From contig NZ_RCDB01000001.1 of NCBI RefSeq assembly GCF_003651225.1, positions 434,001 to 498,000 on the forward strand: 64,000 nt of DNA. The letters run 5' to 3'. The first letter of the stretch is position 1. Each line of letters starts with the position of its first letter. This document shows positions 1 to 64,000 of this stretch, piece by piece. The stretch is from Microbacterium telephonicum. Lineage in GTDB: Bacteria; Actinomycetota; Actinomycetes; Actinomycetales; Microbacteriaceae. The position numbers and the translations under genes are program-made. A model generated the notes under the pieces. That model saw only the letters and a program-made list of their open reading frames with translations. It was not told the DNA's origin and ran no database searches.

Positions 1-715
1 GGGACTTGGGTGTACCGATGTGAATCTCTCCGTTCACCTCCACGGCATTCTGAGACACTCGCAACCGGCCGCGGGCGAGGTCCACATCCTTCACGCGTAG
101 CCCGGCCGCCTCGCCCCACCGGATCCCGCAGTAGCAGAGGATGAGAACGAGAAGCTTCCTATCGCCCGACGCGTTCGCGAGCGCCAACGCTTCTTTGTGC
201 GTCAGGTAGAGGTGCTCACCGCGCTGCTTGCGCGGGAGCCCCATCTTTCCTACTCGCGCCGGGTTCACGGCTATGCGCTTGTCGTAGACGGCGTCGTCCA
301 TGATGCTGGCCAGCACCCCGAAGGTCCGGATCGTCACTGTCGCGCCGAGAGTCCTGTTCATCTCGGCGACCCACGCCCGCACGTCGGTATGCATGACCTC
401 GTCGATGCGCCAGCGGCCCCAGCGCGGTTGGACTCGCAGACGCCACGCGGTGTCGAGGGGGGCATAGGCAGAGGGCTTCATGCTCGCCCTTTTGGAATCG
501 AGCCAGGCGGGTCCGAGTTCGTTCACCGTGATCTGCGCGGAAACGGGATCGATGTATACCCCGTGAGCACGCGCCGAGTCGAGATCGGCAAGCCACATCT
601 CTGCCTCGCGCTTGCGAATGAACCCGCGCTTGCCGCCCTTGCTCCCGTCAGGCTTGACGTAGCGGACCTCGTATCGCTTGCCAGCTGCGCTTTGGTACGG
701 CCGGATGCTACCCAT
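1..715 (-). CDS. Tyrosine recombinase (phage-type integrase), N-terminal part, cut by window edge
   Basis: Reading leftward from an ATG at 715, the frame stays open to the window edge. It begins MGSIRPYQSAAGKRYEVRY, like the arm-type DNA-binding domain of actinobacterial phage integrases. An SAM-like core-binding domain follows, then the start of the catalytic domain, where CGIRWGEAAGLRVKDVDL matches the box I arginine region. The catalytic His/Tyr end lies outside the window. Its ATG overlaps the end of the HTH gene at 708-1292, so the two are probably co-translated. Such an enzyme integrates and excises a mobile element. The gene marks the edge of an integrative element that extends leftward. 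Confidence 0.9.
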   Translation of the reverse strand, partial: MGSIRPYQSAAGKRYEVRYVKPDGSKGGKRGFIRKREAEMWLADLDSARAHGVYIDPVSAQITVNELGPAWLDSKRASMKPSAYAPLDTAWRLRVQPRWGRWRIDEVMHTDVRAWVAEMNRTLGATVTIRTFGVLASIMDDAVYDKRIAVNPARVGKMGLPRKQRGEHLYLTHKEALALANASGDRKLLVLILCYCGIRWGEAAGLRVKDVDLARGRLRVSQNAVEVNGEIHIGTPKS

Positions 716-1292
716 CTGCCTGTCGGCCGACGATGTAGCTCATGCCTTCGAGGCGTCCTTCAGAGCGGGCCTTCTTTACCCAGTCAGCGGCGGTGCGCTG
801 GGGGATGCCGAGTTCGTCGGCGATTGCACGGACAGGTGGGTTTCCGCTGAGCGCAGCGATGCCGTAGAGCAGTTCGGTGGCTTCCATCCGCTCGGGGCGG
901 TTGCCGCGCTTGGCGACGGCTTCGGCGAGCCATTCGGGGAGGATGCGTCCCCCGGTGGTGGTGAGATCGTGGGCGGTCATGTTCGGCGGTCCGTCGTCGA
1001 GGCTGAGCGCGATGCAGTGCGGGGTGGCTGCGCGCATGATCGTCTCGATCGAGATCTGCCGCAGGCTGCGGTGCACGATCTCGGTCCCCTCGGCGCTGAT
1101 GTCGCATCGGTTGATGAGGTACCGGCCCTCGTCTGGGCTGTAGTGCGCCTCGATGCGCACCCTGAGCCCGGGCGCGACATCGGTGGCGTGGGCGGCGAAG
1201 CCGGGGGCGATCCGCAGCGCTGACCCGACTGGTTGGGTGGCAGCACGCCACGTCATCTTCTGCCCGGTCAGGGTGTACACGTCGACCTTCAC
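708..1292 (-). CDS. Hypothetical protein with C-terminal HTH, paired with the integrase
   Basis: 194 residues. The N-terminal 110 or so form a beta-rich, uncharacterised domain. The C-terminal third (about 140-185) looks like a helix-turn-helix: PPVRAIADELGIPQRTAADW followed by a basic helix. Its stop overlaps the integrase start by 8 bases, so the two form one transcription unit. It may be a regulator or accessory factor of the element. I do not recognise a named family for the N-terminal part. The divergent excisionase gene at 1404 shares the upstream region. Confidence 0.65.
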   Translation of the reverse strand: MKVDVYTLTGQKMTWRAATQPVGSALRIAPGFAAHATDVAPGLRVRIEAHYSPDEGRYLINRCDISAEGTEIVHRSLRQISIETIMRAATPHCIALSLDDGPPNMTAHDLTTTGGRILPEWLAEAVAKRGNRPERMEATELLYGIAALSGNPPVRAIADELGIPQRTAADWVKKARSEGRLEGMSYIVGRQADG

Positions 1293-1403
1293 CTCCTCAG
1301 TGTGTCTGATCGCGCCGCGGATATGCGAATCGTTATTGACAGAGTGTAGCGCTTAAGTATCTACTTGTGTCAAACGTGGTCACGATTACATGAACGGGGG
1401 TTG

Positions 1404-1652
1404 ATGATGGCCACTCACACTGAAACCCGGGAAGAGATCGAATGGCTCTCCCCGCAGGACGTCGCCGACATGCTTCCCGGCGGCATCACGGTCGGGAAAC
1501 TCGAGCGGTGGCGGCGCGAGGGCGGGGGCCCGGTCTTCCACAAGCTCGGCAAGACCGTCGCCTACATCCGCAGCGAGGTCGACCAGTGGATCCGCGACAC
1601 CGCGTGCCGGTCGACGTCGGACACCTGGTCGCGCAGCCGGAGCCGGCGATGA
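1404..1652 (+). CDS. Excisionase / AlpA-like MerR-type HTH protein
   Basis: 82 residues. The body EEIEWLSPQDVADMLPGG through KTVAYIRSEVDQWI is the winged-helix layout of the excisionase/AlpA family: an HTH helix pair, then a wing that ends in an arginine-tryptophan helix. I chose the ATG at 1404, after a GGGGG stretch at 1396-1400, over earlier in-frame starts. Its TGA overlaps the ATG of the next gene (ATGA). It probably directs excision of the element with the divergent integrase. The serine/arginine-rich tail (SRSRSRR) is unusual. Confidence 0.8.
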   Translation: MMATHTETREEIEWLSPQDVADMLPGGITVGKLERWRREGGGPVFHKLGKTVAYIRSEVDQWIRDTACRSTSDTWSRSRSRR

Positions 1653-1909
1653 TCACCGTCACCGTCTACTCCCTCGGCGAGGGCTGCCCGCACTGCGTGC
1701 GCACGTGCAAGTGCCTCACCGTCGCCGGCATCCGCTCGACCGTGATTGACATCACGGTGGATGAGGATGCGCGCCGGTTCGTGACCGAGCGGCTCGGGTA
1801 TGCGCAGGCGCCGGTCGTGGTGATCGACCAGGATCCGGCGGTGCACTGGTGCGGGTTCCGACCCGATCTGATCCAACAGGTCGCCGCGCGGACGGGGGCG
1901 AGCTCATGA
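1649..1909 (+). CDS. Glutaredoxin / NrdH-redoxin-like protein
   Basis: 86 residues with a thioredoxin-fold layout. MITVTVYSLG is the first strand and GCPHCVRTCKCL holds a CPHC active site, followed by the cis-proline region QAPVVVIDQD and GFRPDLIQ. This is close to NrdH/glutaredoxin proteins common on actinobacterial plasmids and integrative elements. The likely role is thiol-disulfide exchange in the cytoplasm; the partner is unknown. Start and stop each overlap a neighbour by 4 bases (ATGA), which indicates translational coupling in the 1404-3398 operon. Extra cysteines (CKC) just after the active site are unusual. Confidence 0.85.
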   Translation: MITVTVYSLGEGCPHCVRTCKCLTVAGIRSTVIDITVDEDARRFVTERLGYAQAPVVVIDQDPAVHWCGFRPDLIQQVAARTGASS

Positions 1910-2382
1910 CCATCCCGGAGCCGGATTGGACGGCTTCGCTTGCCGAGATGGCGGCGTGGATCCGACAGATGCGACCGATCATCGGCACCACGGCGACCGA
2001 GGAGGACTGCAAGGTGCGGCGGGCGCTCATCGAGCACGTGGTTCGCACGCGTACCGTCTGGCACGGCGACTACCAGTGGTACACCGCGCAACTGGACGAC
2101 GGCACGATCGTCGGCGTCTCGGCGAACTCGTGCGAAGAAGCAGAACTGTCGATCAGCGTGTGGCGGGGCGTGGACTGCATCTGGGTGGTCCGCGATGCAC
2201 ACCTGGACGTGTTCCACGAGTACTTCCCCCGCGGCAAACGCAGCACCGCCGAAACGAACACCGCGTTTCCGCTCGGGCCGCCGCGCCGACCTCGCGACCA
2301 GTTCGCGCCGACCGAGTCGCTGCTGACCGCACTGACCCCGGTCCCCGCCACCACCCCAGGAAGTGAACGGGGGCTGCGGTGA
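1906..2382 (+). CDS. Hypothetical protein of the integrative element
   Basis: 158 residues, mostly alpha/beta, with no signal peptide or membrane segment. It has acidic and aromatic patches such as WHGDYQWYTAQLDDGTIVG and VWRGVDCIWVV, and a proline-rich tail. No catalytic motif was recognised. It starts inside the stop of the redoxin gene (ATGA) and its end overlaps the GTG of the next gene, so it belongs to the same operon. The function cannot be assigned. Confidence 0.7.
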   Translation: MTIPEPDWTASLAEMAAWIRQMRPIIGTTATEEDCKVRRALIEHVVRTRTVWHGDYQWYTAQLDDGTIVGVSANSCEEAELSISVWRGVDCIWVVRDAHLDVFHEYFPRGKRSTAETNTAFPLGPPRRPRDQFAPTESLLTALTPVPATTPGSERGLR

Positions 2383-3398
2383 CCGACCCCGAACCCGTCG
2401 ACGAGGAAGCCCGACGGGAAGCACAGCGGGCCTACCGCCGCCGGTGGCAGGCCGAGAACCCCGAGAAGGTTCAGGCGTACAAGCTGCGCTACCGCGAGAC
2501 GCACCGGCAGGAGTTGTCCGCGAGAGAACAAGGACGGGCGGCGCGGGCGAAGGAAGCGGAAGCGCGGAAGGAGGCGAAGCGGGTATACGCCCGCGAGTAC
2601 TACGCCGCCCACCGTGACACGCAGCTCGAAGTACAGCGCGCCTACCGGGAAAGCCAGAAGAGGGACAACCCGGGGGAGTACCGGGCGCGCCGACGCGCGG
2701 CGAACCAGAAGTGGCGAGACACCCACCGCGAGCAGGTGCGGCAGCATCAGCGCGACAAGGACCGCGACGACCCGATCGCCAAGAGCAGGGGCGCGGCACG
2801 CTACCGGGCCGCGCACGCGGACGAGATGAAAGCCCGGCGGCTGGAGAAATACTGGGTCGACCCGGATGCTGCCCGGGAGCGGGCGCGCGTGTACCGTGCC
2901 AGCGAGCGTCGCCGCCGCAAGATCGGGTTGCCCCCACGCAGGCTTCACCGCATCACGGGCGCCGAACGCATAGCGAACCTCGCGGCCGCCGAGGCGTTCT
3001 TCGCCCGCACCCGCACGCCGGAAGAGATCGCGGCGCTCATCTACGGACCCCCCACCCCGCAGCACCTCATCGATGAGCTCGTGCACGCGAACGAACTTCT
3101 CCGGGCAGAGTTCGCGTACAGAACAGGCATCCGGACCAGCGCCGACCGGCTCGGGCGGGGGCGGCGCAGAGAACTCGAACAGGAACTGATCGCGACCGGA
3201 AGAGTCCAGCCGCCTGAGGAGCGGTGCGCGCCCACGCCAGACGAGGTCGCGCGCGCCGCGGAAGCGGCTCGCATGGACGCGATCGCCGCCGCGATCAACG
3301 ACCGGCTGCGCACCCAACCCAAACACCCCGCTCCGCAACTCGACCCGCCCCCGGCGGTGCCGACTCCAACCGATCACCGGCGTGGCCGCGGTCGGTGA
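2379..3398 (+). CDS. Long charged repeat protein, function unknown
   Basis: 339 residues with a GTG start that overlaps the previous stop. The first 180 residues are a highly charged, probably coiled or helical region made of degenerate repeats of about 20 residues of the form Y-R-x(2-3)-H/N-R/P-x-E. Examples are QAYKLRYRETHRQEL, VYAREYYAAHRDTQ and ARYRAAHADEMKAR. Such repeats are seen in phage and plasmid proteins and may bind nucleic acid. A second, less charged domain follows (about 190-290), then a proline-rich tail. It is the last large gene of the element operon. No specific family is recognised. Confidence 0.7.
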   Translation: MTDPEPVDEEARREAQRAYRRRWQAENPEKVQAYKLRYRETHRQELSAREQGRAARAKEAEARKEAKRVYAREYYAAHRDTQLEVQRAYRESQKRDNPGEYRARRRAANQKWRDTHREQVRQHQRDKDRDDPIAKSRGAARYRAAHADEMKARRLEKYWVDPDAARERARVYRASERRRRKIGLPPRRLHRITGAERIANLAAAEAFFARTRTPEEIAALIYGPPTPQHLIDELVHANELLRAEFAYRTGIRTSADRLGRGRRRELEQELIATGRVQPPEERCAPTPDEVARAAEAARMDAIAAAINDRLRTQPKHPAPQLDPPPAVPTPTDHRRGRGR

Positions 3399-3424
3399 AC
3401 CCCGCAACCCGACAGGATCACCCC

Positions 3425-3664
3425 ATGGCCGACCGTGCTGACGTCGAAGAAGTCATCTACCGCGCCGCTTTCGTCACCATTCGATTCGGTGAGGCGGCAT
3501 CCATACCGCAATCCGAGAACGACATCTCCTGGTGCCTCGACCCGCTCGCACCGCTCGAACCCGACGAACGCACGCGCCTGGGGGACGCGATCATCGCGCT
3601 CATCGAAGACCCGACCGCCCACCGCGCCGACTTCATCGCGACACTGACCGCCCTCGTCGACTGA
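3425..3664 (+). CDS. Small hypothetical acidic protein
   Basis: 79 residues beginning MADRADVEEVIYRAAFVTIR. It has two predicted helices and a C-terminal helical part (EPDERTRLGDAIIALIED). It starts 27 bases after the preceding gene on the same strand, so it may be the last gene of that operon. The upstream sequence GACAGGATCACCCC gives only a weak ribosome site. The function is unknown. Confidence 0.6.
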   Translation: MADRADVEEVIYRAAFVTIRFGEAASIPQSENDISWCLDPLAPLEPDERTRLGDAIIALIEDPTAHRADFIATLTALVD

Positions 3665-3846
3665 ACAGGGCAGGCGCCTCCCGGATCACGAGAGGATAGC
3701 GGAGCGGGCGCCGCTGCGTTCCGGGCTTTCGCGGCATATGCTCGCCCCTCCGCTCGCGCTCCGGACCTGCGCTATTCCACGACCCGGCACTCCGCGGCGC
3801 CCGCACCGCTGAAACCCGCAAGTATCCGGACGATGCTCAGAAGCGG

Positions 3847-4839
3847 TCAGCGATCGAGGCCCCGTGACGTGGACGGAGCAGGCGCAACGACGACCGGCGG
3901 TTCCGTGACGGACGGCTCGGCCTGCAAGGCGAGCTGACGCTCCAACCGCGACAGCGATTGCTCGAGTTGCGTGCGCTGGCGCACGGCAGGCTCCGACTCG
4001 GGGCGCAGCGGCATCGTGGGAAGCACATCCGTGAGAGCAAGTCGGTGCAGCTCGGCAAGCGACTCCAGCAGTGCCGGGGCTTCCTCGTGTGCCTCGCGCG
4101 TGTACTCCGAGATCCGACGAAGTTCGCTGAGCCACCGCACACCCTCGATCGAGCTGAACCCCCGCGACGCCTCGCCCGAGAACGCGTCCACCAGGCCAGC
4201 CGTGGATGCAGGATCCTCTACGGGGGATGCCGCGTGTAGTACCGCCCCGGTTCCAGCCACGACCTCCACCCGCTCCACCGACGACGACACCTCGACCGCG
4301 CGGAGCAACTCGGGCGTGGACGAGAATGCGCCCTGGGTCGCCTCGACCGACGAGAACTGCGCGGCCACGCGCTCGCGGCGCTGAGCCAGGAACGCTGAGG
4401 TCGTCGTCAACAACGCATCCGCCGGCCGCGCCGATACGACGATGAGTCGTGAAGTGAAGCCGGCCGACCGGAAGGCAACGACTGCTGCCTCCACGGCATC
4501 CGCGCTCAACGCGTCAGCCTCAAGAACAAGCGACCGCCGCTCCTCCAGCGCCTGACCGATCGCCCGTGACGTCCACTCCTCCACGACGGGACGCATGATC
4601 GACTCCACCGTCGTGGGGAACTGGCGGTACAGCTCGGCCGCGTCCGGATGGAACGCGCGCATGAGGGCGGCGCTGATCGGAGCAGTCACGCCGGCGGTGG
4701 CGGCCGATGCCCAGGCGACGCGCATCCTCCCCGAACCGGGGGCGCCGACAACCAGCGTGAGTGACGGGTCAACGGTGACGGGTGCTCCCGAAAACAAGGA
4801 GGGCGCGATCAGCTGCGTGTAGACATCGGGCGCATTCAC
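3847..4839 (-). CDS. Zeta-toxin-like protein with degenerate active site
   Basis: 330 residues, GTG start. The first 200 resemble the zeta-toxin/UDP-GlcNAc kinase fold. The P-loop position reads GAPGSGRM (residues 32-39) and the substrate segment reads RAFHPDAAELYRQFP. In active zeta toxins the P-loop has Gly-Lys-Thr and an Asp precedes the HPD segment. Here Lys is replaced by Arg38 and the acidic residue is gone (ALMRAFHPD). The C-terminal 100 residues form a coiled coil (RQRTQLEQSLSRLERQLAL). The start overlaps the stop of the small gene at 4839-5036 (TAGTG), like a toxin-antitoxin pair. It may be a neutralised toxin with a structural or regulatory role. Confidence 0.65.
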   Translation of the reverse strand: MNAPDVYTQLIAPSLFSGAPVTVDPSLTLVVGAPGSGRMRVAWASAATAGVTAPISAALMRAFHPDAAELYRQFPTTVESIMRPVVEEWTSRAIGQALEERRSLVLEADALSADAVEAAVVAFRSAGFTSRLIVVSARPADALLTTTSAFLAQRRERVAAQFSSVEATQGAFSSTPELLRAVEVSSSVERVEVVAGTGAVLHAASPVEDPASTAGLVDAFSGEASRGFSSIEGVRWLSELRRISEYTREAHEEAPALLESLAELHRLALTDVLPTMPLRPESEPAVRQRTQLEQSLSRLERQLALQAEPSVTEPPVVVAPAPSTSRGLDR

Positions 4840-5036
4840 TATGACTCCGATGCGGTGGAGTCCGGGTGGCGAGCGGCCATTCGCCCCGCCGTGCTTAACG
4901 TCGCGCGAATGCGAGTTGCCCGAGCATCAGCCGGCTCGCTCGCATCACTTGCGGTCCTAGACACAGCCTCCAGCGTGCGGGAGATCATTGACTCGAACTC
5001 ACCGAGCTCGCTCGCCAGCCATCCACCGCCCGCCAT
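4839..5036 (-). CDS. Small partner protein (antitoxin position)
   Basis: 65 residues: a helical stretch (ASELGEFESMISRTLEAVSR) then alanine/arginine-rich helices. It overlaps the GTG of the zeta-like gene by one base and comes first in the pair, the usual position of an epsilon-like antitoxin. There is no clear sequence match to epsilon, so this role is inferred from gene order only. Confidence 0.5.
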   Translation of the reverse strand: MAGGGWLASELGEFESMISRTLEAVSRTASDASEPADARATRIRATLSTAGRMAARHPDSTASES

Positions 5037-5135
5037 ACCGTTACCTCCGCAACCGATCCTATTGCGGCGCGGCTTCTCGCCCCCGTCGAGGACTGCGTGA
5101 CAGCGACGAGTGGTCGAGTTGTAGGTCGCAGGGGT

Positions 5136-5468
5136 TCAGGTGAGGTCGACGGTGTCAGAGCTCGCGTTGGCTTGTACCGACGCGATGCCCTTTTGGGCTG
5201 CTGCCTTCGTCGTATATGCCTCTGATGTGGCGATGACTTCGCCGTTGCCCGCCTTCAACCGGAATCGGTACTGTGACCCGGCGTCCTTGTACAACTCGTA
5301 CTTGCCCACGTGCGCCTCCTTGCGTGCGGTGTCATGCACATGGTCGCGCACCCGCCCGCTCGGCGCTAGATGCCCCTCGCAGACAATCACCCGGCCTGAT
5401 TCTGGGGATATGAAGACCGCGCCTCGTTGCAGGTCGATCAAGAAACGCGCGTCGCTCGTCTCGGCCAC
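5136..5468 (-). CDS. DUF1508 (YegP-like) protein
   Basis: 110 residues. The second half carries the YegP signature: GKYELYKDAGSQYRFRLKAG, then NGEVIATSEAYTTKAAAQKG and an ASVQANA end. The family usually holds one or two such 50-residue beta-alpha units; this protein has one. The first half is a separate small domain (FLIDLQRGAVFISPESGRVI). The start is a GTG. DUF1508 proteins are cytoplasmic and of unknown biochemical function. Confidence 0.8.
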   Translation of the reverse strand: MAETSDARFLIDLQRGAVFISPESGRVIVCEGHLAPSGRVRDHVHDTARKEAHVGKYELYKDAGSQYRFRLKAGNGEVIATSEAYTTKAAAQKGIASVQANASSDTVDLT

Positions 5469-5525
5469 TGGTGGTCACCCGCGAGGTGTCGGGTCGCCGT
5501 CGGCCAGAGCGATAGGTTACGGAGC

Positions 5526-5879
5526 ATGGCCCTCACAAACACCCGCAAGGCGCGCGCGGCGCGCCGTCGGACCAAGCGGGTGGCGGCCTCCGGCAGTGAC
5601 CTCACGACCGCCCAATGGCAACGCATTCTCGATGCCTGGGCCTGCTGCGCATACTGCGGCAACGAGGAGTCCGCGCTGCAGAAAGACTGCGTGCAGCCGA
5701 TCTCCCGCGGCGGACGGTACACGCTCGACAACGTCGTGCCCGCCTGCCGGTCGTGCAACGCGAGCAAATGCAACGACGAGGTCACGGGCTGGATGCGGCG
5801 ACGCCGCCTTGACGAGCCCAAATTCCTCCTGCGCTGGGTCGAAATCACCCGCGAGCTAGTCGCGGAGGCGCCGGCCTGA
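5526..5879 (+). CDS. HNH endonuclease domain protein
   Basis: 117 residues. A basic N-terminus is followed by a zinc-bound HNH layout: CCAYCGNE (first CxxC), a QPISRGGRYTLDNVVPACRS stretch in which the usual Asp-His is replaced by Gln-Pro, and CRSCNASKCN (second CxxC and Asn). The His of the DH pair is therefore missing (CVQPISRGG), so catalysis may be weak or different. It stands alone between convergent and divergent neighbours. Members of this family cut or nick DNA in phages and mobile elements. Confidence 0.8.
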   Translation: MALTNTRKARAARRRTKRVAASGSDLTTAQWQRILDAWACCAYCGNEESALQKDCVQPISRGGRYTLDNVVPACRSCNASKCNDEVTGWMRRRRLDEPKFLLRWVEITRELVAEAPA

Positions 5880-6052
5880 ATCACAGTTCCCCCGTGCCGG
5901 CAAAAGAGGCATCCGTATCCGGGTGGGTGCTGGCTCGATGATCGCGGTTACTACCGCGAGTCTCCTCGGGGTCGCACCGCTTATCCATCCGCTACCGGGC
6001 GCTTCTCGCGAGCGCGAAACGGCGCTCAGGATAAAAGCTGCGGGAGTCGTGG

Positions 6053-7273
6053 CTACGGCGCGCTCACGAAGTCACGAGCTAGCTTCCGCGCTTCGTGCAC
6101 AGTCCAAACAGCGTCCTCTCGGGAAACCTTGTCGAACCAGCCATGCGCCGCATCATTGCGGTAGGTCAATATCCGTTCCATAGTGCGAAGTTGCCCAACC
6201 GTAATGAGATTGTGTCCGCGCAACAGGGACCCATACGTCGCCAGGGTCGGGTCCTTCTTGGTGACATGGATATCACGCGCGGCGGTGTGTTCTCGAAGCA
6301 CGCGTTCCAAGGTCGCGCTAGCAACCATCACGGCAGCAGCAGGATGTTGCGCCCGATCGCTTAGCAGCGTTTCCGCCTGAAGAATCGCCCTTTCGACCTC
6401 GGAATCTCGAGCTTCGAGCATCCGACCGAGCCGCATCGACGCGTGCTCATCTGGCGTCAGTTCGAGGTTCTTGACGAGTGCGGTCCGCCGTTGTGGACTC
6501 CCGTGGCTGGTAGTGCGGAGCACGCTCGCGTAGGAGAACCGGTGAACGATGGCGAGCGATCGCAGCGTCTCCGTAAGCGTGATCGACGTGAACGAGAAGC
6601 CGAGATCCGCCTTCTTCGCTACCCGGCGCACGACTCCGTTGATGTACGTGAGTGATGTGATCCCGCTGTCACCCGTGCCCTGGAGGATGAAGCCAGTACG
6701 GCGGCCTGCGAGAAACGAGGTCAATTCACCGGCCAACACGGCAGGGATCACGACCCAACCGAGGTCATTGGCGCCACGTCTGCCCCGAACGTTGATCGTC
6801 AGGACACCGTGTCGCTGGTGTAGGTCTTCGGCCCGCGCAGAACGTACTTCATCGCGTCCCATTGCGCATAACGCCAGAAGCCCGATGACGATTCGGTCGC
6901 GTCCCTCCGCGACGTCCCACACGCGTCCAAGTTGCTCGACAGTGAGCATGTCGCGCGCGTTCAATCCGATATGAGCGGGCTGGATGAGGTCCGTGGGGTT
7001 TTGCTGAACGCGTCCCACACGTAGCAAGTACTCGTAGAAGCTCCGAACGTTCTTGAAGCGCGAGTTCGCGGTGTTCTCGGCGAGAGTTCGCCGAAGTCCC
7101 TCCCGGTAGAGAAGCAATTGACCAGTAGTGGCGTTCTCGGGCTCTATGCCCTGCCCTTCGCACCAGTCGAAGTAGCGCTTCAAGCTCCCGGTGTAGTGCT
7201 CAACGGTCCCCGCTGCGTAGTTCTTGTGGTTCAGAAACTGCTGGGCGATACCGTCCCACTCCGCACGTTGCAT
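6053..7273 (-). CDS. Tyrosine-recombinase-fold protein fused to a HEPN-like domain
   Basis: 406 residues. Residues 1-90 are a clear SAM-like core-binding domain (NYAAGTVEHYTGSLKRYFDW and NSRFKNVRSFYEYLLRVGR). Residues 105-270 follow the recombinase catalytic layout but are degenerate. Box I reads LALCAMGRDEVRSARAEDL, and the region expected to hold the HxLRH box reads TLTETLRSLAIVHRFSY, with no clear catalytic Tyr. The last 120 residues form a helical domain ending in ERILTYRNDAAHGWF, an Arg-x4-His HEPN motif at R372-H377. HEPN domains are usually RNases in defence or toxin systems. I infer a DNA-binding or target-recognition module joined to an effector. It is followed, at 7466 and 8440, by two more HEPN-type genes on the same strand. 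Confidence 0.7.
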   Translation of the reverse strand: MQRAEWDGIAQQFLNHKNYAAGTVEHYTGSLKRYFDWCEGQGIEPENATTGQLLLYREGLRRTLAENTANSRFKNVRSFYEYLLRVGRVQQNPTDLIQPAHIGLNARDMLTVEQLGRVWDVAEGRDRIVIGLLALCAMGRDEVRSARAEDLHQRHGVLTINVRGRRGANDLGWVVIPAVLAGELTSFLAGRRTGFILQGTGDSGITSLTYINGVVRRVAKKADLGFSFTSITLTETLRSLAIVHRFSYASVLRTTSHGSPQRRTALVKNLELTPDEHASMRLGRMLEARDSEVERAILQAETLLSDRAQHPAAAVMVASATLERVLREHTAARDIHVTKKDPTLATYGSLLRGHNLITVGQLRTMERILTYRNDAAHGWFDKVSREDAVWTVHEARKLARDFVSAP

Positions 7274-7465
7274 ACTGCAATCCTGGCGTCTCGCTCGGAC
7301 ACGCCCGGTCAGGGCGCGTCAGCGGTCAAGTTCTCGGAAAGCAGGTGAAGCCGCCCAACAACCTCCCTCCGGTCCAAGAGGGTCACATGACGGTCGGCGC
7401 TCGTGGCGTCATCTGGGCGGAGCACTGTTCGCGTGTCGCGCGGCTCGTCGACGAATACCGAGGCG

Positions 7466-8350
7466 TCAGCGCGAGACGGCCTCTGGTACTGGTACGGGGT
7501 GCTCGGAGTTCAGTAGTCCTTTCGCCGCCCGCCACCGGGTCAACGCCTTCCGCACACTCAGGTGCGTGATTGCGAGCACGCCCACAACGTTCGTCGTGTT
7601 GACCGACAAAGTTCCCCGCAGAGTGTTCCCCGCCACACTCATCTGATTGAACTTGAGGAGACTCAGGCCTCGGCTGAGGGACGGATGAGACATCCCGCTA
7701 CACATGCGCCAGATTGACGGGAGGAGGTTCTCGTCTTCGAACTCACTGCCCGCAGCCTCGACAATCGCTAGCCACCCAGGAAACTTGTTCTCATACTCGA
7801 TGTACGCAATTCCGTTCGCGTCCGCAATTGCTCGCAGGTCGGCATTCCTGGCGTCCCGGCTCTTCCTATCAGTACGAATCGCGGCTTGCTCCTCAGACTT
7901 GTCGAAGGACACCGCCATGTTCTTAACCAGCTCGGTTTCGTAGGTTAGTTCTGAATGAGCGAACTGCAGCCGCCTGAGGGCGCGGCTGCGGCGATCGCTG
8001 GGTTGAAGCACCCAAAGGGCTGTAGCCGCGCACTCGACGACCGACCTGGCAAGGGTGAACACGCTCATGATCGGAAGCGTGACCTTCCCGTTCTCGTCGC
8101 GAACCACGCGCGTGATCGATCGGCACGTATCCACCGACTGGAGCATGCAATAGCCGACGAAGTGCCCTATCTGGAACGGGTAAGTCGCTGTGTTGTCGGC
8201 GCCGAGGACGGAATCATCGCTGGGCGAATCTCGATGCAGAACGTCATACTCCTGCGCAACCGCCGCGAGGTCAGCCAGCAACTGATCTAGGAGCGCGATG
8301 ACCTCGGAATCGCTTTCGTCAACAATGAACTGGGGGTACTCGTTGGGCAC
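7466..8350 (-). CDS. Helical HEPN-like protein of unknown function
   Basis: 294 residues with a GTG start, almost entirely helical. The segment PSIWRMCSGMSHPSLSRGLS contains Arg215-x6-His222, within the Arg-x(4-6)-His spacing of HEPN nucleases and in the usual position near a helix end. The helices before it (VFTLARSVVECAATALWVLQ and RALRRLQFAHSEL) fit a four-helix bundle. No other motif is seen. It lies between two other HEPN-motif genes on the same strand, 192 bases from the upstream-coordinate one and 89 bases from the other. Family assignment is tentative. Confidence 0.55.
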   Translation of the reverse strand: MPNEYPQFIVDESDSEVIALLDQLLADLAAVAQEYDVLHRDSPSDDSVLGADNTATYPFQIGHFVGYCMLQSVDTCRSITRVVRDENGKVTLPIMSVFTLARSVVECAATALWVLQPSDRRSRALRRLQFAHSELTYETELVKNMAVSFDKSEEQAAIRTDRKSRDARNADLRAIADANGIAYIEYENKFPGWLAIVEAAGSEFEDENLLPSIWRMCSGMSHPSLSRGLSLLKFNQMSVAGNTLRGTLSVNTTNVVGVLAITHLSVRKALTRWRAAKGLLNSEHPVPVPEAVSR

Positions 8351-8439
8351 AGCGCGAGCCTAATCAAGCGCCTACGCCAAGCACTAAGAGGCCCACTACA
8401 TAATGGGGAGCTCGCGCACAGTGCGCGGAACACGGTGGC

Positions 8440-9912
8440 CTACCGCACCTTCTGGTCACCGATGAGTGAATTGATCCGGTTCAGTGTTGCTTGCCGCTGG
8501 TTCTCGGCCTGGGTAGCGCGCTCTGCCTCGAACTTGATCGATGCAGCAACATCGTGATCCAGGTCCTGAAGAATGCTGATCAGGCTGCCCGCAGGCATCA
8601 CGGGCTCGATTCCGATCTCGCTCGAGCTTCCGATGCCGTAACACTGCTCGATCCGAGCATGGCCTCGAATGAGGTCTGCGACGCTCACTGTCTTTTTCGC
8701 AGAAGGCGCGTCAGCGCGGTCGATCCGCACCCGACTAGCCTCAGGAGTCAACGTCACAATCCAGCGTTCTTCGGAGCCACTAGTTCGCGCGTTTGACCAA
8801 GATATTCTCGCTACCCAATCGGGCCAGTCGTCCCTCAGTGCGCCTACCTCCGCGTCGAGTTCAGCCTTCCGAGTAGCAGTGACGATTCGTCGCTCCCGCT
8901 CATGAACGGCTTCCTCGAGCATGCGCTTCTCGGCCAGCGCCAGCGCGTCCGTTAGCGTCACGAAGTCCCCTTCGAGGTCCTCCAGCTGCTCGCGTGGCCG
9001 ATTCACGGTGACGGTCCCGTCATTCTTCACCCACCAACTGCCGCTAGCTGTCTCTCGCAACACTGACTGCAACTGGATAGACCAGACGGGGTAGTCCGAC
9101 TCCGATGGCACGTTTGCGATGCGAAACGTGGCCTCCGCACTGCGCTCCGAGACGGAGATGTCTGTGCAAGCATCGATGCTGGCCTCGGTGTTGCGATTGT
9201 CTCGGACCATGCGCGCCGCCAGCGCCGCCCGCAATTGGCGATCGGATACCCACGTCGACGCCGCGGCCTCAAAACCGAGGATCCACACGAAGACGAACGC
9301 GATCACCCGGTCCGCATCGTCGTGATCCAGCACGTCGCCGCGTTCGGATAGAGCTTGAACAAACCACTCCGCCTCCGCGGTGTCCGAGGTGAAAGCGGCC
9401 GCCTGCAAAGCTTGGGTCATTGCAGCAATCTCTGTGTGGACGCCATCTTCTCGGTCGCTGCGCCCAAGAATGCTCGAGCGAATGGACCCTGGAAGCCGTT
9501 GCTGGGGTCGGAGACGTTTCCACGCCGCGGTCGCATGACGGTAGGCCTTCGATGCGTCGTCAACGGCGTCTCGTATTTCGCCCAGCTCCAACGACGCTTC
9601 AGCCGCTCGCATTAGATCGGCCAATGCACCATCAACGATTGCGTCAGCCAATCGCACGCGGAAGATGTCGACGCCAAATTGTGCATGAATCAGCTGCTCG
9701 ACATACGACTCCACCGCGGCAGCCCATAGTGGCACTTGGTCTCGGTCGGGCTCGAGGCCCTCGTGCTGCGCGGCGTTTCGAGCGCGGCGCAATTGCTTGA
9801 TGTCTGGTAGCACGGAGGTTCTCCAGCCAGGCCCCAGTGCCTCCTTAAGACGGCTAATCAGGTCCTCGAGCTTGCCGTTGGACGGGATCGGAATCCCGCG
9901 AGTGATCGCCAC
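8440..9912 (-). CDS. Large protein with N-terminal HEPN motif; part is duplicated at 61.3 kb
   Basis: 490 residues, GTG start. Near the N-terminus, IKQLRRARNAAQHEG carries Arg45-x4-His50, typical of HEPN-type helical bundles. The middle is helical (residues about 100-235). The C-terminal half mixes a predicted coiled coil (LALAEKRMLEEAVHERERR) with beta segments and ends in a helix. The stretch encoding residues about 99-236 is present again, inverted and nearly identical, at 61322-61733. No named family is recognised. Context suggests a defence or toxin role together with the genes at 6053 and 7466. Confidence 0.6.
   Translation of the reverse strand: MAITRGIPIPSNGKLEDLISRLKEALGPGWRTSVLPDIKQLRRARNAAQHEGLEPDRDQVPLWAAAVESYVEQLIHAQFGVDIFRVRLADAIVDGALADLMRAAEASLELGEIRDAVDDASKAYRHATAAWKRLRPQQRLPGSIRSSILGRSDREDGVHTEIAAMTQALQAAAFTSDTAEAEWFVQALSERGDVLDHDDADRVIAFVFVWILGFEAAASTWVSDRQLRAALAARMVRDNRNTEASIDACTDISVSERSAEATFRIANVPSESDYPVWSIQLQSVLRETASGSWWVKNDGTVTVNRPREQLEDLEGDFVTLTDALALAEKRMLEEAVHERERRIVTATRKAELDAEVGALRDDWPDWVARISWSNARTSGSEERWIVTLTPEASRVRIDRADAPSAKKTVSVADLIRGHARIEQCYGIGSSSEIGIEPVMPAGSLISILQDLDHDVAASIKFEAERATQAENQRQATLNRINSLIGDQKVR
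9207..9618. repeat. 412-bp inverted repeat, copy 1 (partner at 61322-61733)
   Basis: The reverse complement of this segment aligns without gaps to 61322-61733, with only a few substitutions that I could find by eye. Copy 1 lies inside the intact gene at 8440-9912. Copy 2 is a fragment without the flanking parts of that gene. Similarity stops sharply at both ends. The copies lie in opposite orientation about 52 kb apart, so recombination between them could invert the DNA in between. Confidence 0.9.
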
Positions 9913-10213
9913 GAGGGATGATGCGCGCTCGACGACCGAGTCGAGTGCGACTATTGCGGCGCCGCGCCATACCGTCCTGATTGCCGTGATCCGCGCCGTG
10001 CTGACTCAAGCGCCAATCGGAGTGCCAAGAGCTGTTGGACTTCGTGGCTTGCGAGTTGAGCCAAGGTTTCTCCAATCGTCGAAGAAGTGCGCGGTCACCG
10101 CGATCGCATGGGTGAAGGGTACCGAGCCGATTGCTTCTTGACGCTCGCCGGAATCCCGCCGTCGACAACCCCTACTCAAGAGCCCACAAGATGGAGAACG
10201 TTGACCGGTCGGC

Positions 10214-10495
10214 CTACGCGCCGTTCGCCTCCCCAAGCCATCGATCGACGGCTGCGAGCTCGCTGCGGATCTTGTGTCGCTCTTCCGGGGTGAAGCGTCT
10301 GACTTGCATTGCCAGGACCGCATCAGCTGCGATCGGACTCAGTCCGAATGCTCCCTGTACGGCATTTCGCAGCTCGCCGGCGTCGCCCTCGATAGTGGAG
10401 CAGATCGCAACGAGTTCTCCGAGGCGATCCAGGACCTCGAGGTACGCCGCGAGGATCTCGCGGCGACCCAGCGCATTTCGTCGGTCGTCATCCAC
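10214..10495 (-). CDS. Small protein like the GyrA/ParC C-gate coiled-coil region
   Basis: 93 residues, GTG start. The segment REILAAYLEVLDRLGELVAI, then GLSPIAADAVLAMQVRRFTP and EERHKIRSELAAVDRWL, follows the helical segment near residues 350-480 of GyrA/ParC. There, type II topoisomerases have ILxGLxxALDxxDxVIxxIR and AQAILDMxLRRLTxLExxKI. The breakage-reunion tyrosine and the beta-pinwheel are absent. It could be a free-standing topoisomerase-interacting or inhibitory protein. It may also simply have evolved from a gyrase fragment. The similarity is judged by eye. Confidence 0.6.
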   Translation of the reverse strand: MDDDRRNALGRREILAAYLEVLDRLGELVAICSTIEGDAGELRNAVQGAFGLSPIAADAVLAMQVRRFTPEERHKIRSELAAVDRWLGEANGA

Positions 10496-10570
10496 GTCGC
10501 CACCATACCGACGGGAGTGCGATTTCTACTTGCCGAACATCCCGTCGTGGACGGTGCGGAAGCCGGTCGA

Positions 10571-10903
10571 TCAGCGACTCGAATCCTTTCCCTTCTTTTC
10601 CTTGCGTTCCTCCTGCACCTCGGCCGATGCCATGTGCAGTCCGGTCAGGCTGAAGAGGCCGGCGATCGTGATGCCGAACAATGCCCAGGCGGCAATGCCC
10701 CAGCCGCTAGGCAGCCCACCAGTTTGAACGCCAACGACTGCGACGATTAGGCCCAGGACTGAGGCGCTCGCCGAGTAGGAAGCGACTCGGCGAAAGAGGG
10801 TCGAGCGTCGCGCTTTCATCGTCAGGTTGCGGCGCTCTGCCATGAACGCGAGCAACACGAGCGGGAACACTGCGGTCAAGACGGCGGCGGTGTCAGCGGT
10901 CAT
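10571..10903 (-). CDS. Small membrane protein, unknown function
   Basis: About 110 residues with three likely membrane helices: AAVLTAVFPLVLLAFM, ASASVLGLIVAVVGVQ and GIAAWALFGITIAGLFSL. The C-terminus is short, charged and cytoplasmic (EEVRKEKKGKDSSR-type composition). I prefer the ATG at 10903 over a GTG 12 bases upstream; neither has a strong ribosome site. It lies upstream of the GyrA-like gene on the same strand, 75 bases away, so the two could be co-transcribed. Confidence 0.6.
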   Translation of the reverse strand: MTADTAAVLTAVFPLVLLAFMAERRNLTMKARRSTLFRRVASYSASASVLGLIVAVVGVQTGGLPSGWGIAAWALFGITIAGLFSLTGLHMASAEVQEERKEKKGKDSSR

Positions 10904-11155
10904 AATCACGCCCACACGTTACAGCCGGCTCACTTGGCCGCGAGCGCCAATCGGGCGGCCCGCTCGCAAACCGGTCCGCGCGAGGGCAGTGTGCGGTTGG
11001 GGCGAGTGGCGTGCAGCCCTGGGTTCGTGCGATTGACGATCCCTATACGAGCGGTGCGCGCTAGCCGCGTGGCGAGCGCGCATTGGGTCGACCTGGACGC
11101 TCAGAAGCACGGTCTCGTTCCGATCTCGTTCTCAGAACGGCGGTGATACGCACCT

Positions 11156-12313
11156 CTACGGCTGCACTGGAATTGGGAGAGCGCCCTGCCGATGTTCCGC
11201 GACGTTGGCTGCGGTGACTTGAAGTACTACCTTGTCTGCTTCGCAGAATCCGATGTAGTCCCCACCGACTCGGAAGCGAGTGCGATGGCTTTCCCCACAG
11301 TCCGGACACTTGACGAGATAGCCCTTGCCCGCCGGTTGGGTGATTTTAACCGTGGCTCGGCGATAGGTCGTCACGGCGGTGACAACACCCTCGGGGTCGA
11401 ACATGATGGCTGAGTCGCAGCCCACGCAGAGAACCATGGACTGTTCGTCTTTGCCGACAACCCATGGTCGGTGGCGTTGGCCGCACGTCGGGCACGTGAA
11501 GTTCGCGCGCTTGGGCTGAGAAGGTTCAGCAGCGACCGGCTCCGTGTCTGCAGGGGGCGCGATGGTCACGACCGGCTCGTGGAGTTCCAACGGATTGGCA
11601 GGCGTGGATGGAGCTCCGGCGACGACTCGGACGAATAGATTCCCGTCGCCGTCGCGATGAACATTGAAGGAGGTGCCGCAGCTCATGCACTTGGTGTGCG
11701 CGGTTGCGCCCACCCCAGTCCCAATCGACAGAGTCCTTTGCGTTGCGCATCCGGGGCACCGAATCGATGCGTCCTCAACCTCGTTGGGTGACTTACCGAG
11801 TCGCCTAACCGCTTTCTCGATATTGCGCGCAACCTGAAGCGCCGCACCGCGGTCGTCACCCTCGACCGCTTTCGACAGGTCACCGGTCAGCGCGACAAGT
11901 TGCTCCTTGGTGTCGAGAAGAGACTGGGCCGAAAAGGGAGTGCCAATGAGCTTTTGGAGCTGCCCAATCTGGACCTCGATGTTGCTCACAACGTTGGTGA
12001 CGATACTCAAAGTCACGTGCGGCTCTTCGAGCTTTGCCGCGTTGCGTCGGAGCGCTTGATCGAGTGCGGCAACTGACTGGCCGAGGCTCATGCTTACGGA
12101 ATCGAGATGACCGTGCAGTTCGGCGAGCGCTTCACGCCGTCCGAGCTGCTTGGAGATGGCGTGCGAGAGAACGACAGGGCCGAAGGCCGTGAGGATCCCG
12201 CCGAGGATGAGGTAGGTCGCGGCATTGTCGTCAGTGCTCTTCGCGTTCATTGCGGTGAGAATGATGCCGATGACAGTCGAAGCGGCGCCCATCGCGATGG
12301 CGAGCCACGGCAC
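11156..12313 (-). CDS. Membrane-anchored protein with three zinc-ribbon-like units
   Basis: 385 residues, GTG start. Two membrane helices sit at the N-terminus (WLAIAMGAASTVIGIILTAM and YLILGGILTAFGPVVLSHAI). A helical coiled region follows (about 65-180), then three Cys-pair units: RCPGCA with KCMSCG, TCPTCG with LCVGCD, and KCPDCG with FCEADK. The last unit lacks its final cysteine (CEAD). Zinc-ribbon repeats often bind nucleic acid or proteins. Combined with a membrane anchor this suggests a sensor or scaffold at the membrane, but the function is unknown. It is the last of the run of minus-strand genes that starts at 6053. Confidence 0.65.
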   Translation of the reverse strand: MPWLAIAMGAASTVIGIILTAMNAKSTDDNAATYLILGGILTAFGPVVLSHAISKQLGRREALAELHGHLDSVSMSLGQSVAALDQALRRNAAKLEEPHVTLSIVTNVVSNIEVQIGQLQKLIGTPFSAQSLLDTKEQLVALTGDLSKAVEGDDRGAALQVARNIEKAVRRLGKSPNEVEDASIRCPGCATQRTLSIGTGVGATAHTKCMSCGTSFNVHRDGDGNLFVRVVAGAPSTPANPLELHEPVVTIAPPADTEPVAAEPSQPKRANFTCPTCGQRHRPWVVGKDEQSMVLCVGCDSAIMFDPEGVVTAVTTYRRATVKITQPAGKGYLVKCPDCGESHRTRFRVGGDYIGFCEADKVVLQVTAANVAEHRQGALPIPVQP

Positions 12314-12349
12314 CCTAGATGCGTCCTTCGCCCTGGCTCTCCCATACCC

Positions 12350-12445
12350 GCGTGATACAGTTATATCTGTAAAGGGATGCTCACTACTTGATGTGGTGAG
12401 TTCCCTCTTTGTCTTGAACGCCCCGTCTCTGACGGGGCGTTCCCA
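12350..12445 (+). ncRNA. Candidate structured small RNA ending in a terminator
   Basis: The region holds two stem-loops in tandem. The first pairs AAAGGGA (12371) and CTCAC (12380) with GTGAG (12396) and TCCCTCTTT (12402). The second, at 12417-12441, is a perfect 11-bp stem (AACGCCCCGTC with GACGGGGCGTT) with a TCT loop, followed by TCCCATTATC. Just upstream lies a short inverted repeat, TACAG-TTATAT-CTGTA. The arrangement looks like a short transcript or a leader/attenuator rather than coding DNA. The strand is inferred from the terminator tail. Confidence 0.4.
12417..12441 (+). terminator. Strong intrinsic-terminator-like hairpin
   Basis: Perfect 11-bp GC-rich stem with a 3-base loop, followed by a pyrimidine-rich tail with few T. 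No coding gene ends just before it on the plus strand, so it probably terminates a small RNA or incoming transcription. From 12446 to 13116 I see no supportable gene. Confidence 0.6.
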
Positions 12446-13116
12446 TTATCTCGATTCGCCGACAGTACGCGAATCAACCGGCTCTCTTGATCGAGGGGGC
12501 GCTTCGGGCTCACCGGCGGCCAGGCTCAAGCGGTGAGTTCGAGGGAGTCCTACCACGGCGGGAGCCGGGATGCCCCAGATTGCTCAGCAAGGGGGACTCC
12601 GTTCCCAAGCCAAGCTGCCGATGAATCGCTCGCGGTGTCGTCTCGTAGTGTGCCGACACGCGTTGCGCGGCCAGCAACTTCGATTTGCTCCCAGATCCCG
12701 ATACTGGCATCGGGCGGTCGGGGGTCATTCAACGTGCGGACCGGAGTCCCCTGGCACGGAGTGCGAAGACCAGCATCGCTGAGGTGGAGGTGTGACGAAG
12801 GCTGCAATGGTCATGACTGTCGCGTCCGTTGGAGGCCTCGCGCAACCGACTGCGGTGTCTTCGTACTCACAACTGCCCCAGGGCTGAAAGAGGTAGACGG
12901 CCATGACGATCGCACCGACAAGCGCGACGAGCGCGCTGCCCGTGTGGGCTTCCTAACGTCGTCGGGTGAACGTGCGATCGGTTCTCGTCCAGATTCTTGG
13001 CTTTGCCGATGACCCCTGCGAGCTCTCCGGCGATTTCGCCGATGGTGTGCGTCCCAGTCGACCGCGCGTCACGTGAGTGCCTAACGCCCAGTGCGGCACG
13101 CGCGCGATTCGACCGG

Positions 13117-13152
13117 GGCTTTCAGCAGGGACGCCCGTCCCTGCTGAAAGCC
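13117..13152. promoter_or_regulatory. 36-bp near-perfect palindrome before the CxC protein gene
   Basis: The arm GGCTTTCAGCAGGGACG (13117-13133) is followed after two bases by its exact reverse complement (13136-13152). It lies 18 bases before the GTG of the gene at 13171. It could be an operator, a leader hairpin or a cruciform. With a 17-bp stem and no T-run it is not a standard terminator. Confidence 0.6.
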
Positions 13153-13170
13153 GCCGGGTAGCCTGAGGAG

Positions 13171-13452
13171 GTGACCAGGAACGGCGACCCCCTTGCAGAG
13201 GACGACCCGCGTCACGGTACACCCAACGGCTACGGCAACCTCGGCTGTCGATGCGATGCCTGCCGTGCGGCGCACGCCGCGGCCCACGCCGCGTACATCA
13301 AGCGCCAGCGACGGGCTGGGCGGGTGATGGGCACTCACGGATCGAGCCTCGCGTACGACACCGGGTGTCGGTGTGACGAGTGTCGACTGGCGCACAATGC
13401 CCGCTCTGTCGAGAAGAAGCGCCGCCAACGCGCTCGGCGCGCGAGCAGCTAG
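13171..13452 (+). CDS. Small protein with two CxCxxC zinc-like repeats
   Basis: 93 residues. Two copies of the same motif are visible: HGTPNGYGNLGCRCDACRAA and HGSSLAYDTGCRCDECRLAH. Each has a His-Gly, an aromatic, then Cys-Arg-Cys-x2-Cys-Arg. This repeat is common in small actinophage and actinobacterial proteins and probably binds zinc. The lysine/arginine-rich linkers and C-terminus suggest nucleic acid binding. The GTG at 13171 directly follows GAGGAG with almost no spacing, and an in-frame TAG at 13159 rules out an earlier start. Its end touches the end of the convergent restriction gene. Confidence 0.7.
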   Translation: MTRNGDPLAEDDPRHGTPNGYGNLGCRCDACRAAHAAAHAAYIKRQRRAGRVMGTHGSSLAYDTGCRCDECRLAHNARSVEKKRRQRARRASS

Positions 13453-14312
13453 TCCGCCGCGTCGGGGTCTGGTTCTTCGGCTTCGCCGTCCACCGACGCG
13501 TCGTTCGCGTCGACTTCCTCACCGCCCGGGTCGGAATACTCATAGAGCAGAGGGCCAGTCAGCGCCTCCACGTTGATCGCCTCGGGGCTCGGTTCCCCTC
13601 TCCCCTCTGCATATGCGAGGCGCACGGCGGCGATATAAGCCAGCCGCACCGCCTGGATGACGAGCACGCGGCGCAGTCCCTCGGAGACCTCGCCGCGCTC
13701 TCGGGCCACAGCGGCCAAACGTGAGATTGTCTCTGCACGCCGCGCGATGCGGATGTCAGGGTGGCTACGGTCAGCCCGAATCTCGGGAGTTATGAGGTCG
13801 CGACGGAGGGACGCGGGAAGGTCGATCCTGTCGCCCTTCGGTGGGATCTTCTCGTTGAGGATCGCTTTGAATCGAGAGTTCTCGATGGCGTTCAGGTACG
13901 CGGTGTACTCAGCCTGGTCGAGGTGCCTCTTCGCGTCGAGGAACGCCTGGGCCTTCTTGTCGCGCAGGTTGATCGACTCGTACTCCCACAGCGGCCAGAT
14001 CTCGACCGCCGCGACTTCGAATAGGTCGAGGATTCGCATCGCGGCGGCATCCGTACGTTGGTTCGTGAGGTGCCGCCCGAGGCGGACTCGTAGCTGCTCG
14101 TTGGTCTGTCCGACGTAGATCGGCTCGCCATCGTAGTCGTAGAAGGCGTATACGCCCCACTTAGCATCCGCCCACTTCCGGCCCTGGTCGTCGGTAACGC
14201 TCAGGAACTCTTTGAGCAGCCGCCGGAACTCCTGCACGTCCGTCGCGGGCAGCTTGCTCTTCTGCGGCCTCTTCGGCTTCGGGGCCGGGTTCGCCGTGCT
14301 CTTACTTGACAC
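13449..14312 (-). CDS. Eco29kI-family (GIY-YIG) type II restriction endonuclease
   Basis: About 287 residues. After a proline/lysine-rich N-terminus comes the GIY-YIG core WGVYAFYDYDGEPIYVGQTN, then LRVRLGRHLTNQRTDAAAM with the family's Arg and His, VAAVEIWPLWEYES with the glutamate, and AILNEKIPPKGD with the Asn. Known Eco29kI-family enzymes cut CCGCGG, so that target is plausible but untested. I chose the GTG at 14312, which has GGAGCAGG upstream and overlaps the methyltransferase stop by 11 bases. An earlier GTG at 14339 is possible. The acidic tail is unusual. It works with the methyltransferase at 14302. Confidence 0.85.
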   Translation of the reverse strand: MSSKSTANPAPKPKRPQKSKLPATDVQEFRRLLKEFLSVTDDQGRKWADAKWGVYAFYDYDGEPIYVGQTNEQLRVRLGRHLTNQRTDAAAMRILDLFEVAAVEIWPLWEYESINLRDKKAQAFLDAKRHLDQAEYTAYLNAIENSRFKAILNEKIPPKGDRIDLPASLRRDLITPEIRADRSHPDIRIARRAETISRLAAVARERGEVSEGLRRVLVIQAVRLAYIAAVRLAYAEGRGEPSPEAINVEALTGPLLYEYSDPGGEEVDANDASVDGEAEEPDPDAAD

Positions 14313-15465
14313 TGGCGACCTGCTCCGTCCGACCAGCACGTGCCATCGAGCCCTTGATTATCGGCATCAGGTAGTGCTCTGCGAGCCAGCCGACAGCCGG
14401 AACCGCCACGGCGTCACCAAACCCGAACAGAGCCTGGTTCGTCCGCGCGGTGCTCAGGTCGTAGTCTCCCGCACCCATCAGGCGGGCATACTCTCGGGGC
14501 GTCATCCAGCGAACCTGGAGGCGCTTGTTCCCGAGGCGCACGACAGCCTGCTTCGACGAGCCACCCCGCGCCGTGCGAAGGCAACCTGAGATATCGTCCG
14601 CGCGGACCTCCCAGACTGCAACGCCGTTACGGGTGCGGCGGTACGCCGTCCGATACTTCACCCCCGTCTCACGGCGGAGTGTAGCCACGCGTTCACGCTG
14701 TGCCAGTGAGAGTGACCCCACGAATGCCTCTGTGCGGTCGCGGTCCCACCAACGCTCGTCGTCCAGTCCCATTTCCTCGACCTCATCACCGAGGCCGGTG
14801 AGCTTCGGCGCGGGCGGGGCCGGGAGCGCTGCGCGATGTGTCCGGAGGCTCTTGTCGCCGTAGACCCACTGGAGCCAGTCGGGGCGAAGCTCGGAATTCG
14901 GCTCCGCGATATCCTCGGGCGGGTTCTGCGCACCAACAAGAAATAGTCGGGGACGCGACTGCGGGACGAACCGGCGAGCATCAACGGCGAGCACGTCGAC
15001 CGAATAGCCGAGCTCATTGAAGGCACGGATCGCGGCAGTCAGATCGTCGCCTCCGTGAGACGTTGCCAGACCCACTACGTTCTCCAGGACCACAACCTCG
15101 GGACGGTCGTCCTCAAGTTCCTTGAGCAGGCGGATGAAGTGCCAGAAGGTGCCTGACTGAGCGCCAGCAAGGCCCGCGCGTCCGCCCGCGAGCGACAGAT
15201 CGGTGCAGGGTGACGAAGCCCACGCGAGCGAGGCGTCGCGGGGCAGGTCGGCGACCTTCACCTTGCCGATGTCACCGAGCGCGAAAGAGTGATCGTCGGA
15301 GTGCCGGAACTGGGCGTCGTACATGGCCTTCTTGTCGGGCTCGTAGTCGTTGGCCCAGGCCACGCGGAACCCCGCAGACTCAAGCCCCATCCGGGCAAGA
15401 CCGATTCCCGCGAAGAACTCCAGAACCTTCGGACGGGCAGCGTTGATCGGCGTGAGTTCTCCCAT
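14302..15465 (-). CDS. DNA (cytosine-5-)-methyltransferase of the restriction-modification system
   Basis: 387 residues with the C5-methyltransferase motifs in order: VLEFFAGIGLARMGLESAGF (motif I), WASSPCTDLSLAGGRAG (motif IV with catalytic Pro-Cys), VVVLENVVGL (motif VI, ENV), VPQSRPRLFLVG (motif VIII, QxRxR) and a late RMTPREYARLMG segment (motif IX) with an ending FGDAVAVPAVGW (motif X). The variable region between VIII and IX would set specificity, presumably that of the partner nuclease. It is first in the operon; the nuclease gene overlaps its end. It protects host DNA from the adjacent endonuclease. Confidence 0.92.
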   Translation of the reverse strand: MGELTPINAARPKVLEFFAGIGLARMGLESAGFRVAWANDYEPDKKAMYDAQFRHSDDHSFALGDIGKVKVADLPRDASLAWASSPCTDLSLAGGRAGLAGAQSGTFWHFIRLLKELEDDRPEVVVLENVVGLATSHGGDDLTAAIRAFNELGYSVDVLAVDARRFVPQSRPRLFLVGAQNPPEDIAEPNSELRPDWLQWVYGDKSLRTHRAALPAPPAPKLTGLGDEVEEMGLDDERWWDRDRTEAFVGSLSLAQRERVATLRRETGVKYRTAYRRTRNGVAVWEVRADDISGCLRTARGGSSKQAVVRLGNKRLQVRWMTPREYARLMGAGDYDLSTARTNQALFGFGDAVAVPAVGWLAEHYLMPIIKGSMARAGRTEQVASVK

Positions 15466-15516
15466 GTCTGTCAGCGTAGCGACCCCTTCCCACGCTCCCG
15501 CGCATAAGCTCAGGGC

Positions 15517-15931
15517 GTGGCGGGCTCCTGGGCTTCGAGCGAGCAGACCCGGCGGGCGATGGTCGCAAACCGCTCGAAGAACACCGCGCCGGAGCTCGCC
15601 GTTAGGTCCGCCACACGCCTGAGGTCTGCGCTACCGAGTGCACGCGCGACCGATCCCCGACCTCCGGCGCACGGCCGATATCGTCTTCACCCGCCGCAAG
15701 GTCGCAGTGTTCATCGATGGGTGCTTCCGGCATGCCTGCCCTGAGCACTTCGTCATGCCCCGGGCCAACCCCGACTACTGGGTGCCGAAGATCGAGCGGA
15801 ACCAGCAGCGCGACCGAGAAGTGGACCAGGCACTCCGTACAGCCGGGTACACCGCGCTTCGGTTCTGGGAACACGAGTCATCCTTGGTTGTGGCGCACTC
15901 GATCGAAGCAGCTGTGCTGGCGGCTGGCTAA
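15517..15931 (+). pseudogene. vsr: Very short patch repair endonuclease (vsr), frameshifted
   Basis: The N-terminal half is read from a GTG at 15517 (MAGSWASSEQTRRAMVANRS then KNTAPELAVRSATRL). The rest is in the next frame (GLRYRVHARPIPDLRRTADI then VFTRRKVAVFIDGCFRHACP, NQQRDREV and LRFWEHE). Together they match the full Vsr family, about 137 residues. One extra base near 15621-15623 breaks the frame. Vsr nicks T:G mismatches made by deamination of 5-methylcytosine, so its place next to a C5-methyltransferase is normal. The break is either a real mutation or an indel error. If real, mutations at methylated sites would not be repaired by this route. Confidence 0.85.
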
Positions 15932-15993
15932 CCGCAGCCGGGGCGTGCATCCCGGATGCAAGCCACCGCGCTGCACTCATCCGGCGACGCCGC

Positions 15994-16022
15994 GAGGGCC
16001 CAACCAATCTGGTCGGGCCCTC
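15994..16022. terminator. Bidirectional terminator between vsr and the DndB-like gene
   Basis: The inverted repeat GAGGGCCC (15994-16001) / GGGCCCTC (16015-16022) extends inward partly through AACCA/TGGTC. It lies between the ends of two convergent genes, as expected for a shared terminator. Confidence 0.65.
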
Positions 16023-16037
16023 GTGAGCTTGGGAGTC

Positions 16038-17159
16038 TTACGCGGAGACCGCTGCGGGCTCTTCCAGGCCTACACGCCGCATGAGCTCGGCCGCCACCGC
16101 GCGGCGCGTCTGGAAGCTCATGCGCAGCTGCTGCTTACCGGAGGTGTCCACGAGCGCGCCGATCTTCGTCCAGATCGGGTTCTCATACGAGAAGTAGTCG
16201 ACCTTCTGGCCTTCGCTGTAGACCGGCTCACCCAGCGGAGCGAGCACCTCCGCCGGATCCAGATTGCGCTTGTAGATCTCGTACGCCACCGCGACCGCCC
16301 CGTGGATCGACAGCGCCGTGCCGGCCATCGAGGTGCCGCGGAGCGCCATCCGGTCCGTCTTACCGAGGCGACCGAACTCCGGCCGCACCTCGACCAGCGC
16401 GTTCCAGAAGTCTGCGAGGTATTTGGCCTGTGCCTCTTCCTCGACCTTGTTCACGGGGTCTCCGTGCCAGAAGGACTCCATCGCCTGGGTGAGGGTGTTG
16501 AACGCGAACAGCTTGGAGCTGGACGCCGAAACTGCGTTCTTCAGAACCTCGACGTTGTCGACGCCAAGATGCGGGCTGTTCTGCAGGAGCTCGCGTGCGA
16601 GGCGCTTGTCGGCGTTGTCCTGGTACGCGAACTTCGCCGCGGTGTCGTTCACCTTGTCCCCGCGGGTGTTGTAGTCGGAACCGACGCGCGCCGCCAGCTG
16701 ATCGTCAGCCACCCAGATGCGCGTCGCGAACGGCGTCGCGACTTCGAACGATCCGACGGGGTTGTTGACCGCCCTGATGATGGCCGTAATCCGCGACTGC
16801 GAGTCCACCGCCGTGTCGAGGTGGCCAGACCAGAGGGTGAGGGTGAGGTCACCGTCCTCGTCCTGCTCGACCTCGAAGTCGCTCTTCGCGGGGTTCAGGC
16901 GGACGCTGAGGTTTCCGATCAATGCGTCGTTCTGCAGCAGCTCCTCGACCCAGCGCTCCACCTTGCGGCGCGTCTTGGCGCCCATCTTGTCCGTCTGCCA
17001 GTCGGGGCGGATGTTGCCTCCGAACTCCAGCACCCCGTTGTCGAGACTCTCGGCGAACCAGGCACCGGTCATGATTCCTTCGTAGTGAGTGGTTCCTGCA
17101 TCCGTGACCTTGCGAAGGTGGCGGATTACGGCGACCGGCTCTCCCTGATAGCTTCCCAT
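16038..17159 (-). CDS. DndB-like (DGQHR-type) protein
   Basis: 373 residues. The segment SGHLDTAVDSQSRITAIIRA sits where DndB/DGQHR proteins have DGQHR followed by an AI helix. It is followed by FATRIWVADDQLAARVGSDY and NTRGDKVNDTAAKF, which resemble the conserved asparagine-bearing region after it. DndB proteins regulate or take part in DNA phosphorothioation, but no dndA, C, D or E is visible here, so this is an orphan. The DGQHR residues are changed to DSQSR. The gene lies downstream of four phased repeats at 17201-17270 and reads away from them, so autoregulation is possible. The family call is by eye. Confidence 0.6.
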   Translation of the reverse strand: MGSYQGEPVAVIRHLRKVTDAGTTHYEGIMTGAWFAESLDNGVLEFGGNIRPDWQTDKMGAKTRRKVERWVEELLQNDALIGNLSVRLNPAKSDFEVEQDEDGDLTLTLWSGHLDTAVDSQSRITAIIRAVNNPVGSFEVATPFATRIWVADDQLAARVGSDYNTRGDKVNDTAAKFAYQDNADKRLARELLQNSPHLGVDNVEVLKNAVSASSSKLFAFNTLTQAMESFWHGDPVNKVEEEAQAKYLADFWNALVEVRPEFGRLGKTDRMALRGTSMAGTALSIHGAVAVAYEIYKRNLDPAEVLAPLGEPVYSEGQKVDYFSYENPIWTKIGALVDTSGKQQLRMSFQTRRAVAAELMRRVGLEEPAAVSA

Positions 17160-17200
17160 TTCGTTACCTGCTTCCTATAGAGCGACCTCCTATCTCGGTC

Positions 17201-17270
17201 GGTACGTGCAAAGCTACAGGGGTACGTGCACTTCTTCAAGACGTACGTGTGAAGTTTTTTCGGTACGTGC
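17201..17270. repeat. Four phased GTACGTG repeats upstream of the DndB-like gene
   Basis: GTACGTG occurs at 17202, 17222, 17243 and 17263, three of them as GGTACGTGC. Spacings are 20, 21 and 20 bases, about two helical turns, so all copies face the same side of the DNA. They lie 40-110 bases upstream of the DndB-like start and about 160 bases from the 3' end of tRNA-Arg. They could be operator sites or integrase arm sites. Confidence 0.7.
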
Positions 17271-17430
17271 GTTCGGGGACCCTTGTCACTGATCTAGGGA
17301 CTGTCCGAACGCCACCAGGGCCCGCGGAGAATGGCTCGGCGCGCGTGCCACTCGACGGCCAGTGCGTCGCCCGCAGGGCGTCGGAGCGATCCGCCCTGAA
17401 TAAGGCGTCCCATGCACGCCGATGCGCGAT

Positions 17431-17505
17431 TGGTGCCTCCGGAGGGATTCGAACCCCCGACCCTCTCCTTAGGACGGAGTGGCTCTTCCACTGAGCTACG
17501 GAGGC
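17431..17505 (-). tRNA. tRNA-Arg (anticodon CCT), CCA encoded
   Basis: Read on the minus strand, the acceptor GCCTCCG (17505-17499) pairs with CGGAGGC before discriminator A and an encoded CCA (17433-17431). The D-arm reads TAGCTCAGTGGAAGAGC, the anticodon loop GTCCTAA gives CCT (reads AGG, arginine), and the T-arm is GGGGGTTCGAATCCC. tRNA genes of this kind often serve as integration sites, and both sides here carry mobile-element genes. I found no second copy of its 3' end in the window. Confidence 0.95.
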
Positions 17506-17518
17506 CAACCCTTTTATC

Positions 17519-17899
17519 CTACCGTTGGGTGTTCGCCTCTATGAAGGCGGCGAGCGACGCCCGCGAGATGTACTTGCTTGCGCCCACCTTCGTGTACTCG
17601 ATCCCGCCCTCCTTCATCAACGCGTGCAACGTGCCATAGGAGATGCCTAGTTCGGCAGCAGCGTCCTTGAGCTTGAGCAACATGGGGCCGGAGGGTTCCA
17701 GCGTCTGCGGCGTTCGACCCAAGGGTTCAGGATCGGACTCGATGACTTCGATCTCGGTGGCTTTCCGCTCCCAGTGACCGGTGTACGCCCATGAGGTCTT
17801 GAGTTCTTCCTGGACTTTCTTTGCGGCAGCTTCCTCGCTGGCGGCGCGGACCCACACTTCGGCCACCTCGACTTTGGTCACTATCACCTTGAACCGCAT
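17519..17899 (-). CDS. Protein with C-terminal excisionase-type HTH
   Basis: 126 residues. The N-terminal 60 form an alpha/beta unit (MRFKVIVTKVEVAEVWVRAA), and the C-terminal 55 a MerR/excisionase HTH (KLKDAAAELGISYGTLHALM then VGASKYISRASLAAFIE). I chose the ATG at 17899 because GGAGG precedes it by the right distance; an in-frame upstream start has no such site. The gene ends 14 bases before the tRNA on the same strand. HTH proteins of this type control excision or transcription in mobile elements. No integrase lies next to it. Confidence 0.7.
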   Translation of the reverse strand: MRFKVIVTKVEVAEVWVRAASEEAAAKKVQEELKTSWAYTGHWERKATEIEVIESDPEPLGRTPQTLEPSGPMLLKLKDAAAELGISYGTLHALMKEGGIEYTKVGASKYISRASLAAFIEANTQR

Positions 17900-18156
17900 C
17901 GGCACCTCCATTAACGGAGGGGGCCCCGAGGTCACCCCCGAGGCCCGAGCAGCTCCGTCCTACGAGCATCGTACGCCGGGAGCGTCAGCGCGGGGCTCCG
18001 TCGGTTCTTCCTCGACCTCGCTGGGGTCCGTTGGTATCGGAGGGGGTCCAGCGTCCTGCAATTTGAGGGAGCGGAAGCCATCCGCTTGCGTGCGCACCGA
18101 GCGCGGTTCGAAGCATGATGCTGACGTTGGTGGGTGGTGCGGAAGGTGCTGGTGAG

Positions 18157-19764
18157 TCAGGTCTGATTTGGTCTTGCGCCCTTCATCCCGCCTCGGTCGC
18201 GCGAGGAGGGCGACGGCTCGGTGTCGATGATCGATGGTGGCAAGTGGACGGATACTCGCCAGAGCCCTTGCCCGTCGGGGCCGATCGTGGCTGAGCCGCC
18301 GAGTTCCTCGGCGCGGGCGTGGATCGATGCCGCGCCGATCCCCGGTCGGGCCGGCGCCGATCGGCCGTCATCTGGCGCGCTGGCCTTGTCGCCGCCGTGG
18401 GTGTCCTCGGTGATCGGGTTCTGGACGACGATGTGGAGGGCGCCGTCGGGGGTGAGGGTGGCGCCGGCCTGGACGGGCGAGCCGGGTCCGTGGTGGTCGG
18501 CGTTGGTCAGCGCCTCGCTCACAATGCGATAGACCGCGACTTGTCCGGCAGCGGTGAGAACAGGGGGCGGGTCGGGCACGTCGAGGTCGGCTCCGACGCG
18601 GTCGGCGCGCCGTGCCAATGCGCCCCAGAGGCCGCGCTCCTGAAGTTCGATCGGCCGCAGCCCGTCGACCACCCGCCGAACTTCCTCGAGCGCGGTCCGC
18701 AGGTCAGCCTGCACGACCTCGAGTTGGGCATCGACCTCGTCGGGGTGCGAGCGCAGCAGGTTACGCGCGGCATCCGCACGGAATGCCGCTCCGGTCAGCA
18801 GAGGCCCGAGTCCGTCGTGGAGATCGCGGTGGAGGGCCACGCGCTCCCGCTCGCGTGATTCCACAGTGGCGGCGCGGGCGTCACGGAGCTGCTCCGAAAG
18901 GTCTGCCTGACGCGACAGCAACGCGAGCGGTAGCGCGACGAGCTCGAGCGCGGCACGATCGTCGGCGTGCAGCGCCTTCTCGCCGGGGCGGAGGGCCACG
19001 CGCAGGGCGAGCGAACCGTCGGGGGTGACGGGCACCTCAACCTCCCGGCCGCCGGCCTGTCCGCGCCGCACGGTGGCGACCGGCTTGTTGTCGACGATCA
19101 GCGTCAGCCCGGGGAGGCGCAGCAGTGCAGCGGTCTCGGCGACGGCTGCGGCAACGCCTGCTTCGGATCCGTCGTGCCGTTGCCGGACGCGGCGTGCGGT
19201 GCCGGCCGGATCGTCACGCCCTCCGTACAGGGTGCGACCGACGGTGCGGCGAAGCAGTCCGACGACCGGTTGGAAGAGCAGTGCGATCCCGATCGCCGCG
19301 ACAGTCTGCACGGTCCGTTCCACGCTCGGCGGCACCAGCAGGGAGACGACGGCAACGGCCCCCGCGTAGATGGCGACGACGATGATGATCGCTGCCGAGT
19401 AGACGAGAGCGGTCGACTGATCGACGAGGATGAGCGCGAATGCCGTCACGTTCAGCAGCGACCCGAGAGCAGCGAAGACGACGGCGCCGGCGGGGACGAC
19501 CTCGGCGGGGGCGAAGAACGCGGGGATGGCGGTCAGGATGCCGACCAGCTGGAGCACGGCGATCGTCAGGCACGCGCGTGAACGTCCGCGCCAAGCCGGG
19601 ATGAGGAGAACGAGCGTCGTTACGGCGATCCCGATCGACAGAATCGCCGCCGCGATCGGTAGAACGATCGAGCCTGAGGAGTCCGGTGCGATGTCGAGGG
19701 CAGGTGCGGTGCCCAGCACGCTCAGGATCGTGGCGAGCACAAGGCCCACGCGGCGGGCGATCAT
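18157..19764 (-). CDS. Sensor histidine kinase, NarL/DesK type
   Basis: 535 residues. The N-terminal 150 form five or so membrane helices (RRVGLVLATILSVLGTAPAL through AIIIVVAIYAGAVAVVSLLV). Then comes a linker/GAF-like region and the HisKA_3 dimerisation box REREVALHRDLHDGLGPLL with the phospho-acceptor His, then an ATPase domain (VYRIVSEALTNADHHG as N-box, PGIGAASIHARAEELGG as G-box). It phosphorylates the response regulator at 19761, which it follows with a 4-base overlap. The signal is unknown. Its sensor region resembles the protein encoded at 20584 on the other strand. Confidence 0.92.
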   Translation of the reverse strand: MIARRVGLVLATILSVLGTAPALDIAPDSSGSIVLPIAAAILSIGIAVTTLVLLIPAWRGRSRACLTIAVLQLVGILTAIPAFFAPAEVVPAGAVVFAALGSLLNVTAFALILVDQSTALVYSAAIIIVVAIYAGAVAVVSLLVPPSVERTVQTVAAIGIALLFQPVVGLLRRTVGRTLYGGRDDPAGTARRVRQRHDGSEAGVAAAVAETAALLRLPGLTLIVDNKPVATVRRGQAGGREVEVPVTPDGSLALRVALRPGEKALHADDRAALELVALPLALLSRQADLSEQLRDARAATVESRERERVALHRDLHDGLGPLLTGAAFRADAARNLLRSHPDEVDAQLEVVQADLRTALEEVRRVVDGLRPIELQERGLWGALARRADRVGADLDVPDPPPVLTAAGQVAVYRIVSEALTNADHHGPGSPVQAGATLTPDGALHIVVQNPITEDTHGGDKASAPDDGRSAPARPGIGAASIHARAEELGGSATIGPDGQGLWRVSVHLPPSIIDTEPSPSSRDRGGMKGARPNQT

Positions 19765-20405
19765 CGGCCGAGCCCACCCTCGCGGGCCATCACGATCGCT
19801 TCAGCCCGTGTCGCGATGCCGAGCTTGAGGAAGATCGCAGAAATGTGATTGCCGACGGTCTTCGCCGCGATCCCGAGCCGCTCGCCGATCGCATGATTGG
19901 GTGCACCACGTGCGATGAGGTCGAGCACCTCCCGTTCCCGTGCCGTGAGCTGAGGGAACGGATCGGCCGCGGACCGGCGGAGCGACCCGCCCAGCACGCG
20001 CGCGGCGACCTCGGGTGAAAGCACGGCGCCGCCGGCAGCCACGGTGCGCACGGCACGATCGATCTCGTCGGGTTGAGCGCCTTTCAGCAAGTACCCCCGC
20101 GCTCCGGCCGCGAGAGCATCCGCGATCTCCTCGTCCTCGTCGAACATCGTGAGGATGATCACGGCAACGCCAGGGAGATCAGCCGTCAGGCGTCGCGTGG
20201 TCTCCACCCCATCCAGCACCGGCATCCGCAGGTCCACGATCGCGACATCCGGGCGCGTCACCAGCGCCTCCCGGCACGCGGCAGCGCCATCGCCAGCCTC
20301 CGCCACCACCTCGACACCCTCGAGCGTGCTCAGCAGCGCAGTCAGCCCACCACGGACGACGGGATGGTCGTCCGCGACCAGGACACGAATCGCGGCGTCT
20401 GACAT
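19761..20405 (-). CDS. Response regulator, NarL/LuxR family
   Basis: About 214 residues. The receiver domain has VLVADDHPVVRGGLTALLS (acidic pair), VAIVDLRMPVLDGVETTRR (phospho-Asp), an ILTMFDEDEE switch region and YLLKGAQPDE with the conserved Lys. The C-terminal LuxR HTH reads LTAREREVLDLIARGAPNHA then KTVGNHISAIFLKLG. The ATG at 20405 is preferred over a GTG six bases upstream. It is first in the operon with its kinase. The divergent membrane protein gene at 20584 is a likely target. Confidence 0.93.
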   Translation of the reverse strand: MSDAAIRVLVADDHPVVRGGLTALLSTLEGVEVVAEAGDGAAACREALVTRPDVAIVDLRMPVLDGVETTRRLTADLPGVAVIILTMFDEDEEIADALAAGARGYLLKGAQPDEIDRAVRTVAAGGAVLSPEVAARVLGGSLRRSAADPFPQLTAREREVLDLIARGAPNHAIGERLGIAAKTVGNHISAIFLKLGIATRAEAIVMAREGGLGR

Positions 20406-20436
20406 GGACACATTCTGCCGCTGACCGCGCCCCGCA

Positions 20437-20456
20437 TCTGGGGTTCAGCCCCCAGA
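20437..20456. promoter_or_regulatory. Inverted repeat between the two-component genes and the divergent membrane gene
   Basis: TCTGGGG (20437-20443) and CCCCAGA (20450-20456) are separated by TTCAGC, about 32 bases upstream of the response regulator start. Position and symmetry fit an operator, possibly for the response regulator itself, or a leader hairpin. Confidence 0.35.
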
Positions 20457-20583
20457 CGTGCCGGGCACGATTTCCCGGACCTTGCCCACGTCCCGGGGGA
20501 CCGACCCCGCGCCCAAGGCGACGCGGGGACGAGATCGTGAGTCATAGCCGGACATGCCGGCACCCCATCGAGAGGAGTTCGTC

Positions 20584-20982
20584 TTGACCGCAATCACCGC
20601 ATCCCCTCCGCTGCGCCGAGCCGTGCCGCTTCGCATCGGCCTCGTGCTCGCCACACTGCTCGCCGCAGCCGGAGCCGTTCCCGCACTGATGATCGGACTC
20701 GACGGAAGCGCCTGGGACCCGATCGTCATCATCATCGCCGTGCTCTCAGGTGGCGTCGCCCTCGGAACCCTCGCGCTCGTCGCGTTCGCCTGGAACGGCC
20801 GGCGCGGGCCCTGTATCGCGATCATCGCCCTGCAAATCGTGTCCATTCTGCCCGCGCTTCCCGCGTTCCTGCTCCCTGCCGAGGAGACCGGCCCTGGCGC
20901 GGTCATCGGTGCGGTGATCGGCATCGCCCTCGCCCTCGCTGCGTGCGCACTCATCATCGTGGGGATGCGCCGCGCCGAATAG
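20584..20982 (+). CDS. Four-helix membrane protein related to the kinase sensor domain
   Basis: 132 residues starting at TTG 20584, which has GAGAGGAG upstream at proper spacing. Four membrane helices are visible (IGLVLATLLAAAGAVPALMI, IIIIAVLSGGVALGTLALVA, IAIIALQIVSILPALPAFLL, AVIGAVIGIALALAACALII). These align with the first 115 residues of the histidine kinase at 18157 in order and wording (RxGLVLATxL, ALxxALQLVxIL-PAF, PAE). It is therefore a paralogue of that sensor region without the kinase. It may modulate the kinase or sense the same signal. Confidence 0.75.
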   Translation: MTAITASPPLRRAVPLRIGLVLATLLAAAGAVPALMIGLDGSAWDPIVIIIAVLSGGVALGTLALVAFAWNGRRGPCIAIIALQIVSILPALPAFLLPAEETGPGAVIGAVIGIALALAACALIIVGMRRAE

Positions 20983-21250
20983 CCGACCGGTGGCCGGGTC
21001 GCGCGCATAGTTGACCCGGCCACCGCGCGCTCGCGGCGACGACGACGCACCAGTCCAGACACTCGGCGCGTCACAACTGATCCCTCCGCGGGCAATGCGC
21101 GTAAGCGGGGTGTCCCGGCGGAGATCCTGCTTTTCAAGGGTCTTGATGGGGCGTTCGGTACCGGTGCGTCGGGCTTCCGCGGGCGAGCGCGCCGATCTCG
21201 GACGAGGCGGTGCCGGCGACACGGTGGGATCGTGCCGCCGGCGGTAGCGC

Positions 21251-21700
21251 TCAGGAGACCGAGATGCTCCAGGTGACACCGAAGCGGTCGGTGAGCATGC
21301 CAAAGCCGGCGCTCCAGGCGGATGCGGCGAGCGGCTCGACGATCTCGGCGTCAACCACAAGGCCATTCCAGTAGCCCTGCAGTTCTTCGAGGCCGTCGGA
21401 GCTGATCGAGACGAACAGCGCCTGCTCCGTCACCGTGGTGTGGTTCTCGCGCCGGGTGGCACCACCGCCCATAAGGCCTCCTTCGCTGGAACCCGGGACG
21501 TCGTAACCCATGATGCGGAAGCCGTTCGCGGCCGCGACGAGGCCGAAGACGACATTGTCGGCACCGGGCAGTTCGGCCGGCATGCCGAATTCGGCGTACG
21601 TGTTGACGACGAGGTGGCCGCCGAAGATCGACTGATAGAACTCAAGAGCCGCCCGGGCGTCCCCGCGGAAGTTCAGGTGAGTGGTGGTCTGGATGGTCAT
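21251..21700 (-). CDS. VOC-family (PhnB-like) protein
   Basis: 149 residues: paired beta-alpha-beta units, beginning TTHLNFRGDARAALEFYQSI and ending SAGFGMLTDRFGVTWSISV, the closing pattern of PhnB/3-demethylubiquinone-methyltransferase-like VOC proteins. These often bind metal or small substrates; the actual reaction is unknown. The ATG at 21700 follows ACAGGAG and is preferred to an earlier in-frame start. It is divergent from the WYL regulator at 21803, which probably controls it. Confidence 0.88.
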   Translation of the reverse strand: MTIQTTTHLNFRGDARAALEFYQSIFGGHLVVNTYAEFGMPAELPGADNVVFGLVAAANGFRIMGYDVPGSSEGGLMGGGATRRENHTTVTEQALFVSISSDGLEELQGYWNGLVVDAEIVEPLAASAWSAGFGMLTDRFGVTWSISVS

Positions 21701-21780
21701 GAATGCTCCTGTCGTCGGTGCGTGCCCGTCTGGTGCCCGCAACATCGACGATGCATCATGAGTAGGTCTGTTTCAGTCCT

Positions 21781-21796
21781 AGACTTTGGCTAGTCT
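21781..21796. promoter_or_regulatory. Possible operator between the VOC gene and its regulator
   Basis: AGACT-TTGGCT-AGTCT lies seven bases before the regulator's ATG in the short intergenic region. The symmetry and place fit an autoregulatory site. The arms are only 5 bp, so this is weak. Confidence 0.25.
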
Positions 21797-21802
21797 TCGA
21801 GC

Positions 21803-22780
21803 ATGTCCACGACCACTCGCCTGCTGAATCTGCTGTCGCTGCTGCAGACCCAGCGTGACTGGCCGGGCTCGTTGCTTGCCGAGCGGTTGGAGATCAGCGA
21901 CCGCACCGTGCGGCGCGACATCGAGCGCCTCCGCGAGATGGGCTACCGGATCGAGGCCACCATGGGCCCTGATGGTGGGTACCGGCTCGCCGCGGGCGCC
22001 GAACTGCCCCCTCTGCTGTTCGATGACGCTCAGGTCATCGCGGTCGCCATCGCGTTGCAGACCGCGAGCGTTGTCGGCGCCGACCTCGACGAACCAGCGG
22101 CTCGGGCACTGTCGACTATCCGGCAGGTCATGCCGTCGCGACTGCGGCGTCGGCTCGATGCGCTCGCGATCGTCGCCGTCGCGCAACGGCCGGGCGGCCC
22201 CGCGCCGACCGCGGTGCCCCTCGAGCTGCTCGTCGAGCTCGCAAGAGCGATCCGCGACCGAGTCCTGCTGCGCTTCGACTATGCGCCACGCCAACAACCT
22301 GCCCCCGACGGTTTCGGTCCGCCGCGTCGCGTCGAGCCGCATCACCTCGTCAACGCGCAGGGACACTGGTACCTCCTCGCCTGGGACATCGAGCGAGAAG
22401 ACTGGCGACTGTTCAGCGTCGAACGAATCACCCCACGCACACCCACCGGGCCACACTTCCCGCAACGAGACGTTCCTGGCGGTGATGTCGAAGAGTTCGT
22501 CTCGGCCCGATTCAAAGGCTCCCAAACAAACAAATGGGCGTGCCAGGGTTCCGTGATCCTTGATCTCCCCATCGAGGCTGCCCTGCCATTCATTGGCGAT
22601 GGGACCGCGCGCGAGGCTGGGCCGAGCCGAACAATCCTGGAATCCGGGTCCTGGTCCTGGGGTTCCCTCGCCGCCTCCTTCGGCCGGTTCGAAGTGCCGA
22701 TGGAAGTCATCGGCCCACCCGAACTACGAGACGCTTTCGCCACGCTTGCTCACCGCTACCGAGCGACCGCCACGACGTGA
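21803..22780 (+). CDS. YafY-type transcriptional regulator (HTH-11 plus WYL)
   Basis: 325 residues. The N-terminal winged HTH (TTRLLNLLSLLQTQRDWPGS, then LEISDRTVRRDIERLREMGY) is followed by a WYL domain (RVLLRFDYAPRQQ, VEPHHLVNAQGHWYLLAWDI, WRLFSVERI) and a C-terminal WCX-like extension. WYL domains bind small molecules or nucleic acids, and members regulate metabolic genes or defence loci. Divergence from the VOC gene suggests local control. Full length for the family. Confidence 0.92.
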   Translation: MSTTTRLLNLLSLLQTQRDWPGSLLAERLEISDRTVRRDIERLREMGYRIEATMGPDGGYRLAAGAELPPLLFDDAQVIAVAIALQTASVVGADLDEPAARALSTIRQVMPSRLRRRLDALAIVAVAQRPGGPAPTAVPLELLVELARAIRDRVLLRFDYAPRQQPAPDGFGPPRRVEPHHLVNAQGHWYLLAWDIEREDWRLFSVERITPRTPTGPHFPQRDVPGGDVEEFVSARFKGSQTNKWACQGSVILDLPIEAALPFIGDGTAREAGPSRTILESGSWSWGSLAASFGRFEVPMEVIGPPELRDAFATLAHRYRATATT

Positions 22781-22868
22781 CATCGGGATCCTCTTGCGGA
22801 CATTGCCCATCGCCGGGGCGATGCGGGCATAAATCGGGTGTTACCTACTCGTTTAGCAGTCCCGTTCG

Positions 22869-23219
22869 TCAGCCTGCGCTGCCGTCGTCGGCGCGAGCCG
22901 TTTCCCAGAACGAGATGGCGTCGTCGATCCAGCCTTCGGCGGGTGTGCCGGTGCCGGTGCCGAAGCCGTGGCCGCCGGTTTCGACACGGTTGTACTCCAC
23001 CGAAATGCCGAGATGCTCGAGGCCCTCGACGAGGAGGTCGGCCCGGTCGATGGGGGCAAGCGTGTCGTCGGCGGCGGCCTCGACATACAGAGCAGGGAAT
23101 GTCGCGGGTGGCTCCCAGAAGTAGGCGGGAGGGTAGGCAGCAACGACCGCTGCCGGTGCGGGCAGGGCCGCGTACTCGGCGAGGTCGAGGCGGGTGGCGG
23201 GCGGCGTGTTCCATTGCAC
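22869..23219 (-). pseudogene. C-terminal fragment of an alpha/beta hydrolase
   Basis: The frame gives AYPPAYFWEPPATFPALYVE, AAADDTLAPIDRADLLVEGL and the histidine segment GGHGFGTGTGTPAEGWIDDA. This is the last third of an esterase/BD-FAE-like alpha/beta hydrolase with its acid and His residues. The nucleophile elbow and oxyanion region, about 150-180 residues, are missing upstream. The similarity ends at about 23222, where another gene begins on the opposite strand, so a deletion or insertion removed the 5' part. Confidence 0.65.
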
Positions 23220-23225
23220 CTCGTC

Positions 23226-23687
23226 ATGAAGCCGCTAACGCGGAAGCCCCGTGGCACGATGCACGCCATCCGGGGTGACGCGCACGAGGAGATCCGCGCG
23301 CACTTCGGGTCGCTGGAGGCCTGGCAGGCGATCGGCGACTGGTCGACCTTCGACGTGCCGCAGCCATCGCGCGTGCCCTCGCTGCTCGACCACGGGTACG
23401 ACGAAGACCTCCCGGCAACGGCCTGGGATGCCGACCTCTACCGCGATGCGGCCGACTTCCGCGGCGGAGGTCTCATCACCGGCGACGTGACCCGCGGCGA
23501 CATTGCAACGCCGCTGGCGTGGACCTGCGCGCACGGGCACATCTTCGCCGCCAGCCTCCGCCTCGGCCTCACCGCCGGGCACTGGTGCCCCGAATGCGTG
23601 CGCGACAGCGCGAACTACGAGGCCCAAGCCGAAGGCAACGCCCTCCTTGCGCAGCTATTCAGTAGCGGGGCACCAGCCATGCTGTGA
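23226..23687 (+). CDS. Hypothetical protein with zinc-ribbon-like end, possibly 5'-truncated
   Basis: 153 residues. The C-terminal part CAHGHIFAASLRLGLTAGHW followed by CPECVRDSANYEAQ has a Cys-x-His-Gly-His and a Cys-x2-Cys, suggesting a metal site. The first part (MHAIRGDAHEEIRAHFGSLE) is mostly helical and polar. It starts four bases from the broken hydrolase fragment, at what looks like a recombination scar, so it may be the tail of a longer gene. I do not recognise the family with certainty. Confidence 0.5.
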   Translation: MKPLTRKPRGTMHAIRGDAHEEIRAHFGSLEAWQAIGDWSTFDVPQPSRVPSLLDHGYDEDLPATAWDADLYRDAADFRGGGLITGDVTRGDIATPLAWTCAHGHIFAASLRLGLTAGHWCPECVRDSANYEAQAEGNALLAQLFSSGAPAML

Positions 23688-23869
23688 CTGTTCCCCTGCC
23701 CATCCGTATCCGGGCGATGCGCAGTCAGGGGGTGTCGCGGGCGTGGCGTGATCGTGCGGGCAAGGGGAGGCGCCGTTCATTCGCGCAGCGACGACGATCG
23801 GCGTGACGTCTCCCGCGCCGCCACCACGTAGCGGGCGACCCGGGAGGCGCGGTCGCTTCCTCGGGCCCT

Positions 23870-24439
23870 CTACCTGAGAGGCAGATCGGTGAGGCAGGTG
23901 GGGTCATCCGCGCCAGTGGAGATGGGGGTGGTGACCGAGCCGTTCTCGTGCGTGATGGTGAGTGTGGCGTCGATGTCGCGGGGAAGCCACAGTCCGACGA
24001 AGCCGTTGCTGTTCGTCGTGCGTTCTTCGTCGAGCAGCACCTCGCCATCGTCGCCGACGACCGTGAGGTGGAGGGGCTCGTCGCCGAGCTCTCCGACGCA
24101 GGTGGTCAGACTGTGGAAGTAGCAGTCGTGCGTGGTGTTCCGGTACGGCGCGACGGAGAGGTAGAACTCGTCCTCGAGTGGGACGGAGGTCTCGGGCCCA
24201 CCGTCGACGGTGAACAGCACGGCGTTCGGGCGCACGGATGCGATCAGGTCGTCGCGTCGGTCATCGACCGGTGTCGCTTCGAGCTCGTCGATGACCTGGT
24301 GGATGGTCTGGTCGGGGAAACCGGCGGCGGCGAGTGGATCGGTGGTCGTACTGTCGGGGGTGGCGGCTGCGCAGCCGGTGACGAGGAGCAGGGTGGTCGC
24401 GAGGATCACGCCGAGGTTGGTTTTCGATGCGCGAGGCAT
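23870..24439 (-). CDS. cueP: CueP-family copper-binding lipoprotein
   Basis: 189 residues. A lipoprotein signal (LGVILATTLLLVTGCAAATP) places it outside the membrane. The mature part has the CueP hallmarks: APYRNTTHDCYFHSLTTCVG with the conserved Cys/His set, a NGFVGLWLPRDIDATLTI segment and the ending DDPTCLTDLPL. Salmonella CueP stores periplasmic copper and supplies it to SodC. The ATG at 24439 gives the correct signal peptide; a much longer open frame upstream is not needed. It lies downstream of a DUF6153 gene in the copper island. Confidence 0.92.
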   Translation of the reverse strand: MPRASKTNLGVILATTLLLVTGCAAATPDSTTTDPLAAAGFPDQTIHQVIDELEATPVDDRRDDLIASVRPNAVLFTVDGGPETSVPLEDEFYLSVAPYRNTTHDCYFHSLTTCVGELGDEPLHLTVVGDDGEVLLDEERTTNSNGFVGLWLPRDIDATLTITHENGSVTTPISTGADDPTCLTDLPLR

Positions 24440-24524
24440 GGCAGGGTTCACTTTCGTCGAAGGTTGTGTGGGCGCCCGGGGACGGGCGATGCGGTTGCCG
24501 GCGAACAGTCCCGGCGGGCCGCAC

Positions 24525-24929
24525 TCACGTTCGACTGACTGAAAGCTCCCAGAGCGTGAGGGAGCGCGGCGCAGCTGCTCCTTCGCCGGGCGACGGCTGT
24601 CGTGCGCCGGGAGACAGCGCGCGGAACCAGGCTCGCGTCGGCGCCACGCCCGCATGCACGGTGGGTGGCTGCAACGTCATCCCGCAGTGCACGCCCATCG
24701 CGGCGTGCGGGCTGCCGTTTCCATCCGGGCACACCGCGCACCCCGCGCAGTCCGAGAGATCCGGGGAGTGGGTGCTCTCGCTCTGCGTCGACATCGCGGG
24801 CGCGGCATCCGCGGCCGTCGCGGGAGAAACATGCAGGGCGAGGAGAGCAACGAGGACCAGCCCGATGACCGCGCACATGCCGCGCCACCGCGCGTAGCGG
24901 CGAGAGCTGGTGATCGCGGACGAGGTCAT
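24525..24929 (-). CDS. DUF6153-like secreted/membrane small protein, copper island
   Basis: 134 residues. An N-terminal hydrophobic helix (MCAVIGLVLVALLALHVSPA) is followed by a histidine/cysteine-bearing stretch (SPDLSDCAGCAVCPDG, then HCGM). The end SLTLWELSVSRT closely matches the end of the protein at 25051 (LLDLSISRT). The Cys and His suggest metal binding. It is first in a minus-strand unit with cueP and divergent from its relative, around a CsoR-type operator. The exact function is unknown. Confidence 0.7.
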   Translation of the reverse strand: MTSSAITSSRRYARWRGMCAVIGLVLVALLALHVSPATAADAAPAMSTQSESTHSPDLSDCAGCAVCPDGNGSPHAAMGVHCGMTLQPPTVHAGVAPTRAWFRALSPGARQPSPGEGAAAPRSLTLWELSVSRT

Positions 24930-25014
24930 GGCTCCCTCAGGATGTCACGACGATCGCGTGCCCCCACCCAGCCTTCTGACAGGAAAAACCAGCTGGCGGC
25001 GGGGTGGGGGTGAA

Positions 25015-25029
25015 TACCCCGGTGGGGTA
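25015..25029. promoter_or_regulatory. CsoR-type copper operator
   Basis: TACCCC-GGT-GGGGTA is a perfect inverted repeat of the TACCCC(n)GGGGTA type recognised by actinobacterial CsoR repressors. It lies between two divergent DUF6153 genes, about 20 bases before the plus-strand one. A similar site lies at 26217. No csoR gene is in the window. Confidence 0.7.
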
Positions 25030-25050
25030 CTCTGCGAACCAAGGAGATCT

Positions 25051-25482
25051 GTGGCCCTGGACACGACGCGAACTCGTCTGCATCCGCCGATGCTGTGGCG
25101 GTGGATGCTGTCGGTGTTGCTCGCGGCGCTGGTGATGGTGGGGCTGCTGGGCATGCACACGCTCATGACCGGGCACCCCGAAGCGCCGATGACGGCCGTT
25201 TCGAGCATCGGCGCCGAACACGGCCACGGCCCCTCGTCGGACACCGGTGTCGTCGCCGAGACCACCTGTACGGACTGCGCGCCCGGTGCGTCGCATGACG
25301 CGTTGATGGCGGCGTGCGTGCTCGGTCTGCTGGCGGTGGTGCTGTGGGCGGCGCGCTCCGGCCCCGGGGTCATCCGCGGCCGAAGCCGCGGGCCGAGCCC
25401 GCCGGCGCGTGTGGTCGGGGTGCTGTTGTCGGTACTGCCCCGTCCGCCGTCGCTGCTGGACCTGTCCATCAGTCGAACGTGA
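25051..25482 (+). CDS. DUF6153-like membrane protein, copper island
   Basis: 143 residues from the GTG at 25051 after AAGGAGAT. Two hydrophobic helices are visible (WRWMLSVLLAALVMVGLLGM and LMAACVLGLLAVVLWAA). Between them is a His/Cys-containing loop (EHGHGPSS, then TTCTDCAPG) that could bind copper. The end LLDLSISRT repeats that of the protein at 24525. It is followed by the DUF305 gene, 81 bases on, which suggests one operon under the operator at 25015. Confidence 0.7.
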   Translation: MALDTTRTRLHPPMLWRWMLSVLLAALVMVGLLGMHTLMTGHPEAPMTAVSSIGAEHGHGPSSDTGVVAETTCTDCAPGASHDALMAACVLGLLAVVLWAARSGPGVIRGRSRGPSPPARVVGVLLSVLPRPPSLLDLSISRT

Positions 25483-25563
25483 ACCGACCGTCCCGGCCCT
25501 CGTGGCCGGGGCTGAGTCATGCCCGCACGCGGGCGAAGTTCACCGATCGATGGAGAAGGACCA

Positions 25564-26169
25564 ATGGTTGTGAAGAAGTTCCGATGGACGGTATTGACTG
25601 TCGTGCCGCTCGCGGTGGCGGTGTCGCTGGCAGGGTGCGCCTATGTCGGCGGCGGATCGATGCCGGGGATGGGCCAGGGCGGGATGATGTCGCCCACGTC
25701 GCCGTCTGCCCAGGTCAACGCGGCGGACGAGATGTTCGTGATCATGATGATCCCCCACCACGAGCAGGCGGTGGAGATGAGCGACACGATCCTCGGCAAG
25801 GACGGCATCGACGATCAGGTGCAGGCCCTGGCGCAGCAGATCAAGGACGCGCAGGCCCCCGAGATCGAGCTCATGCAGTCCTGGCTCACCAATTGGGGAA
25901 TGAGCTCCAGCGGCGACATGAGCGGGATGGGGCACGGTGACGGAATGATGTCCGATGGCGACATGGCGGCACTGGAAGCCGCCGACGGCACGGAGGCGGC
26001 GCGGTTGTTCCTGGAGCAGATGATCGTGCACCACGAGGGCGCGATCGAGATGGCGCAGACCGAACTCGACCAGGGAGCAAACGAGGAGGTGATCGCGCTC
26101 GCGCAAGCGATCCTGGACACGCAGACTACCGAGATCGCCACGATGGAGAACCTGCTCACCCAGAACTGA
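25564..26169 (+). CDS. DUF305 lipoprotein, ferritin-like copper-associated protein
   Basis: 201 residues. A lipobox (LAVAVSLAGCAYVGG) and a methionine/glycine-rich linker are followed by two DUF305 repeats with the metal-type motif: FVIMMIPHHEQAVEMSDTIL and FLEQMIVHHEGAIEMAQTEL. The middle is also Met/His-rich (SGMGHGDGMMSDGDM). DUF305 proteins commonly sit in copper-resistance clusters and are thought to bind metal outside the membrane. The ATG at 25564 follows AGAAGGA. A terminator follows at 26176. Confidence 0.9.
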   Translation: MVVKKFRWTVLTVVPLAVAVSLAGCAYVGGGSMPGMGQGGMMSPTSPSAQVNAADEMFVIMMIPHHEQAVEMSDTILGKDGIDDQVQALAQQIKDAQAPEIELMQSWLTNWGMSSSGDMSGMGHGDGMMSDGDMAALEAADGTEAARLFLEQMIVHHEGAIEMAQTELDQGANEEVIALAQAILDTQTTEIATMENLLTQN

Positions 26170-26175
26170 GGAATC

Positions 26176-26218
26176 ATTCCGAGGGTCTCGCCCTGTCGAA
26201 CGCGAGACCCCTCGGAAT
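26176..26218 (+). terminator. Terminator after the DUF305 gene
   Basis: ATTCCGAGGGTCTCG (26176-26190) pairs with CGAGACCCCTCGGAAT (26203-26218), with one bulged base. It lies 7 bases after the DUF305 stop. Its right end overlaps the copB operator by two bases, so stem and operator share DNA. Confidence 0.75.
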
Positions 26219-26233
26219 ACCCGAGGGGGGTAT
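26217..26233 (+). promoter_or_regulatory. CsoR-type copper operator for copB
   Basis: ATACCC-GAGGG-GGGTAT is a perfect 6-bp inverted repeat of the same type as the site at 25015. It lies about 95 bases upstream of the copB start and downstream of the DUF305 terminator. Confidence 0.65.
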
Positions 26234-26325
26234 CCCGGTTGATGGATGACATGTCGGCAATCCGAGGAAGGGCACCCCGCCTGACGCCGGAATCATCCGA
26301 CCACAGACCAGCGAGGAGGCTCGTC

Positions 26326-28476
26326 ATGACCGATCCGCACGCACACCACCACGACACATCACGGGGAACACGCGAGGCGCCGGTCGGCTCTCACGCCGCT
26401 GAGCACGGTGGCCACCACGTGAACGGCATGGACCACCCGGCCGGGCACGACCCTCACGGCGAGCATGATCACCCCGGTGGGCATGCCGGGCACGGGGCCG
26501 ATCATGTGGCACGGTTCCGGCAGTTGTTCTGGATCAACCTGATCCTCGCGGTGCCGGTGGTGGCGTTCTCGAGCATGTTCGCCATGCTCTTCGGGTACTC
26601 GCTGCCCGACGCCCCCGGCATCAACCTGATCGCTCCGCTGGTCGGTACGGTCATGTACTTCTGGGGCGGCTGGCCGTTCCTGTCCGGCGCGGTAAGCGAA
26701 CTGCGCGCACGCACACCCGGGATGATGCTGCTCGTCGGCGCGGCGATCACCGTCGCGTTTCTCGCATCCTGGGGCGCCAGTCTGGGCCTGCTGCACCATG
26801 AACTCGAGTTCTGGTGGGAGCTCGCGCTGCTGATCGTGATCATGCTCCTCGGCCACTGGATCGAGATGCGCTCCCTCGCCCAGACCACATCAGCCCTGGA
26901 TTCACTCGCCGCGCTTCTGCCTGACGAGGCCGAGCGCGTCGACGGCGACCAGATCGTGACGGTTTCCCCCGCAGACCTCCGTGTCGGCGATGTGGTCGTG
27001 GTCCGTCCCGGCGGCAGCGTCCCCGCCGACGGCCGGATCGTTGACGGGCGGGCGGACATGGACGAGTCCATGGTCACCGGCGAATCACGCCCCGTCTCCC
27101 GCAGCACCGGCGACACCGTCACCGCGGGGACCGTCGCGACCGACTCCGGCCTGCGCGTCCAGGTCACCGCGACCGGAGACCAGACCACCCTCGCCGGCAT
27201 CCAACGACTCGTCACCGACGCGCAGAACTCCACCTCCCGCGCCCAGCGCATCGCCGACCGCGCCGCCGGCTGGCTGTTCTGGTTCGCCCTCGGCGCCGCC
27301 GCGGTCACCGCCGTCGTCTGGACCCTCGTGGGCAGCCCGGACGACGCCGTCATCCGCACCATCACCGTCCTCGTCATCGCCTGCCCGCACGCGCTCGGAC
27401 TGGCGATCCCGCTCGTGGTGTCCATCGCGACCGAACGCGCCGCCCGCGGCGGGGTGCTGATCAAAGACCGTCTCGCGCTCGAACAGATGCGCACCATCGA
27501 CGCCGTCTTGTTCGACAAGACCGGAACCCTCACCAAGGGTGAACCCGTCGTCACCGCCATCGCCCCCACCGGCGGTCGCGACGCCGACACGGTGCTCGCG
27601 ATCGCCGCCGCGGCAGAAGCCGACAGCGAGCACCCACTCGCCAAAGCCATCGTCCGTGCCGCGCAACACCGTGGCCTCCAGATCGAGAACGTCACCGGAT
27701 TCACCTCCTCCCCGGCGGTCGGCGTGACCGCCACCCTGGACGGTCACGAGATCCGTGTCGGCGGTCCCCGCCTGCTCGAAGAGCTCGGCGCATCGGAAGT
27801 CGATGAAGCGGCAAACTGGCGCGCAGACGGCGCAATCATCCTGCACGTCGTCCAAGACGGCGCCATGATCGGCGGACTCGAACTCGCCGACGAAATCCGT
27901 CCGGAATCCCGCGAGGCCGTCGACGCGCTCCACAAGCTCGGCGTCGAGGTCGTAATGATCACGGGCGACGCCGAGGCCGTTGCCCACGCGGTCAGCACCG
28001 AACTGGGCATCGACCGCGTCTTCGCCGGGGTGCGCCCGGAAGACAGGGCCGCCAAGATCGGTGCGCTCCAGGCCGAGGGGAAGAAAGTCGCTATGATCGG
28101 CGACGGCGTCAACGACGCCCCCGCCCTCGCAACCGCCGACGTCGGCATCGCGATCGGTGCCGGCACGGACGTCGCGATCGCCTCAGCCGGCGTGATCCTC
28201 GCGAGCTCCGACCCGCGCTCCGTGCTGTCCGTGATCGAACTGTCCCGCGCCAGCTACCGCAAGATGAAGCAGAACCTCTGGTGGGCCGCAGGCTACAACC
28301 TGATCTCTGTACCGCTCGCCGCCGGCATCCTCGCCCCCGTCGGATTCGTGCTGCCGATGGCAGTCGGCGCGATCCTTATGTCCCTGTCCACCCTCGTCGT
28401 CGCCCTCAACGCCCAACTCCTGCGCCGGCTGGACCTCGACCCCGGGGTAAGCACGCGCGCGATCCTAACGAGATAG
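26326..28476 (+). CDS. copB: Copper-exporting P-type ATPase, CopB type (CPH motif)
   Basis: 716 residues. The N-terminus is very histidine-rich (HAHHHDTSR, HGGHHVNG, HDPHGEHDHPGGHAGHG). Membrane helices follow, then the actuator loop (MVTGESRP), the membrane motif CPHALGLAIP with CPH instead of CPC, the phosphorylation site DKTGTLTKGEP, and the hinge GDGVNDAPAL with HP (SEHPLA) before it. CPH plus a His-rich tail defines the P1B-3/CopB group, which exports copper or silver. The start at 26326 follows GAGGAGG. Expression is probably copper-induced through the operator at 26217. Confidence 0.95.
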   Translation: MTDPHAHHHDTSRGTREAPVGSHAAEHGGHHVNGMDHPAGHDPHGEHDHPGGHAGHGADHVARFRQLFWINLILAVPVVAFSSMFAMLFGYSLPDAPGINLIAPLVGTVMYFWGGWPFLSGAVSELRARTPGMMLLVGAAITVAFLASWGASLGLLHHELEFWWELALLIVIMLLGHWIEMRSLAQTTSALDSLAALLPDEAERVDGDQIVTVSPADLRVGDVVVVRPGGSVPADGRIVDGRADMDESMVTGESRPVSRSTGDTVTAGTVATDSGLRVQVTATGDQTTLAGIQRLVTDAQNSTSRAQRIADRAAGWLFWFALGAAAVTAVVWTLVGSPDDAVIRTITVLVIACPHALGLAIPLVVSIATERAARGGVLIKDRLALEQMRTIDAVLFDKTGTLTKGEPVVTAIAPTGGRDADTVLAIAAAAEADSEHPLAKAIVRAAQHRGLQIENVTGFTSSPAVGVTATLDGHEIRVGGPRLLEELGASEVDEAANWRADGAIILHVVQDGAMIGGLELADEIRPESREAVDALHKLGVEVVMITGDAEAVAHAVSTELGIDRVFAGVRPEDRAAKIGALQAEGKKVAMIGDGVNDAPALATADVGIAIGAGTDVAIASAGVILASSDPRSVLSVIELSRASYRKMKQNLWWAAGYNLISVPLAAGILAPVGFVLPMAVGAILMSLSTLVVALNAQLLRRLDLDPGVSTRAILTR

Positions 28477-28548
28477 CTCAGAAGCGCACCCGGTACGCGG
28501 GATCCCTAATCGTGCACTGCCCGGTCGGGGTTCGGGGGACATCGCCCG

Positions 28549-30255
28549 GTGGTTCAGTGGCCCGAGCGGCGATTCTTCAGTGTCGTGCGTATGCCTCAGA
28601 ATCGAGTCGTGATCACCAACGGCGTTGCGCGTGCGCGATCTGCTTCCGCGCCTACTCCGTCTCCCGTTGCGAAACCGACACGCCGATGGTTGATCTCTGC
28701 TGTCGCTACGGGAGTCGCCGTTGTCGTCGTCGCGGCCGGGTTCGTATACGCGAACTCCGACTCAGATGGCGATGGTTTGAGCAACGCCGCCGAGCACTTC
28801 GGTTGGACCGTCGCTGACGGCGCTATCTACGTCACTGATCCGTGGTCAGCGGATACGGATGGTGACGGGCTCACAGATGGCGACGAAGCCGGCACAGCTG
28901 CGAGAACCGCAGACGGAGAGACGGCTTACGCGGGGCGGTCGGATCCCACGCGGGAAGACTCGGACGTCGACGGGTTGGATGACAGGTTGGAGACGAAGGG
29001 CTGGCGGAGTACCGATGGCATCGTCTACCTGACTGATCCGATGGAGCCCGACAGCGATGGTGACGGGCTTAGCGACGGGCAGGAAGCCGGGGCGCCCATT
29101 GATGGTGCCGCATACGTGGTGTTCTCTGACCCGCAGAAGACCGACACGGACGCGGACGGGCTGACCGACGCCGAGGAGGCGGACCTCTCGCTTGATGCCT
29201 TCAACGCAGACAGCGACGGTGACGGGCTCAGCGACGCGGACGAGGTCGATCAGTTTGGCACGGCACCTGATGAGATCGACACCGACGGTGACGGATTTGA
29301 CGACGCCTACGAACTCGCGAATCGTGAAGGCCGCGGTCTCGATCCGCTGTGGCCTGACGAGCAGATCTCTGCGTCGACATATGCGTGGGACTTCGCGCAG
29401 GGAGCCGTGTTGGGCGAACTCGCTCCCGGAGACTCGCTGCCATGGTTGGCCGGGAATCTGGCATCGGGGGCGTCGGGCTTCATCCCGGGCGCCGGGTGGG
29501 TCGTCGGCAGTGCCGCCGACGTTCGCGATGCCGTCGGCGCCGCGATTCACGCTGACTGGGTGGGTGCTGGCTTCAGCGTGCTTGGGCTTGTTCCCTTTGG
29601 TGGCGATGCAACCGCCATCCCCGCAAAGGTTGCGAAGTTCGTCGCACGCCACCCTGAACTCGCTCCGGCGGTCGGCGCGGCTATCGTCGGACTCGCATGG
29701 GTCCCGAGCCACATCAAGGCGTCGGCACTCAAAGCGATTGCACCGGCGGACTGGGACTACCTCCGTGCGCACGGCGTGAGTGAGGCGTCGCTCCTTCGCC
29801 TGCAGCAGGGCAGATCAAGCATCAGCACGGTCGCCATCTCAGCCCAACGCAGTGGGCACGTCGAACGCGTCAACACACCATTCTTCGACAGTGGACCGGC
29901 TGGCGAGGCTTGGCTGGAAGCCCGCTACCCGCCCACCGATGGTGTCAAACACTCGCAAGTAGTCCTGCGCACCGATGGTTGCATCGTCGTGTGCAATGCC
30001 GTCGCTCGCCGATTCGATGTGTTCGTAGACGGGGTCGCACACGAGTCCAAAGTCGGGCGCGTGACGCTCACCGACTCCATCGAGCGACAGATCAGATCGG
30101 ACGCGTACCTCGTTGAGAGCGGCGTCGGTGGTGTGGAGTCCGCCCACTGGCACTTTTTCGCGAGCGGTCAGTCGAACTCGATCGGCGCGACCCAACCGGT
30201 GCTTGATCTCCTCGACGAGCTGGGTATCGAGTACACGATTCACCTCCCGAAGTAG
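28549..30255 (+). CDS. Ca-repeat protein with C-terminal nuclease-like toxin domain
   Basis: 568 residues. A membrane or signal helix (WLISAVATGVAVVVVAAGFV) is followed by about five thrombospondin-type-3-like calcium repeats of the form DSDGDGLSD, DTDGDGLTD. A helical pretoxin-like region follows (ASGFIPGAGWVVGSAADVRD, and more helices). The last 130 residues fit a PD-(D/E)xK nuclease-like toxin: RRFDVFVDGVAHESKVGRVT (Asp, Glu-x-Lys) and SAHWHFFASGQ. This is the layout of a contact or secreted polymorphic toxin. I keep the GTG at 28549, preceded by GGGGGA; an ATG at 28591 is possible. No immunity gene is seen directly downstream. Confidence 0.75.
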   Translation: MVQWPERRFFSVVRMPQNRVVITNGVARARSASAPTPSPVAKPTRRWLISAVATGVAVVVVAAGFVYANSDSDGDGLSNAAEHFGWTVADGAIYVTDPWSADTDGDGLTDGDEAGTAARTADGETAYAGRSDPTREDSDVDGLDDRLETKGWRSTDGIVYLTDPMEPDSDGDGLSDGQEAGAPIDGAAYVVFSDPQKTDTDADGLTDAEEADLSLDAFNADSDGDGLSDADEVDQFGTAPDEIDTDGDGFDDAYELANREGRGLDPLWPDEQISASTYAWDFAQGAVLGELAPGDSLPWLAGNLASGASGFIPGAGWVVGSAADVRDAVGAAIHADWVGAGFSVLGLVPFGGDATAIPAKVAKFVARHPELAPAVGAAIVGLAWVPSHIKASALKAIAPADWDYLRAHGVSEASLLRLQQGRSSISTVAISAQRSGHVERVNTPFFDSGPAGEAWLEARYPPTDGVKHSQVVLRTDGCIVVCNAVARRFDVFVDGVAHESKVGRVTLTDSIERQIRSDAYLVESGVGGVESAHWHFFASGQSNSIGATQPVLDLLDELGIEYTIHLPK

Positions 30256-30370
30256 CCGCAGAATAGCGGTCGGAGACAGGATCTCCCTCCATCCCCATAA
30301 GGGCGCTGTCAGTACGCGCCCCCGCCGGCGGCGACCCAAGGCCATCGCCGGTAGGGGCTGCGGCCTGGGC

Positions 30371-30979
30371 TCAGAAGATGTGCGCGTCGCTCGCGGCACG
30401 GAACGCTGCCCGGCGACGCTGTAGTTCGCGGTAGACGGTGGCTCGAGAGACACTGAACAGCTCGGCGATCTCGGTTTGGGTGTACTCGCCGCGGTCCTGG
30501 ACGTCGAACATAAGCTTGCGCTGCGTTGTCGACATCTTCGGCTGCTTACCCTTTAAGTGACCTTTCGCGCGGGCGACCGCCATCCCCTCCTTCGTGCGCA
30601 TGCTGATTAGGTCGCGTTCGAACTCGGCAACCATCGCGAGCACATTGAACAGCAACCGCCCCACTGGGTCGGTGGGGTCGTACCTGCTGCCGCCAAACCT
30701 GAGCGCGACGCCTTTCGTCGTCAGCTCGTCGGCGATGTCGCGCGCATCCTTCACGGACCTGGCGAGCCGGTCGAGCTTTGTGACTACGAGGGTGTCGCCT
30801 TCTCGGACTGCGGCGAGCGCTTCGCGGAGCCCTGGCCTGGCGCGGTTGGTGCCGGTCAGCCCGTGATCGACATAGATGTTCGAATCGAGAACCCCGAGCC
30901 GCAATAGCCCGTCCCGCTGCGAAGTGAGGTCCTGATCAGCGGTCGAGACTCTGGCATAGCCAATCTGTGTTCCATTCAT
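30371..30979 (-). CDS. Serine recombinase of the resolvase/invertase family
   Basis: 202 residues: IGYARVSTADQDLTSQRDGL (catalytic Ser), a DHGLTGTNRARPGLREALA segment, TLVVTKLDRLARSVKDARDI, and LLFNVLAMVAEFERDLI. It ends in a small HTH (YTQTEIAELFSVSRATVYRE). It resolves or inverts DNA at short sites in Tn3-type elements or invertons. The ATG at 30979 is preferred to an earlier start. I saw no transposase beside it and no evident paired crossover sites. The 340 bases upstream (30980-31319) hold no gene I can support. Confidence 0.93.
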   Translation of the reverse strand: MNGTQIGYARVSTADQDLTSQRDGLLRLGVLDSNIYVDHGLTGTNRARPGLREALAAVREGDTLVVTKLDRLARSVKDARDIADELTTKGVALRFGGSRYDPTDPVGRLLFNVLAMVAEFERDLISMRTKEGMAVARAKGHLKGKQPKMSTTQRKLMFDVQDRGEYTQTEIAELFSVSRATVYRELQRRRAAFRAASDAHIF

Positions 30980-31319
30980 ACCACCGAGCTTGATACCGGC
31001 GGCCGGCGGGGGACCCCGGTCGGATCCCCATCGGAGCACTGCACGGAAGCGGCGTGCGCGTCACATGCGAAGCCACAGCAAGGTCTCGACAATTCGAAGC
31101 GTGCCGTGAACGTGTGAAGGTCGGCCGGCCACTGCGGGATCCTCGGCGACGGCCGCGGCCAGTCAGTGGGGGCGGCAAGTGCGCATCCCGCTGCGTACAC
31201 CGCTCGCAAGCGGGACCCTGTTCGCCCAGATGGCCTCGCCGAGCACGGCTTCGGCAACACAACTATCACAACCGCATGGTTTTGTCAGAGTCGCGCCGAG
31301 TGCGTAATCGACCGGTCGG

Positions 31320-33080
31320 TTACGACTTGTAGACCTCAGCCAAGAACCTCGGGGTGAGGGCCGACCCCTTGAAAACCTGATCGCGAGTCTGGTTCGGGTT
31401 CGCCTTGACTTCCTCGTTGTACGCATCCACGAGCGCCTGAAGCACCTTGTACATCACGGGATCTGTGCTCGACGGTTTGATGCGTGCGTGGTTGTTGAAG
31501 TACTTGATCGACTCGATCTTCTTCAGTCGCAGCTTCTTCATCACGTATCCGGTCGCGACATAAAAGCGAGCGTTGGTGGAGTCGTCCAGAATCTTCTGCG
31601 CGGGCTTCGACTTGACGAACGCGTCGACTGCTTCGAGCAGGTCTAGCGCTGCCGCGTAGGCGGGCCTTTGAGCGTCGTCCGGGAAGATCTGGGCGTAGAT
31701 TTCCGGTCTGTTGATGAGAGTCGAGGGCCGCGCACGTGCGTCTGCAGGACGGCCGAGCGAGATGGCGATCATTGCCTGCGCAAGCTCGTTAATGGAAATG
31801 ATTCGATCAGCGGGTTTGCCCGCGTTTCGGTACTGGTTCTTCCTTCTCTCGTAGAACCAACCACGAGTCGCCAAGTACTCCTCGATCTCGACGTGAATCA
31901 GCTCCGTTGCCTTCAGTTGGATGCTGGTGATGTTCGTCTGCCTGTTGGTTCCGGCGATCACCATGTCTCGGGTGGCAGAGTCGGCGGCTGTGATCACGCG
32001 TACCAGAATTGACTGTTCGAGCCTGGCGGCAGGGATCGCCTTATCCGCGCTCGCTAGATGAATGACATTCGTGGTCTGAAGTCCATTCACGATCAGCGGT
32101 CGGGTCAGGTTAATCGCGTGTGGCGGCACGTCTTCGGCCTCGTCGGCGAGGATCGTGACGCCGTTGTTCAACCACCAGAAGGAAGTGGCGGCGTCAGACG
32201 TCACTGTCTCCTTGATAGCGCCGTTGACGGTGCCCGTCTCGCCTGCGAAGTCGCGCACGTTGGAATCGAATAGGCCGGCCCGCAGTTCGACTGAGTTCTC
32301 ACGGTGGATGAACTTGAGGTAGTCGCTGATTTTCACCAGGCCGACGAACGAGCTAGCCGCTCTGACGAGATCGTGGCTGAACTGTAGCGGGACCTTGGTC
32401 GCCGGGGTGTACCGGAGGAGTTCGCACATCGCTGTGGCGCCGAGCAGCTCGACGTCCACGGTGCCGCCTGTGGGTAGCAGCGGCTCGACCGCGCCCTTTA
32501 GCAGTCCGGCTTTGTTCGCTTGGTCATGAGAGCTCTTGAGGATGTCTTCAGCACCCTTGGTGGCGTACAGGAAATGAACGTGCACCACCGGGGACTTCGC
32601 GAGCAGATGGGTGTAGACCGATCGATAGATTCGCGTTCGCTCGAGCAGTGTGGTCTCATACACAGCCTCGAGCGACTTTTCGTCCGCGGTCCGCGGCAGA
32701 AGCTGCGTAAGGGAATCCCGAGCGCGAGTGATGGGATCGCTCTTCCAACTGGGACTCCACTTCGACTGGATCACAAAGACGTCGAGTCGAGGCCCCTGCG
32801 CGATTGCATTGACGGCGCTCGCCTGGCCAGAAACGACCGGGCTGTCTATATCGAGAATCTCGTTCTCGTTGAGAACTACGTAGAAGCTATCGATACCACC
32901 GTCCTTCGCTTTCTTTACGACCCCCTTCGCCACGTCACTAGTCGAGGGCGAGTATTCTTTGAGGATCTGAGTGGAGGCGAAGTACTCGTAGGCATCCCCA
33001 TCCGCCATTCCTGGGTAGTTCGCTGCGCGCCACTCCATGAACGCGGCTTCGAGCACATCCTGATCTGGCGTATTGGGCAT
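31320..33080 (-). CDS. AIPR-family (abortive infection phage resistance) protein
   Basis: 586 residues. The AIPR signature is clear: SFWWLNNGVTILADEAEDV, LIVNGLQTTNVIHLA and ITAADSATRDMVIAGTNRQT, and NELAQAMIAISLGRPAD. The N-terminal part has a GGIDSFYVVLN region followed by DVFVIQSKWSPSW, reminiscent of a PD-(D/E)xK nuclease (D, Q-x-K). AIPR proteins were linked to phage abortive infection in Lactococcus. Divergent from a TIGR02391 gene at 33280, it forms part of a defence patch. Its own start is an ATG at 33080. Confidence 0.88.
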   Translation of the reverse strand: MPNTPDQDVLEAAFMEWRAANYPGMADGDAYEYFASTQILKEYSPSTSDVAKGVVKKAKDGGIDSFYVVLNENEILDIDSPVVSGQASAVNAIAQGPRLDVFVIQSKWSPSWKSDPITRARDSLTQLLPRTADEKSLEAVYETTLLERTRIYRSVYTHLLAKSPVVHVHFLYATKGAEDILKSSHDQANKAGLLKGAVEPLLPTGGTVDVELLGATAMCELLRYTPATKVPLQFSHDLVRAASSFVGLVKISDYLKFIHRENSVELRAGLFDSNVRDFAGETGTVNGAIKETVTSDAATSFWWLNNGVTILADEAEDVPPHAINLTRPLIVNGLQTTNVIHLASADKAIPAARLEQSILVRVITAADSATRDMVIAGTNRQTNITSIQLKATELIHVEIEEYLATRGWFYERRKNQYRNAGKPADRIISINELAQAMIAISLGRPADARARPSTLINRPEIYAQIFPDDAQRPAYAAALDLLEAVDAFVKSKPAQKILDDSTNARFYVATGYVMKKLRLKKIESIKYFNNHARIKPSSTDPVMYKVLQALVDAYNEEVKANPNQTRDQVFKGSALTPRFLAEVYKS

Positions 33081-33279
33081 ACCACCGAGTGAATCACAGT
33101 GGCGAACGGGCGAGCAGCCTGCTGACGATTCCTACACTTATCCGCAGCACGACGCGTTCATCGATCTCACCGACCGCGACAGTCAGAATCACCGACCGGG
33201 CGCGGCGCGATTGACGGTCGCTCATCGTGCCCAACGTCACGCGTGCCAAACGGACGTGAGGTCGGCATAGTTCGGCAGA

Positions 33280-34032
33280 ATGTGCTCCGTGAACTTGAAT
33301 GGTGTGGACGTCGACTGGGTACGGGAACAACTGCAGCGCTTCGTCGAGCAGACTCGCCCAGTCAACCAATCCACCAATATGGTGATCACCGCGAGAACTG
33401 CTCCCGCATGCGGTCGTCCGACGGCGATCGAGCTGGTCGAGACTGCTCGCCCAATCCTCACTCGGCTCTACCCTGAGTGGCGATCAGAGAATCCCACTAG
33501 TTCCAACGACGAGTTCAAGTCGGAGCGCGACGCAGCACGGCGTCTCCTGGCCCGCCTTGCAACTCATGCAGACGTCGCTAGCCGTCTAGGCAGTCTCGAC
33601 AACTCGCCTCGCGTGCTCGCTTCTAACATGCACTCCCTGATCTGGACCGCAGCCCAAGCGCAATGGGCAACGGGTCATCGCCACGAGGCCGTGCTGGCCG
33701 CCGCGAAAGCCGTCAATTCCAGCCTGCAGTCGAAACTTGGTCGACGGGATGCATCAGAGCAAGACCTCATTCGGCAGGCCTTCAGCTCTGATGCGCCGAG
33801 TCCAGGTCGTCCGCGTCTACGCTTCTCGTCGATCGCGGACGCGCAGACGCGCGAATCGATGAGGCAAGGCGTGATGAATTTTGGAGCGGGATGCTTCGGG
33901 GCGATACGAAATCCTCTAGGCCATCTCCCGAACGACGAGGTGGACCTCCCGGAGCAGATTGCTGTGGAGCAACTCGCGGCCTTGAGTCTTCTCGCCCGGT
34001 GGATCGACGATGCTGACGTCGTGACGAGCTGA
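33280..34032 (+). CDS. TIGR02391-like HEPN protein
   Basis: 250 residues. The C-terminal half has the pattern of TIGR02391: HEAVLAAAKAVNSSLQSKLG followed later by GAIRNPLGHLPNDEVDLP, where Arg210-x4-His215 is a HEPN motif, and a final helix (EQLAALSLLARWIDDADVV). The N-terminal half is variable. Such proteins occur in phage-defence and abortive-infection loci. It is divergent from the AIPR gene, with about 200 bases between the starts, and ends before the conjugation region. Confidence 0.75.
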   Translation: MCSVNLNGVDVDWVREQLQRFVEQTRPVNQSTNMVITARTAPACGRPTAIELVETARPILTRLYPEWRSENPTSSNDEFKSERDAARRLLARLATHADVASRLGSLDNSPRVLASNMHSLIWTAAQAQWATGHRHEAVLAAAKAVNSSLQSKLGRRDASEQDLIRQAFSSDAPSPGRPRLRFSSIADAQTRESMRQGVMNFGAGCFGAIRNPLGHLPNDEVDLPEQIAVEQLAALSLLARWIDDADVVTS

Positions 34033-34179
34033 CGCCTGCGGTTGAAGGCGTCGACGGTCCCTACCCAGCGTTCGCAAGCCGGTCCTCTTGCGTCCGCGCA
34101 GTAGTTGTCTGATGAGTAGATCGGACGAGCTGGCGGCGGTGTCTCAGATGACCCGTTCGGTCGAAGTCGCAAAAGCGGT

Positions 34180-34204
34180 GCGCCAAACGCGCGCCAGTTG
34201 GCGC
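34180..34204. other. Candidate transfer-origin inverted repeat before the relaxase
   Basis: GCGCCAA (34180-34186) and TTGGCGC (34198-34204) flank an 11-base spacer in the 330-base gap before the relaxase gene. MobF transfer origins usually lie near the relaxase and contain inverted repeats next to the nick site. No nick sequence is recognised, so this is a position-based guess. The rest of 34033-34362 holds no gene. Confidence 0.3.
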
Positions 34205-34362
34205 GTCAGGCACCTCCCTGGTCTACGTCGCTGTCGCGGTCACTCCTCTTCGGAACCCGCGTCGAGCTCGCTGACATCGACCAGCAAAGGAACCAGCAAT
34301 GCACGCAGGCACTTTCTGTGTATCCGTGGCGCGGATATGCGGATTGAGCGTATGGTGGGCGC

Positions 34363-37332
34363 ATGCGCGGCGGGCTGGAGCGCTGGAAGCGCGGGGTTGA
34401 TTCGCACGGGGTGCGGTCGGCGATGGCGTACGCGCTGGAGGGCTCGTGTGATGCGTCGATGCGGTTGTCGAGCGGGGTGGAGGCGCTTGCCGCTTACAGC
34501 GACTCCACGGAACGGACGGTCACACGGTTCGCGGTCACGGAGGGGTTGATCGTCTCGGACGAGCTCACCCGCGAGCAGCTGACTCAGTGGGTGGATGGGT
34601 TCGATCCGGAGTCGGGGACGCGGCGTGGGCGTGACCTGTCGTCGCCGCAGGCGGACCTGCTTCTGGACGGGACGATCAATGCGCCGAAGTCGTTCAGCCT
34701 GGTGGCGCTGCTGCATGAGGATTTGGCGGCGGAGTTCGAGGCGTTGCAAGACCGCCTTCGCGATCGCGTGATTCGGATCTGGCAGCGCGAGCTGAACGCG
34801 CGCCGCGGCGCCGGTGGGCGGTTCCGTGAGGGCATCCACCGGCTAGAGGTGGTCGAGCTGCAGCACCGGCGATCGCGTGCCCTGGACCCTCACATTCATC
34901 GGCATCTGTGGCTGAGCGTGAAGGTGCAGGGACGAGACGGCGCGTGGTCGAATGTCGACTCCAGGGTCGCGATGAAGCTGCACACGTTGATCAACGCGGA
35001 GGGTGAGCTCGCGGCGCGCACCGATCCTGAGTGGGTGAGTGCGTTGGCGCGGCACGGTTACACGCTCGATGCGGCGGGTGAGGTTGCGGAGGTCGCGCAT
35101 GCGGTGCGGCCGTTGTCGCGGCGGGCGAATCAGATCGAGGCGAACCGTGCGGTGAAGCTCGCCGGGTGGCGTGCGGCGCATCCTGGTCAGGAGCCGGACT
35201 GGGAGGTGCTGCGGCAGATCGACCGGTTCGCTTGGTCGAAGGACCGGCCGGCGAAACCGCAGTACGTTGACGAGGATGACTGGGCCCAGCTCATCCGCGA
35301 TGAAATCGCGGCGATCGATCCGATGCTGCTCGAGGACGCTCGGCGTGCCGCGGGGGAGAGCGTCCTGGCGCGACTGGATCGTGAGTTGCTGATGATGATG
35401 GCGCTGGTGGATGCGGACCAGCGTTCGTCTGCGTCGGGAGGCCGCTTCAGCATGGTCGATGTCCGCGCCGGTGCCACGCGCGCCGTTGCCGCCTCCGGGA
35501 TCGTTGCGACTCGAGACGCACTGCAACCGCTGATCGATGACGTCGTTGCGGGCGCACTTGCGGAGGTCGTCGACCTGCTGGGCGCGGATCCGGATCGCCC
35601 GCAGCATGTGAAGGCGTTCATGGCTCGCCACACCGCCGAGCTGAAGATCGAGTTGGCGGCGCGGTTCGACCGGCTGAACGAGGCCGGCACCGACCTCACC
35701 CCCGACGTGGTCGGGATGGTCTCGGACACGGTCGTGACGGATGCCCTCGATCAGGGGCAGGTCGACGCGGCGCGGGTGATCGCCGGCACCAACCGGCTGG
35801 TGACCGTGACCGGTCCTGCTGGGGCGGGGAAGACAACGATGCTCCGCGTTGCCAGTGAAGCGCTGCGGCTGCAACGGCGCCGTATGGTGGTCGTCGCTCC
35901 TACGAAGAAGGCCGCCTCGGTCGCCGCCCGCGAGATCGGCGCGACCGCCTCCAGCCTCCACGCGTTGCTCGCCGACTACGGCTGGCGGTGGGGATATGAC
36001 GACGCCGGCATGGAGCAGTGGACCCGGGCATCCGTCGGCGACGTCGAAGAGCTGGGTGTCTACGCGGGGCCGCGCCGTTACCCATTGCGACCAGGGGATC
36101 GGATCGTGATCGACGAGGCGGGCATGGTCGACCTGCACACGGCGCGCGCGCTGGCGATCGTCGCCGAGGAGACCGGCGCGCAACTGGCGATGGTGGGCGA
36201 CCACCTGCAAGCCCTACCGGTCGGGCACTCGGGAGCGATGGGATGCATGGCCCGTCGCAGCGGCGCGGTAGTGGAACTGAAGGCCGTCCACCGATTCCGA
36301 GATCCCGAGTATGCGGCGCTGACTCTCCGGCTTCGGGAGCCGGCGTCGCGCGAGGAAGCCGTCCTGGTTGCGCAGCAGCTCGAGGCGCGCGGCGAAGTAT
36401 CCGTGGTGACCCACGCCGGTGCGGCACGCCAGATGATGGTGGACCGGTACTTCCAAGCGACGGACACGCATCAGCGCATCGCGCTCGTGACGGCCACCAA
36501 CGACGAAGCTGACGCCATCAACGACGCCATCCAACAGCGGCGCCTCGACCGCGGCGAACTCACCCTGGATTCGATCGCGGTCGGCATGGACGAACAGCGC
36601 ATCCTCGTCGGCGACACCGTACAGACCCGCCGCAACGACACCGCCTTCGACGTCGAGAACCGCGCCATCTGGACCGTAGCCGCCATCGACGCGACGACTC
36701 TGACGCTCCAGAACCCGGCGGATCCTCTCGATGTCCGCATCGTCACACCGGACTACGCCGCCGATCACCTCCACCTCGCCTACGCGTCAACCGTGCACGG
36801 CGTCCAAGGCGAGACCACCGATCTCGGCGTCGTTGGGCCCGGCGTCGGAGCTGCGGGGCTCTATGTCGGGATGACCCGTGGACGCCACCGCAACGAGGCG
36901 ATCGTTCTGGTCTCACCCCACCAGGTACCGGTAGACGTCCTCGCCGACATGATGATGCGAGGCGCTCCCGAGATCACCCTCGACGACTCCCAACGTGCCG
37001 CCCGCGCCGAACTGGGGCGCGCGGCCCACGATCCCGTCGAGAGCGAACTCGCCCATCTGGGCGCCTGGATCAGCGACGCCACGGCTGCCCTCGCCGCTGC
37101 CGACGCCCACGCCGCCTCCGCCGATGCGCTCAGCCACGCCCGCACTGCCTACGCGGTGGCACCGGACGTGGCGGACAGGGAGGCGCTGCGTGTGCTGCTG
37201 TCCTCCCGGCGCGAAGCGGCGGAGAACCTGTGTGCGCGCTTGCTCAACCCGGCGCCCATCGCGTCGGAGCCACCGCCACCCGCAGTGAGCGTGGCGCCGA
37301 CGCCCAGCCGCAGCGGAGGGCTCAGCCGGTAG
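34363..37332 (+). CDS. MobF-family conjugative relaxase-helicase
   Basis: 989 residues. The N-terminal relaxase domain has the three-histidine metal site DPHIHRHLWLSV (H177, H179, H181), preceded by a NAPKSFSLVALL segment. The C-terminal helicase domain has Walker A TVTGPAGAGKTTMLRVA (about residue 484-491), IDEAGMVDLHTARAL, and the UvrD/RecD-like YASTVHGVQGETTDL near the end. It would nick the transfer origin, stay attached by a tyrosine and unwind the strand. It faces the plus direction while the transfer operon at 38.5-49.3 kb reads the other way. Confidence 0.93.
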   Translation: MRGGLERWKRGVDSHGVRSAMAYALEGSCDASMRLSSGVEALAAYSDSTERTVTRFAVTEGLIVSDELTREQLTQWVDGFDPESGTRRGRDLSSPQADLLLDGTINAPKSFSLVALLHEDLAAEFEALQDRLRDRVIRIWQRELNARRGAGGRFREGIHRLEVVELQHRRSRALDPHIHRHLWLSVKVQGRDGAWSNVDSRVAMKLHTLINAEGELAARTDPEWVSALARHGYTLDAAGEVAEVAHAVRPLSRRANQIEANRAVKLAGWRAAHPGQEPDWEVLRQIDRFAWSKDRPAKPQYVDEDDWAQLIRDEIAAIDPMLLEDARRAAGESVLARLDRELLMMMALVDADQRSSASGGRFSMVDVRAGATRAVAASGIVATRDALQPLIDDVVAGALAEVVDLLGADPDRPQHVKAFMARHTAELKIELAARFDRLNEAGTDLTPDVVGMVSDTVVTDALDQGQVDAARVIAGTNRLVTVTGPAGAGKTTMLRVASEALRLQRRRMVVVAPTKKAASVAAREIGATASSLHALLADYGWRWGYDDAGMEQWTRASVGDVEELGVYAGPRRYPLRPGDRIVIDEAGMVDLHTARALAIVAEETGAQLAMVGDHLQALPVGHSGAMGCMARRSGAVVELKAVHRFRDPEYAALTLRLREPASREEAVLVAQQLEARGEVSVVTHAGAARQMMVDRYFQATDTHQRIALVTATNDEADAINDAIQQRRLDRGELTLDSIAVGMDEQRILVGDTVQTRRNDTAFDVENRAIWTVAAIDATTLTLQNPADPLDVRIVTPDYAADHLHLAYASTVHGVQGETTDLGVVGPGVGAAGLYVGMTRGRHRNEAIVLVSPHQVPVDVLADMMMRGAPEITLDDSQRAARAELGRAAHDPVESELAHLGAWISDATAALAAADAHAASADALSHARTAYAVAPDVADREALRVLLSSRREAAENLCARLLNPAPIASEPPPPAVSVAPTPSRSGGLSR

Positions 37333-37636
37333 CGAAGTCCCTCACGGCACCGCGCCACACCCAGCAACGCTGCTCCTGATCCTCGACGAGGAACCGGATC
37401 GCGACGGCGCGGTCAGTCCACCTGCAGGCCTCAGCATCGACCTCCGCCGATGCCGGCCCAAACCGCACCCAGGCCCGTACCTTGGACGGTTGCGGATCGA
37501 TGGTCACCGGCGTCCGATCCAACTGCAGCTCCTCGGCCGTCAGTGTCTGCAGGGGCCCGGAATGAGCGATGCGTCCGAGGATGCGCTTGTCCATGTCGCG
37601 GTCGACCGAGGCGGCATAGCGGCGACTCGTCCCCAT
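37322..37636 (-). CDS. Hypothetical protein of the conjugation region
   Basis: 104 residues. The first half is polar (TLTAEELQLDRTPVTIDPQP) and the second reads like a small beta barrel (VRAWVRFGPASAEVDAEACR, then CWVWRGAVRDFATG). It converges with the relaxase gene (ends overlap by 11 bases) and diverges from the gene at 37718. A 36-bp palindrome lies in the gap between them. The function is unknown. Confidence 0.6.
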   Translation of the reverse strand: MGTSRRYAASVDRDMDKRILGRIAHSGPLQTLTAEELQLDRTPVTIDPQPSKVRAWVRFGPASAEVDAEACRWTDRAVAIRFLVEDQEQRCWVWRGAVRDFATG

Positions 37637-37679
37637 CTCCCACGCTCCGATCTCGCCCCGCCCAGAGTCGCTCCGAGCA

Positions 37680-37715
37680 CTATCGAGTGTAGAAGTAATG
37701 TTCTACACTCGATAG
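37680..37715. promoter_or_regulatory. Perfect 15-bp inverted repeat in a divergent promoter region
   Basis: CTATCGAGTGTAGAA (37680-37694) is repeated as its exact reverse complement at 37701-37715 around GTAATG. It ends two bases before the ATG of the gene at 37718 and 44 bases before the start of the opposite gene. It is a strong candidate operator controlling both. A partial copy, TGTAGAAC, follows inside the gene at 37732. Confidence 0.7.
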
Positions 37716-37717
37716 CC

Positions 37718-37978
37718 ATGGTTCAAGTGCATGTAGAACACGATCTCACCTTATGGATGGACGACGACATCCCGACTCGGATGTTCTATGCCGGCCGACG
37801 TTGGCAAGTCACCGACATGCCGACCCGGATCCGCGACAGCGTGTGGGCTACTGAACCGGGCACCGGCCGCGGGTTCTACGGGTGGCGATTCCAGGCGACG
37901 GACGAGACGGGGGAGAGCTTCGTGTTCGACGTTTACCCGGGCGCGGAGGGCTGGCACGTTCACCACTGCTACGCGTGA
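37718..37978 (+). CDS. Small protein, DUF6504-like (tentative)
   Basis: 86 residues: WMDDDIPTRMFYAGRRWQVT, a polar middle and GFYGWRFQATDETGES then GAEGWHVHHCYA. The GRRW-x-V and Trp-rich beta layout recalls DUF6504 proteins, but this is weak. There is no ribosome site: the ATG lies directly after the palindrome at 37680-37715. Translation may therefore be leaderless. Confidence 0.55.
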   Translation: MVQVHVEHDLTLWMDDDIPTRMFYAGRRWQVTDMPTRIRDSVWATEPGTGRGFYGWRFQATDETGESFVFDVYPGAEGWHVHHCYA

Positions 37979-38089
37979 GAGAGCCGCGACGGAGCCCTGC
38001 GATTGAGCGATGCGGACTCGCGGGTGCGGGAGCGCAGAGGTGCCTGTGAGTTCGGCCGGGGTCGTCGCCGGCCCCGATAGGTTGGCCGC

Positions 38090-38512
38090 GTGAAGAACCC
38101 ACGTCCTCTGTTGGCCTTGAGCATCGCGGTTGCGTCCCTCGTCGCTCTGACCGGATGTTCGATCAACGCGCTGGTGTGGGGGTCCGATGGTGCACGCGTG
38201 ATCGACACCACCGAGCAGCTGATCGCCGCGGCTGACGCTAGCTGTCAAGACGCTCTCGCCTGCGAAGATACGGCGGCCGTGTTCGGTGATGCGGGAGTGT
38301 GGGAAGGGCTCAGCGCGGGTGAGCCGGAGCAGTCCGATCCGGAGACGGTCATTGATGCGCCGGGGGTGGACGCGACATGGAGAATCAACCTCGAGGGGCT
38401 ATCGGCGAGTGCGCTTTCCGGTGAGGAGGTCCCGACGGATGTCCTCTATCGAGAGACCGAGGCCGGCTTGTGCGTGGCCGACGTCATCTGGCAGACGATC
38501 GAGGTGCGCTGA
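38090..38512 (+). CDS. Predicted lipoprotein, unknown function
   Basis: 140 residues, GTG start. The signal ALSIAVASLVALTGCSINAL has a lipobox with Cys at about residue 23. The mature part is acidic with two further cysteines (SCQDALACED) that may form a disulfide. It lies between the relaxase side and the transfer operon, on the opposite strand to the latter. It could be an entry-exclusion or surface protein of the element, but that is inference. Confidence 0.7.
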   Translation: MKNPRPLLALSIAVASLVALTGCSINALVWGSDGARVIDTTEQLIAAADASCQDALACEDTAAVFGDAGVWEGLSAGEPEQSDPETVIDAPGVDATWRINLEGLSASALSGEEVPTDVLYRETEAGLCVADVIWQTIEVR

Positions 38513-38536
38513 AGCCCGTCGCTGATCGCCGACGGT

Positions 38537-38752
38537 TCAGGCCGGAAAGTAGTCGGTGGGGGCGGTGGTGGCGCCGAGGATGACGGCGATGACGGTGCCG
38601 ATGGCCAGGAGAGCGCCGCTCGTGAGGGTGTGGCGCAGTGCCGCGCGGGGGTGGAATGTGATGACTGCGGCGAGGGCCGCGATGAGCTGGACGGCAAGTG
38701 CGAGGCAGATGAACGCGAGGATGCCGACTGCGGCGCTCACGGGGATGTTCAT
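38537..38752 (-). CDS. Small two-helix membrane protein at the end of the transfer operon
   Basis: 71 residues, mostly two membrane helices (AVGILAFICLALAVQLIAAL and SGALLAIGTVIAVILGATTA). It is the last gene of the minus-strand transfer cluster. The function is unknown. Confidence 0.65.
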   Translation of the reverse strand: MNIPVSAAVGILAFICLALAVQLIAALAAVITFHPRAALRHTLTSGALLAIGTVIAVILGATTAPTDYFPA

Positions 38753-38868
38753 GGGGTCCTTCTTCGGTGTTCGTCACGGTGGCCGGTGGTCGCCGGCGTG
38801 GGGTGGGATCGACGGGGTGGGCGGGCGAGAGTAGCCTGTGACTCTCGCCCGCCCTGGTGTGTTCCGGA

Positions 38869-39306
38869 TCAGCGGGTGAGCGAGGAGTCGGCGTATCGCG
38901 TCGGTTCTGCTACCGGCCCCGTTGCAGCGGGGCCGTTAGCTTTTGGGGCGCGGTCGATTCCGACGTTGGTGAACTTCAGCGAGGCGCCGACGTTGTCGGC
39001 GACGATGTCGCGGGTTTCGCGGCTGTTGCCGGTCTCCTTGTCGACGTAGGTGCCGAACCGAAGTTCGCCGGCGACGACGACCGAGTCTCCCTTGCGGAGG
39101 GACGCGGCGACGTGGCTGGCTTGCTGGTTGAACACGACCACACGGTGGAAGACGGTGCCGGCGTCTTCCCACAGGCGGGTGATCTCGTTGAGGCGGCGGT
39201 CGTTGACGGCGACGGTGAACCGCGTCCACCGGCCGGCGTCGGCTTGGCCGTGCTCGGGGTCGCCGGTGAGGTTTCCCTCGATCGTGACCGGGATCTTGGT
39301 CGACAT
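38869..39306 (-). CDS. ssb: Single-stranded DNA-binding protein
   Basis: 145 residues with an OB-fold SSB pattern: VTIEGNLTGDPEHGQADAGR, ARWTRFTVAVNDRR-type strand, FHRVVVFNQQASHVAASLRK, and GDSVVVAGELRFGTYVDKE with a C-terminal disordered tail. The tail lacks the usual acidic DDDIPF end. A plasmid/ICE-type SSB would coat the transferred strand and aid establishment in the recipient. Confidence 0.88.
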   Translation of the reverse strand: MSTKIPVTIEGNLTGDPEHGQADAGRWTRFTVAVNDRRLNEITRLWEDAGTVFHRVVVFNQQASHVAASLRKGDSVVVAGELRFGTYVDKETGNSRETRDIVADNVGASLKFTNVGIDRAPKANGPAATGPVAEPTRYADSSLTR

Positions 39307-39309
39307 TGC

Positions 39310-39828
39310 TCATTTCCTTTCATCAGGGGCGACCGGTGCGGCGCCCGGGTGAGCGTGGGACTGGGTGACCCACGCGGTCCATTTGTCCATGTCGGTGCCG
39401 TCCCGCAAGTAGCGGGGTGTGGGGGCGTGGTGCTCGCGAGTGCATCCGCCGCCGACTCGAGTGATGCGGGGCATCGCATTGGCGACCAGTTGCAGGAAGG
39501 TCGAGGGCCCTTCGCCGTGGTTGCTGGGATCGAGATAGAGGAGCCTGGCCGCCCGGAGCGCAGAGAGCTCCTCAACGAGGGGACGGTGTTGCCACCAACA
39601 ATTGGGGACGACGCTGGTGGGGATGTCGAAGGAGAAGACGAACCACTCGGTGAACGCGAACAGAGCGGCCCATTCGATGGGTGCGCGGTCATCGGTGAGG
39701 GTCTGCCAATCCACGACGCGTGAGGCGTACTGGGTGGGATCGAGGCCCGGGTTAGGGCCGCGGCGTGGGCCGCTGGCGACCTCTCGGGCGATGCCGCCGA
39801 CGACTGCGGCGTTCGGATCGTTGGTCAT
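39310..39828 (-). CDS. Conserved hypothetical protein of the transfer operon
   Basis: 172 residues. It has a WAALFAFTEWFVFSFDIPTS hydrophobic/aromatic segment, a WWQHRPLVEELSALRAARLL helix and a polar tail. Its ATG overlaps the end of the coupling-protein gene (ATGA). The function is unknown. Confidence 0.65.
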   Translation of the reverse strand: MTNDPNAAVVGGIAREVASGPRRGPNPGLDPTQYASRVVDWQTLTDDRAPIEWAALFAFTEWFVFSFDIPTSVVPNCWWQHRPLVEELSALRAARLLYLDPSNHGEGPSTFLQLVANAMPRITRVGGGCTREHHAPTPRYLRDGTDMDKWTAWVTQSHAHPGAAPVAPDERK

Positions 39829-41626
39829 GATTCCGCCTCCTCGGCAATGGGGATCGGGGTCGGCCTCCCGAAGGTCGCCAGTTGCTCTTGCTCGGTGGTG
39901 GCCTTGCCGGACTTGATCTCCCTGGCGTCGCGGCGACGGTCCCAGCCGGTGAGGTCCAGGAGCACGCTGCGTCGGTTCCGGTAGGCGAGGAGCCCGACCT
40001 CCGGCGGCATCCGGCGGATCTCGTCGACCGACATCAGCGGGAGCCGTTCGTTGAGGAGGGTGGTGTTGTGTCCGGCGCGGTCGGTGGACCATGACTTCTG
40101 CTGCCGGCGGGTGTCGCGGGAGCCGAGGAGTGCTTCGATGTCGCGAAGATGGGTGACGTGGGACGCGCCGCCGAGGATGACTTTCGCGGTCGCGGCCGCC
40201 CAGATGGTGTCCGCTTCGGCACGCGACCACGCGGTCTCAGCCTGGGAGAGGGCTTGGAGGACGACGAAGGTGCAGATGCCGCGGCCGCCGCCATCGGCCA
40301 TGGTGCGGGGGAGGTTCGCCCATCTGAACATGTTCGCGATCTCATCGAGGTCAGCCCGAGCGGATGCGGCAGTCGGGATCCGGGGGAGGCGAGCGCGCGG
40401 GTGCGGGCGACTTCGACGATGTTGTCCAGGAGGGCGCTGATCCAGCCGCCCATCGCCGTCGATCCGGCGGCGGACCCGATCAGGTAGAGCGTGTTGGGGC
40501 CGCTGAGGAAGTCGACAGGGTCGAACACCCGGTCCCCGGGTCGCGGGCTGAGGCTGTCCCGTACCTGCGGCACCGCCAGCGGCGCTACCGCGCCTTGTAC
40601 ACCGAACCAAATAGAGGAGAGCAGCTTCTCGTCACCGTTGATGGTCGCTTGTAGACTCTCGGCCCAACCCGGTGCTCCGCTGTCACGGAGATAGTCGACG
40701 GCGGTCGTGCCGGCGGCGTGCGGGCTGGATCCCCACTCGTAGAGATCGTCCACGCTCCCGCCTCCGACTGCGGCGGCGTGCAGTAGCCGGCTGAGGATGA
40801 TTCCGGCCGCTTGCGCCCATTCTTCGTTCTGGCTGCTGCGTCCCAGGGCGGTACCGGTCACGATCGCCATGCCACGCTGGGTGGCGATCAGCGGGTCCTC
40901 GCAGCCGGCGATCAGGTCGATGCGGAGGGTATCGCGGATGCCGGAGAGCCCCTGTGGGTCGAAGACGTACACGTCGCCACGCTGCTGCCTCATCCGCATC
41001 GTCGCGGTCAGGTTGTCGTTCGTGGTGGAGGTGGTGACGAGGGGCCCGGACCAGTCGAGGATCGCTGAGATCAGCACCCGGTACCCCTTGCCCGACCGTG
41101 GCGGTCCCTCGAGGGCGACCGAGTCTTCTATGGACACGTACACGTCCATTCCGCGGGAGGCGCCTACCCGCCAGCCGACGTCGGTGGCGTTCGGTGCGGT
41201 CATGTCTCGGCGCAGCTGCGGGGCGCGACGCAGCGCCGCCTTCGCCGACAGGTGCCGGCGGATCTCCGCCGACGTCGCGAACCCGGGCCGGACGCGAAGG
41301 TCCGCGATGAACGCCTGATCCGACTCCTGATACCGGGCGTACCAAACCCACGCCGCGATCACGCCCGCGACGATCAGTACGATCGCCACAAGATCCGCTA
41401 TCCGGATCGCCGCAACCGGGAGCGGGCATGCGTCGTTCGGGACGTAGGTATCGGGGTCGCCCGTGAAGGCGAGCCAGAGGGGGGAGAACAGCATGTCGGG
41501 TTCGGCGGGCGACCCGCAGGCGATGAGGGTGACCAGGGCGGTGACGGCGGCGAGCCCGAGGCTGAGGACGACGGCGATCGCGATGCCGATGGCGATGGCT
41601 TTGCCGATGGCTGCTTCGTTCATCAC
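39825..41626 (-). pseudogene. Conjugative coupling protein (TraD/TraG type), frameshifted
   Basis: From an ATG at 41626 the first 420 residues are a normal coupling protein. There are membrane helices at 10-40 and 70-95, a P-loop in ALEGPPRSGKGYRV, and VYVFDPQGLSGI. Near 40347-40355 the frame shifts: one frame ends after PGSRLPHPLGL, and the next continues as DLDEIANMFRWANLPRTMAD then FVVLQALSQAETAWS, the Walker B and following motifs. One missing base explains this. Joined, the protein would be about 600 residues. The protein normally recruits the relaxase-DNA complex. The break is either a real loss of transfer or an indel error. Confidence 0.85.
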
Positions 41627-41638
41627 GGCCTCCCGGGG

Positions 41639-43012
41639 TTAGAGGGTGTCGGTTGCGGTGGCGGCGACGCGGAGCCAGGCGTCGCGGGTGGTGGAGCGGA
41701 GGTTCTCGAAGCGGAGGGGCCCGGATTTGAGGGCGGGGTCGAAGGGGATGGTTTCGACGGCGCGGACGTGGGGGGTGAAGCCGGCGGCGATGTCGCGGAC
41801 GTGGGCGGCGTCGTGGGGTTCTGCTTGGGTGACGACGACGATCGCGTCATCGGCGAGGTCGCGGGAGGCGTTGCTGCGGTCGCGGAGGGCTTCGAGGAGC
41901 AGTAGGGCGGATTCGGCGGATTCGGGTGAGGCGAGGGTGGGGATGACGAGCTGCCTCGTGGAGTCGATCATGCGGATCCACCGGTCGGAGGATTCGTCGT
42001 TGCCGGAGTCGAAGACGACGAGCCGGTAGAAGCGGGCGGCGACTTTCATGAGGAGGTCGAACTGGTCGGTGCCGAGGCGTTGGTCGGCGGCGAGGAGTTC
42101 GGGGTTGGAGCGGAGCACGTCGTACCGGTCCGCGCCCTGGTGATGCACGTATCGGGTGATGTCGGAGACGCCGGTGTGCGGGTCGAGGAGGGTGTGGGCG
42201 GCGGGGAGTAGGTCGCGGATGGTGGTGTCATAGAGGCCGGGTTCGGTGCGCCAGCCGAGGGTGCCGCGGGTGTCGTTGTTGTCCCAGGCGAGGACGTTGC
42301 CGCCGCCGTGGCGGGCGTAGACGGCGGCGAGCATCGCGGTCGTCATCGTCTTCCCGACGCCGCCTTTGCCGTTGACGACGGCGATGGTGCGGCATCCCGC
42401 CCACTGCCGCGACACCATCCGCTCCCACTCGCTCCGGGCGAGCTCGTACGGGGACGGGCCGACGCGGAGCCCGATGCGGGCGAAGAACCCGCGCCACCCG
42501 GTCGCGGCGGGTGGAGTTTCGGTGGTTGGGGTGATGAAGGAGACACGTTCGGCCGGAGCTCGGGAGCTGCGGCGGCTCAACTGCCCGCCGACCGTTGCCG
42601 TCAGCCCGGCTGCGGCGTCTGGAACTTCAGGGGTCCGGCCCTCCGGGAGCACCGGAGTCGGGGACTCCCGGAGCTCGGTAGTGCGTGACTCCGGCACGTC
42701 GGTGGTCGGGGCCTCGAGGTCGGGGTCGTCGAACTCGGCGAGCCTGACCTCGGTCACGGACGCGGGGTCGGTGAGGGGGGTGAGGGTGCCGTCGGTTTGG
42801 ACGAGGAGGTGGTGGCGGCCGTGGTCGCCGCTGGTGACGAGTTCGACGGGGTTGCCGGTGCGGCGGGCGTCGTCGGTGGCGTGTTTGAGGATCGCGATAC
42901 GGATGTCGGTGACGTCGTGGACGGTGTGGCGGGTGCCGTCGGCGCCGGTGTAGAGGGCGGTGGGGCCGGTGACGGTCGCGAACGCCCGCGCGTGTGACGA
43001 GCTGGTGGTCAT
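41639..43012 (-). CDS. ParA/MinD-like ATPase of the transfer operon
   Basis: 457 residues. A long variable N-terminus (with alternating Pro/Thr-rich parts) is followed by a deviant Walker A NGKGGVGKTMTTAMLAAVYA, DNNDTRGTLGW and a Walker B-like FYRLVVFDSGNDESSD, in the P-loop fold of ParA/MinD. Proteins like this occur next to the VirB4-like ATPase in actinobacterial conjugation loci and may position the machine. Its ATG overlaps the stop of the VirB4-like gene. Confidence 0.85.
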   Translation of the reverse strand: MTTSSSHARAFATVTGPTALYTGADGTRHTVHDVTDIRIAILKHATDDARRTGNPVELVTSGDHGRHHLLVQTDGTLTPLTDPASVTEVRLAEFDDPDLEAPTTDVPESRTTELRESPTPVLPEGRTPEVPDAAAGLTATVGGQLSRRSSRAPAERVSFITPTTETPPAATGWRGFFARIGLRVGPSPYELARSEWERMVSRQWAGCRTIAVVNGKGGVGKTMTTAMLAAVYARHGGGNVLAWDNNDTRGTLGWRTEPGLYDTTIRDLLPAAHTLLDPHTGVSDITRYVHHQGADRYDVLRSNPELLAADQRLGTDQFDLLMKVAARFYRLVVFDSGNDESSDRWIRMIDSTRQLVIPTLASPESAESALLLLEALRDRSNASRDLADDAIVVVTQAEPHDAAHVRDIAAGFTPHVRAVETIPFDPALKSGPLRFENLRSTTRDAWLRVAATATDTL

Positions 43013-44616
43013 GACAGTTCCTTCCAGGAGGTGAGCCACCCGTCCAGCTCCGCGTCGACTCGGTCGGTGGTTTCGCTGGTGGGTGTGGGCCAGAGGGTGT
43101 CGAGGTCGGCGGGTGGGGTGGTGTCGGTGTCGCGGACGGGGGTGGTGAGGGCGTCGTCGGTTTGGAACAGGTCGTACTCCCACGGTGTGGAGGTCGCGAA
43201 GCAGTCGACGAGGTACGCGTACTGCCCGACATATGCGAGGAACTCGCCCTTCCGCAGCTGCCTGGCCATGTCGACGTGGGGTGCGGGCATGTTCAGCCGG
43301 GTGCGGAGTGCGTGTTGTTCTTGGGTGTTGGAGCGGAAGATGAACTTGTTCTCGATGTCGGCGGCGATCGAGTAGGCGAGGTTGCGTTCTTGGGAGTCGG
43401 CGTCGCCGACGGCGTCGAGGTCGCCCATCTTGTGGAGGATGACGATGTTGCTGATCCCGTAATGGCGGGACAGTTTCAGCCACTGCTGGTACATCTGCAG
43501 CGACGCGAGCGAGGTCATGTCCCGCCACCCTTCTTCGCGGATGACGTACCGGGTGCGGTGCGCGGACCGGTCCGACACGACCGCCTGGATCCACGCCGTC
43601 GTGCACACCTGCGTGAGCTGCGCGACCAGATCCCCGCGGGCGAACAGTTCGGAGGTGTCGACGACGACGATGGGGGCTTGGTCGTCGAACGACACCGTGG
43701 ACTCGTCTTCGAACAGCCCGGACAGGTCCCCGTCGACGAACCGGCGCAGCACGAACCGCGGCTGGACGGCCGCCTCGGCGAGCCGGAAGTCACCGGTCGC
43801 GTCCGCGGCGATCACCCCGAGCTGTTCATACACGCCGCGGAGGGTGGGGCGGTCGCCGGTGGCGGTGATGCACCGGTGGAGGGCTTCGTGGATGACGGCG
43901 TGTTCGACGGCGGTGAGCCTCGTGCCGCCGAGGGTCATCTGCACGAGGGAGATGAGGGTGGCGATGCGACGCTGTTTCACCATCTGCTCGTGCTGCTCGT
44001 CGGTGGTGCCGGTGCGGCGGGGTCCGCGGTCGAGGGGGTTGAGACGTGCAGTTGTGCCGCCGCCGAGACGGATGACGGTGCCGCCGGGGATCGCGTCGGC
44101 GACGACCACCCATTCCCCTTTCGCATCCGAGGGGACGACGGCCTGGTGTCCGAACGCGAGCGACCGGGTCACGAGCGTCTTCACCGTCGCGCTCTTTCCG
44201 GACCGGTATGCGCCGAGGACGAGGATGTTGGTGGAGAACGTGCCCCGGTCGGTGGTGTCGGCGTACGACTCCCAGGGCGAGAAGTGCCAGAGGGCGTCGG
44301 CGTTGAGGTCGACGCCGATGATGGGGCCGCGGTGGCCGAGGCCGCCGTCGGCGACGAACGGGTAGATCCCCGCCAGATGCTGCGACGTCGCCTGATGCAC
44401 CGGCACCCCCACCTTCGCCAGATTCCAGTACCCACCCGCGCTGATCCCGGGACCGAACGGGCCCGCAACGGCGGGCTCGGGAAGAGATCGTTCTTTGCGG
44501 GTGCGGTGGGGTGTGGTGTCGGTGCGTTCACCGGTGCGGGTCTGCTGGTGCAGGGCGCGGCGGTCCTTCCGGGAAAGTCCACCGGGTTCGAAGGAGAACG
44601 AGGAGCGGCCCATCAC
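43009..44616 (-). CDS. VirB4/TraC-like conjugation ATPase
   Basis: 535 residues. The P-loop is in ILVLGAYRSGKSATVKTLVT, with Walker B APIVVVDTSELFARGDL and a later VIREEGWRDM and IVILHKMGDLDAVGDADS segment, as in VirB4-type ATPases. It powers assembly of the DNA transfer channel at the inner membrane. It lies next to SCO6880, overlapping it by 4 bases. Confidence 0.88.
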   Translation of the reverse strand: MMGRSSFSFEPGGLSRKDRRALHQQTRTGERTDTTPHRTRKERSLPEPAVAGPFGPGISAGGYWNLAKVGVPVHQATSQHLAGIYPFVADGGLGHRGPIIGVDLNADALWHFSPWESYADTTDRGTFSTNILVLGAYRSGKSATVKTLVTRSLAFGHQAVVPSDAKGEWVVVADAIPGGTVIRLGGGTTARLNPLDRGPRRTGTTDEQHEQMVKQRRIATLISLVQMTLGGTRLTAVEHAVIHEALHRCITATGDRPTLRGVYEQLGVIAADATGDFRLAEAAVQPRFVLRRFVDGDLSGLFEDESTVSFDDQAPIVVVDTSELFARGDLVAQLTQVCTTAWIQAVVSDRSAHRTRYVIREEGWRDMTSLASLQMYQQWLKLSRHYGISNIVILHKMGDLDAVGDADSQERNLAYSIAADIENKFIFRSNTQEQHALRTRLNMPAPHVDMARQLRKGEFLAYVGQYAYLVDCFATSTPWEYDLFQTDDALTTPVRDTDTTPPADLDTLWPTPTSETTDRVDAELDGWLTSWKELS

Positions 44617-46115
44617 CGCATCCCCAACCCGACGGGCAGCGCGTTGACCATGAGCGCTTCGGCTTGCTGGCAGTACAGGATCTGCCCCTCCATCCCGGCG
44701 CGCGACAGCGCGTTGCGGGCACCGGCGATCGCCGCATCCAGCTGTTCCTCGGTGGGGGCGGTGATGGTGAGGTAGCCGCCGTACCGGAACTCGCCGTGAC
44801 CTTCGACGATCTCCTGCTCCTGCTTCTCCAACGCGTCCCAGTCCGCCGCGTCCGCCGCCGACCCGTCCGCACCCCGCTTCGCGCGGAGGTGCTCGTTACC
44901 GCGCCACACCTTCTTCTCATCCCGGATCCGCTTCAGCGCCCGATTCACCGGCACCGGGGTCAGAACGATCGAGAAGATATGGGAGACCGCTTCGCCCGTG
45001 CCGGGGTGGCGGGCGAACACCAACGGCGACACGAACCCGACCGGAGCGTCCGAACGCGGCCATTCGTGGATCCACATCGTCGAATGCGCACCCGAATCGG
45101 TGAGCACGACACCATTGCGGCCTTTCGGTTCCTCCAGATACATGGGGCCGATCCCGGCCGGGTCGACGCCCTCCTGAAGCGCGCCGGTGCGGTTCTGCAC
45201 GGTCGCGGCGAAGTCCGGGTCGAACGCCACCCGAGCGAGGGCGGCGACCTGACGCGGGTTCAGCCAGGACCGCACCCGGATGCGGGCGGCGTGGAGCGCG
45301 TCGGCGAGGTTGCCGGCTTCGATGGTCGCGAGGGTGATGATCGCGTCGCGCCCGCCACCGAGGGACTTCAGCTGTGCGCCGAGGGCGACGAGATCGAGGG
45401 TGAAGGTGAGGTAGTTGCGGTGCGCGACCGCGAACCGCTCCGACCGGTCCATCACCGCCGCATAGTTCGCCGCGACGGGGGAGTCTCCGTCGAGGTGCTG
45501 GCGGGTGCGGACCGTGTCGTAGTGGTCGCGGGCGGGGCGGATCGTGGTGGGCAGGGTCCGCTCCTGCAACGTCACCCGCTTTACCCCCGGCCGCTGCGTG
45601 AACGACGCCAGCACCCGCGACCACTGCTGGGCGAGGTCGTACCGTTCGGGGGAGTCGTGCATCAAGAACCCCTGCACCTCGAGCTCCGCCGTCACCGACA
45701 CAGTCCGGTCGTGCGGGTTGTACACGCACGCCATCCCGCCCGACTCCCACAACTGGATCGACGCCCGCACCCCCGGCAGGTTCAACGTCCCCTCCAGCCG
45801 AGGTGCCTCAGGCCGGAACTTCTGCTCCGTCGCACCCGCGACATGTCGCAGCTGCTTCATCACCCACAGGCCCGCCATCTTCGGCGCCGACACCCCATGC
45901 CAGGTCGCGACCGACGCGCCACCCAGCAGCAGGTAGAGAGGGGCGGTGTAAACGAGGCCGAGGGGTCCGAACCGGTTCACCCCGATCAGCACCGTCGCCG
46001 CCGCGGCGGCAAGGAACGCCAACTGCCACGGGTCCATCCCGAGCACGATGCCCTGCCGGGACCGGCGGGGAAGACGCACCGGACGGTGCGGGTCAGAGGC
46101 GGTCGTGCTGCTCAT
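44613..46115 (-). CDS. SCO6880-family conjugation protein
   Basis: 500 residues. Two membrane helices are at the N-terminus (WQLAFLAAAAATVLIGVNRF, LVYTAPLYLLLGGASVA). The cytoplasmic domain follows with LNLPGVRASIQLWESGGMAC and ITAPTEEQLDAAIAGARNAL. It matches the SCO6880 family of the Streptomyces/actinobacterial transfer machinery and is thought to be a VirB4-associated scaffold. Start and stop overlap both neighbours by 4 bases. Confidence 0.9.
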   Translation of the reverse strand: MSSTTASDPHRPVRLPRRSRQGIVLGMDPWQLAFLAAAAATVLIGVNRFGPLGLVYTAPLYLLLGGASVATWHGVSAPKMAGLWVMKQLRHVAGATEQKFRPEAPRLEGTLNLPGVRASIQLWESGGMACVYNPHDRTVSVTAELEVQGFLMHDSPERYDLAQQWSRVLASFTQRPGVKRVTLQERTLPTTIRPARDHYDTVRTRQHLDGDSPVAANYAAVMDRSERFAVAHRNYLTFTLDLVALGAQLKSLGGGRDAIITLATIEAGNLADALHAARIRVRSWLNPRQVAALARVAFDPDFAATVQNRTGALQEGVDPAGIGPMYLEEPKGRNGVVLTDSGAHSTMWIHEWPRSDAPVGFVSPLVFARHPGTGEAVSHIFSIVLTPVPVNRALKRIRDEKKVWRGNEHLRAKRGADGSAADAADWDALEKQEQEIVEGHGEFRYGGYLTITAPTEEQLDAAIAGARNALSRAGMEGQILYCQQAEALMVNALPVGLGMR

Positions 46116-47611
46116 GGGGTTCTCCTTCCACCAGGCCGAACCGGCGGAGACGACGACGAAGGCGCGGATGCGGGCCGCGGCGCGGGCGGCGCCGCACTAC
46201 GGATCGGGGTCGGCGACGGAGCTGAACCCTGAGGGGTAGGTCCACCTGTCGGCCCGCCGGTCGCGGCCGGCCCAGTCGGACGTCCAATTGCCGGCGCGCC
46301 AGCTCCGGCCACGCCCGACGATTGGGCCCCGGCCATAGGCGCACTAGGTCGGGGTGCCGATGCGCTGCCGCTGCGGGAGGCGATGCCGGCGGGCGTCGCG
46401 CCCAGCCGGGTCGGGATCGCGATCGCAGTGTGGCCGCCGCTGCGCGCCATCCGACCGGCGTGGGAGAGGGCGCCAGATCCGACGCCGTCGGCGGCGACGG
46501 CGCCGACGAAGCTGAACAGCCCGAAGATCGCGAACGGCGCGAACGCGACCAGCACCAGCCCCACCAGCAGCGGCCAGGACTGCGGATCCCATATCGTCGA
46601 CACCCCCGCCAGTCCATTCACGATCAACGTCACGAACCCGATCGTCAGCGGGCCGGTCAGGAGGAGGACCACGACGGCGGACACGTATCGGACCACCCAC
46701 TGCGGGCCGATGCCGCGGACGGGGAAGATCATCCACGCGACGGGGCCCACCATGATCAGCGCGGCAAGGACGATGTTCCGGAACGCGAACACCAGCATCA
46801 GCAGCAGCATCGAGACCATCAGCAGCCCGTGGATCAGGAATCCGAAGAAGTAGTTCGCCGACCCACCTGCCCACATCACCTTCTGCAGTGTCGCGAACAA
46901 CTCCCACGGGCCCTCGCGATTCATCACGTACCAGGTCAGCTCGTCGACACTGTTGAGCACGTGCCCCGTAACCCAGAGGGTGAGTGGGACGGCGGGGATC
47001 GCGATGAAGCAGCGCACGACCGCGCCAACCAGCTCGGACCGGTCACCGGACACGACGGCTGCCGTGACTGCCCAGACCATCGCGATGAACAGCACGATCA
47101 GCACGGCCCAATTCCAGAACGACCACTCACCGACGGCCGCGGACCACAACGTCGTCGACGTGTCGAACCTCATCGCGTCCGCGACGGTGAACATCATCCC
47201 CATCGCCGCTAGCGCGATGCCGCGACCGGCGTTCTCGAAGGTCACGCACACGACGTCACCGATCGAGCATCCATAAGCCACCGTCGCGGGTTTACCTCCG
47301 GCCGATTGGATTGCCTGAGCATGACCCTCGTAGGTGGTGCACACCGTGGTCTTGGCGCCGCCCACGATCACGCCGAGATAGCAGGAGAGAGCCTTGACGT
47401 CCGACGGCTTCTCAGGCGTGCAGGTGATCTGATTGCTGGTTTCGCGGCAGGTGACGGGGTAGGCGGGTGCGGACCAGGTCTGTCCGGTGACGTCGACTGC
47501 GGCCGGGCGGGGCGACGTCGCCTCGGCGGCGTGGGCGGTGGTGGGCGCGCCGATGCCGGCCAGCAGGCCGAGCAGGATCCCGAGGATCAGGGTGGCGCGC
47601 CGGGTGTTCAT
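46112..47611 (-). CDS. TrbL/VirB6-like membrane protein
   Basis: 499 residues. A signal peptide (LILGILLGLLAGIGAPTTAH) is followed by a Cys-bearing extracytoplasmic part (YPVTCRETSNQITCTPEK), then at least six membrane helices (NWAVLIVLFIAMVWAVTAAV, GLLMVSMLLLMLVFAFRNIV, VVVLLLTGPLTIGFVTLIVN). It ends in a long proline/serine/alanine/glycine-rich cytoplasmic tail. TrbL/VirB6 proteins form part of the transfer channel. The ATG overlaps the preceding TGA (TGATG). Confidence 0.88.
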   Translation of the reverse strand: MNTRRATLILGILLGLLAGIGAPTTAHAAEATSPRPAAVDVTGQTWSAPAYPVTCRETSNQITCTPEKPSDVKALSCYLGVIVGGAKTTVCTTYEGHAQAIQSAGGKPATVAYGCSIGDVVCVTFENAGRGIALAAMGMMFTVADAMRFDTSTTLWSAAVGEWSFWNWAVLIVLFIAMVWAVTAAVVSGDRSELVGAVVRCFIAIPAVPLTLWVTGHVLNSVDELTWYVMNREGPWELFATLQKVMWAGGSANYFFGFLIHGLLMVSMLLLMLVFAFRNIVLAALIMVGPVAWMIFPVRGIGPQWVVRYVSAVVVLLLTGPLTIGFVTLIVNGLAGVSTIWDPQSWPLLVGLVLVAFAPFAIFGLFSFVGAVAADGVGSGALSHAGRMARSGGHTAIAIPTRLGATPAGIASRSGSASAPRPSAPMAGAQSSGVAGAGAPAIGRPTGPAATGGPTGGPTPQGSAPSPTPIRSAAPPAPRPASAPSSSSPPVRPGGRRTP

Positions 47612-47907
47612 CAGAATCCGAAGTCGAAGTTGATGAACCACTGGAACAGGCCGGATGCGGCGCCGACGACCGCGCAGGCGATGAAGATCCACATGATGTT
47701 CTCGCCCGCCCAGGTCCGCATCCGATCGGACGCGAGTCCGCGGAAGGCGAGTGAGCAGCCGGCGAGGATCAGCATGATCAGCAGCACGATCAGCGCTGTC
47801 GCGAGAACGTACGAGGCGATCACTTGCACGCCTTGTAGCCATGGTGCGCTGAAGTCGGGATCGATGTCGGGGACGTCGACATCCAGTGGATGGATCGAGT
47901 GGAACAT
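47611..47907 (-). CDS. Small two-helix membrane protein of the transfer operon
   Basis: 98 residues with two membrane helices (ASYVLATALIVLLIMLILAG and NIMWIFIACAVVGAASGLFQ). It is of pilin/TrbC-like size in the transfer cluster, between the M23 and TrbL genes. A structural channel role is inferred from position only. Confidence 0.65.
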   Translation of the reverse strand: MFHSIHPLDVDVPDIDPDFSAPWLQGVQVIASYVLATALIVLLIMLILAGCSLAFRGLASDRMRTWAGENIMWIFIACAVVGAASGLFQWFINFDFGF

Positions 47908-47915
47908 GGGATCTC

Positions 47916-48539
47916 CTATCTCAGGGGGAGGCCGAGGGTGGCCATGAACGGTTCGGGGTCGATCGCGACCCCACGCACTTGCACCTCGTAATGCAGGTGA
48001 CAGCCCGACGACTTGCCGGTCGACCCCTCCAACCCGAGGACGGTCCCGGCGGTCACCTGTTGACCGACTCCGACCAGCAGCGAATCCCACTGCATATGGC
48101 CGTAGAGGGTGACGACCCCGCCGCCGTGGTCGATGCGGACGGTGTTGCCCCACCCCGGCATCGGGCCGGCGTTGATCACCCGGCCGGGACCGGCCGCGTA
48201 GATGGGGGCACCGCAGGGCTGGTCCATGTCGTATCCGAAGTGGTTCGCGGGGCAGATCGCGCAGTTCTTCACCGGGTGGTACCCGAACCCGCGACCCGTC
48301 GAATACGACCCGGCCAGCGGATATCCCCAGTCGCCGACCACCGTCGGCATCGCCGCATCCGTCCCCGCGGCTTTGACCGTGAGGTCGGTGGTCGCCGAAC
48401 CCGCGAGGGCGAGCGGGACCATCACGAGCGGCGCGAGGATCAGCCCGCACAGCAGCGCGAGACACAGCAGCACCGCGGTGACTGCTTTCCGGCCGGTCCT
48501 CGTGTTCGCGAGGGCAGTGACTGCGGCCGGGGCTCCCAT
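47916..48539 (-). CDS. M23 (LytM-type) cell-wall peptidase
   Basis: 207 residues. One membrane helix (TAVLLCLALLCGLILAPLVM) anchors a LytM domain with NHFGYDMDQ (H-x3-D), YGHMQW and SSGCHLHYEVQV (H-x-H). All four metal ligands are present. It would open the cell wall for the conjugation channel. Its start lies 2 bases after the stop of the gene upstream. Confidence 0.92.
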   Translation of the reverse strand: MGAPAAVTALANTRTGRKAVTAVLLCLALLCGLILAPLVMVPLALAGSATTDLTVKAAGTDAAMPTVVGDWGYPLAGSYSTGRGFGYHPVKNCAICPANHFGYDMDQPCGAPIYAAGPGRVINAGPMPGWGNTVRIDHGGGVVTLYGHMQWDSLLVGVGQQVTAGTVLGLEGSTGKSSGCHLHYEVQVRGVAIDPEPFMATLGLPLR

Positions 48540-48540
48540 C

Positions 48541-49287
48541 TCAGCCCTCCACAGGCTCCGTGAAGTACCGCACCACCTTGCAGTCCCCAGCCCGCTGGGG
48601 AGAATCCGGAGTCGGCACCGACTCCGGACCACACAGCACCTGCACGCTCACGCGCACCTGCTCCGTGTACGACGACTCGGCCCCAGAACCGTCCGTCTGC
48701 GTGAACACCATCTCCACATCCGCAGTCCCGATGCGCATGTCCCCCGACGCGTCCTCCGGCGCCGCCGACAACACCACATCCCCCGGAACAGACCCCGCCA
48801 CACGCCCCGTCTGCGACGCCATCTGATCCCACATCTCCTGCGGAAACACCACCGCATGCCGCAACTCCAGCTGCGCAGCAGCGAGCTCATCCTGGCGGTC
48901 GGTCTGGCTCGCGTATCGAGTGTCAGGGGTGAACCAGGTATCGAGATAACCGACCCACTCATCGCGGGACGACAGCGTTGTGTCCAGTGTCGTAACCGCC
49001 GACAACGCGGCACGCACGTACTCCTCCGCGTCTGTCGTCACCGGCTCCGGAACCCACCCCGACTCTGAGGCGGACGAATCCACAACGGCACCGCCCGGCT
49101 CGACCGGACTCGAGGACGGCGTCCCGGACGGGGGAGTCGCCGTGCCGCTGTCGGGAGCGGTCGGGGAGGGTGAAGGGCTACCGATCGCCACGTTCACGAT
49201 CAGCGCCACAATGCCGGCCAGGAGCACGACGCCGCCGACGATCGCCCACACCAGACCCGCGCGGCGAGGACCCTGACGAGACATCAT
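48541..49287 (-). CDS. TcpC/VirB8-like membrane protein
   Basis: 248 residues. One N-terminal membrane helix (AGLVWAIVGGVVLLAGIVAL), a Ser/Pro-rich linker and an extracytoplasmic domain (EEYVRAALSAVTTLDTTLSS, SYTEQVRVSVQVLCGPESVP) fit the VirB8/TcpC type. It is first in the minus-strand transfer operon. The 337-base gap upstream should hold its promoter; no clear one was identified. Confidence 0.75.
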   Translation of the reverse strand: MMSRQGPRRAGLVWAIVGGVVLLAGIVALIVNVAIGSPSPSPTAPDSGTATPPSGTPSSSPVEPGGAVVDSSASESGWVPEPVTTDAEEYVRAALSAVTTLDTTLSSRDEWVGYLDTWFTPDTRYASQTDRQDELAAAQLELRHAVVFPQEMWDQMASQTGRVAGSVPGDVVLSAAPEDASGDMRIGTADVEMVFTQTDGSGAESSYTEQVRVSVQVLCGPESVPTPDSPQRAGDCKVVRYFTEPVEG

Positions 49288-49525
49288 CTCGAGTCCTCCC
49301 TACCGTCGCGCCGCCACTGAACCCGGCCGCTTCCGTCGTGATGGGGCCCGATGCTAGCCACGGCACCAACGATGGTGCAGGACAGATCGGCACGTCTGTG
49401 GATAACTCTCGAGATCCCAGACGCGGTAGGAGAGAAACCATACGACCGGGAAGAAACCCAGTCTGTAGGCCATTCGGGGGACAGCGTGACGCCGCCGCGA
49501 GGTGCGGTGCGAGGAACGCTGGCCG

Positions 49526-49556
49526 TTGACATGAGTGGATACTACAGCGCTACACT
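49526..49556 (+). promoter_or_regulatory. Possible promoter for the HTH gene at 49625
   Basis: TTGACA (49526-49531) and TACACT (49551-49556) are separated by 19 bases, a little long but plausible for a vegetative promoter. They lie about 70 bases before the GTG at 49625. Confidence 0.4.
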
Positions 49557-49624
49557 TCCGATGTGTACCCCTAAATTATCCACTTTGCTGGACGAGCGCA
49601 CCCGGCACGGGAGACAATGATCCC

Positions 49625-49942
49625 GTGCCTCGATACACCCGCCCCGTGAACAGCGAACACGCGGAGGACCCCATCGACGCTCTCGGCAACCGGGTCAGAG
49701 CCATGATCATCGGCTACCTGCGCGAACACCCCGACGCCACCCGCGCGGAGATCGCCGCTGCGCTCGACATCATCCCGCCGACGGTGTCCAAGGCCCTCGT
49801 TAAGCTAATCGAGCACGAGCTCGTGGTCGCCGATCCTCCACGCGAGGTCGCAACGCGCGGGCAGTGGGTGCGGTATCGGGTCAACGCTCCCGCCGTCAGT
49901 GAGCTCTATCTGCAGCTGGGTCAGGTCATCGGCGAGGTGTAG
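49625..49942 (+). CDS. Winged-helix (ArsR/MarR-like) regulator
   Basis: 105 residues. NRVRAMIIGYLREHPDATRA, EIAAALDIIPPTVSKALVKL and EHELVVADP-type wing give a winged HTH that starts with a short N-terminus. It reads away from the transfer operon and may repress it. The GTG start has GGGAGA upstream with long spacing. From 49943 to 50231 I see no gene. Confidence 0.75.
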   Translation: MPRYTRPVNSEHAEDPIDALGNRVRAMIIGYLREHPDATRAEIAAALDIIPPTVSKALVKLIEHELVVADPPREVATRGQWVRYRVNAPAVSELYLQLGQVIGEV

Positions 49943-50231
49943 CGCCGCCCAGACTCTGAAGTCTGATTGGTGCGCGTCGCTCAACGGGCGCCCATTGCCC
50001 AACGCCTAAACGCGAGGCCCATTCCCAATCCGTTGTGGCCCGTTCAGAAGCGTTCGTCACCGCGCAAGCGTTCAGGGACGGCAAAGGTGCTTGCCACGGA
50101 CTGGGTGCGCCCGGTGGCGCTTGATTCGACAATCCCCTCGAGCACGTCGATGACGTGGCACGCCATATCGGCCGATTCCACGCGTAGTCAGGGACCTTGC
50201 GAGGGTTGAACACGTACTTCGAGAGGACCGT

Positions 50232-50609
50232 CGTGACGGTGCGGCGATCGTCAACACTGCGTCGGTAGCCGCCACGAACGGTCTCCCGAACCGCGCTCTA
50301 TACAGCGCGACGAAGGGGGCGGTCATCGCGCTCACCCATGCGATGGCCGCTGATCACCTATCCGATGGCATCCGCGTCAACGCCGTCGCACCAGGTAGGG
50401 CCGACACGCCCTGGGTGCTGCGCCTCCTCTCCGCCTCGGATGACCTTGTCGCCACCACGGCGAACCTGCGTGGACGGCAGCCGATGGGGCGGCTCGTCAC
50501 CGCAGAGGAGGTCGCCTTCGCCATTTCGAATCTCGCCTCGCCTCTCGCCGGATCGACGACGAGAACCGTGTTCACCGTCGACGGGGGACTGACAACGCTG
50601 CGCAAGTGA
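50232..50609 (+). pseudogene. C-terminal remnant of a short-chain dehydrogenase/reductase
   Basis: The frame reads DGAAIVNTASVAATNGLPNR, then ALYSATKGAVIALTHAMAAD with the catalytic YxxxK, then VNAVAPGRADTPWVLR and a normal end (AGSTTRTVFTVDGGL). The NAD-binding N-terminal 100 or so residues (TGxxxGxG and NNAG) are absent. No start is present in the remaining frame before the catalytic Tyr. It lies just before the rhamnose genes and was probably cut when the element border formed. Confidence 0.75.
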
Positions 50610-50725
50610 GGGTGCACGTTGGTCGTCGCGCGATGACGCCTTCCTGGAAACGATGAGTGCACGGTCGAGTGTGATTTGATCCGGCCCGCGGCGTCCTCAC
50701 AGTCGGTGCGCTGCGCCAGCATGGT

Positions 50726-50737
50726 TGAAACGATTCA
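50726..50737 (+). promoter_or_regulatory. LacI-type operator before rhaD
   Basis: TGAAACGATTCA is a near-perfect palindrome with the central CG typical of LacI-family sites. It lies 56 bases before the rhaD start. The core GAAACGAT occurs again at 50647-50654, exactly 80 bases away, which would allow looping. No LacI gene is in the window. Confidence 0.45.
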
Positions 50738-50792
50738 GCATTCGGGCTGCACGCAACCACTGGCGCAAGCCCCCGTGAAAGGACAACCGGCG

Positions 50793-51611
50793 ATGACGAC
50801 GCGACCGACGATCGAGGAGTATCTCGCGAACATGGGTGCCGGTGGCGCCCGGATCTGCGAGATCGACGCGAGCGAGGCCGGTGCCGGCAACATCTCGATC
50901 TGCGTCGACGAGCTACCGCGGGTGCGGGAGGTGTTTCCGATCTCGGAGCGCATCCAGCTGCCCCTGCCCGCCCACAATCTCGCCGGCCGCACTCTGCTGG
51001 TGACCGGGTCGGGACGCCGGCTGCGGCAGATCTCCGAGGACCCGGTGGCCGCGATCGGCGCGGTGATCGTGGACGCGGACGGTGTCCACGCGGAGATGCT
51101 CACGAGCCCGCGGCGCGCGTTCGAGAAGCTGACGAGCGAGTTCAACTCCCACCTGGGCGTGCACGACGACCAGGTGGGACGGCGGAACCTGCCGTTCCAC
51201 GCGGTGGTGCATGCGCAGCCGCCGCACCTGACGCACCTGAGCCACATTCCGGCGTACCGGTCGGACCGGGCGATGAACACGGCGATCCTGCGGTGGGAGC
51301 CGGAGTCGATCGTCGCGCTGTCGCAGGGCATCGGGGTGCTGGAGTTCATGGTCCCCGGCTCGCCGCAGTTGATGGAGGCGAACGTGGCCCGGCTGCGGGA
51401 GTTCGAGATCGTGCTGTGGTCCAAGCACGGCACCATGTCCCGCTCCGACGTGTCGGTCACCCGCGCGGTCGACCGGGTCGAGTATGCCGAGACCGGCGCG
51501 AAGTACGAGTACATGAACGTGCTCGCCGGTGGGAAGGGCGAGGGACTGCTGCCGGAGGAGATCCGCGCCGTCGCCGACGCGTTCGGCATCCAGTCGCCCT
51601 GGCTGTCCTGA
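50793..51611 (+). CDS. rhaD: L-rhamnulose-1-phosphate aldolase
   Basis: 272 residues, the length of E. coli RhaD. Class II aldolase features are present: EAGAGNISICVDELPR (substrate loop), LLVTGSGRRLRQIS, the zinc histidines in FHAVVHAQPPHLTHLSH (H-A-H-type), and a late VLWSKHGTMSRSD. It splits L-rhamnulose-1-phosphate into glycerone phosphate and L-lactaldehyde. It is first in the operon with the kinase and the lactaldehyde reductase. The isomerase and transporter are not in the window. Confidence 0.93.
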   Translation: MTTRPTIEEYLANMGAGGARICEIDASEAGAGNISICVDELPRVREVFPISERIQLPLPAHNLAGRTLLVTGSGRRLRQISEDPVAAIGAVIVDADGVHAEMLTSPRRAFEKLTSEFNSHLGVHDDQVGRRNLPFHAVVHAQPPHLTHLSHIPAYRSDRAMNTAILRWEPESIVALSQGIGVLEFMVPGSPQLMEANVARLREFEIVLWSKHGTMSRSDVSVTRAVDRVEYAETGAKYEYMNVLAGGKGEGLLPEEIRAVADAFGIQSPWLS

Positions 51612-51612
51612 C

Positions 51613-53067
51613 ATGATCGCCGCCAGCGTCGTCGCCGTCGACCTCGGAGCCACCAGCGGACGCGTCGTCCTCGGACACGTGGACACGAACCGGCTGGGCC
51701 TCGACCTCGTGCACCGTTTCGCGAACACGCCCGTCCCGGTGTGGGACGGGCTGCGGTGGAACATCCTCGGCCTGTATGGGGAGGTGCTCACCGGCATCCG
51801 CGACGCCCTGTCGCGCGAACCGGGGGCGCGGTCGATCGGCGTCGACAGCTGGGCGGTCGACTATGCCCTGATCCGGGGCGACCGGGTGCTGGGAAACCCG
51901 TTCCACTACCGTGACACACGCACCGCGCGCGGCGTGGACCGGGTGCACGCCCGCATCCCCCACAGCGAGCTGTACCGGCGCAACGGTCTGCAGTACTTGC
52001 CGTTCACCACCGCCTACCAACTGGCGACCGAACCGCAGGAGATGCTCGGCCTCGCCGACCGGATGCTGCTGATCCCCGACCTGATCGGATACTGGCTCAC
52101 CGGACGCCAGCGCGCCGAGATCACCAACGCCTCCACCACCGGGCTGCTGCCCCTCGGCGCCGACGAGTGGGACCGGGACCTGCTGGAGCGGCTCGGCATC
52201 CCCACCCACCTCACCCCGCCTCTGATCGCACCCGGGGAGACACTCGGTGCCCTTGCGGGGGACACCGCCGCCCACGTGGGAGCGACGGGGGAGCTGCCGG
52301 TGGTCGCAGTCGGCTCCCACGACACCGCATCCGCCGTCGTCGCGATCCCGATGACCGACCCGGCCACCGCCGCCTACATCTCCTGCGGCACGTGGGGACT
52401 GGTCGGGCTCGAACTCGAGCGTCCGGTCGTCACCGACACGGCTAGGGAGGCCGGGTTCACGAACGAACGCGGCGTGGACGGACGCACCCGGTTCCTCCAC
52501 AACGTGATGGGGCTCTGGCTGCTCAGCGAAAGTGTGCGGCAGTGGGAGCGCGAGTCCGGACGGCAGGTGCAGCTGTCCGAACTGCTCGCCTGCGCCGCAC
52601 TCGTCCCGGCAGACCGGACTGCGGTGTTCGACGTCGACGACCCCGCCTTCGCCGCGCCCGGCGACATCCCCGCCCGCATCGCCGCCTGGTACGCCGACCG
52701 GGACCTGCCCGCCCCGGCCAGCCGGCCCGAGTTCGTGCGGGCCATCATAGAAAGCCTCGCCGACGCATTCGCCCGCGGCATCGCCGCCGCCGCCGACCTC
52801 ACCGGCCGCACCGTGGCCACCATCCACCTCGTCGGCGGCGGCTCCCTCAACACCCTGCTGTGTCAGCGCACCGCCGGCCGTGCCGGCATCCCCGTGATCG
52901 CCGGACCCGTCGAGGCCACCGCGCTCGGCAACGTGCTCATCCAGGCCCGCGCCATCGGCGCTGTCCCCGCGGATGCCGACCTCGAAAGCCTGCGCGGCCT
53001 GGTCGCCGCGACCCAACCGCAACGGCAGTACCTCCCACAGCCGCAGCACGCGCGGCTCACCTCCTGA
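51613..53067 (+). CDS. rhaB: L-rhamnulokinase
   Basis: 484 residues of the FGGY sugar-kinase family: VVAVDLGATSGRVVLGHVDT at the N-terminus, NILGLYGEVLTGIR, VDSWAVDYALI, VAVGSHDTASAVVAIPM and the late LVGGGSLNTLLCQRTA ATP-site motif. It phosphorylates L-rhamnulose with ATP. It starts one base after the rhaD stop. Full length for the family. Confidence 0.94.
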   Translation: MIAASVVAVDLGATSGRVVLGHVDTNRLGLDLVHRFANTPVPVWDGLRWNILGLYGEVLTGIRDALSREPGARSIGVDSWAVDYALIRGDRVLGNPFHYRDTRTARGVDRVHARIPHSELYRRNGLQYLPFTTAYQLATEPQEMLGLADRMLLIPDLIGYWLTGRQRAEITNASTTGLLPLGADEWDRDLLERLGIPTHLTPPLIAPGETLGALAGDTAAHVGATGELPVVAVGSHDTASAVVAIPMTDPATAAYISCGTWGLVGLELERPVVTDTAREAGFTNERGVDGRTRFLHNVMGLWLLSESVRQWERESGRQVQLSELLACAALVPADRTAVFDVDDPAFAAPGDIPARIAAWYADRDLPAPASRPEFVRAIIESLADAFARGIAAAADLTGRTVATIHLVGGGSLNTLLCQRTAGRAGIPVIAGPVEATALGNVLIQARAIGAVPADADLESLRGLVAATQPQRQYLPQPQHARLTS

Positions 53068-53113
53068 ACCACCGCCGACGCCGACCCGGCGCCACCCGAC
53101 GAAAGGAAACACA

Positions 53114-54265
53114 ATGGTCAATCGCATGGTCTGGAACCAGATGGCGTACTTCGGAGGAGGCTCGATCACCGTCATCCCCGACGAGATCGCCCGCCGCGGC
53201 TACACCAAAGCGCTCGTCGTCACCGACCCCGGCCTGCTCACCGCCGGCACCGTCGACAACGTCACCGCGCTGCTGGACGCCGCACAGTTCCCGTACGAGG
53301 TGTACGCGGAGGTGGTCCCCAACCCGACCATCGAGAACGTGCAGCGCGGGGTCGAGGTGCTCGCCGCATCCGGCGCCGACGTGCTCATCGCCGTCGGTGG
53401 GGGCTCCCCGCAGGACACCTGCAAAGCGATCGGGATCATCACCCGCAACCCCGAGTTCGCCGACGTCCGCTCCCTGGAAGGCGTCGCACCCACCAAGAAC
53501 CCGTCGGTGCCGATCATCGCCATCCCCACCACCGCCGGCACCGCCTCCGAGACCACGATCAACTACGTCATCACCGACGTGCAGAGCCAGCGCAAGTTCG
53601 TCTGCGTCGACCCGCACGACATCCCCCTGCTCGCCATCGTCGACCCCGAGATGATGTCCGGCGCACCCCGCGGCCTCAAGGCGGCGACCGGCCTGGACGC
53701 CCTCACCCACGCGATCGAGGGATACACCACCGCCGCCGCGTGGGAACTGTCCGACATGTTCCACCTGAAGGCGATCCAGCTCATCGCCGGCAACCTCCGC
53801 GCCGCCGTCGACGGCGACCCGCACGCCATGGAGCAGATGGCCCTCGCCCAGTACATCGCCGGCATGGGCTACTCCAACGTCGGCCTCGGCCTCGTCCACG
53901 CCATGGCCCACCCCCTCGGCGCGTTCTACTCCGCCCCCCACGGCGTCGCCAACGGCATCCTCCTCGCCCCGATCATGGCCTTCAACGCCGACGCGACCGG
54001 CGAAAAGTTCCGCGACATCGCCGCCGCGTTCGGCGTCAAAGACGCCGCCACCATGCCCCTCCACGCCGCCCGCGAAGCCGCCGTCACCGCCGTCGCCACA
54101 CTCGTCGACGACCTCGGCAGCCCCACCACCCTCCGCGACGTCGGCGCGAACGAGGACGACCTCGCCGCCCTCGCCCAAGCCGCATACGACGACGTCTGCC
54201 GCGGCGGCAACCCCCGCGATGTCGACACCGCCCAGATCCAGGAGCTCTATACGGCCGTGTACTGA
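53114..54265 (+). CDS. fucO: Lactaldehyde reductase / iron-containing alcohol dehydrogenase
   Basis: 383 residues, the length of FucO. It has AVGGGSPQDTCKAIGII (nucleotide site), PTTAGTASETTINYVIT, the metal ligands in TGLDALTHAIEGYTT (Asp, His) and GLGLVHAMAHPLGAFYSAPH (His, His). It reduces the L-lactaldehyde made by RhaD to 1,2-propanediol with NADH. The ATG follows GAAAGGAAACACA. It is the last gene of the rhamnose operon; the DNA after it is the attachment region. Confidence 0.9.
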   Translation: MVNRMVWNQMAYFGGGSITVIPDEIARRGYTKALVVTDPGLLTAGTVDNVTALLDAAQFPYEVYAEVVPNPTIENVQRGVEVLAASGADVLIAVGGGSPQDTCKAIGIITRNPEFADVRSLEGVAPTKNPSVPIIAIPTTAGTASETTINYVITDVQSQRKFVCVDPHDIPLLAIVDPEMMSGAPRGLKAATGLDALTHAIEGYTTAAAWELSDMFHLKAIQLIAGNLRAAVDGDPHAMEQMALAQYIAGMGYSNVGLGLVHAMAHPLGAFYSAPHGVANGILLAPIMAFNADATGEKFRDIAAAFGVKDAATMPLHAAREAAVTAVATLVDDLGSPTTLRDVGANEDDLAALAQAAYDDVCRGGNPRDVDTAQIQELYTAVY

Positions 54266-54365
54266 CCCCCGCCTCTCGATCTTGGGGGCGTAGCGTTGCA
54301 GGTGCGGCGCCCCCACGATCGACTGAATCGCTCTATCGGGGCATCGGCGCGCATCACTCGGAGGT

Positions 54366-54603
54366 TGCGTCCCATTTGCGTCCGGGCGAGCAACGGTAAG
54401 GCGAACTCAACGTCAGTGCGGAACCAAGGAATCCGCGGAAACACGCGGCTGACGCAGGTAAACGTAGGCGAGTCTCGTCTCGGAGACCGGGTTCAAATCC
54501 CTCCGTCTCCGCCATTATTTGTCCTGATCAGAGGCTAATTCATCGCCGCTCTGGGCGGGGATGCGTCCGATTTGCGTCTCGTAGTTGACGCAGAGTAGAC
54601 GCA
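54366..54603. repeat. Cluster of seven TGCGTC sites around an attachment scar
   Basis: TGCGTC occurs at 54366, 54377, 54562 and 54573, and its complement GACGCA at 54451, 54587 and 54598. They flank the tRNA-like scar at 54489-54514 on both sides, as integrase arm-type sites would. Random expectation in 240 bases is well below one. No integrase gene lies here. Confidence 0.6.
54489..54514 (+). other. Attachment-site remnant: tRNA-Ser-like 3' end
   Basis: The sequence GGGTTCAAATCCC continuing into TCCGTCTCCGCCA reads as the T-arm, acceptor strand and CCA of a serine tRNA. The 5' part of a tRNA is missing, and the bases before it do not fold into one. This is the usual trace left when an element inserts in a tRNA gene. 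It separates the rhamnose block from the defence island at 55-62 kb. Confidence 0.6.
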
Positions 54604-54666
54604 TGCGACTTGGGGTGCGGCTATCGCCGAAGTGAAAAGGCCGATCAGAAGCGCATTCCGATCGAA

Positions 54667-54695
54667 GAGACGGAGGGATTCAGCCCCTCCGTCTC
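54667..54695. repeat. Inverted repeat resembling the attachment scar
   Basis: GAGACGGAGGG (54667-54677) pairs with CCCTCCGTCTC (54685-54695) around ATTCAGC. The right arm shares CCCTCCGTCTCC with the scar at 54489-54514. It could be a partial second attachment copy or a hairpin. There is no T-run. No gene is supportable from 54696 to 54984. Confidence 0.5.
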
Positions 54696-54984
54696 CCACG
54701 CGAGGCGCCAGCGGTGGGAGCCTCAGAGCTGGGCGCAAGAGCGACGGCCATCGGGCAATCATCCGAGCGGGATATACGTGCAGTTACCCACTTAGCCCGG
54801 CAGCGTCGCGGAGCATGCCGGCTTCGCGAACGCTGATCCACCCTTTTCTCAGTAGCCGTGTCGCGATCCGCGAGGACCGGTGTCGATGGTTCGCGAGAGA
54901 GTGAGGATGTTCCGAGGTCGGCAGCAGCTGTCCAATAGAGTTAGCGAACCTCGTCATAGGAGGCGATTCCCCGTTGGAGGTTCC

Positions 54985-55563
54985 GTGGCGCTGCGCGCTG
55001 AATCCGCTCACGAAGAGGGACGTAAAGGCGTCTTCCGTACTAAGCGGTGGCTCGAAAGTACAACGCACATCGAGCTGAACTTCGACGCCTACGACTGGGC
55101 GTCCGAGTGCACCCTTAGCTGCCTGGATGGAGGACTACAGACGTTTGATCTTAAAGGTCACATCTACCAGTCGAAGTCCATGCTCTATGTAGAGAACAAG
55201 TCCTACACCTCCGTCGGCAGCCAGGCGAAGGACTACCAAGACTTCCTTGCGATCGCATACAGCGCGACGGCGGCGGAGATCTCCCGCACTCAGGACCCCC
55301 GGTGGCAGTTTATGTGGGTTACGACTTACCCATTTGCACAGAAGAAGTGGCTGAAGCTGACCAAGCGATCCCAGATCAAGGCGGCACTTGAGGCGGATAC
55401 GACGGGACTGCTCAACGGCAAACCGATCGACGAAGAGGTATTGGATCTGATGGCTAACAGGGTGTGGCTGCTGGTCTACAACAAGCGACAGGAAGAGTTC
55501 ACGTTGACTCCGAAGGAACTCAACATGATCGAGGCGAAGTTGAACCGGAAGGGCAAAGCATGA
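54985..55563 (+). CDS. PD-(D/E)xK nuclease-like protein, first gene of a two-gene system
   Basis: 192 residues from a GTG after GGAGG. EEGRKGVFRTKRWLES resembles the first helix of restriction-type folds, and FDLKGHIYQSKSMLYVENKS gives Asp-x(14)-Glu-x-Lys, the PD-(D/E)xK core, followed by a long helical tail. It could cut DNA. It overlaps the next gene by 4 bases (ATGA), so the two are translated together. There is no match I can name. It lies just after the attachment scar, as defence cargo often does. Confidence 0.6.
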   Translation: MALRAESAHEEGRKGVFRTKRWLESTTHIELNFDAYDWASECTLSCLDGGLQTFDLKGHIYQSKSMLYVENKSYTSVGSQAKDYQDFLAIAYSATAAEISRTQDPRWQFMWVTTYPFAQKKWLKLTKRSQIKAALEADTTGLLNGKPIDEEVLDLMANRVWLLVYNKRQEEFTLTPKELNMIEAKLNRKGKA

Positions 55564-56951
55564 CCATCGATGTTCAGGACGAAGCGCCCGTTGTGTCAGC
55601 CGTACGTCAGGCCAGAGCATATTCACGGTCGGCCGATGTGATCGATGGCGTGAAGACGGCTGTGATCGATGAGCTCAAGCGCCTCGACCCGACCCTCAAG
55701 ATCAAGAAGACCGACTACTTCAATCACAGTTATGCGCCGGACCTCGTTGCTGTTTGGCGGGAGGCAGGTCGAGAGCAGGAGCGCCGGATTTTCATCCGCG
55801 GATCGCTGTCCAGTGTTGTTGCTGCTGAGGACGTGCAGTCGCTGGCCGACCAGGAGCCGCTGCTGATTGGGCTGGGCGACGAGAAGAAGAAGGTGCTCGC
55901 TGATCTGCGCAAGCAGCTACCGGCCTCGACGCGGACACTGGCAACCGAGGTGTCCGCTACTTCCCGCATCCCCACGCTGACGCGGGACGAACAGCGGGAT
56001 ACGCAACTGTCGGGGCTGGTACGAGCAAACATCGTTCGCGGCGGCAGAGGTCTCCTCAATGATAAGGCCGCGGATCGAATCATCGCCGTCGAGGAAGATG
56101 AACCGCGCGAAGCTCTGAAGGCGTTTCAAACCACCGTTCGCCAGTTGTTCACCGGGGCGACCGCCGAGCGCTTGAATCGGACTGCTGGTCTCCTGAAGGA
56201 GTTTTTTGAGGAGCATCCTAGTCAGCAGACGTTGGGGCTGTTGCGTGCGGAACCTCTTCTCGATAGTGAGCTACGAGTCGTGCTGCCATATGTCTTGCGT
56301 CGCGCAAGCGAGGTGAAGTCCTCGGAGGTCTGGGAGGCGCTCGCGTCGATGCTGACCCTCGAGCGCCTCGAATCGATGTCTCCTTCTCTGGCTGACCTTG
56401 ATCTGACACCGATTGTCGCGCGCGCCACGAAGTCAATGACGGCTGGCCGTTCGGCACTATTCCCGAACACGGAAGTGGCGAACGACGAAGACGCCGAGCT
56501 GCCACCGTCGTGGAAGGTTCGAAGCGGCCGTCTTGTGGCCGATGTGCATCGTTGGGCGCTTTGGATGGGAACCGACGCCCGCAAAATCCGGGCGCGCGAC
56601 GACGGTACGGACGCCCGCTGGGATGAACTTGCGGCGCCCCTGCGTGCTTTCGATCTCACGGCCATTGAGCTTCATGGACTCACCCGTCAGCTGTCGGTCG
56701 GCAACGAGAATCCTGACACGCTCCGCGAAGATGTTGAGCGGATCCGCGGAACTATCGAGGACGACTTCCATGTCGCGGCAGTCACCGTTCGAGAGAAGGG
56801 CAATGCGGACGCCGGTGAGGTGAAGGTTGAGTTCGAGGGTGCGGTCGGGACTGGGAAGGCGACGGTGGACTTCCATATCCGCGCTGCTTCGCTTCTGGCC
56901 GTTCGACGTCCTCTTACAGACGAGGACATCGTGACACTCACAGGCGATTAG
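55560..56951 (+). CDS. Unknown partner protein of the two-gene nuclease-like system
   Basis: 463 residues. The N-terminal part (20-110) has DYFNHSYAPDLVAVWREAGR followed by RRIFIRGSL. This is shaped like a PD-(D/E)xK sheet, but Ile-Arg-Gly replaces Glu-x-Lys, so it looks like an inactive relative of its partner. The middle is helical (HPSQQTLGLLRAEPLLDSEL), and the C-terminal part is a charged beta/helix domain ending in DEDIVTLTGD. No P-loop, HEPN or methylase motif is seen. It could form a complex with the 54985 product for target recognition or control. Confidence 0.6.
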   Translation: MTIDVQDEAPVVSAVRQARAYSRSADVIDGVKTAVIDELKRLDPTLKIKKTDYFNHSYAPDLVAVWREAGREQERRIFIRGSLSSVVAAEDVQSLADQEPLLIGLGDEKKKVLADLRKQLPASTRTLATEVSATSRIPTLTRDEQRDTQLSGLVRANIVRGGRGLLNDKAADRIIAVEEDEPREALKAFQTTVRQLFTGATAERLNRTAGLLKEFFEEHPSQQTLGLLRAEPLLDSELRVVLPYVLRRASEVKSSEVWEALASMLTLERLESMSPSLADLDLTPIVARATKSMTAGRSALFPNTEVANDEDAELPPSWKVRSGRLVADVHRWALWMGTDARKIRARDDGTDARWDELAAPLRAFDLTAIELHGLTRQLSVGNENPDTLREDVERIRGTIEDDFHVAAVTVREKGNADAGEVKVEFEGAVGTGKATVDFHIRAASLLAVRRPLTDEDIVTLTGD

Positions 56952-57064
56952 CACGGTCCGATCCAATGGCGCAGAGATGCCCTCGCGGCAGGGCCGTTTT
57001 CACGCAGGTTGCCTGCTAGATCTGCCCGTACCTGATGGCGAGCCAGCGGCGGATAGCTTTATGG

Positions 57065-58336
57065 TCAGGCTGGCCCGAAGGCGCTCTCCTGCACGGCCTT
57101 GACGACCTCCTCGCTGGCCCCCGCCCAGCCGAACCGCCGGAGCAGGTGAAGGCTGGGAGCGATGGCCAGCTCTCGGCCGGAGCGCGGACCGCCACCTGCG
57201 GGAAGCTGAACCGTGCGCTCCCAAGCCGACGTCTGCAGTTGGTGCGTGTCGTAGAAGGGTCGCCAGCGGCGGTCTCCGGGGACCAGTTCCCAGCCTTTCG
57301 CGCCGATGAGCTCGAGCGTTACTTGGTACGGCTCCGCCTGGGCTACTGCAGCTTGCAGTCGCTGTGCGAACATCAGGACTTCGGTGAAGTCGGTCACGGG
57401 CTGCCAAAAGGGGAAGTACCCGTGGCCGGGCGTCGCGTCCGCTCTTCCGTCGTGTGCATGGCGTCCGTCAATGGGCAGTGCGTGCCACGACTGGAACTGT
57501 CCACTCTCGAATGCGACCCAGGCCTCCCGGTGCATGACCGTTTCTTGCTCGGTCACCCACGACGCGCCCAGCGATGGGCGGGACACGAACGGGTATGGCC
57601 AACCGCGCAGATGCAGCGCTTCGCGTCGTATGAGCGAGGCAATCGCGGTGTAGTCGACACGCTCCGCACGGAACTCCTGGGGGCGGATTGTGAACTTGAA
57701 GTGAGCGGCCGTCGTGATGTCCGATATGTCAGCATCGGCCAGGTATTCCGCGGACTCGTCTTCGTAGCGCGATTGTGCGGTCTCCGACCCGGCCGCAGTG
57801 AGGTTCGCGGCCGCGGCGAGCGACATGAACTTCGTCACCTGCTTTTGTGTCGCGAGTTGCAAAACGGCGCGCAGTTCATTCTGCGTGTGCATGGCCGAAC
57901 TCTCCGGCTTGCGGAACGACCGGGTGTAGAGCTGTCCACGCTGGATAATCCGCGGGAAGTCTCTCGCTGCGAGCACAGGGATGTCGTCGAACTCCGCGAC
58001 TAGGAGGACCACCACGTCCTTCCCATCCGAGAGTTGGCGGCCAGCACGGTCGAGTCGCAGCGGTGGGTCGGCGAACTTATTCAGCTTGTCGGAGACATTG
58101 TCGTAGTCGAGCCACCCGACAAGCTGCTCCGCAGTGAGTCCGGAGCGGGCATCATCCGCCTCATCGACCCCGATGATGATGGACCCGCCATCTCGCTGAT
58201 TCGCGAGCGCGAGTGCGGCTCGCGCGACCTTTGCGACGAACTCCGGATCATTGATGGAGCCTGGTCCCTTGAACTCGACGGACCGGATCTCGTATCCGCT
58301 TTCAAGGAGCGCGGCGATCTCATTGTTGGATAGCAC
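57065..58336 (-). CDS. AlbA_2 (Schlafen-type) domain protein
   Basis: 423 residues. The N-terminal domain (18-165) has the AlbA_2 pattern: ESGYEIRSVEFKGPGS, AALALANQRDGGSIIIGVDE and a VVLLVAEFDD strand, then IIQRGQLYTRS. The C-terminal 250 residues are a separate domain with many Trp and His (SWHALPIDGRHAHDG) and no known motif. AlbA_2/Schlafen-like proteins bind nucleic acid and occur in defence islands. It lies 14 bases from a perfect 18-bp palindrome, probably its own operator. Confidence 0.8.
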   Translation of the reverse strand: MLSNNEIAALLESGYEIRSVEFKGPGSINDPEFVAKVARAALALANQRDGGSIIIGVDEADDARSGLTAEQLVGWLDYDNVSDKLNKFADPPLRLDRAGRQLSDGKDVVVLLVAEFDDIPVLAARDFPRIIQRGQLYTRSFRKPESSAMHTQNELRAVLQLATQKQVTKFMSLAAAANLTAAGSETAQSRYEDESAEYLADADISDITTAAHFKFTIRPQEFRAERVDYTAIASLIRREALHLRGWPYPFVSRPSLGASWVTEQETVMHREAWVAFESGQFQSWHALPIDGRHAHDGRADATPGHGYFPFWQPVTDFTEVLMFAQRLQAAVAQAEPYQVTLELIGAKGWELVPGDRRWRPFYDTHQLQTSAWERTVQLPAGGGPRSGRELAIAPSLHLLRRFGWAGASEEVVKAVQESAFGPA

Positions 58337-58349
58337 CTGTTCAACGTAG

Positions 58350-58462
58350 GTGATGCTCGAGCATCACTACCAGCGCCCGTCGTTGGTGCAGTAAAGGTAG
58401 GGGCTGGCTCCCCGCCGCCCCTACCGCAACGCGCGTTTTCGGGGATGATGCTCGTGCGTCAC
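58350..58462. promoter_or_regulatory. Paired operator-like sites upstream of the AlbA_2 gene
   Basis: GTGATGCTCGAGCATCAC (58350-58367) is a perfect 18-bp palindrome 14 bases before the AlbA_2 ATG. TGATGCTCGTGCGTCAC at 58446-58462 matches it in 15 of 17 bases and is 95 bases away, in front of a small plus-strand gene. Two copies in a divergent region suggest repressor binding with looping. Confidence 0.6.
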
Positions 58463-58487
58463 GATCGGTCGGCGTAGCGTCGCGTCC

Positions 58488-58601
58488 ATGGATCCGTTCG
58501 ACGAAGCGCAACAGCCTCGGTGTCCTGAATATGGCACGGTTCTCGATACCGCGAGGCGTATCTGCCGTGCATGCAATCTCGCGTTGTCGACTCGATCGTG
58601 A
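58488..58601 (+). CDS. Tiny zinc-ribbon-like protein (37 residues)
   Basis: From ATG 58488: MDPFDEAQQPRCPEYGTVLD and a CRACNLA end, i.e. C-P-x-Y-G...C-x2-C-N. The normal first CxxC of a zinc ribbon is changed to CPEY, so binding is doubtful. It starts 26 bases after the second operator-like site. The start has no strong ribosome site. It may be a small regulator or antitoxin, or chance. No gene is seen from 58602 to 58846. Confidence 0.35.
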   Translation: MDPFDEAQQPRCPEYGTVLDTARRICRACNLALSTRS

Positions 58602-58846
58602 TCGCAAATCGCACCGACCCGATGCGCTGACAACGTCGCGCGCCTGAGCTGGAACGGCTCAGCTCTAGCCGGACGCATCGCCCAGGTACCTGCGGGGCCG
58701 CAGCACACAAAGACGCCCCTTCAGCGGTAGGTGCCTGTATGTGGAGCGCCGGAGATCTGAAGCTCGACCTCGACGAGCGCCAGCCGCCGTCGCTCCGGCA
58801 GGTACCGCGGTGCACGGCACGCCATTCGTCGAGCTAGCCAAGATAG

Positions 58847-61261
58847 ATGCCGTTGGATACGTTTGCCCCACGTGAAGCACCCGACGCGATTAGGCTCCAC
58901 GAAGAGTACTGGGGAGGGCTTGTGGTCGGAGCTACTGCGGAGCAGCTATTGGAGCGCCACGCGGACATCAATTGGCGCACGCGGTTCGTGGACATCAATG
59001 ATCTGATCGAGATCCTGCGAGACTGCATCATTGCCGATGGTTACACAATCCCCGACGACCTGAACGAAGCAATCGCCCTCACCGCTCGTGGTAACGCTCT
59101 GAAGAGCCGACTCATCCGCAAAGAGGAAGTGCCCGCTAAAGAGGCTCACCTCATGTGCGCCTTGACAGTCGGGCACGATGATCTCTTCATCGACGTCTTG
59201 AACACCGACATCGCCGCCCTGAGAGACTCCATCGGTCGACAAATACGTGAAGGTGCTGTCCGGTTTCCTTTCGTCTACGGGCGCGCGCTCTATGACGCTT
59301 TCGCCGACGAGTTCGAGGACGAGAAGGACTACCTCTCCTCCGAGGAGACCGTCAAACTCCTTGGAAAGATCCCGTTCGGTGTATTCCAGTACGGCCGATA
59401 CGTTGTCGGTCCGAGCGGGATTTCGGAGTCAAAACACTCTCGCGCGCTCCGTTTCTCAAAGAGGGTCCCAGCGTTCCACTGCAGTGATCCAGTTTGTCGC
59501 GACCTGCATTCGGTCATCCTCAGCACCGGCCATAACGCTGACATCAACGCACAGCGCCATAAGCTCACGCGCGTACTCGAGGGCGAAAGCAAGCCAGCAG
59601 CAGACTGGGCGGGGCTGGCGATGGAGATCAGTCGGCTGAGTGACAGCCATTTCGGCAATCACTGGATCGCCCCAATGGTCACACTGCTTGGCGATGCCCT
59701 CAGCGACGACGAACTCCGAGCGGTGCTCGCGTTGCTGTCAGGCGTTGAAGTGACCGCCGAACGACCCAATCTGCTCGAGCGCGCATTGCAGTGGAGCGAC
59801 AAGAAGCTTGCCGGAACAGTCGACCGCATGGTGCTTGGCGGCGACATCTGCGTCCCGCTCGGCGAGGTACGTACCCCGGTGTCCACTGACCACATGCGAT
59901 CGGGTGCATTTCGTCTCCAGCCGCAGCTGGGCTCAAGAGGCGTGCGCTTCGTATCAGGCGACCCCGGCTTGGCGACGTTGCGAGAGCGTGAGCTCGTTCG
60001 GACGCTGTACCTGACCGGCAACGATGATGAGCGCCACGAACTTGATTGGCAGCTGAGATCCGTCGACGGGGTATCACTCGACGTGCGCCTGGATGACTAC
60101 CTCCGGACCACCACGCCTACAGAAGCGCTGACTCGCCTCGTATTGTCGCGAAGCAGCAGTGCTATAGCTGCGAGCGAAGTCGCGGGTCTTGGCGAGGTCG
60201 ACGGAGTAGGAGATGGTGACCTCATCGCACGCCTTGCTTGGAAGCTGGGCTTCGAGGGCGGAAGCGCAGACGACTCGCATGCTGATTTCTGGACTCAGCA
60301 GGAGAAGTTGTCGGCGATCGTCCAGAGCTGGCTCGGTTCGGGACCCGGAGACACGAATGAGTTCAGGGGGCAAGCAGCTACTTATTTCAGCGCACTTGAA
60401 GGCATTCTTGAGGAATCACTTGCCTTTGCGTCGTGGGCGCTGCTGAGGGACCACATCACCGCCGGTCGGCCGTTCAGCTACGACAACGAGGCTGACCGCA
60501 AACATGGTCTCGACCTCCTGCAGGCGGCGTATACCGAGTACGTCACGAAGCGCCCGGGGGAGAAGCTCAAGTTCGACGGTCGTTTGACGATTTACCCACT
60601 AGTTCGAGGCTTCGGCGTTCTCGCTGACGGTCTGAATTCTCTTATCGCGAAGGCATCTAGCCTGGCGCGCCCACTAAGCGACCATCCGGAGTACGCGACG
60701 CGGAGCGCGCTTCAACGGTTCCCGTTCGCATCGACCGCACCTTTCCTCGACCTCGCCGCACACAGCAGAACTCGAATCGTGGAGGGGCTCCGGGACATTG
60801 AGCTAACGCTCAACGCCGAGACGCTGTCGAGCGTGCGAAATGACTACTCGCACTACCGACGGACCTCGCCAGAGCTCGCCGCTATGGAGCGAACTCTTGA
60901 GTCTGTGGGACGCGCCGTAAGAGCGATCGAGAATCTCGGCTTCGGCCTGAATCTCTGCCATCCCTCAACAGAGACCAGCGACCAATGGGGACGTCGCACG
61001 ATTGGCTTCGTCGGTCCGCGCAGCCTGAATCACGTTTTTGCTCGACCCTCCAGCCTCGAATGGGTCGGCTTTCCATCGCTGCGTCGGCCCCAATACCTCG
61101 TGCGTTCCGCGGCCTTCGACGACGCAAACGAGGTGCTTCGATTCGAGCGCCAGTACGACAGTGAGTATGCGCGAATGTGGGACGACTACCCGCGCCCACG
61201 AAAGAAGGCTCAACCCACGATCGACAGCTTGGCCGAGGACGCACCCGCCGGTGCGAGCTAA
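58847..61261 (+). CDS. 804-residue HEPN-motif protein, function unknown
   Basis: 804 residues from an ATG at 58847. It is mostly helical. The motif SSVRNDYSHYRRTSPELAAM gives Arg664-x4-His669 at a helix end near the C-terminus, as in HEPN toxins. The 160-residue region around 170-330 is also helical; residues 330-400 contain beta strands (VPLGEVRTPVSTDHMRSGAF). No P-loop or methylase motif is seen. Large HEPN proteins are often effectors of abortive infection. It lies 245 bases after the tiny zinc-ribbon gene. No named family was recognised. Confidence 0.65.
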   Translation: MPLDTFAPREAPDAIRLHEEYWGGLVVGATAEQLLERHADINWRTRFVDINDLIEILRDCIIADGYTIPDDLNEAIALTARGNALKSRLIRKEEVPAKEAHLMCALTVGHDDLFIDVLNTDIAALRDSIGRQIREGAVRFPFVYGRALYDAFADEFEDEKDYLSSEETVKLLGKIPFGVFQYGRYVVGPSGISESKHSRALRFSKRVPAFHCSDPVCRDLHSVILSTGHNADINAQRHKLTRVLEGESKPAADWAGLAMEISRLSDSHFGNHWIAPMVTLLGDALSDDELRAVLALLSGVEVTAERPNLLERALQWSDKKLAGTVDRMVLGGDICVPLGEVRTPVSTDHMRSGAFRLQPQLGSRGVRFVSGDPGLATLRERELVRTLYLTGNDDERHELDWQLRSVDGVSLDVRLDDYLRTTTPTEALTRLVLSRSSSAIAASEVAGLGEVDGVGDGDLIARLAWKLGFEGGSADDSHADFWTQQEKLSAIVQSWLGSGPGDTNEFRGQAATYFSALEGILEESLAFASWALLRDHITAGRPFSYDNEADRKHGLDLLQAAYTEYVTKRPGEKLKFDGRLTIYPLVRGFGVLADGLNSLIAKASSLARPLSDHPEYATRSALQRFPFASTAPFLDLAAHSRTRIVEGLRDIELTLNAETLSSVRNDYSHYRRTSPELAAMERTLESVGRAVRAIENLGFGLNLCHPSTETSDQWGRRTIGFVGPRSLNHVFARPSSLEWVGFPSLRRPQYLVRSAAFDDANEVLRFERQYDSEYARMWDDYPRPRKKAQPTIDSLAEDAPAGAS

Positions 61262-61321
61262 CGCGCCTCGATGACGCCGATCTGCACGCGAGGCCCCGCC
61301 AGAGGGCAACGCCCGGATAGG

Positions 61322-61733
61322 GATCTAATGCGAGCGGCTGAAGCGTCGTTGGAGCTGGGCGAAATACGAGACGCCGTTGACGACGCATCGAAGGCCTACC
61401 GTCATGCGACCGCGGCGTGGAAACGTCTCCGACCCCAGCAACGGCTTCCAGGGTCCATACGCTCGAGCGTTCTTGGGCGCAGCGACCGAGAAGATGGCGT
61501 CCACACAGAGATTGCTGCAATGACCCAAGCTTTGCAGGCGGCCGCTTTCACCTCGGACACCGCGGAGGCGGAGTGGTTTGTTCAAGCACTATCCGAACGC
61601 GGCGACGTGCTGGATCACGACGATGCGGACCGCGTGATCGCGTTCGTCTTCGTGTGGATCCTCGGTTTTGAGGCCGCGGCGTCGACCTGGGTATCCGATC
61701 GCCAATTGCGAGCGGCGCTGGCGGCGCGCATGG
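61322..61733. repeat. 412-bp inverted repeat, copy 2 (partner at 9207-9618)
   Basis: Near-identical, gap-free inverted copy of part of the HEPN-motif gene at 8440-9912. This copy keeps that gene's reading frame from LMRAAEASLELGEIRDAVDD to LRAALAARM but has neither its beginning nor its end. Its right border joins directly to a truncated regulator gene. It is the mark of a recombination event. Confidence 0.9.
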
Positions 61734-62163
61734 ACGGGCCAACTTCGCCCGCTTCCACTTTCTTGATCCCGCGTCTCGGGACTTCTTCGTCGACTGGGAA
61801 GGAGGAGCCTCTGCGACAGTCGCGCTCCTTCGCGCCGAAGCTGGCCGGGAACCGGGCGACCGGGCCCTTCAAAACCTCATCGGAGAACTCAGCAGCCATA
61901 GCCGCGAATTTTCCGGCCTGTGGGCGGCTCACGACGTGCGCTCCCGACACGAGGGCATCAAACGCCTGCAGCACCCCATAGTCGGGTTCATCGAACTGAC
62001 CTATCAATCAGCCGAACTCGCCGACACCACCCGCGCGGCCCGCAACCTGAACCTCTACACCGCCGAACCCGGCACACCTCACGAAGACCGGATGAAGGTC
62101 CTCACCAGTTGGGCCGCGACCGCAGCTTCGACGCCACAAGAAGGCGCCGCCACGCTCGACTGA
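61734..62163 (+). pseudogene. C-terminal fragment of an MmyB-like XRE regulator
   Basis: The frame from about 61742 reads ARFHFLDPASRDFFVDWEGG, then ASATVALLRAEAGREPGDRA, HDVRSRHEGIKRLQHPIVGF, and LYTAEPGTPHEDRMKVLTSW. This is the ligand-binding domain of MmyB-like helix-turn-helix regulators down to its natural end. The HTH N-terminus (about 100 residues) is lost and replaced by the 412-bp repeat at 61733. Confidence 0.8.
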
Positions 62164-62240
62164 GATCTCCTACAGCGCGGTCTGGGGCCAACCTTCTGAC
62201 GCGAAGAATGTCAGCGACGGAGAATGAGCCAAGCGGGCCA

Positions 62241-62288
62241 GAAGCCTCCGGCCGACCGTCGCGTTTGGGACGGCAGGCCGGAGGCTTC
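62241..62288. terminator. Bidirectional terminator-like hairpin
   Basis: GAAGCCTCCGGCC (62241-62253) pairs with GGCCGGAGGCTTC (62276-62288), with an inner stem CCGTC/GACGG. It lies between convergent ends: the MmyB fragment on plus and the DUF3500 gene on minus. Confidence 0.7.
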
Positions 62289-62303
62289 GGCGGATCGGGT
62301 GCG

Positions 62304-63575
62304 CTATCCGTTCGACGGCGGGGTTCCGCCGTCACCCAGGGCGCCGCCCATACCGCCGGTGGCTGCTTGCTGGGTGACACTGCCCGCGTAGTCGTTGGTC
62401 GGGTCGCGGTAGATGGTGTGCACGTGCCCCCAGCCGGATGTTGAGACGCCGTCGACGTCGGCCCCCGCGGAGCCCTGCTGGGCCTGGAAGGCGATGTAGA
62501 CGTTCGGGCCGGAGATGGAGAAGTTGATGCCGTCGCCCGTGCTCATGTCGTACGTCGTCTCACCGGACCACGCGATCACGGTGGTGTCGAGCGTCGCTTC
62601 GATCTCGGCGAGGGCGGCGGCGGTGGTCTCGCCGTCGGCCATGCCGACCCAGTTGGCCATCAGCTCGAGGAGAAGCTGCTTCTGCTCGTCGGTGAGGTCC
62701 GCGCCCGTAAGCCCTGAGCCGGTGGAGAAGTCGCAGGTGTCGCCAGGGGCGCACATGCTGACGTCGCCGGACGTAAGGGTTGCCTGCTGCTCGGCAGTGA
62801 GGCTGTCGAAGAACGCGAACGCGTCGGTGTAGATGCCGTCGAAGGGCTGCACCTCGTTGCCGCTCTCGTCGGTGTAAACGGCCGGCTGCACGCCCAGGTG
62901 GGTGGGAGCGAAGGTGATCGCATCGGTGGATCCGTCCAGAGACGCGTTGATACCGAGGTGGTGGCCGCCGACCTGCACTTCCCAGGCGGTGGTGTCGGAG
63001 GGGTCGCCGAAGAACGCGATGTAGTACTGGCCGAGAGAGGTCTCGGTGCTGTTGCTGTTCTCGAGGAGGTACTGGTCGCCGTTCATGATGCCGACAACCG
63101 TGGCATACGCCTCGTCGCTGAGGAGCGCTTCGAGGACGGCCAGCGCGGCGGTCTTCTGCTCGTCCGTCAGATCTGCGAGATTGAGGCCGGCGCGCTCGAC
63201 GAAGGTGACGGGGAAGTTCGACCATGACGTGGTCTTCGTCTCGTCGTCGTACGCGTAGAGCACGGCTTCGCGCTGCTCATCGGACAGCGTCGCCAGGAAG
63301 GCCTCGGCAGCAGCGGTGGTGTCCGCGATGGTCTCGGCCGAGGTCGTCGCCGACGTGCTGGCCGCCGCGGTTGAGGTCGTCGTCGTTTCCTCCGACGTCG
63401 ATGACGTGCTGGTTGTGGTGGGAGTGACGGTCGTCGCGCCAGTAGCGCAGCCGGTGAGAGCGATCGACATGAGTACGATCCCGGCACCGATCGTCAGCGC
63501 CGGCTTCGCACGGCGAGGCGCCGCGGCGTCGGAGGATGTGCGGCGGAAGCGAGAGAAGGGGTTCGTCGTGTGCAT
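62304..63575 (-). CDS. DUF3500 lipoprotein
   Basis: 423 residues. The signal ALTIGAGIVLMSIALTGCAT has a lipobox, followed by a long Thr/Ser-rich linker. The DUF3500 domain has FLATLSDEQREAVLYAYDDE, YIAFFGDPSDTTAWEVQVGG (then HHLGIN) and a NVYIAFQAQQG end with GHVHTIYRDPTNDYAG. A C-terminal tail is glycine-rich. Members are secreted or surface proteins of unknown function. The ATG at 63575 is preferred to an earlier in-frame start. Confidence 0.85.
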   Translation of the reverse strand: MHTTNPFSRFRRTSSDAAAPRRAKPALTIGAGIVLMSIALTGCATGATTVTPTTTSTSSTSEETTTTSTAAASTSATTSAETIADTTAAAEAFLATLSDEQREAVLYAYDDETKTTSWSNFPVTFVERAGLNLADLTDEQKTAALAVLEALLSDEAYATVVGIMNGDQYLLENSNSTETSLGQYYIAFFGDPSDTTAWEVQVGGHHLGINASLDGSTDAITFAPTHLGVQPAVYTDESGNEVQPFDGIYTDAFAFFDSLTAEQQATLTSGDVSMCAPGDTCDFSTGSGLTGADLTDEQKQLLLELMANWVGMADGETTAAALAEIEATLDTTVIAWSGETTYDMSTGDGINFSISGPNVYIAFQAQQGSAGADVDGVSTSGWGHVHTIYRDPTNDYAGSVTQQAATGGMGGALGDGGTPPSNG

Positions 63576-63877
63576 GCCCACAACCTTCGCCGCCCTCACC
63601 AAATAGCTGCTTCATCAAACCTTGGACGCTTCTATGAAGCCGACTGTTGGGCCCACTTTGGCGAAACGAGGCAGTCTGAGCTGATTGCGGAGTACGACGA
63701 CGCCACGAGACGCCGGCGCGGGGATCGCCGACGCCTCGCCGTGCGTCCGCATGGGACGCACGTGGGGTGAGAGCTTTCGGGCGCTACTCGCCCCAGGCGG
63801 TATTTACGCTTCCAGGCCGCGTGACGGGCGGTTTCCGTCACAGGCGTCCTGGAACGTGGATGTGTGGACTAAGACGC

Positions 63878-64000
63878 TCAGGGTCGCCGGCCGCCGCCAT
63901 TGCCGCCACCGCCTGGGCCGCCCATCCCGGAAGTCACGTTCGTGCCTTCGGTGACGGTGGTGGCCGTGACGCCGTTCACGGTTACGGTGTAGCTGCCGCC
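63878..64000 (-). CDS. C-terminal tail of a secreted-type protein, cut by window edge
   Basis: Reading leftward from the edge the frame gives GGSYTVTVNGVTATTVTEGT, then a glycine-rich tail ending in RRP and a TGA at 63878-63880. The beta-strand repeat and glycine tail suggest a surface protein, and it is upstream of the DUF3500 gene on the same strand. The 300 bases between them hold no further gene. The family is unknown. Confidence 0.6.
   Translation of the reverse strand, partial: GGSYTVTVNGVTATTVTEGTNVTSGMGGPGGGGNGGGRRP

Follow-up and report, generated by a model that had tools for sequence, protein, structure and literature searches.

A mobile gene pair of a predicted nuclease and a partner with an altered nuclease-fold domain, a probable anti-phage system of Actinomycetota

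What do two overlapping genes of no recognised family do beside an attachment site in Microbacterium telephonicum? They lie in the window analysed here, a stretch of 64,000 nucleotides (GCF_003651225.1, contig NZ_RCDB01000001.1, positions 434,001 to 498,000 of the forward strand). The original prediction saw in them an active and an inactive nuclease, a strong candidate for a new restriction or abortive-infection system. Both genes are located exactly where they had been placed, including the ATGA that forms a 4-base overlap between the end of gene 1 and the start of gene 2. Gene 1 starts with a GTG at 54985, and a GGAGG is present 4 bases upstream. The features of the locus are:

54489..54514, + strand: attachment-site repeat of 26 bp, identical to the tRNA-Ser(GCT) 3' end, at the left end of the second island
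54878..54984, + strand: upstream leader (presumed promoter and ribosome-binding site GGAGG), conserved with the pair; blastn homology to the Microbacterium oryzae locus L005
54985..55563, + strand: gene 1, 192 aa, predicted active PD-(D/E)XK nuclease
55560..56951, + strand: gene 2, 463 aa partner protein, ATG start at 55560
55560..55979, + strand: gene 2 residues 1-140, predicted disabled PD-(D/E)XK-fold domain (AlphaFold, Foldseek, VIA-align, conservation)
56007..56435, + strand: gene 2 residues 150-292, helical domain (AlphaFold secondary structure); no fold recognised
56439..56948, + strand: gene 2 residues 294-463, alpha/beta domain (AlphaFold), fold uncertain

Neither protein gave a significant family match in Pfam, PADLOC, NCBIfam or PHROGs. 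Gene 1 had no match at all up to E 1 in these four libraries, and gene 2 had two insignificant matches, both in Pfam. PADLOC-DB 2.0.0, which dates from 2023 and does not cover systems described later, returned no family up to E 1 for either protein. Sequence searches with the two proteins, or with profiles of 16 relatives, led to no convincing relative of solved structure, and nothing in the two-gene unit was recognised as an ATPase, methyltransferase or nucleotide-signal domain. For comparison, 25 distinct pairs were collected from Actinomycetota chromosomes, plasmids and four viral contigs; near-copies (L027 and L035) are counted separately in this number, and L042 and L044-L050 were repeat fetches of the same contigs.

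A PD-(D/E)XK core of the form Asp-x14-ENK had been predicted for gene 1. The motif reads D55-x14-E70-N71-K72, and K20, D55, E70 and K72 were invariant in all 25 distinct relatives. Since D55, E70 and K72 never change, Asp-x14-ENK is not a chance occurrence, and the predicted motif was borne out. The AlphaFold model of gene 1 was weak (pLDDT 58.5, pTM 0.63, alignment of 7 sequences) and shows a helix, two strands, a helix and a strand surrounding D55 and E70/K72. These elements and the structural matches are compatible with the alpha-beta-beta-beta-alpha-beta core, but the first core strand is not clear in the model. Top matches in Foldseek were Cap4 (E 2e-3), LmuA and Avs3 (probability 0.99), BstEII and XisH, none of them at E 0.001 or better. 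With VIA-align the highest scores were obtained for a HerA-DUF assembly (Z 7.3), LmuA (7.1), Avs3 (7.1) and a Pyrococcus repair endonuclease (6.8); McrBC, Card1, HamAB (Z 5.2) and SduA (Z 4.9) ranked lower, and below Z 5.6 unrelated proteins were interspersed. All Z-scores for both models stayed below 8, a range that may, according to the tool, mean a common arrangement only, and the case for a nuclease therefore rests on fold, motif and spacing jointly. Taken together in this way, gene 1 is predicted to be a small PD-(D/E)XK nuclease whose catalytic residues are all in place.

The model of gene 2 was good (mean pLDDT 81.6 over the whole protein, pTM 0.75). Apart from a degenerate version of the gene 1 fold, two further domains had been proposed, and the model indeed shows a helical domain (150-292) and an alpha/beta domain (294-463). 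Residues 5-179 aligned best in VIA-align with Nt.BspD6I, the large subunit of R.BspD6I (Z 7.0, 161 residues), followed by FokI, NucC, HindIII (6.2), Bax1 (6.0) and Cap4 (5.6). The best 19 rows comprised Nt.BspD6I, FokI, NucC, HindIII, Bax1, Cap4, PaqCI, YaeQ and MspJI, all of which we take to be PD-(D/E)XK-fold proteins, and unrelated enzymes appeared from Z ~4.4. FokI was also the first match in Foldseek (probability 1.00, E 0.04), where nothing reached E 0.001. For the C-terminal domain, a likeness to Iml3/CENP-L was not significant (Z 3.7-4.0), and the likenesses to sliding clamps, RdgC and Iml3 were too weak for use. No sequence homology between the two genes was detectable (hhalign probability 0.1%), which gives no support to a recent duplication as their origin. 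In one viral contig (L041 7929-9854) gene 2 carries a C-terminal repeat extension, Sel1/TPR-like by eye.

The relatives share the gene 2 signature T51-x2-FNH-[ST]-x2-PD61-x4-W66-x8-R75-x2-[YF]78-x-[RK]80, with T51, F54, N55, H56, P60, D61, W66 and R75 kept in 25 of 25. At the place of the second acidic residue, as judged by spacing, Y is found in 15 and F in 10 of the 25 sequences, never an acidic residue; two residues further on there is R in 21 and K in 4. The window protein has F78-I79-R80 where Glu-x-Lys is expected, an equivalence that comes from motif spacing and predicted strands and not from residue-level superposition. The degenerate same-fold domain of the original prediction thus stands as far as the predicted fold is concerned; the replacement had been given as RG, which begins only at R80, and the altered site is F78-I79-R80. 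Because a domain with a purely structural role would be unlikely to keep such a set of residues, we infer a binding function for it, with either DNA or gene 1 as the putative partner. Conservation of both sites, together with the Foldseek and VIA-align searches, supports the view of an active and an inactive nuclease; a nuclease fold is predicted and the pair is conserved, the two points on which this view could have failed.

How tightly do the two genes belong together? At each of the 25 loci gene 1 immediately precedes gene 2, which is broken in L038. An overlap of 4 bases was counted in 21 of 25, a number biased towards overlap because start codons were picked nearest to the 4-base overlap. 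A separate search for gene 1 found it in 8 of 394 class genomes, all of them among the nine that carry gene 2, and in the ninth gene 2 is a C-terminal fragment with a stop. In the searches carried out, one gene without the other was encountered only where gene 2 is reduced to a fragment. The protein distances of gene 1 and gene 2 co-diverge across 24 loci with r = 0.90, and none of 2000 permutations reached this value (L038 was omitted here and from the tree, and included in the conservation over 25 loci). Judged from such distances, co-divergence shows co-inheritance, not contact. The dN/dS values were 0.052 for gene 1 and 0.067 for gene 2 between the window and L005, 0.088 and 0.096 between L033 and L043, and 0.091 and 0.233 between L035 and L036; by these ratios both genes are under purifying selection.

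Broken copies were observed as well. On a Kitasatospora papulosa plasmid (L038 7932-9424) gene 2 is split into two frames and gene 1 is open. Remnants of gene 2, C-terminal or internal, are present at L028 7195-7497, L077 3034-3513 and L068 ~9861-10148. The matches in genome G551 (L028) and on an A. alpinus plasmid are C-terminal fragments that were left out of the pair count. No gene 1 was found beside these two remnants, and the pair may decay by loss of the nuclease side.

To what extent is the pair a unit that moves on its own? Comparison of the window with L005 by blastn revealed 77.5% DNA identity across 54878-56947, ending at both sides: the homology begins 107 bases 5' of gene 1 and stops 4 bases short of the end of gene 2. 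No other similarity at E 1e-5 was seen in the fetched flanks (window from 46001 on). As the homology is confined to the pair and its leader, the cassette consists of two genes only; a DNA methyltransferase, a feature of type II restriction-modification, is not included in what window and L005 share. Rfam found no RNA across window positions 48000-64000.

The surroundings in the window fit this picture. As predicted, an attachment site adjoins the pair: the repeat at 54489-54514 lies 470 bp 5' of gene 1 and is one of three exact 26-bp copies in the genome, of which the first is the 3' end of an intact tRNA-Ser(GCT) (C1:433227-433318) and the third lies at C1:509439-509464. Because of these three copies, we view the window as most of a ~55-kb element plus the beginning of another stretch, ~21 kb long, in which the pair are the first called genes. 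Where this stretch begins, the G+C content drops from ~0.69 to 0.58. Attachment repeats, G+C fall and the restriction of L005 homology to the cassette support the mobile-island setting. There are thus two tandem elements at tRNA-Ser(GCT) (window 1-54514 for the first; C1:433319-509464 overall). The first has a phage-integrase-family gene adjoining the tRNA (C1:433600-434715, crossing the left edge of the window) and a TrwC relaxase (window 34363-37332); among the few genes scanned in the second stretch no integrase was identified. Also inside the first element, an AIPR-domain protein is encoded at 31320-33080 on the minus strand (Pfam E 2e-37), and the AIPR family is associated with abortive infection. 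Downstream of the pair, and convergent with it, follows a protein with a Schlafen AlbA_2 domain (57065-58336, minus strand, Pfam E 1.2e-5). A further protein of 804 aa (58847-61261, plus strand), in the low-G+C stretch, matched nothing significantly in the four family libraries named above.

Relatives were sought in several sets. A single scan of 84,980 species genomes with gene 2, by a method that detects close relatives only, gave two true relatives, from Microbacterium oryzae (L005, 83%) and Prauserella cavernicola (L006, 32%). Three Megasphaera loci from the same scan (L007-L009) were discarded; by sequence their protein is DNA gyrase subunit B, which has one 8-residue word in common with gene 2. 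Gene 2 was present in 4 of 198 relatives, the own genome counted, and by profile in 8 of 198 genus genomes, weak and partial matches counted (G036 and G974 are of this kind, and G976 has an additional shorter match, apparently a broken copy). Its distribution across one genus is patchy. Again with the own genome counted, it occurred in 9 of 394 class genomes and in 3 of 396 genomes of a phylum sample, one of which, G923 (L030), was rejected afterwards, having no match to the wider profile. Five of 72,556 plasmid records carried it, all actinobacterial and annotated 'hypothetical protein', and a second plasmid query added one fragment, that of A. alpinus. Among 50,697 phage records there was no match. 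Four IMG/VR viral contigs carry gene 2, and further queries returned either no contig or the same four. All relatives of known taxonomy belong to the Actinomycetota, with other phyla covered by the 84,980-genome scan and the plasmid, phage and viral sets only, so a wider spread is possible. In a tree of 24 loci, rows from the window's genus (to which L005 was assigned by its label Microbacterium), from plasmids and from viral contigs were mixed, and clustering was no greater than with shuffled labels, as expected of a mobile gene pair from such a tree.

The neighbours of the pair change from locus to locus. An HsdMSR operon lies directly upstream of it in L029 and an HsdR gene adjoins it in L041, where an antirepressor gene is also near. 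Downstream, a Shedu-like SduA gene follows after 9 bp in L022, and the gene of a type ISP enzyme after 90 bp in L037; a TIR protein is encoded 130 bp upstream in L005, an OLD/GajA-like ATPase ~1.9 kb away in L033 and an HsdS gene ~3.9 kb away in L034. Defence-type neighbours can therefore be named at 7 of 25 loci, for which we claim no enrichment. On viral contig L039 the pair has a DnaB-like helicase gene on one side and genes for primase, terminase and portal on the other; on L040 it is flanked by an integrase gene and a terminase gene. As judged from these surroundings, it occupies unrelated sites: an island, different plasmids and different viral contigs. Phages and satellites are known as carriers of defence genes (PMC9122126).

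These scans were uneven: 13 loci were covered by a tally of 67 proteins and four viral loci by a PHROGs tally, in which the viral contigs other than L039 and L040 were mainly viewed as a pool; plasmid neighbours were taken from the deposited annotation, and L068 and L069 lie outside the neighbour scan. As a PADLOC control, 65 ordinary chromosomal proteins matched 80 families, compared to 241 for the 67 neighbours, with 25 families listed in each case. Among the 25 listed for the control, PD-T4-6, PifA, MADS and AriA occurred with others, and restriction, AbiE and Shedu models did not. Since control proteins also match PADLOC widely, such matches are unspecific at the threshold used and only the named neighbours count. 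'MADS' neighbours were dismissed, the best mad2 match being the type I methyltransferase of L029 and the mad models also matching the control. AbiEi and AbiEii models, each with one neighbour in the tally and the locus not traced, were left unused, as were weak matches to the candidate systems PDC-S01, PDC-S05, MkoB and PDC-S48 in L031, L032 and L026; from three neighbours in L031, each scanned on its own, a single weak candidate match was obtained.

Which function would suit such a pair? We consider it rather likely that it is a self-contained mobile two-component nuclease system, most probably directed against phages: the partner with the disabled nuclease would sense or position, and cutting would fall to the small subunit. 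The main competing explanation, which we regard as unlikely, is direct restriction by a heterodimeric endonuclease that resembles R.BspD6I, cuts at a sequence or at modified bases and has a dead nuclease in its large subunit. The first domain of gene 2 has its best match there, the split into a large and a small subunit is the same (PMC6261011), and in L029, L034, L037 and L041 the pair has restriction-modification genes nearby. However, the scores of FokI, NucC and HindIII are tied with that of Nt.BspD6I, and no known DNA-recognition domain was seen. The large subunit of R.BspD6I is catalytically active, and the small subunit depends on this activity (PMC6261011), whereas gene 2 has a degenerate site in all 25 relatives and further domains of no recognised type. 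A methyltransferase is also lacking as a partner: among the 67 neighbour proteins of 13 loci, type I methyltransferase models matched two and N6_Mtase one (the latter among the 25 of 75 families listed), and by this count a methyltransferase is not a constant neighbour. Restriction of this kind could work only if it depended on modification (type IV-like) or borrowed the methylation of another system.

Less likely still is an addiction module of the toxin-antitoxin type, with gene 1 as a toxic nuclease, gene 2 as its neutraliser and stability of the island or plasmid as the outcome. Such modules would agree with adjacent, overlapping genes carried on plasmids, viral contigs and an island, but here the partner is larger than the nuclease and has three domains, and it keeps its own nuclease-fold residues (T51, FNH, PD, W66 and R75) in 25 of 25. 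The broken gene 2 beside an open gene 1 in L038 would not easily be allowed for a neutraliser. Most improbable of the three is a role in processing DNA for the mobile elements that carry the pair (in recombination, transfer or packaging) and not in defence: the pair does adjoin an attachment repeat in the window and sits between replication and packaging genes in L039, but it has no fixed partner genes, the DNA homology to L005 ends at the pair, its settings vary from island to different plasmids and viral contigs, and none of the 50,697 phage records has it.

For the preferred reading, a mobile nuclease system acting against phages, several known systems offer comparison. The effectors Cap4, LmuA, Avs3 and HerA-DUF4297 are the best fold matches of gene 1 and likewise use a PD-(D/E)XK nuclease as effector. 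Nucleases of Cap4, LmuA, Avs3 and the HerA-DUF type carry SAVED, SMC, STAND or HerA parts by fusion or have them as paired partners, and in Lamassu the SMC protein LmuB is encoded beside LmuA. No such domain was detected in the pair by the four family libraries, where the partner is a predicted nuclease-dead PD-(D/E)XK protein. The SAVED domain of CBASS Cap4 had no match in either protein (Pfam, PADLOC), and gene 1, at 192 aa, has no further domain; SMC and Lamassu models matched neither (Pfam, PADLOC), and the cassette shared with L005 holds two genes. Shedu SduA is a defence nuclease that is also found among the gene 1 matches and is encoded next to the pair in L022, but it belongs to another sequence family, and neither window protein matches the SduA models of PADLOC.

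Hachiman, too, consists of a nuclease and a larger partner, HamA being constrained and licensed by the sensing protein HamB (PMC12278908). HamB is a helicase, whereas gene 2 had no helicase family match up to E 1 (Pfam, PADLOC, NCBIfam). For the HamA (DUF1837) effector, gene 1 gave no sequence match in Pfam or PADLOC, and the structural match at Z 5.2 was to HamAB. A degenerate PD-(D/E)XK domain beside an active nuclease is also known from the iREase domains of BREX-related and HerA/FtsK-Orc systems; there they are parts of helicase or AAA+ ATPase proteins (PMC12839542, PMC10853773), unlike the present pair, in which no ATPase was recognised. The BrxHII iREase evolves fast and has no conserved residues, whereas the altered site of gene 2 is strictly conserved.

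Each theme of the pair has precedents, and the pair itself is in none of the libraries searched. Excerpts of PMC10853773 and PMC12839542 contain no description of it, and none was found in the literature by a word search, which misses families without a name, does not extend to preprints and is no proof of absence. We conclude that the pair is probably an undescribed anti-phage defence, as far as comparative evidence goes.

A possible mode of action can be outlined. The proteins of gene 1 and gene 2 would form a complex, in which the nuclease-dead domain of gene 2 may bind DNA, or a state of DNA made by the invader, and hold or place gene 1. Recognition probably resides in gene 2's own domains, since no ATPase, methyltransferase or nucleotide-signal domain was recognised. 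A phage-associated signal perceived by gene 2 would then license gene 1 to cut, the target being either the DNA of the invader or all cellular DNA. For other defence systems, a role as sensor or decoy has been ascribed to inactive REase domains (PMC12839542). In this specific form, an immune nuclease of Actinomycetota without ATPase or methyltransferase, whose nuclease-dead subunit with conserved altered site senses invader DNA and switches on a nuclease of the same fold, we put the proposal forward tentatively.

Actinobacterial defences have been little tested in the laboratory (PMC10482375). As all 25 relatives share the gene 2 signature unchanged, more members of the family should be within reach of a simple profile. 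If the proposal is correct, actinobacterial plasmids, islands and viral contigs would carry a minimal nuclease defence of two genes that uses a disabled nuclease as sensor, with no ATPase or second-messenger domain recognised, and the pair would offer a direct route to asking how a dead nuclease fold acts as a sensor.
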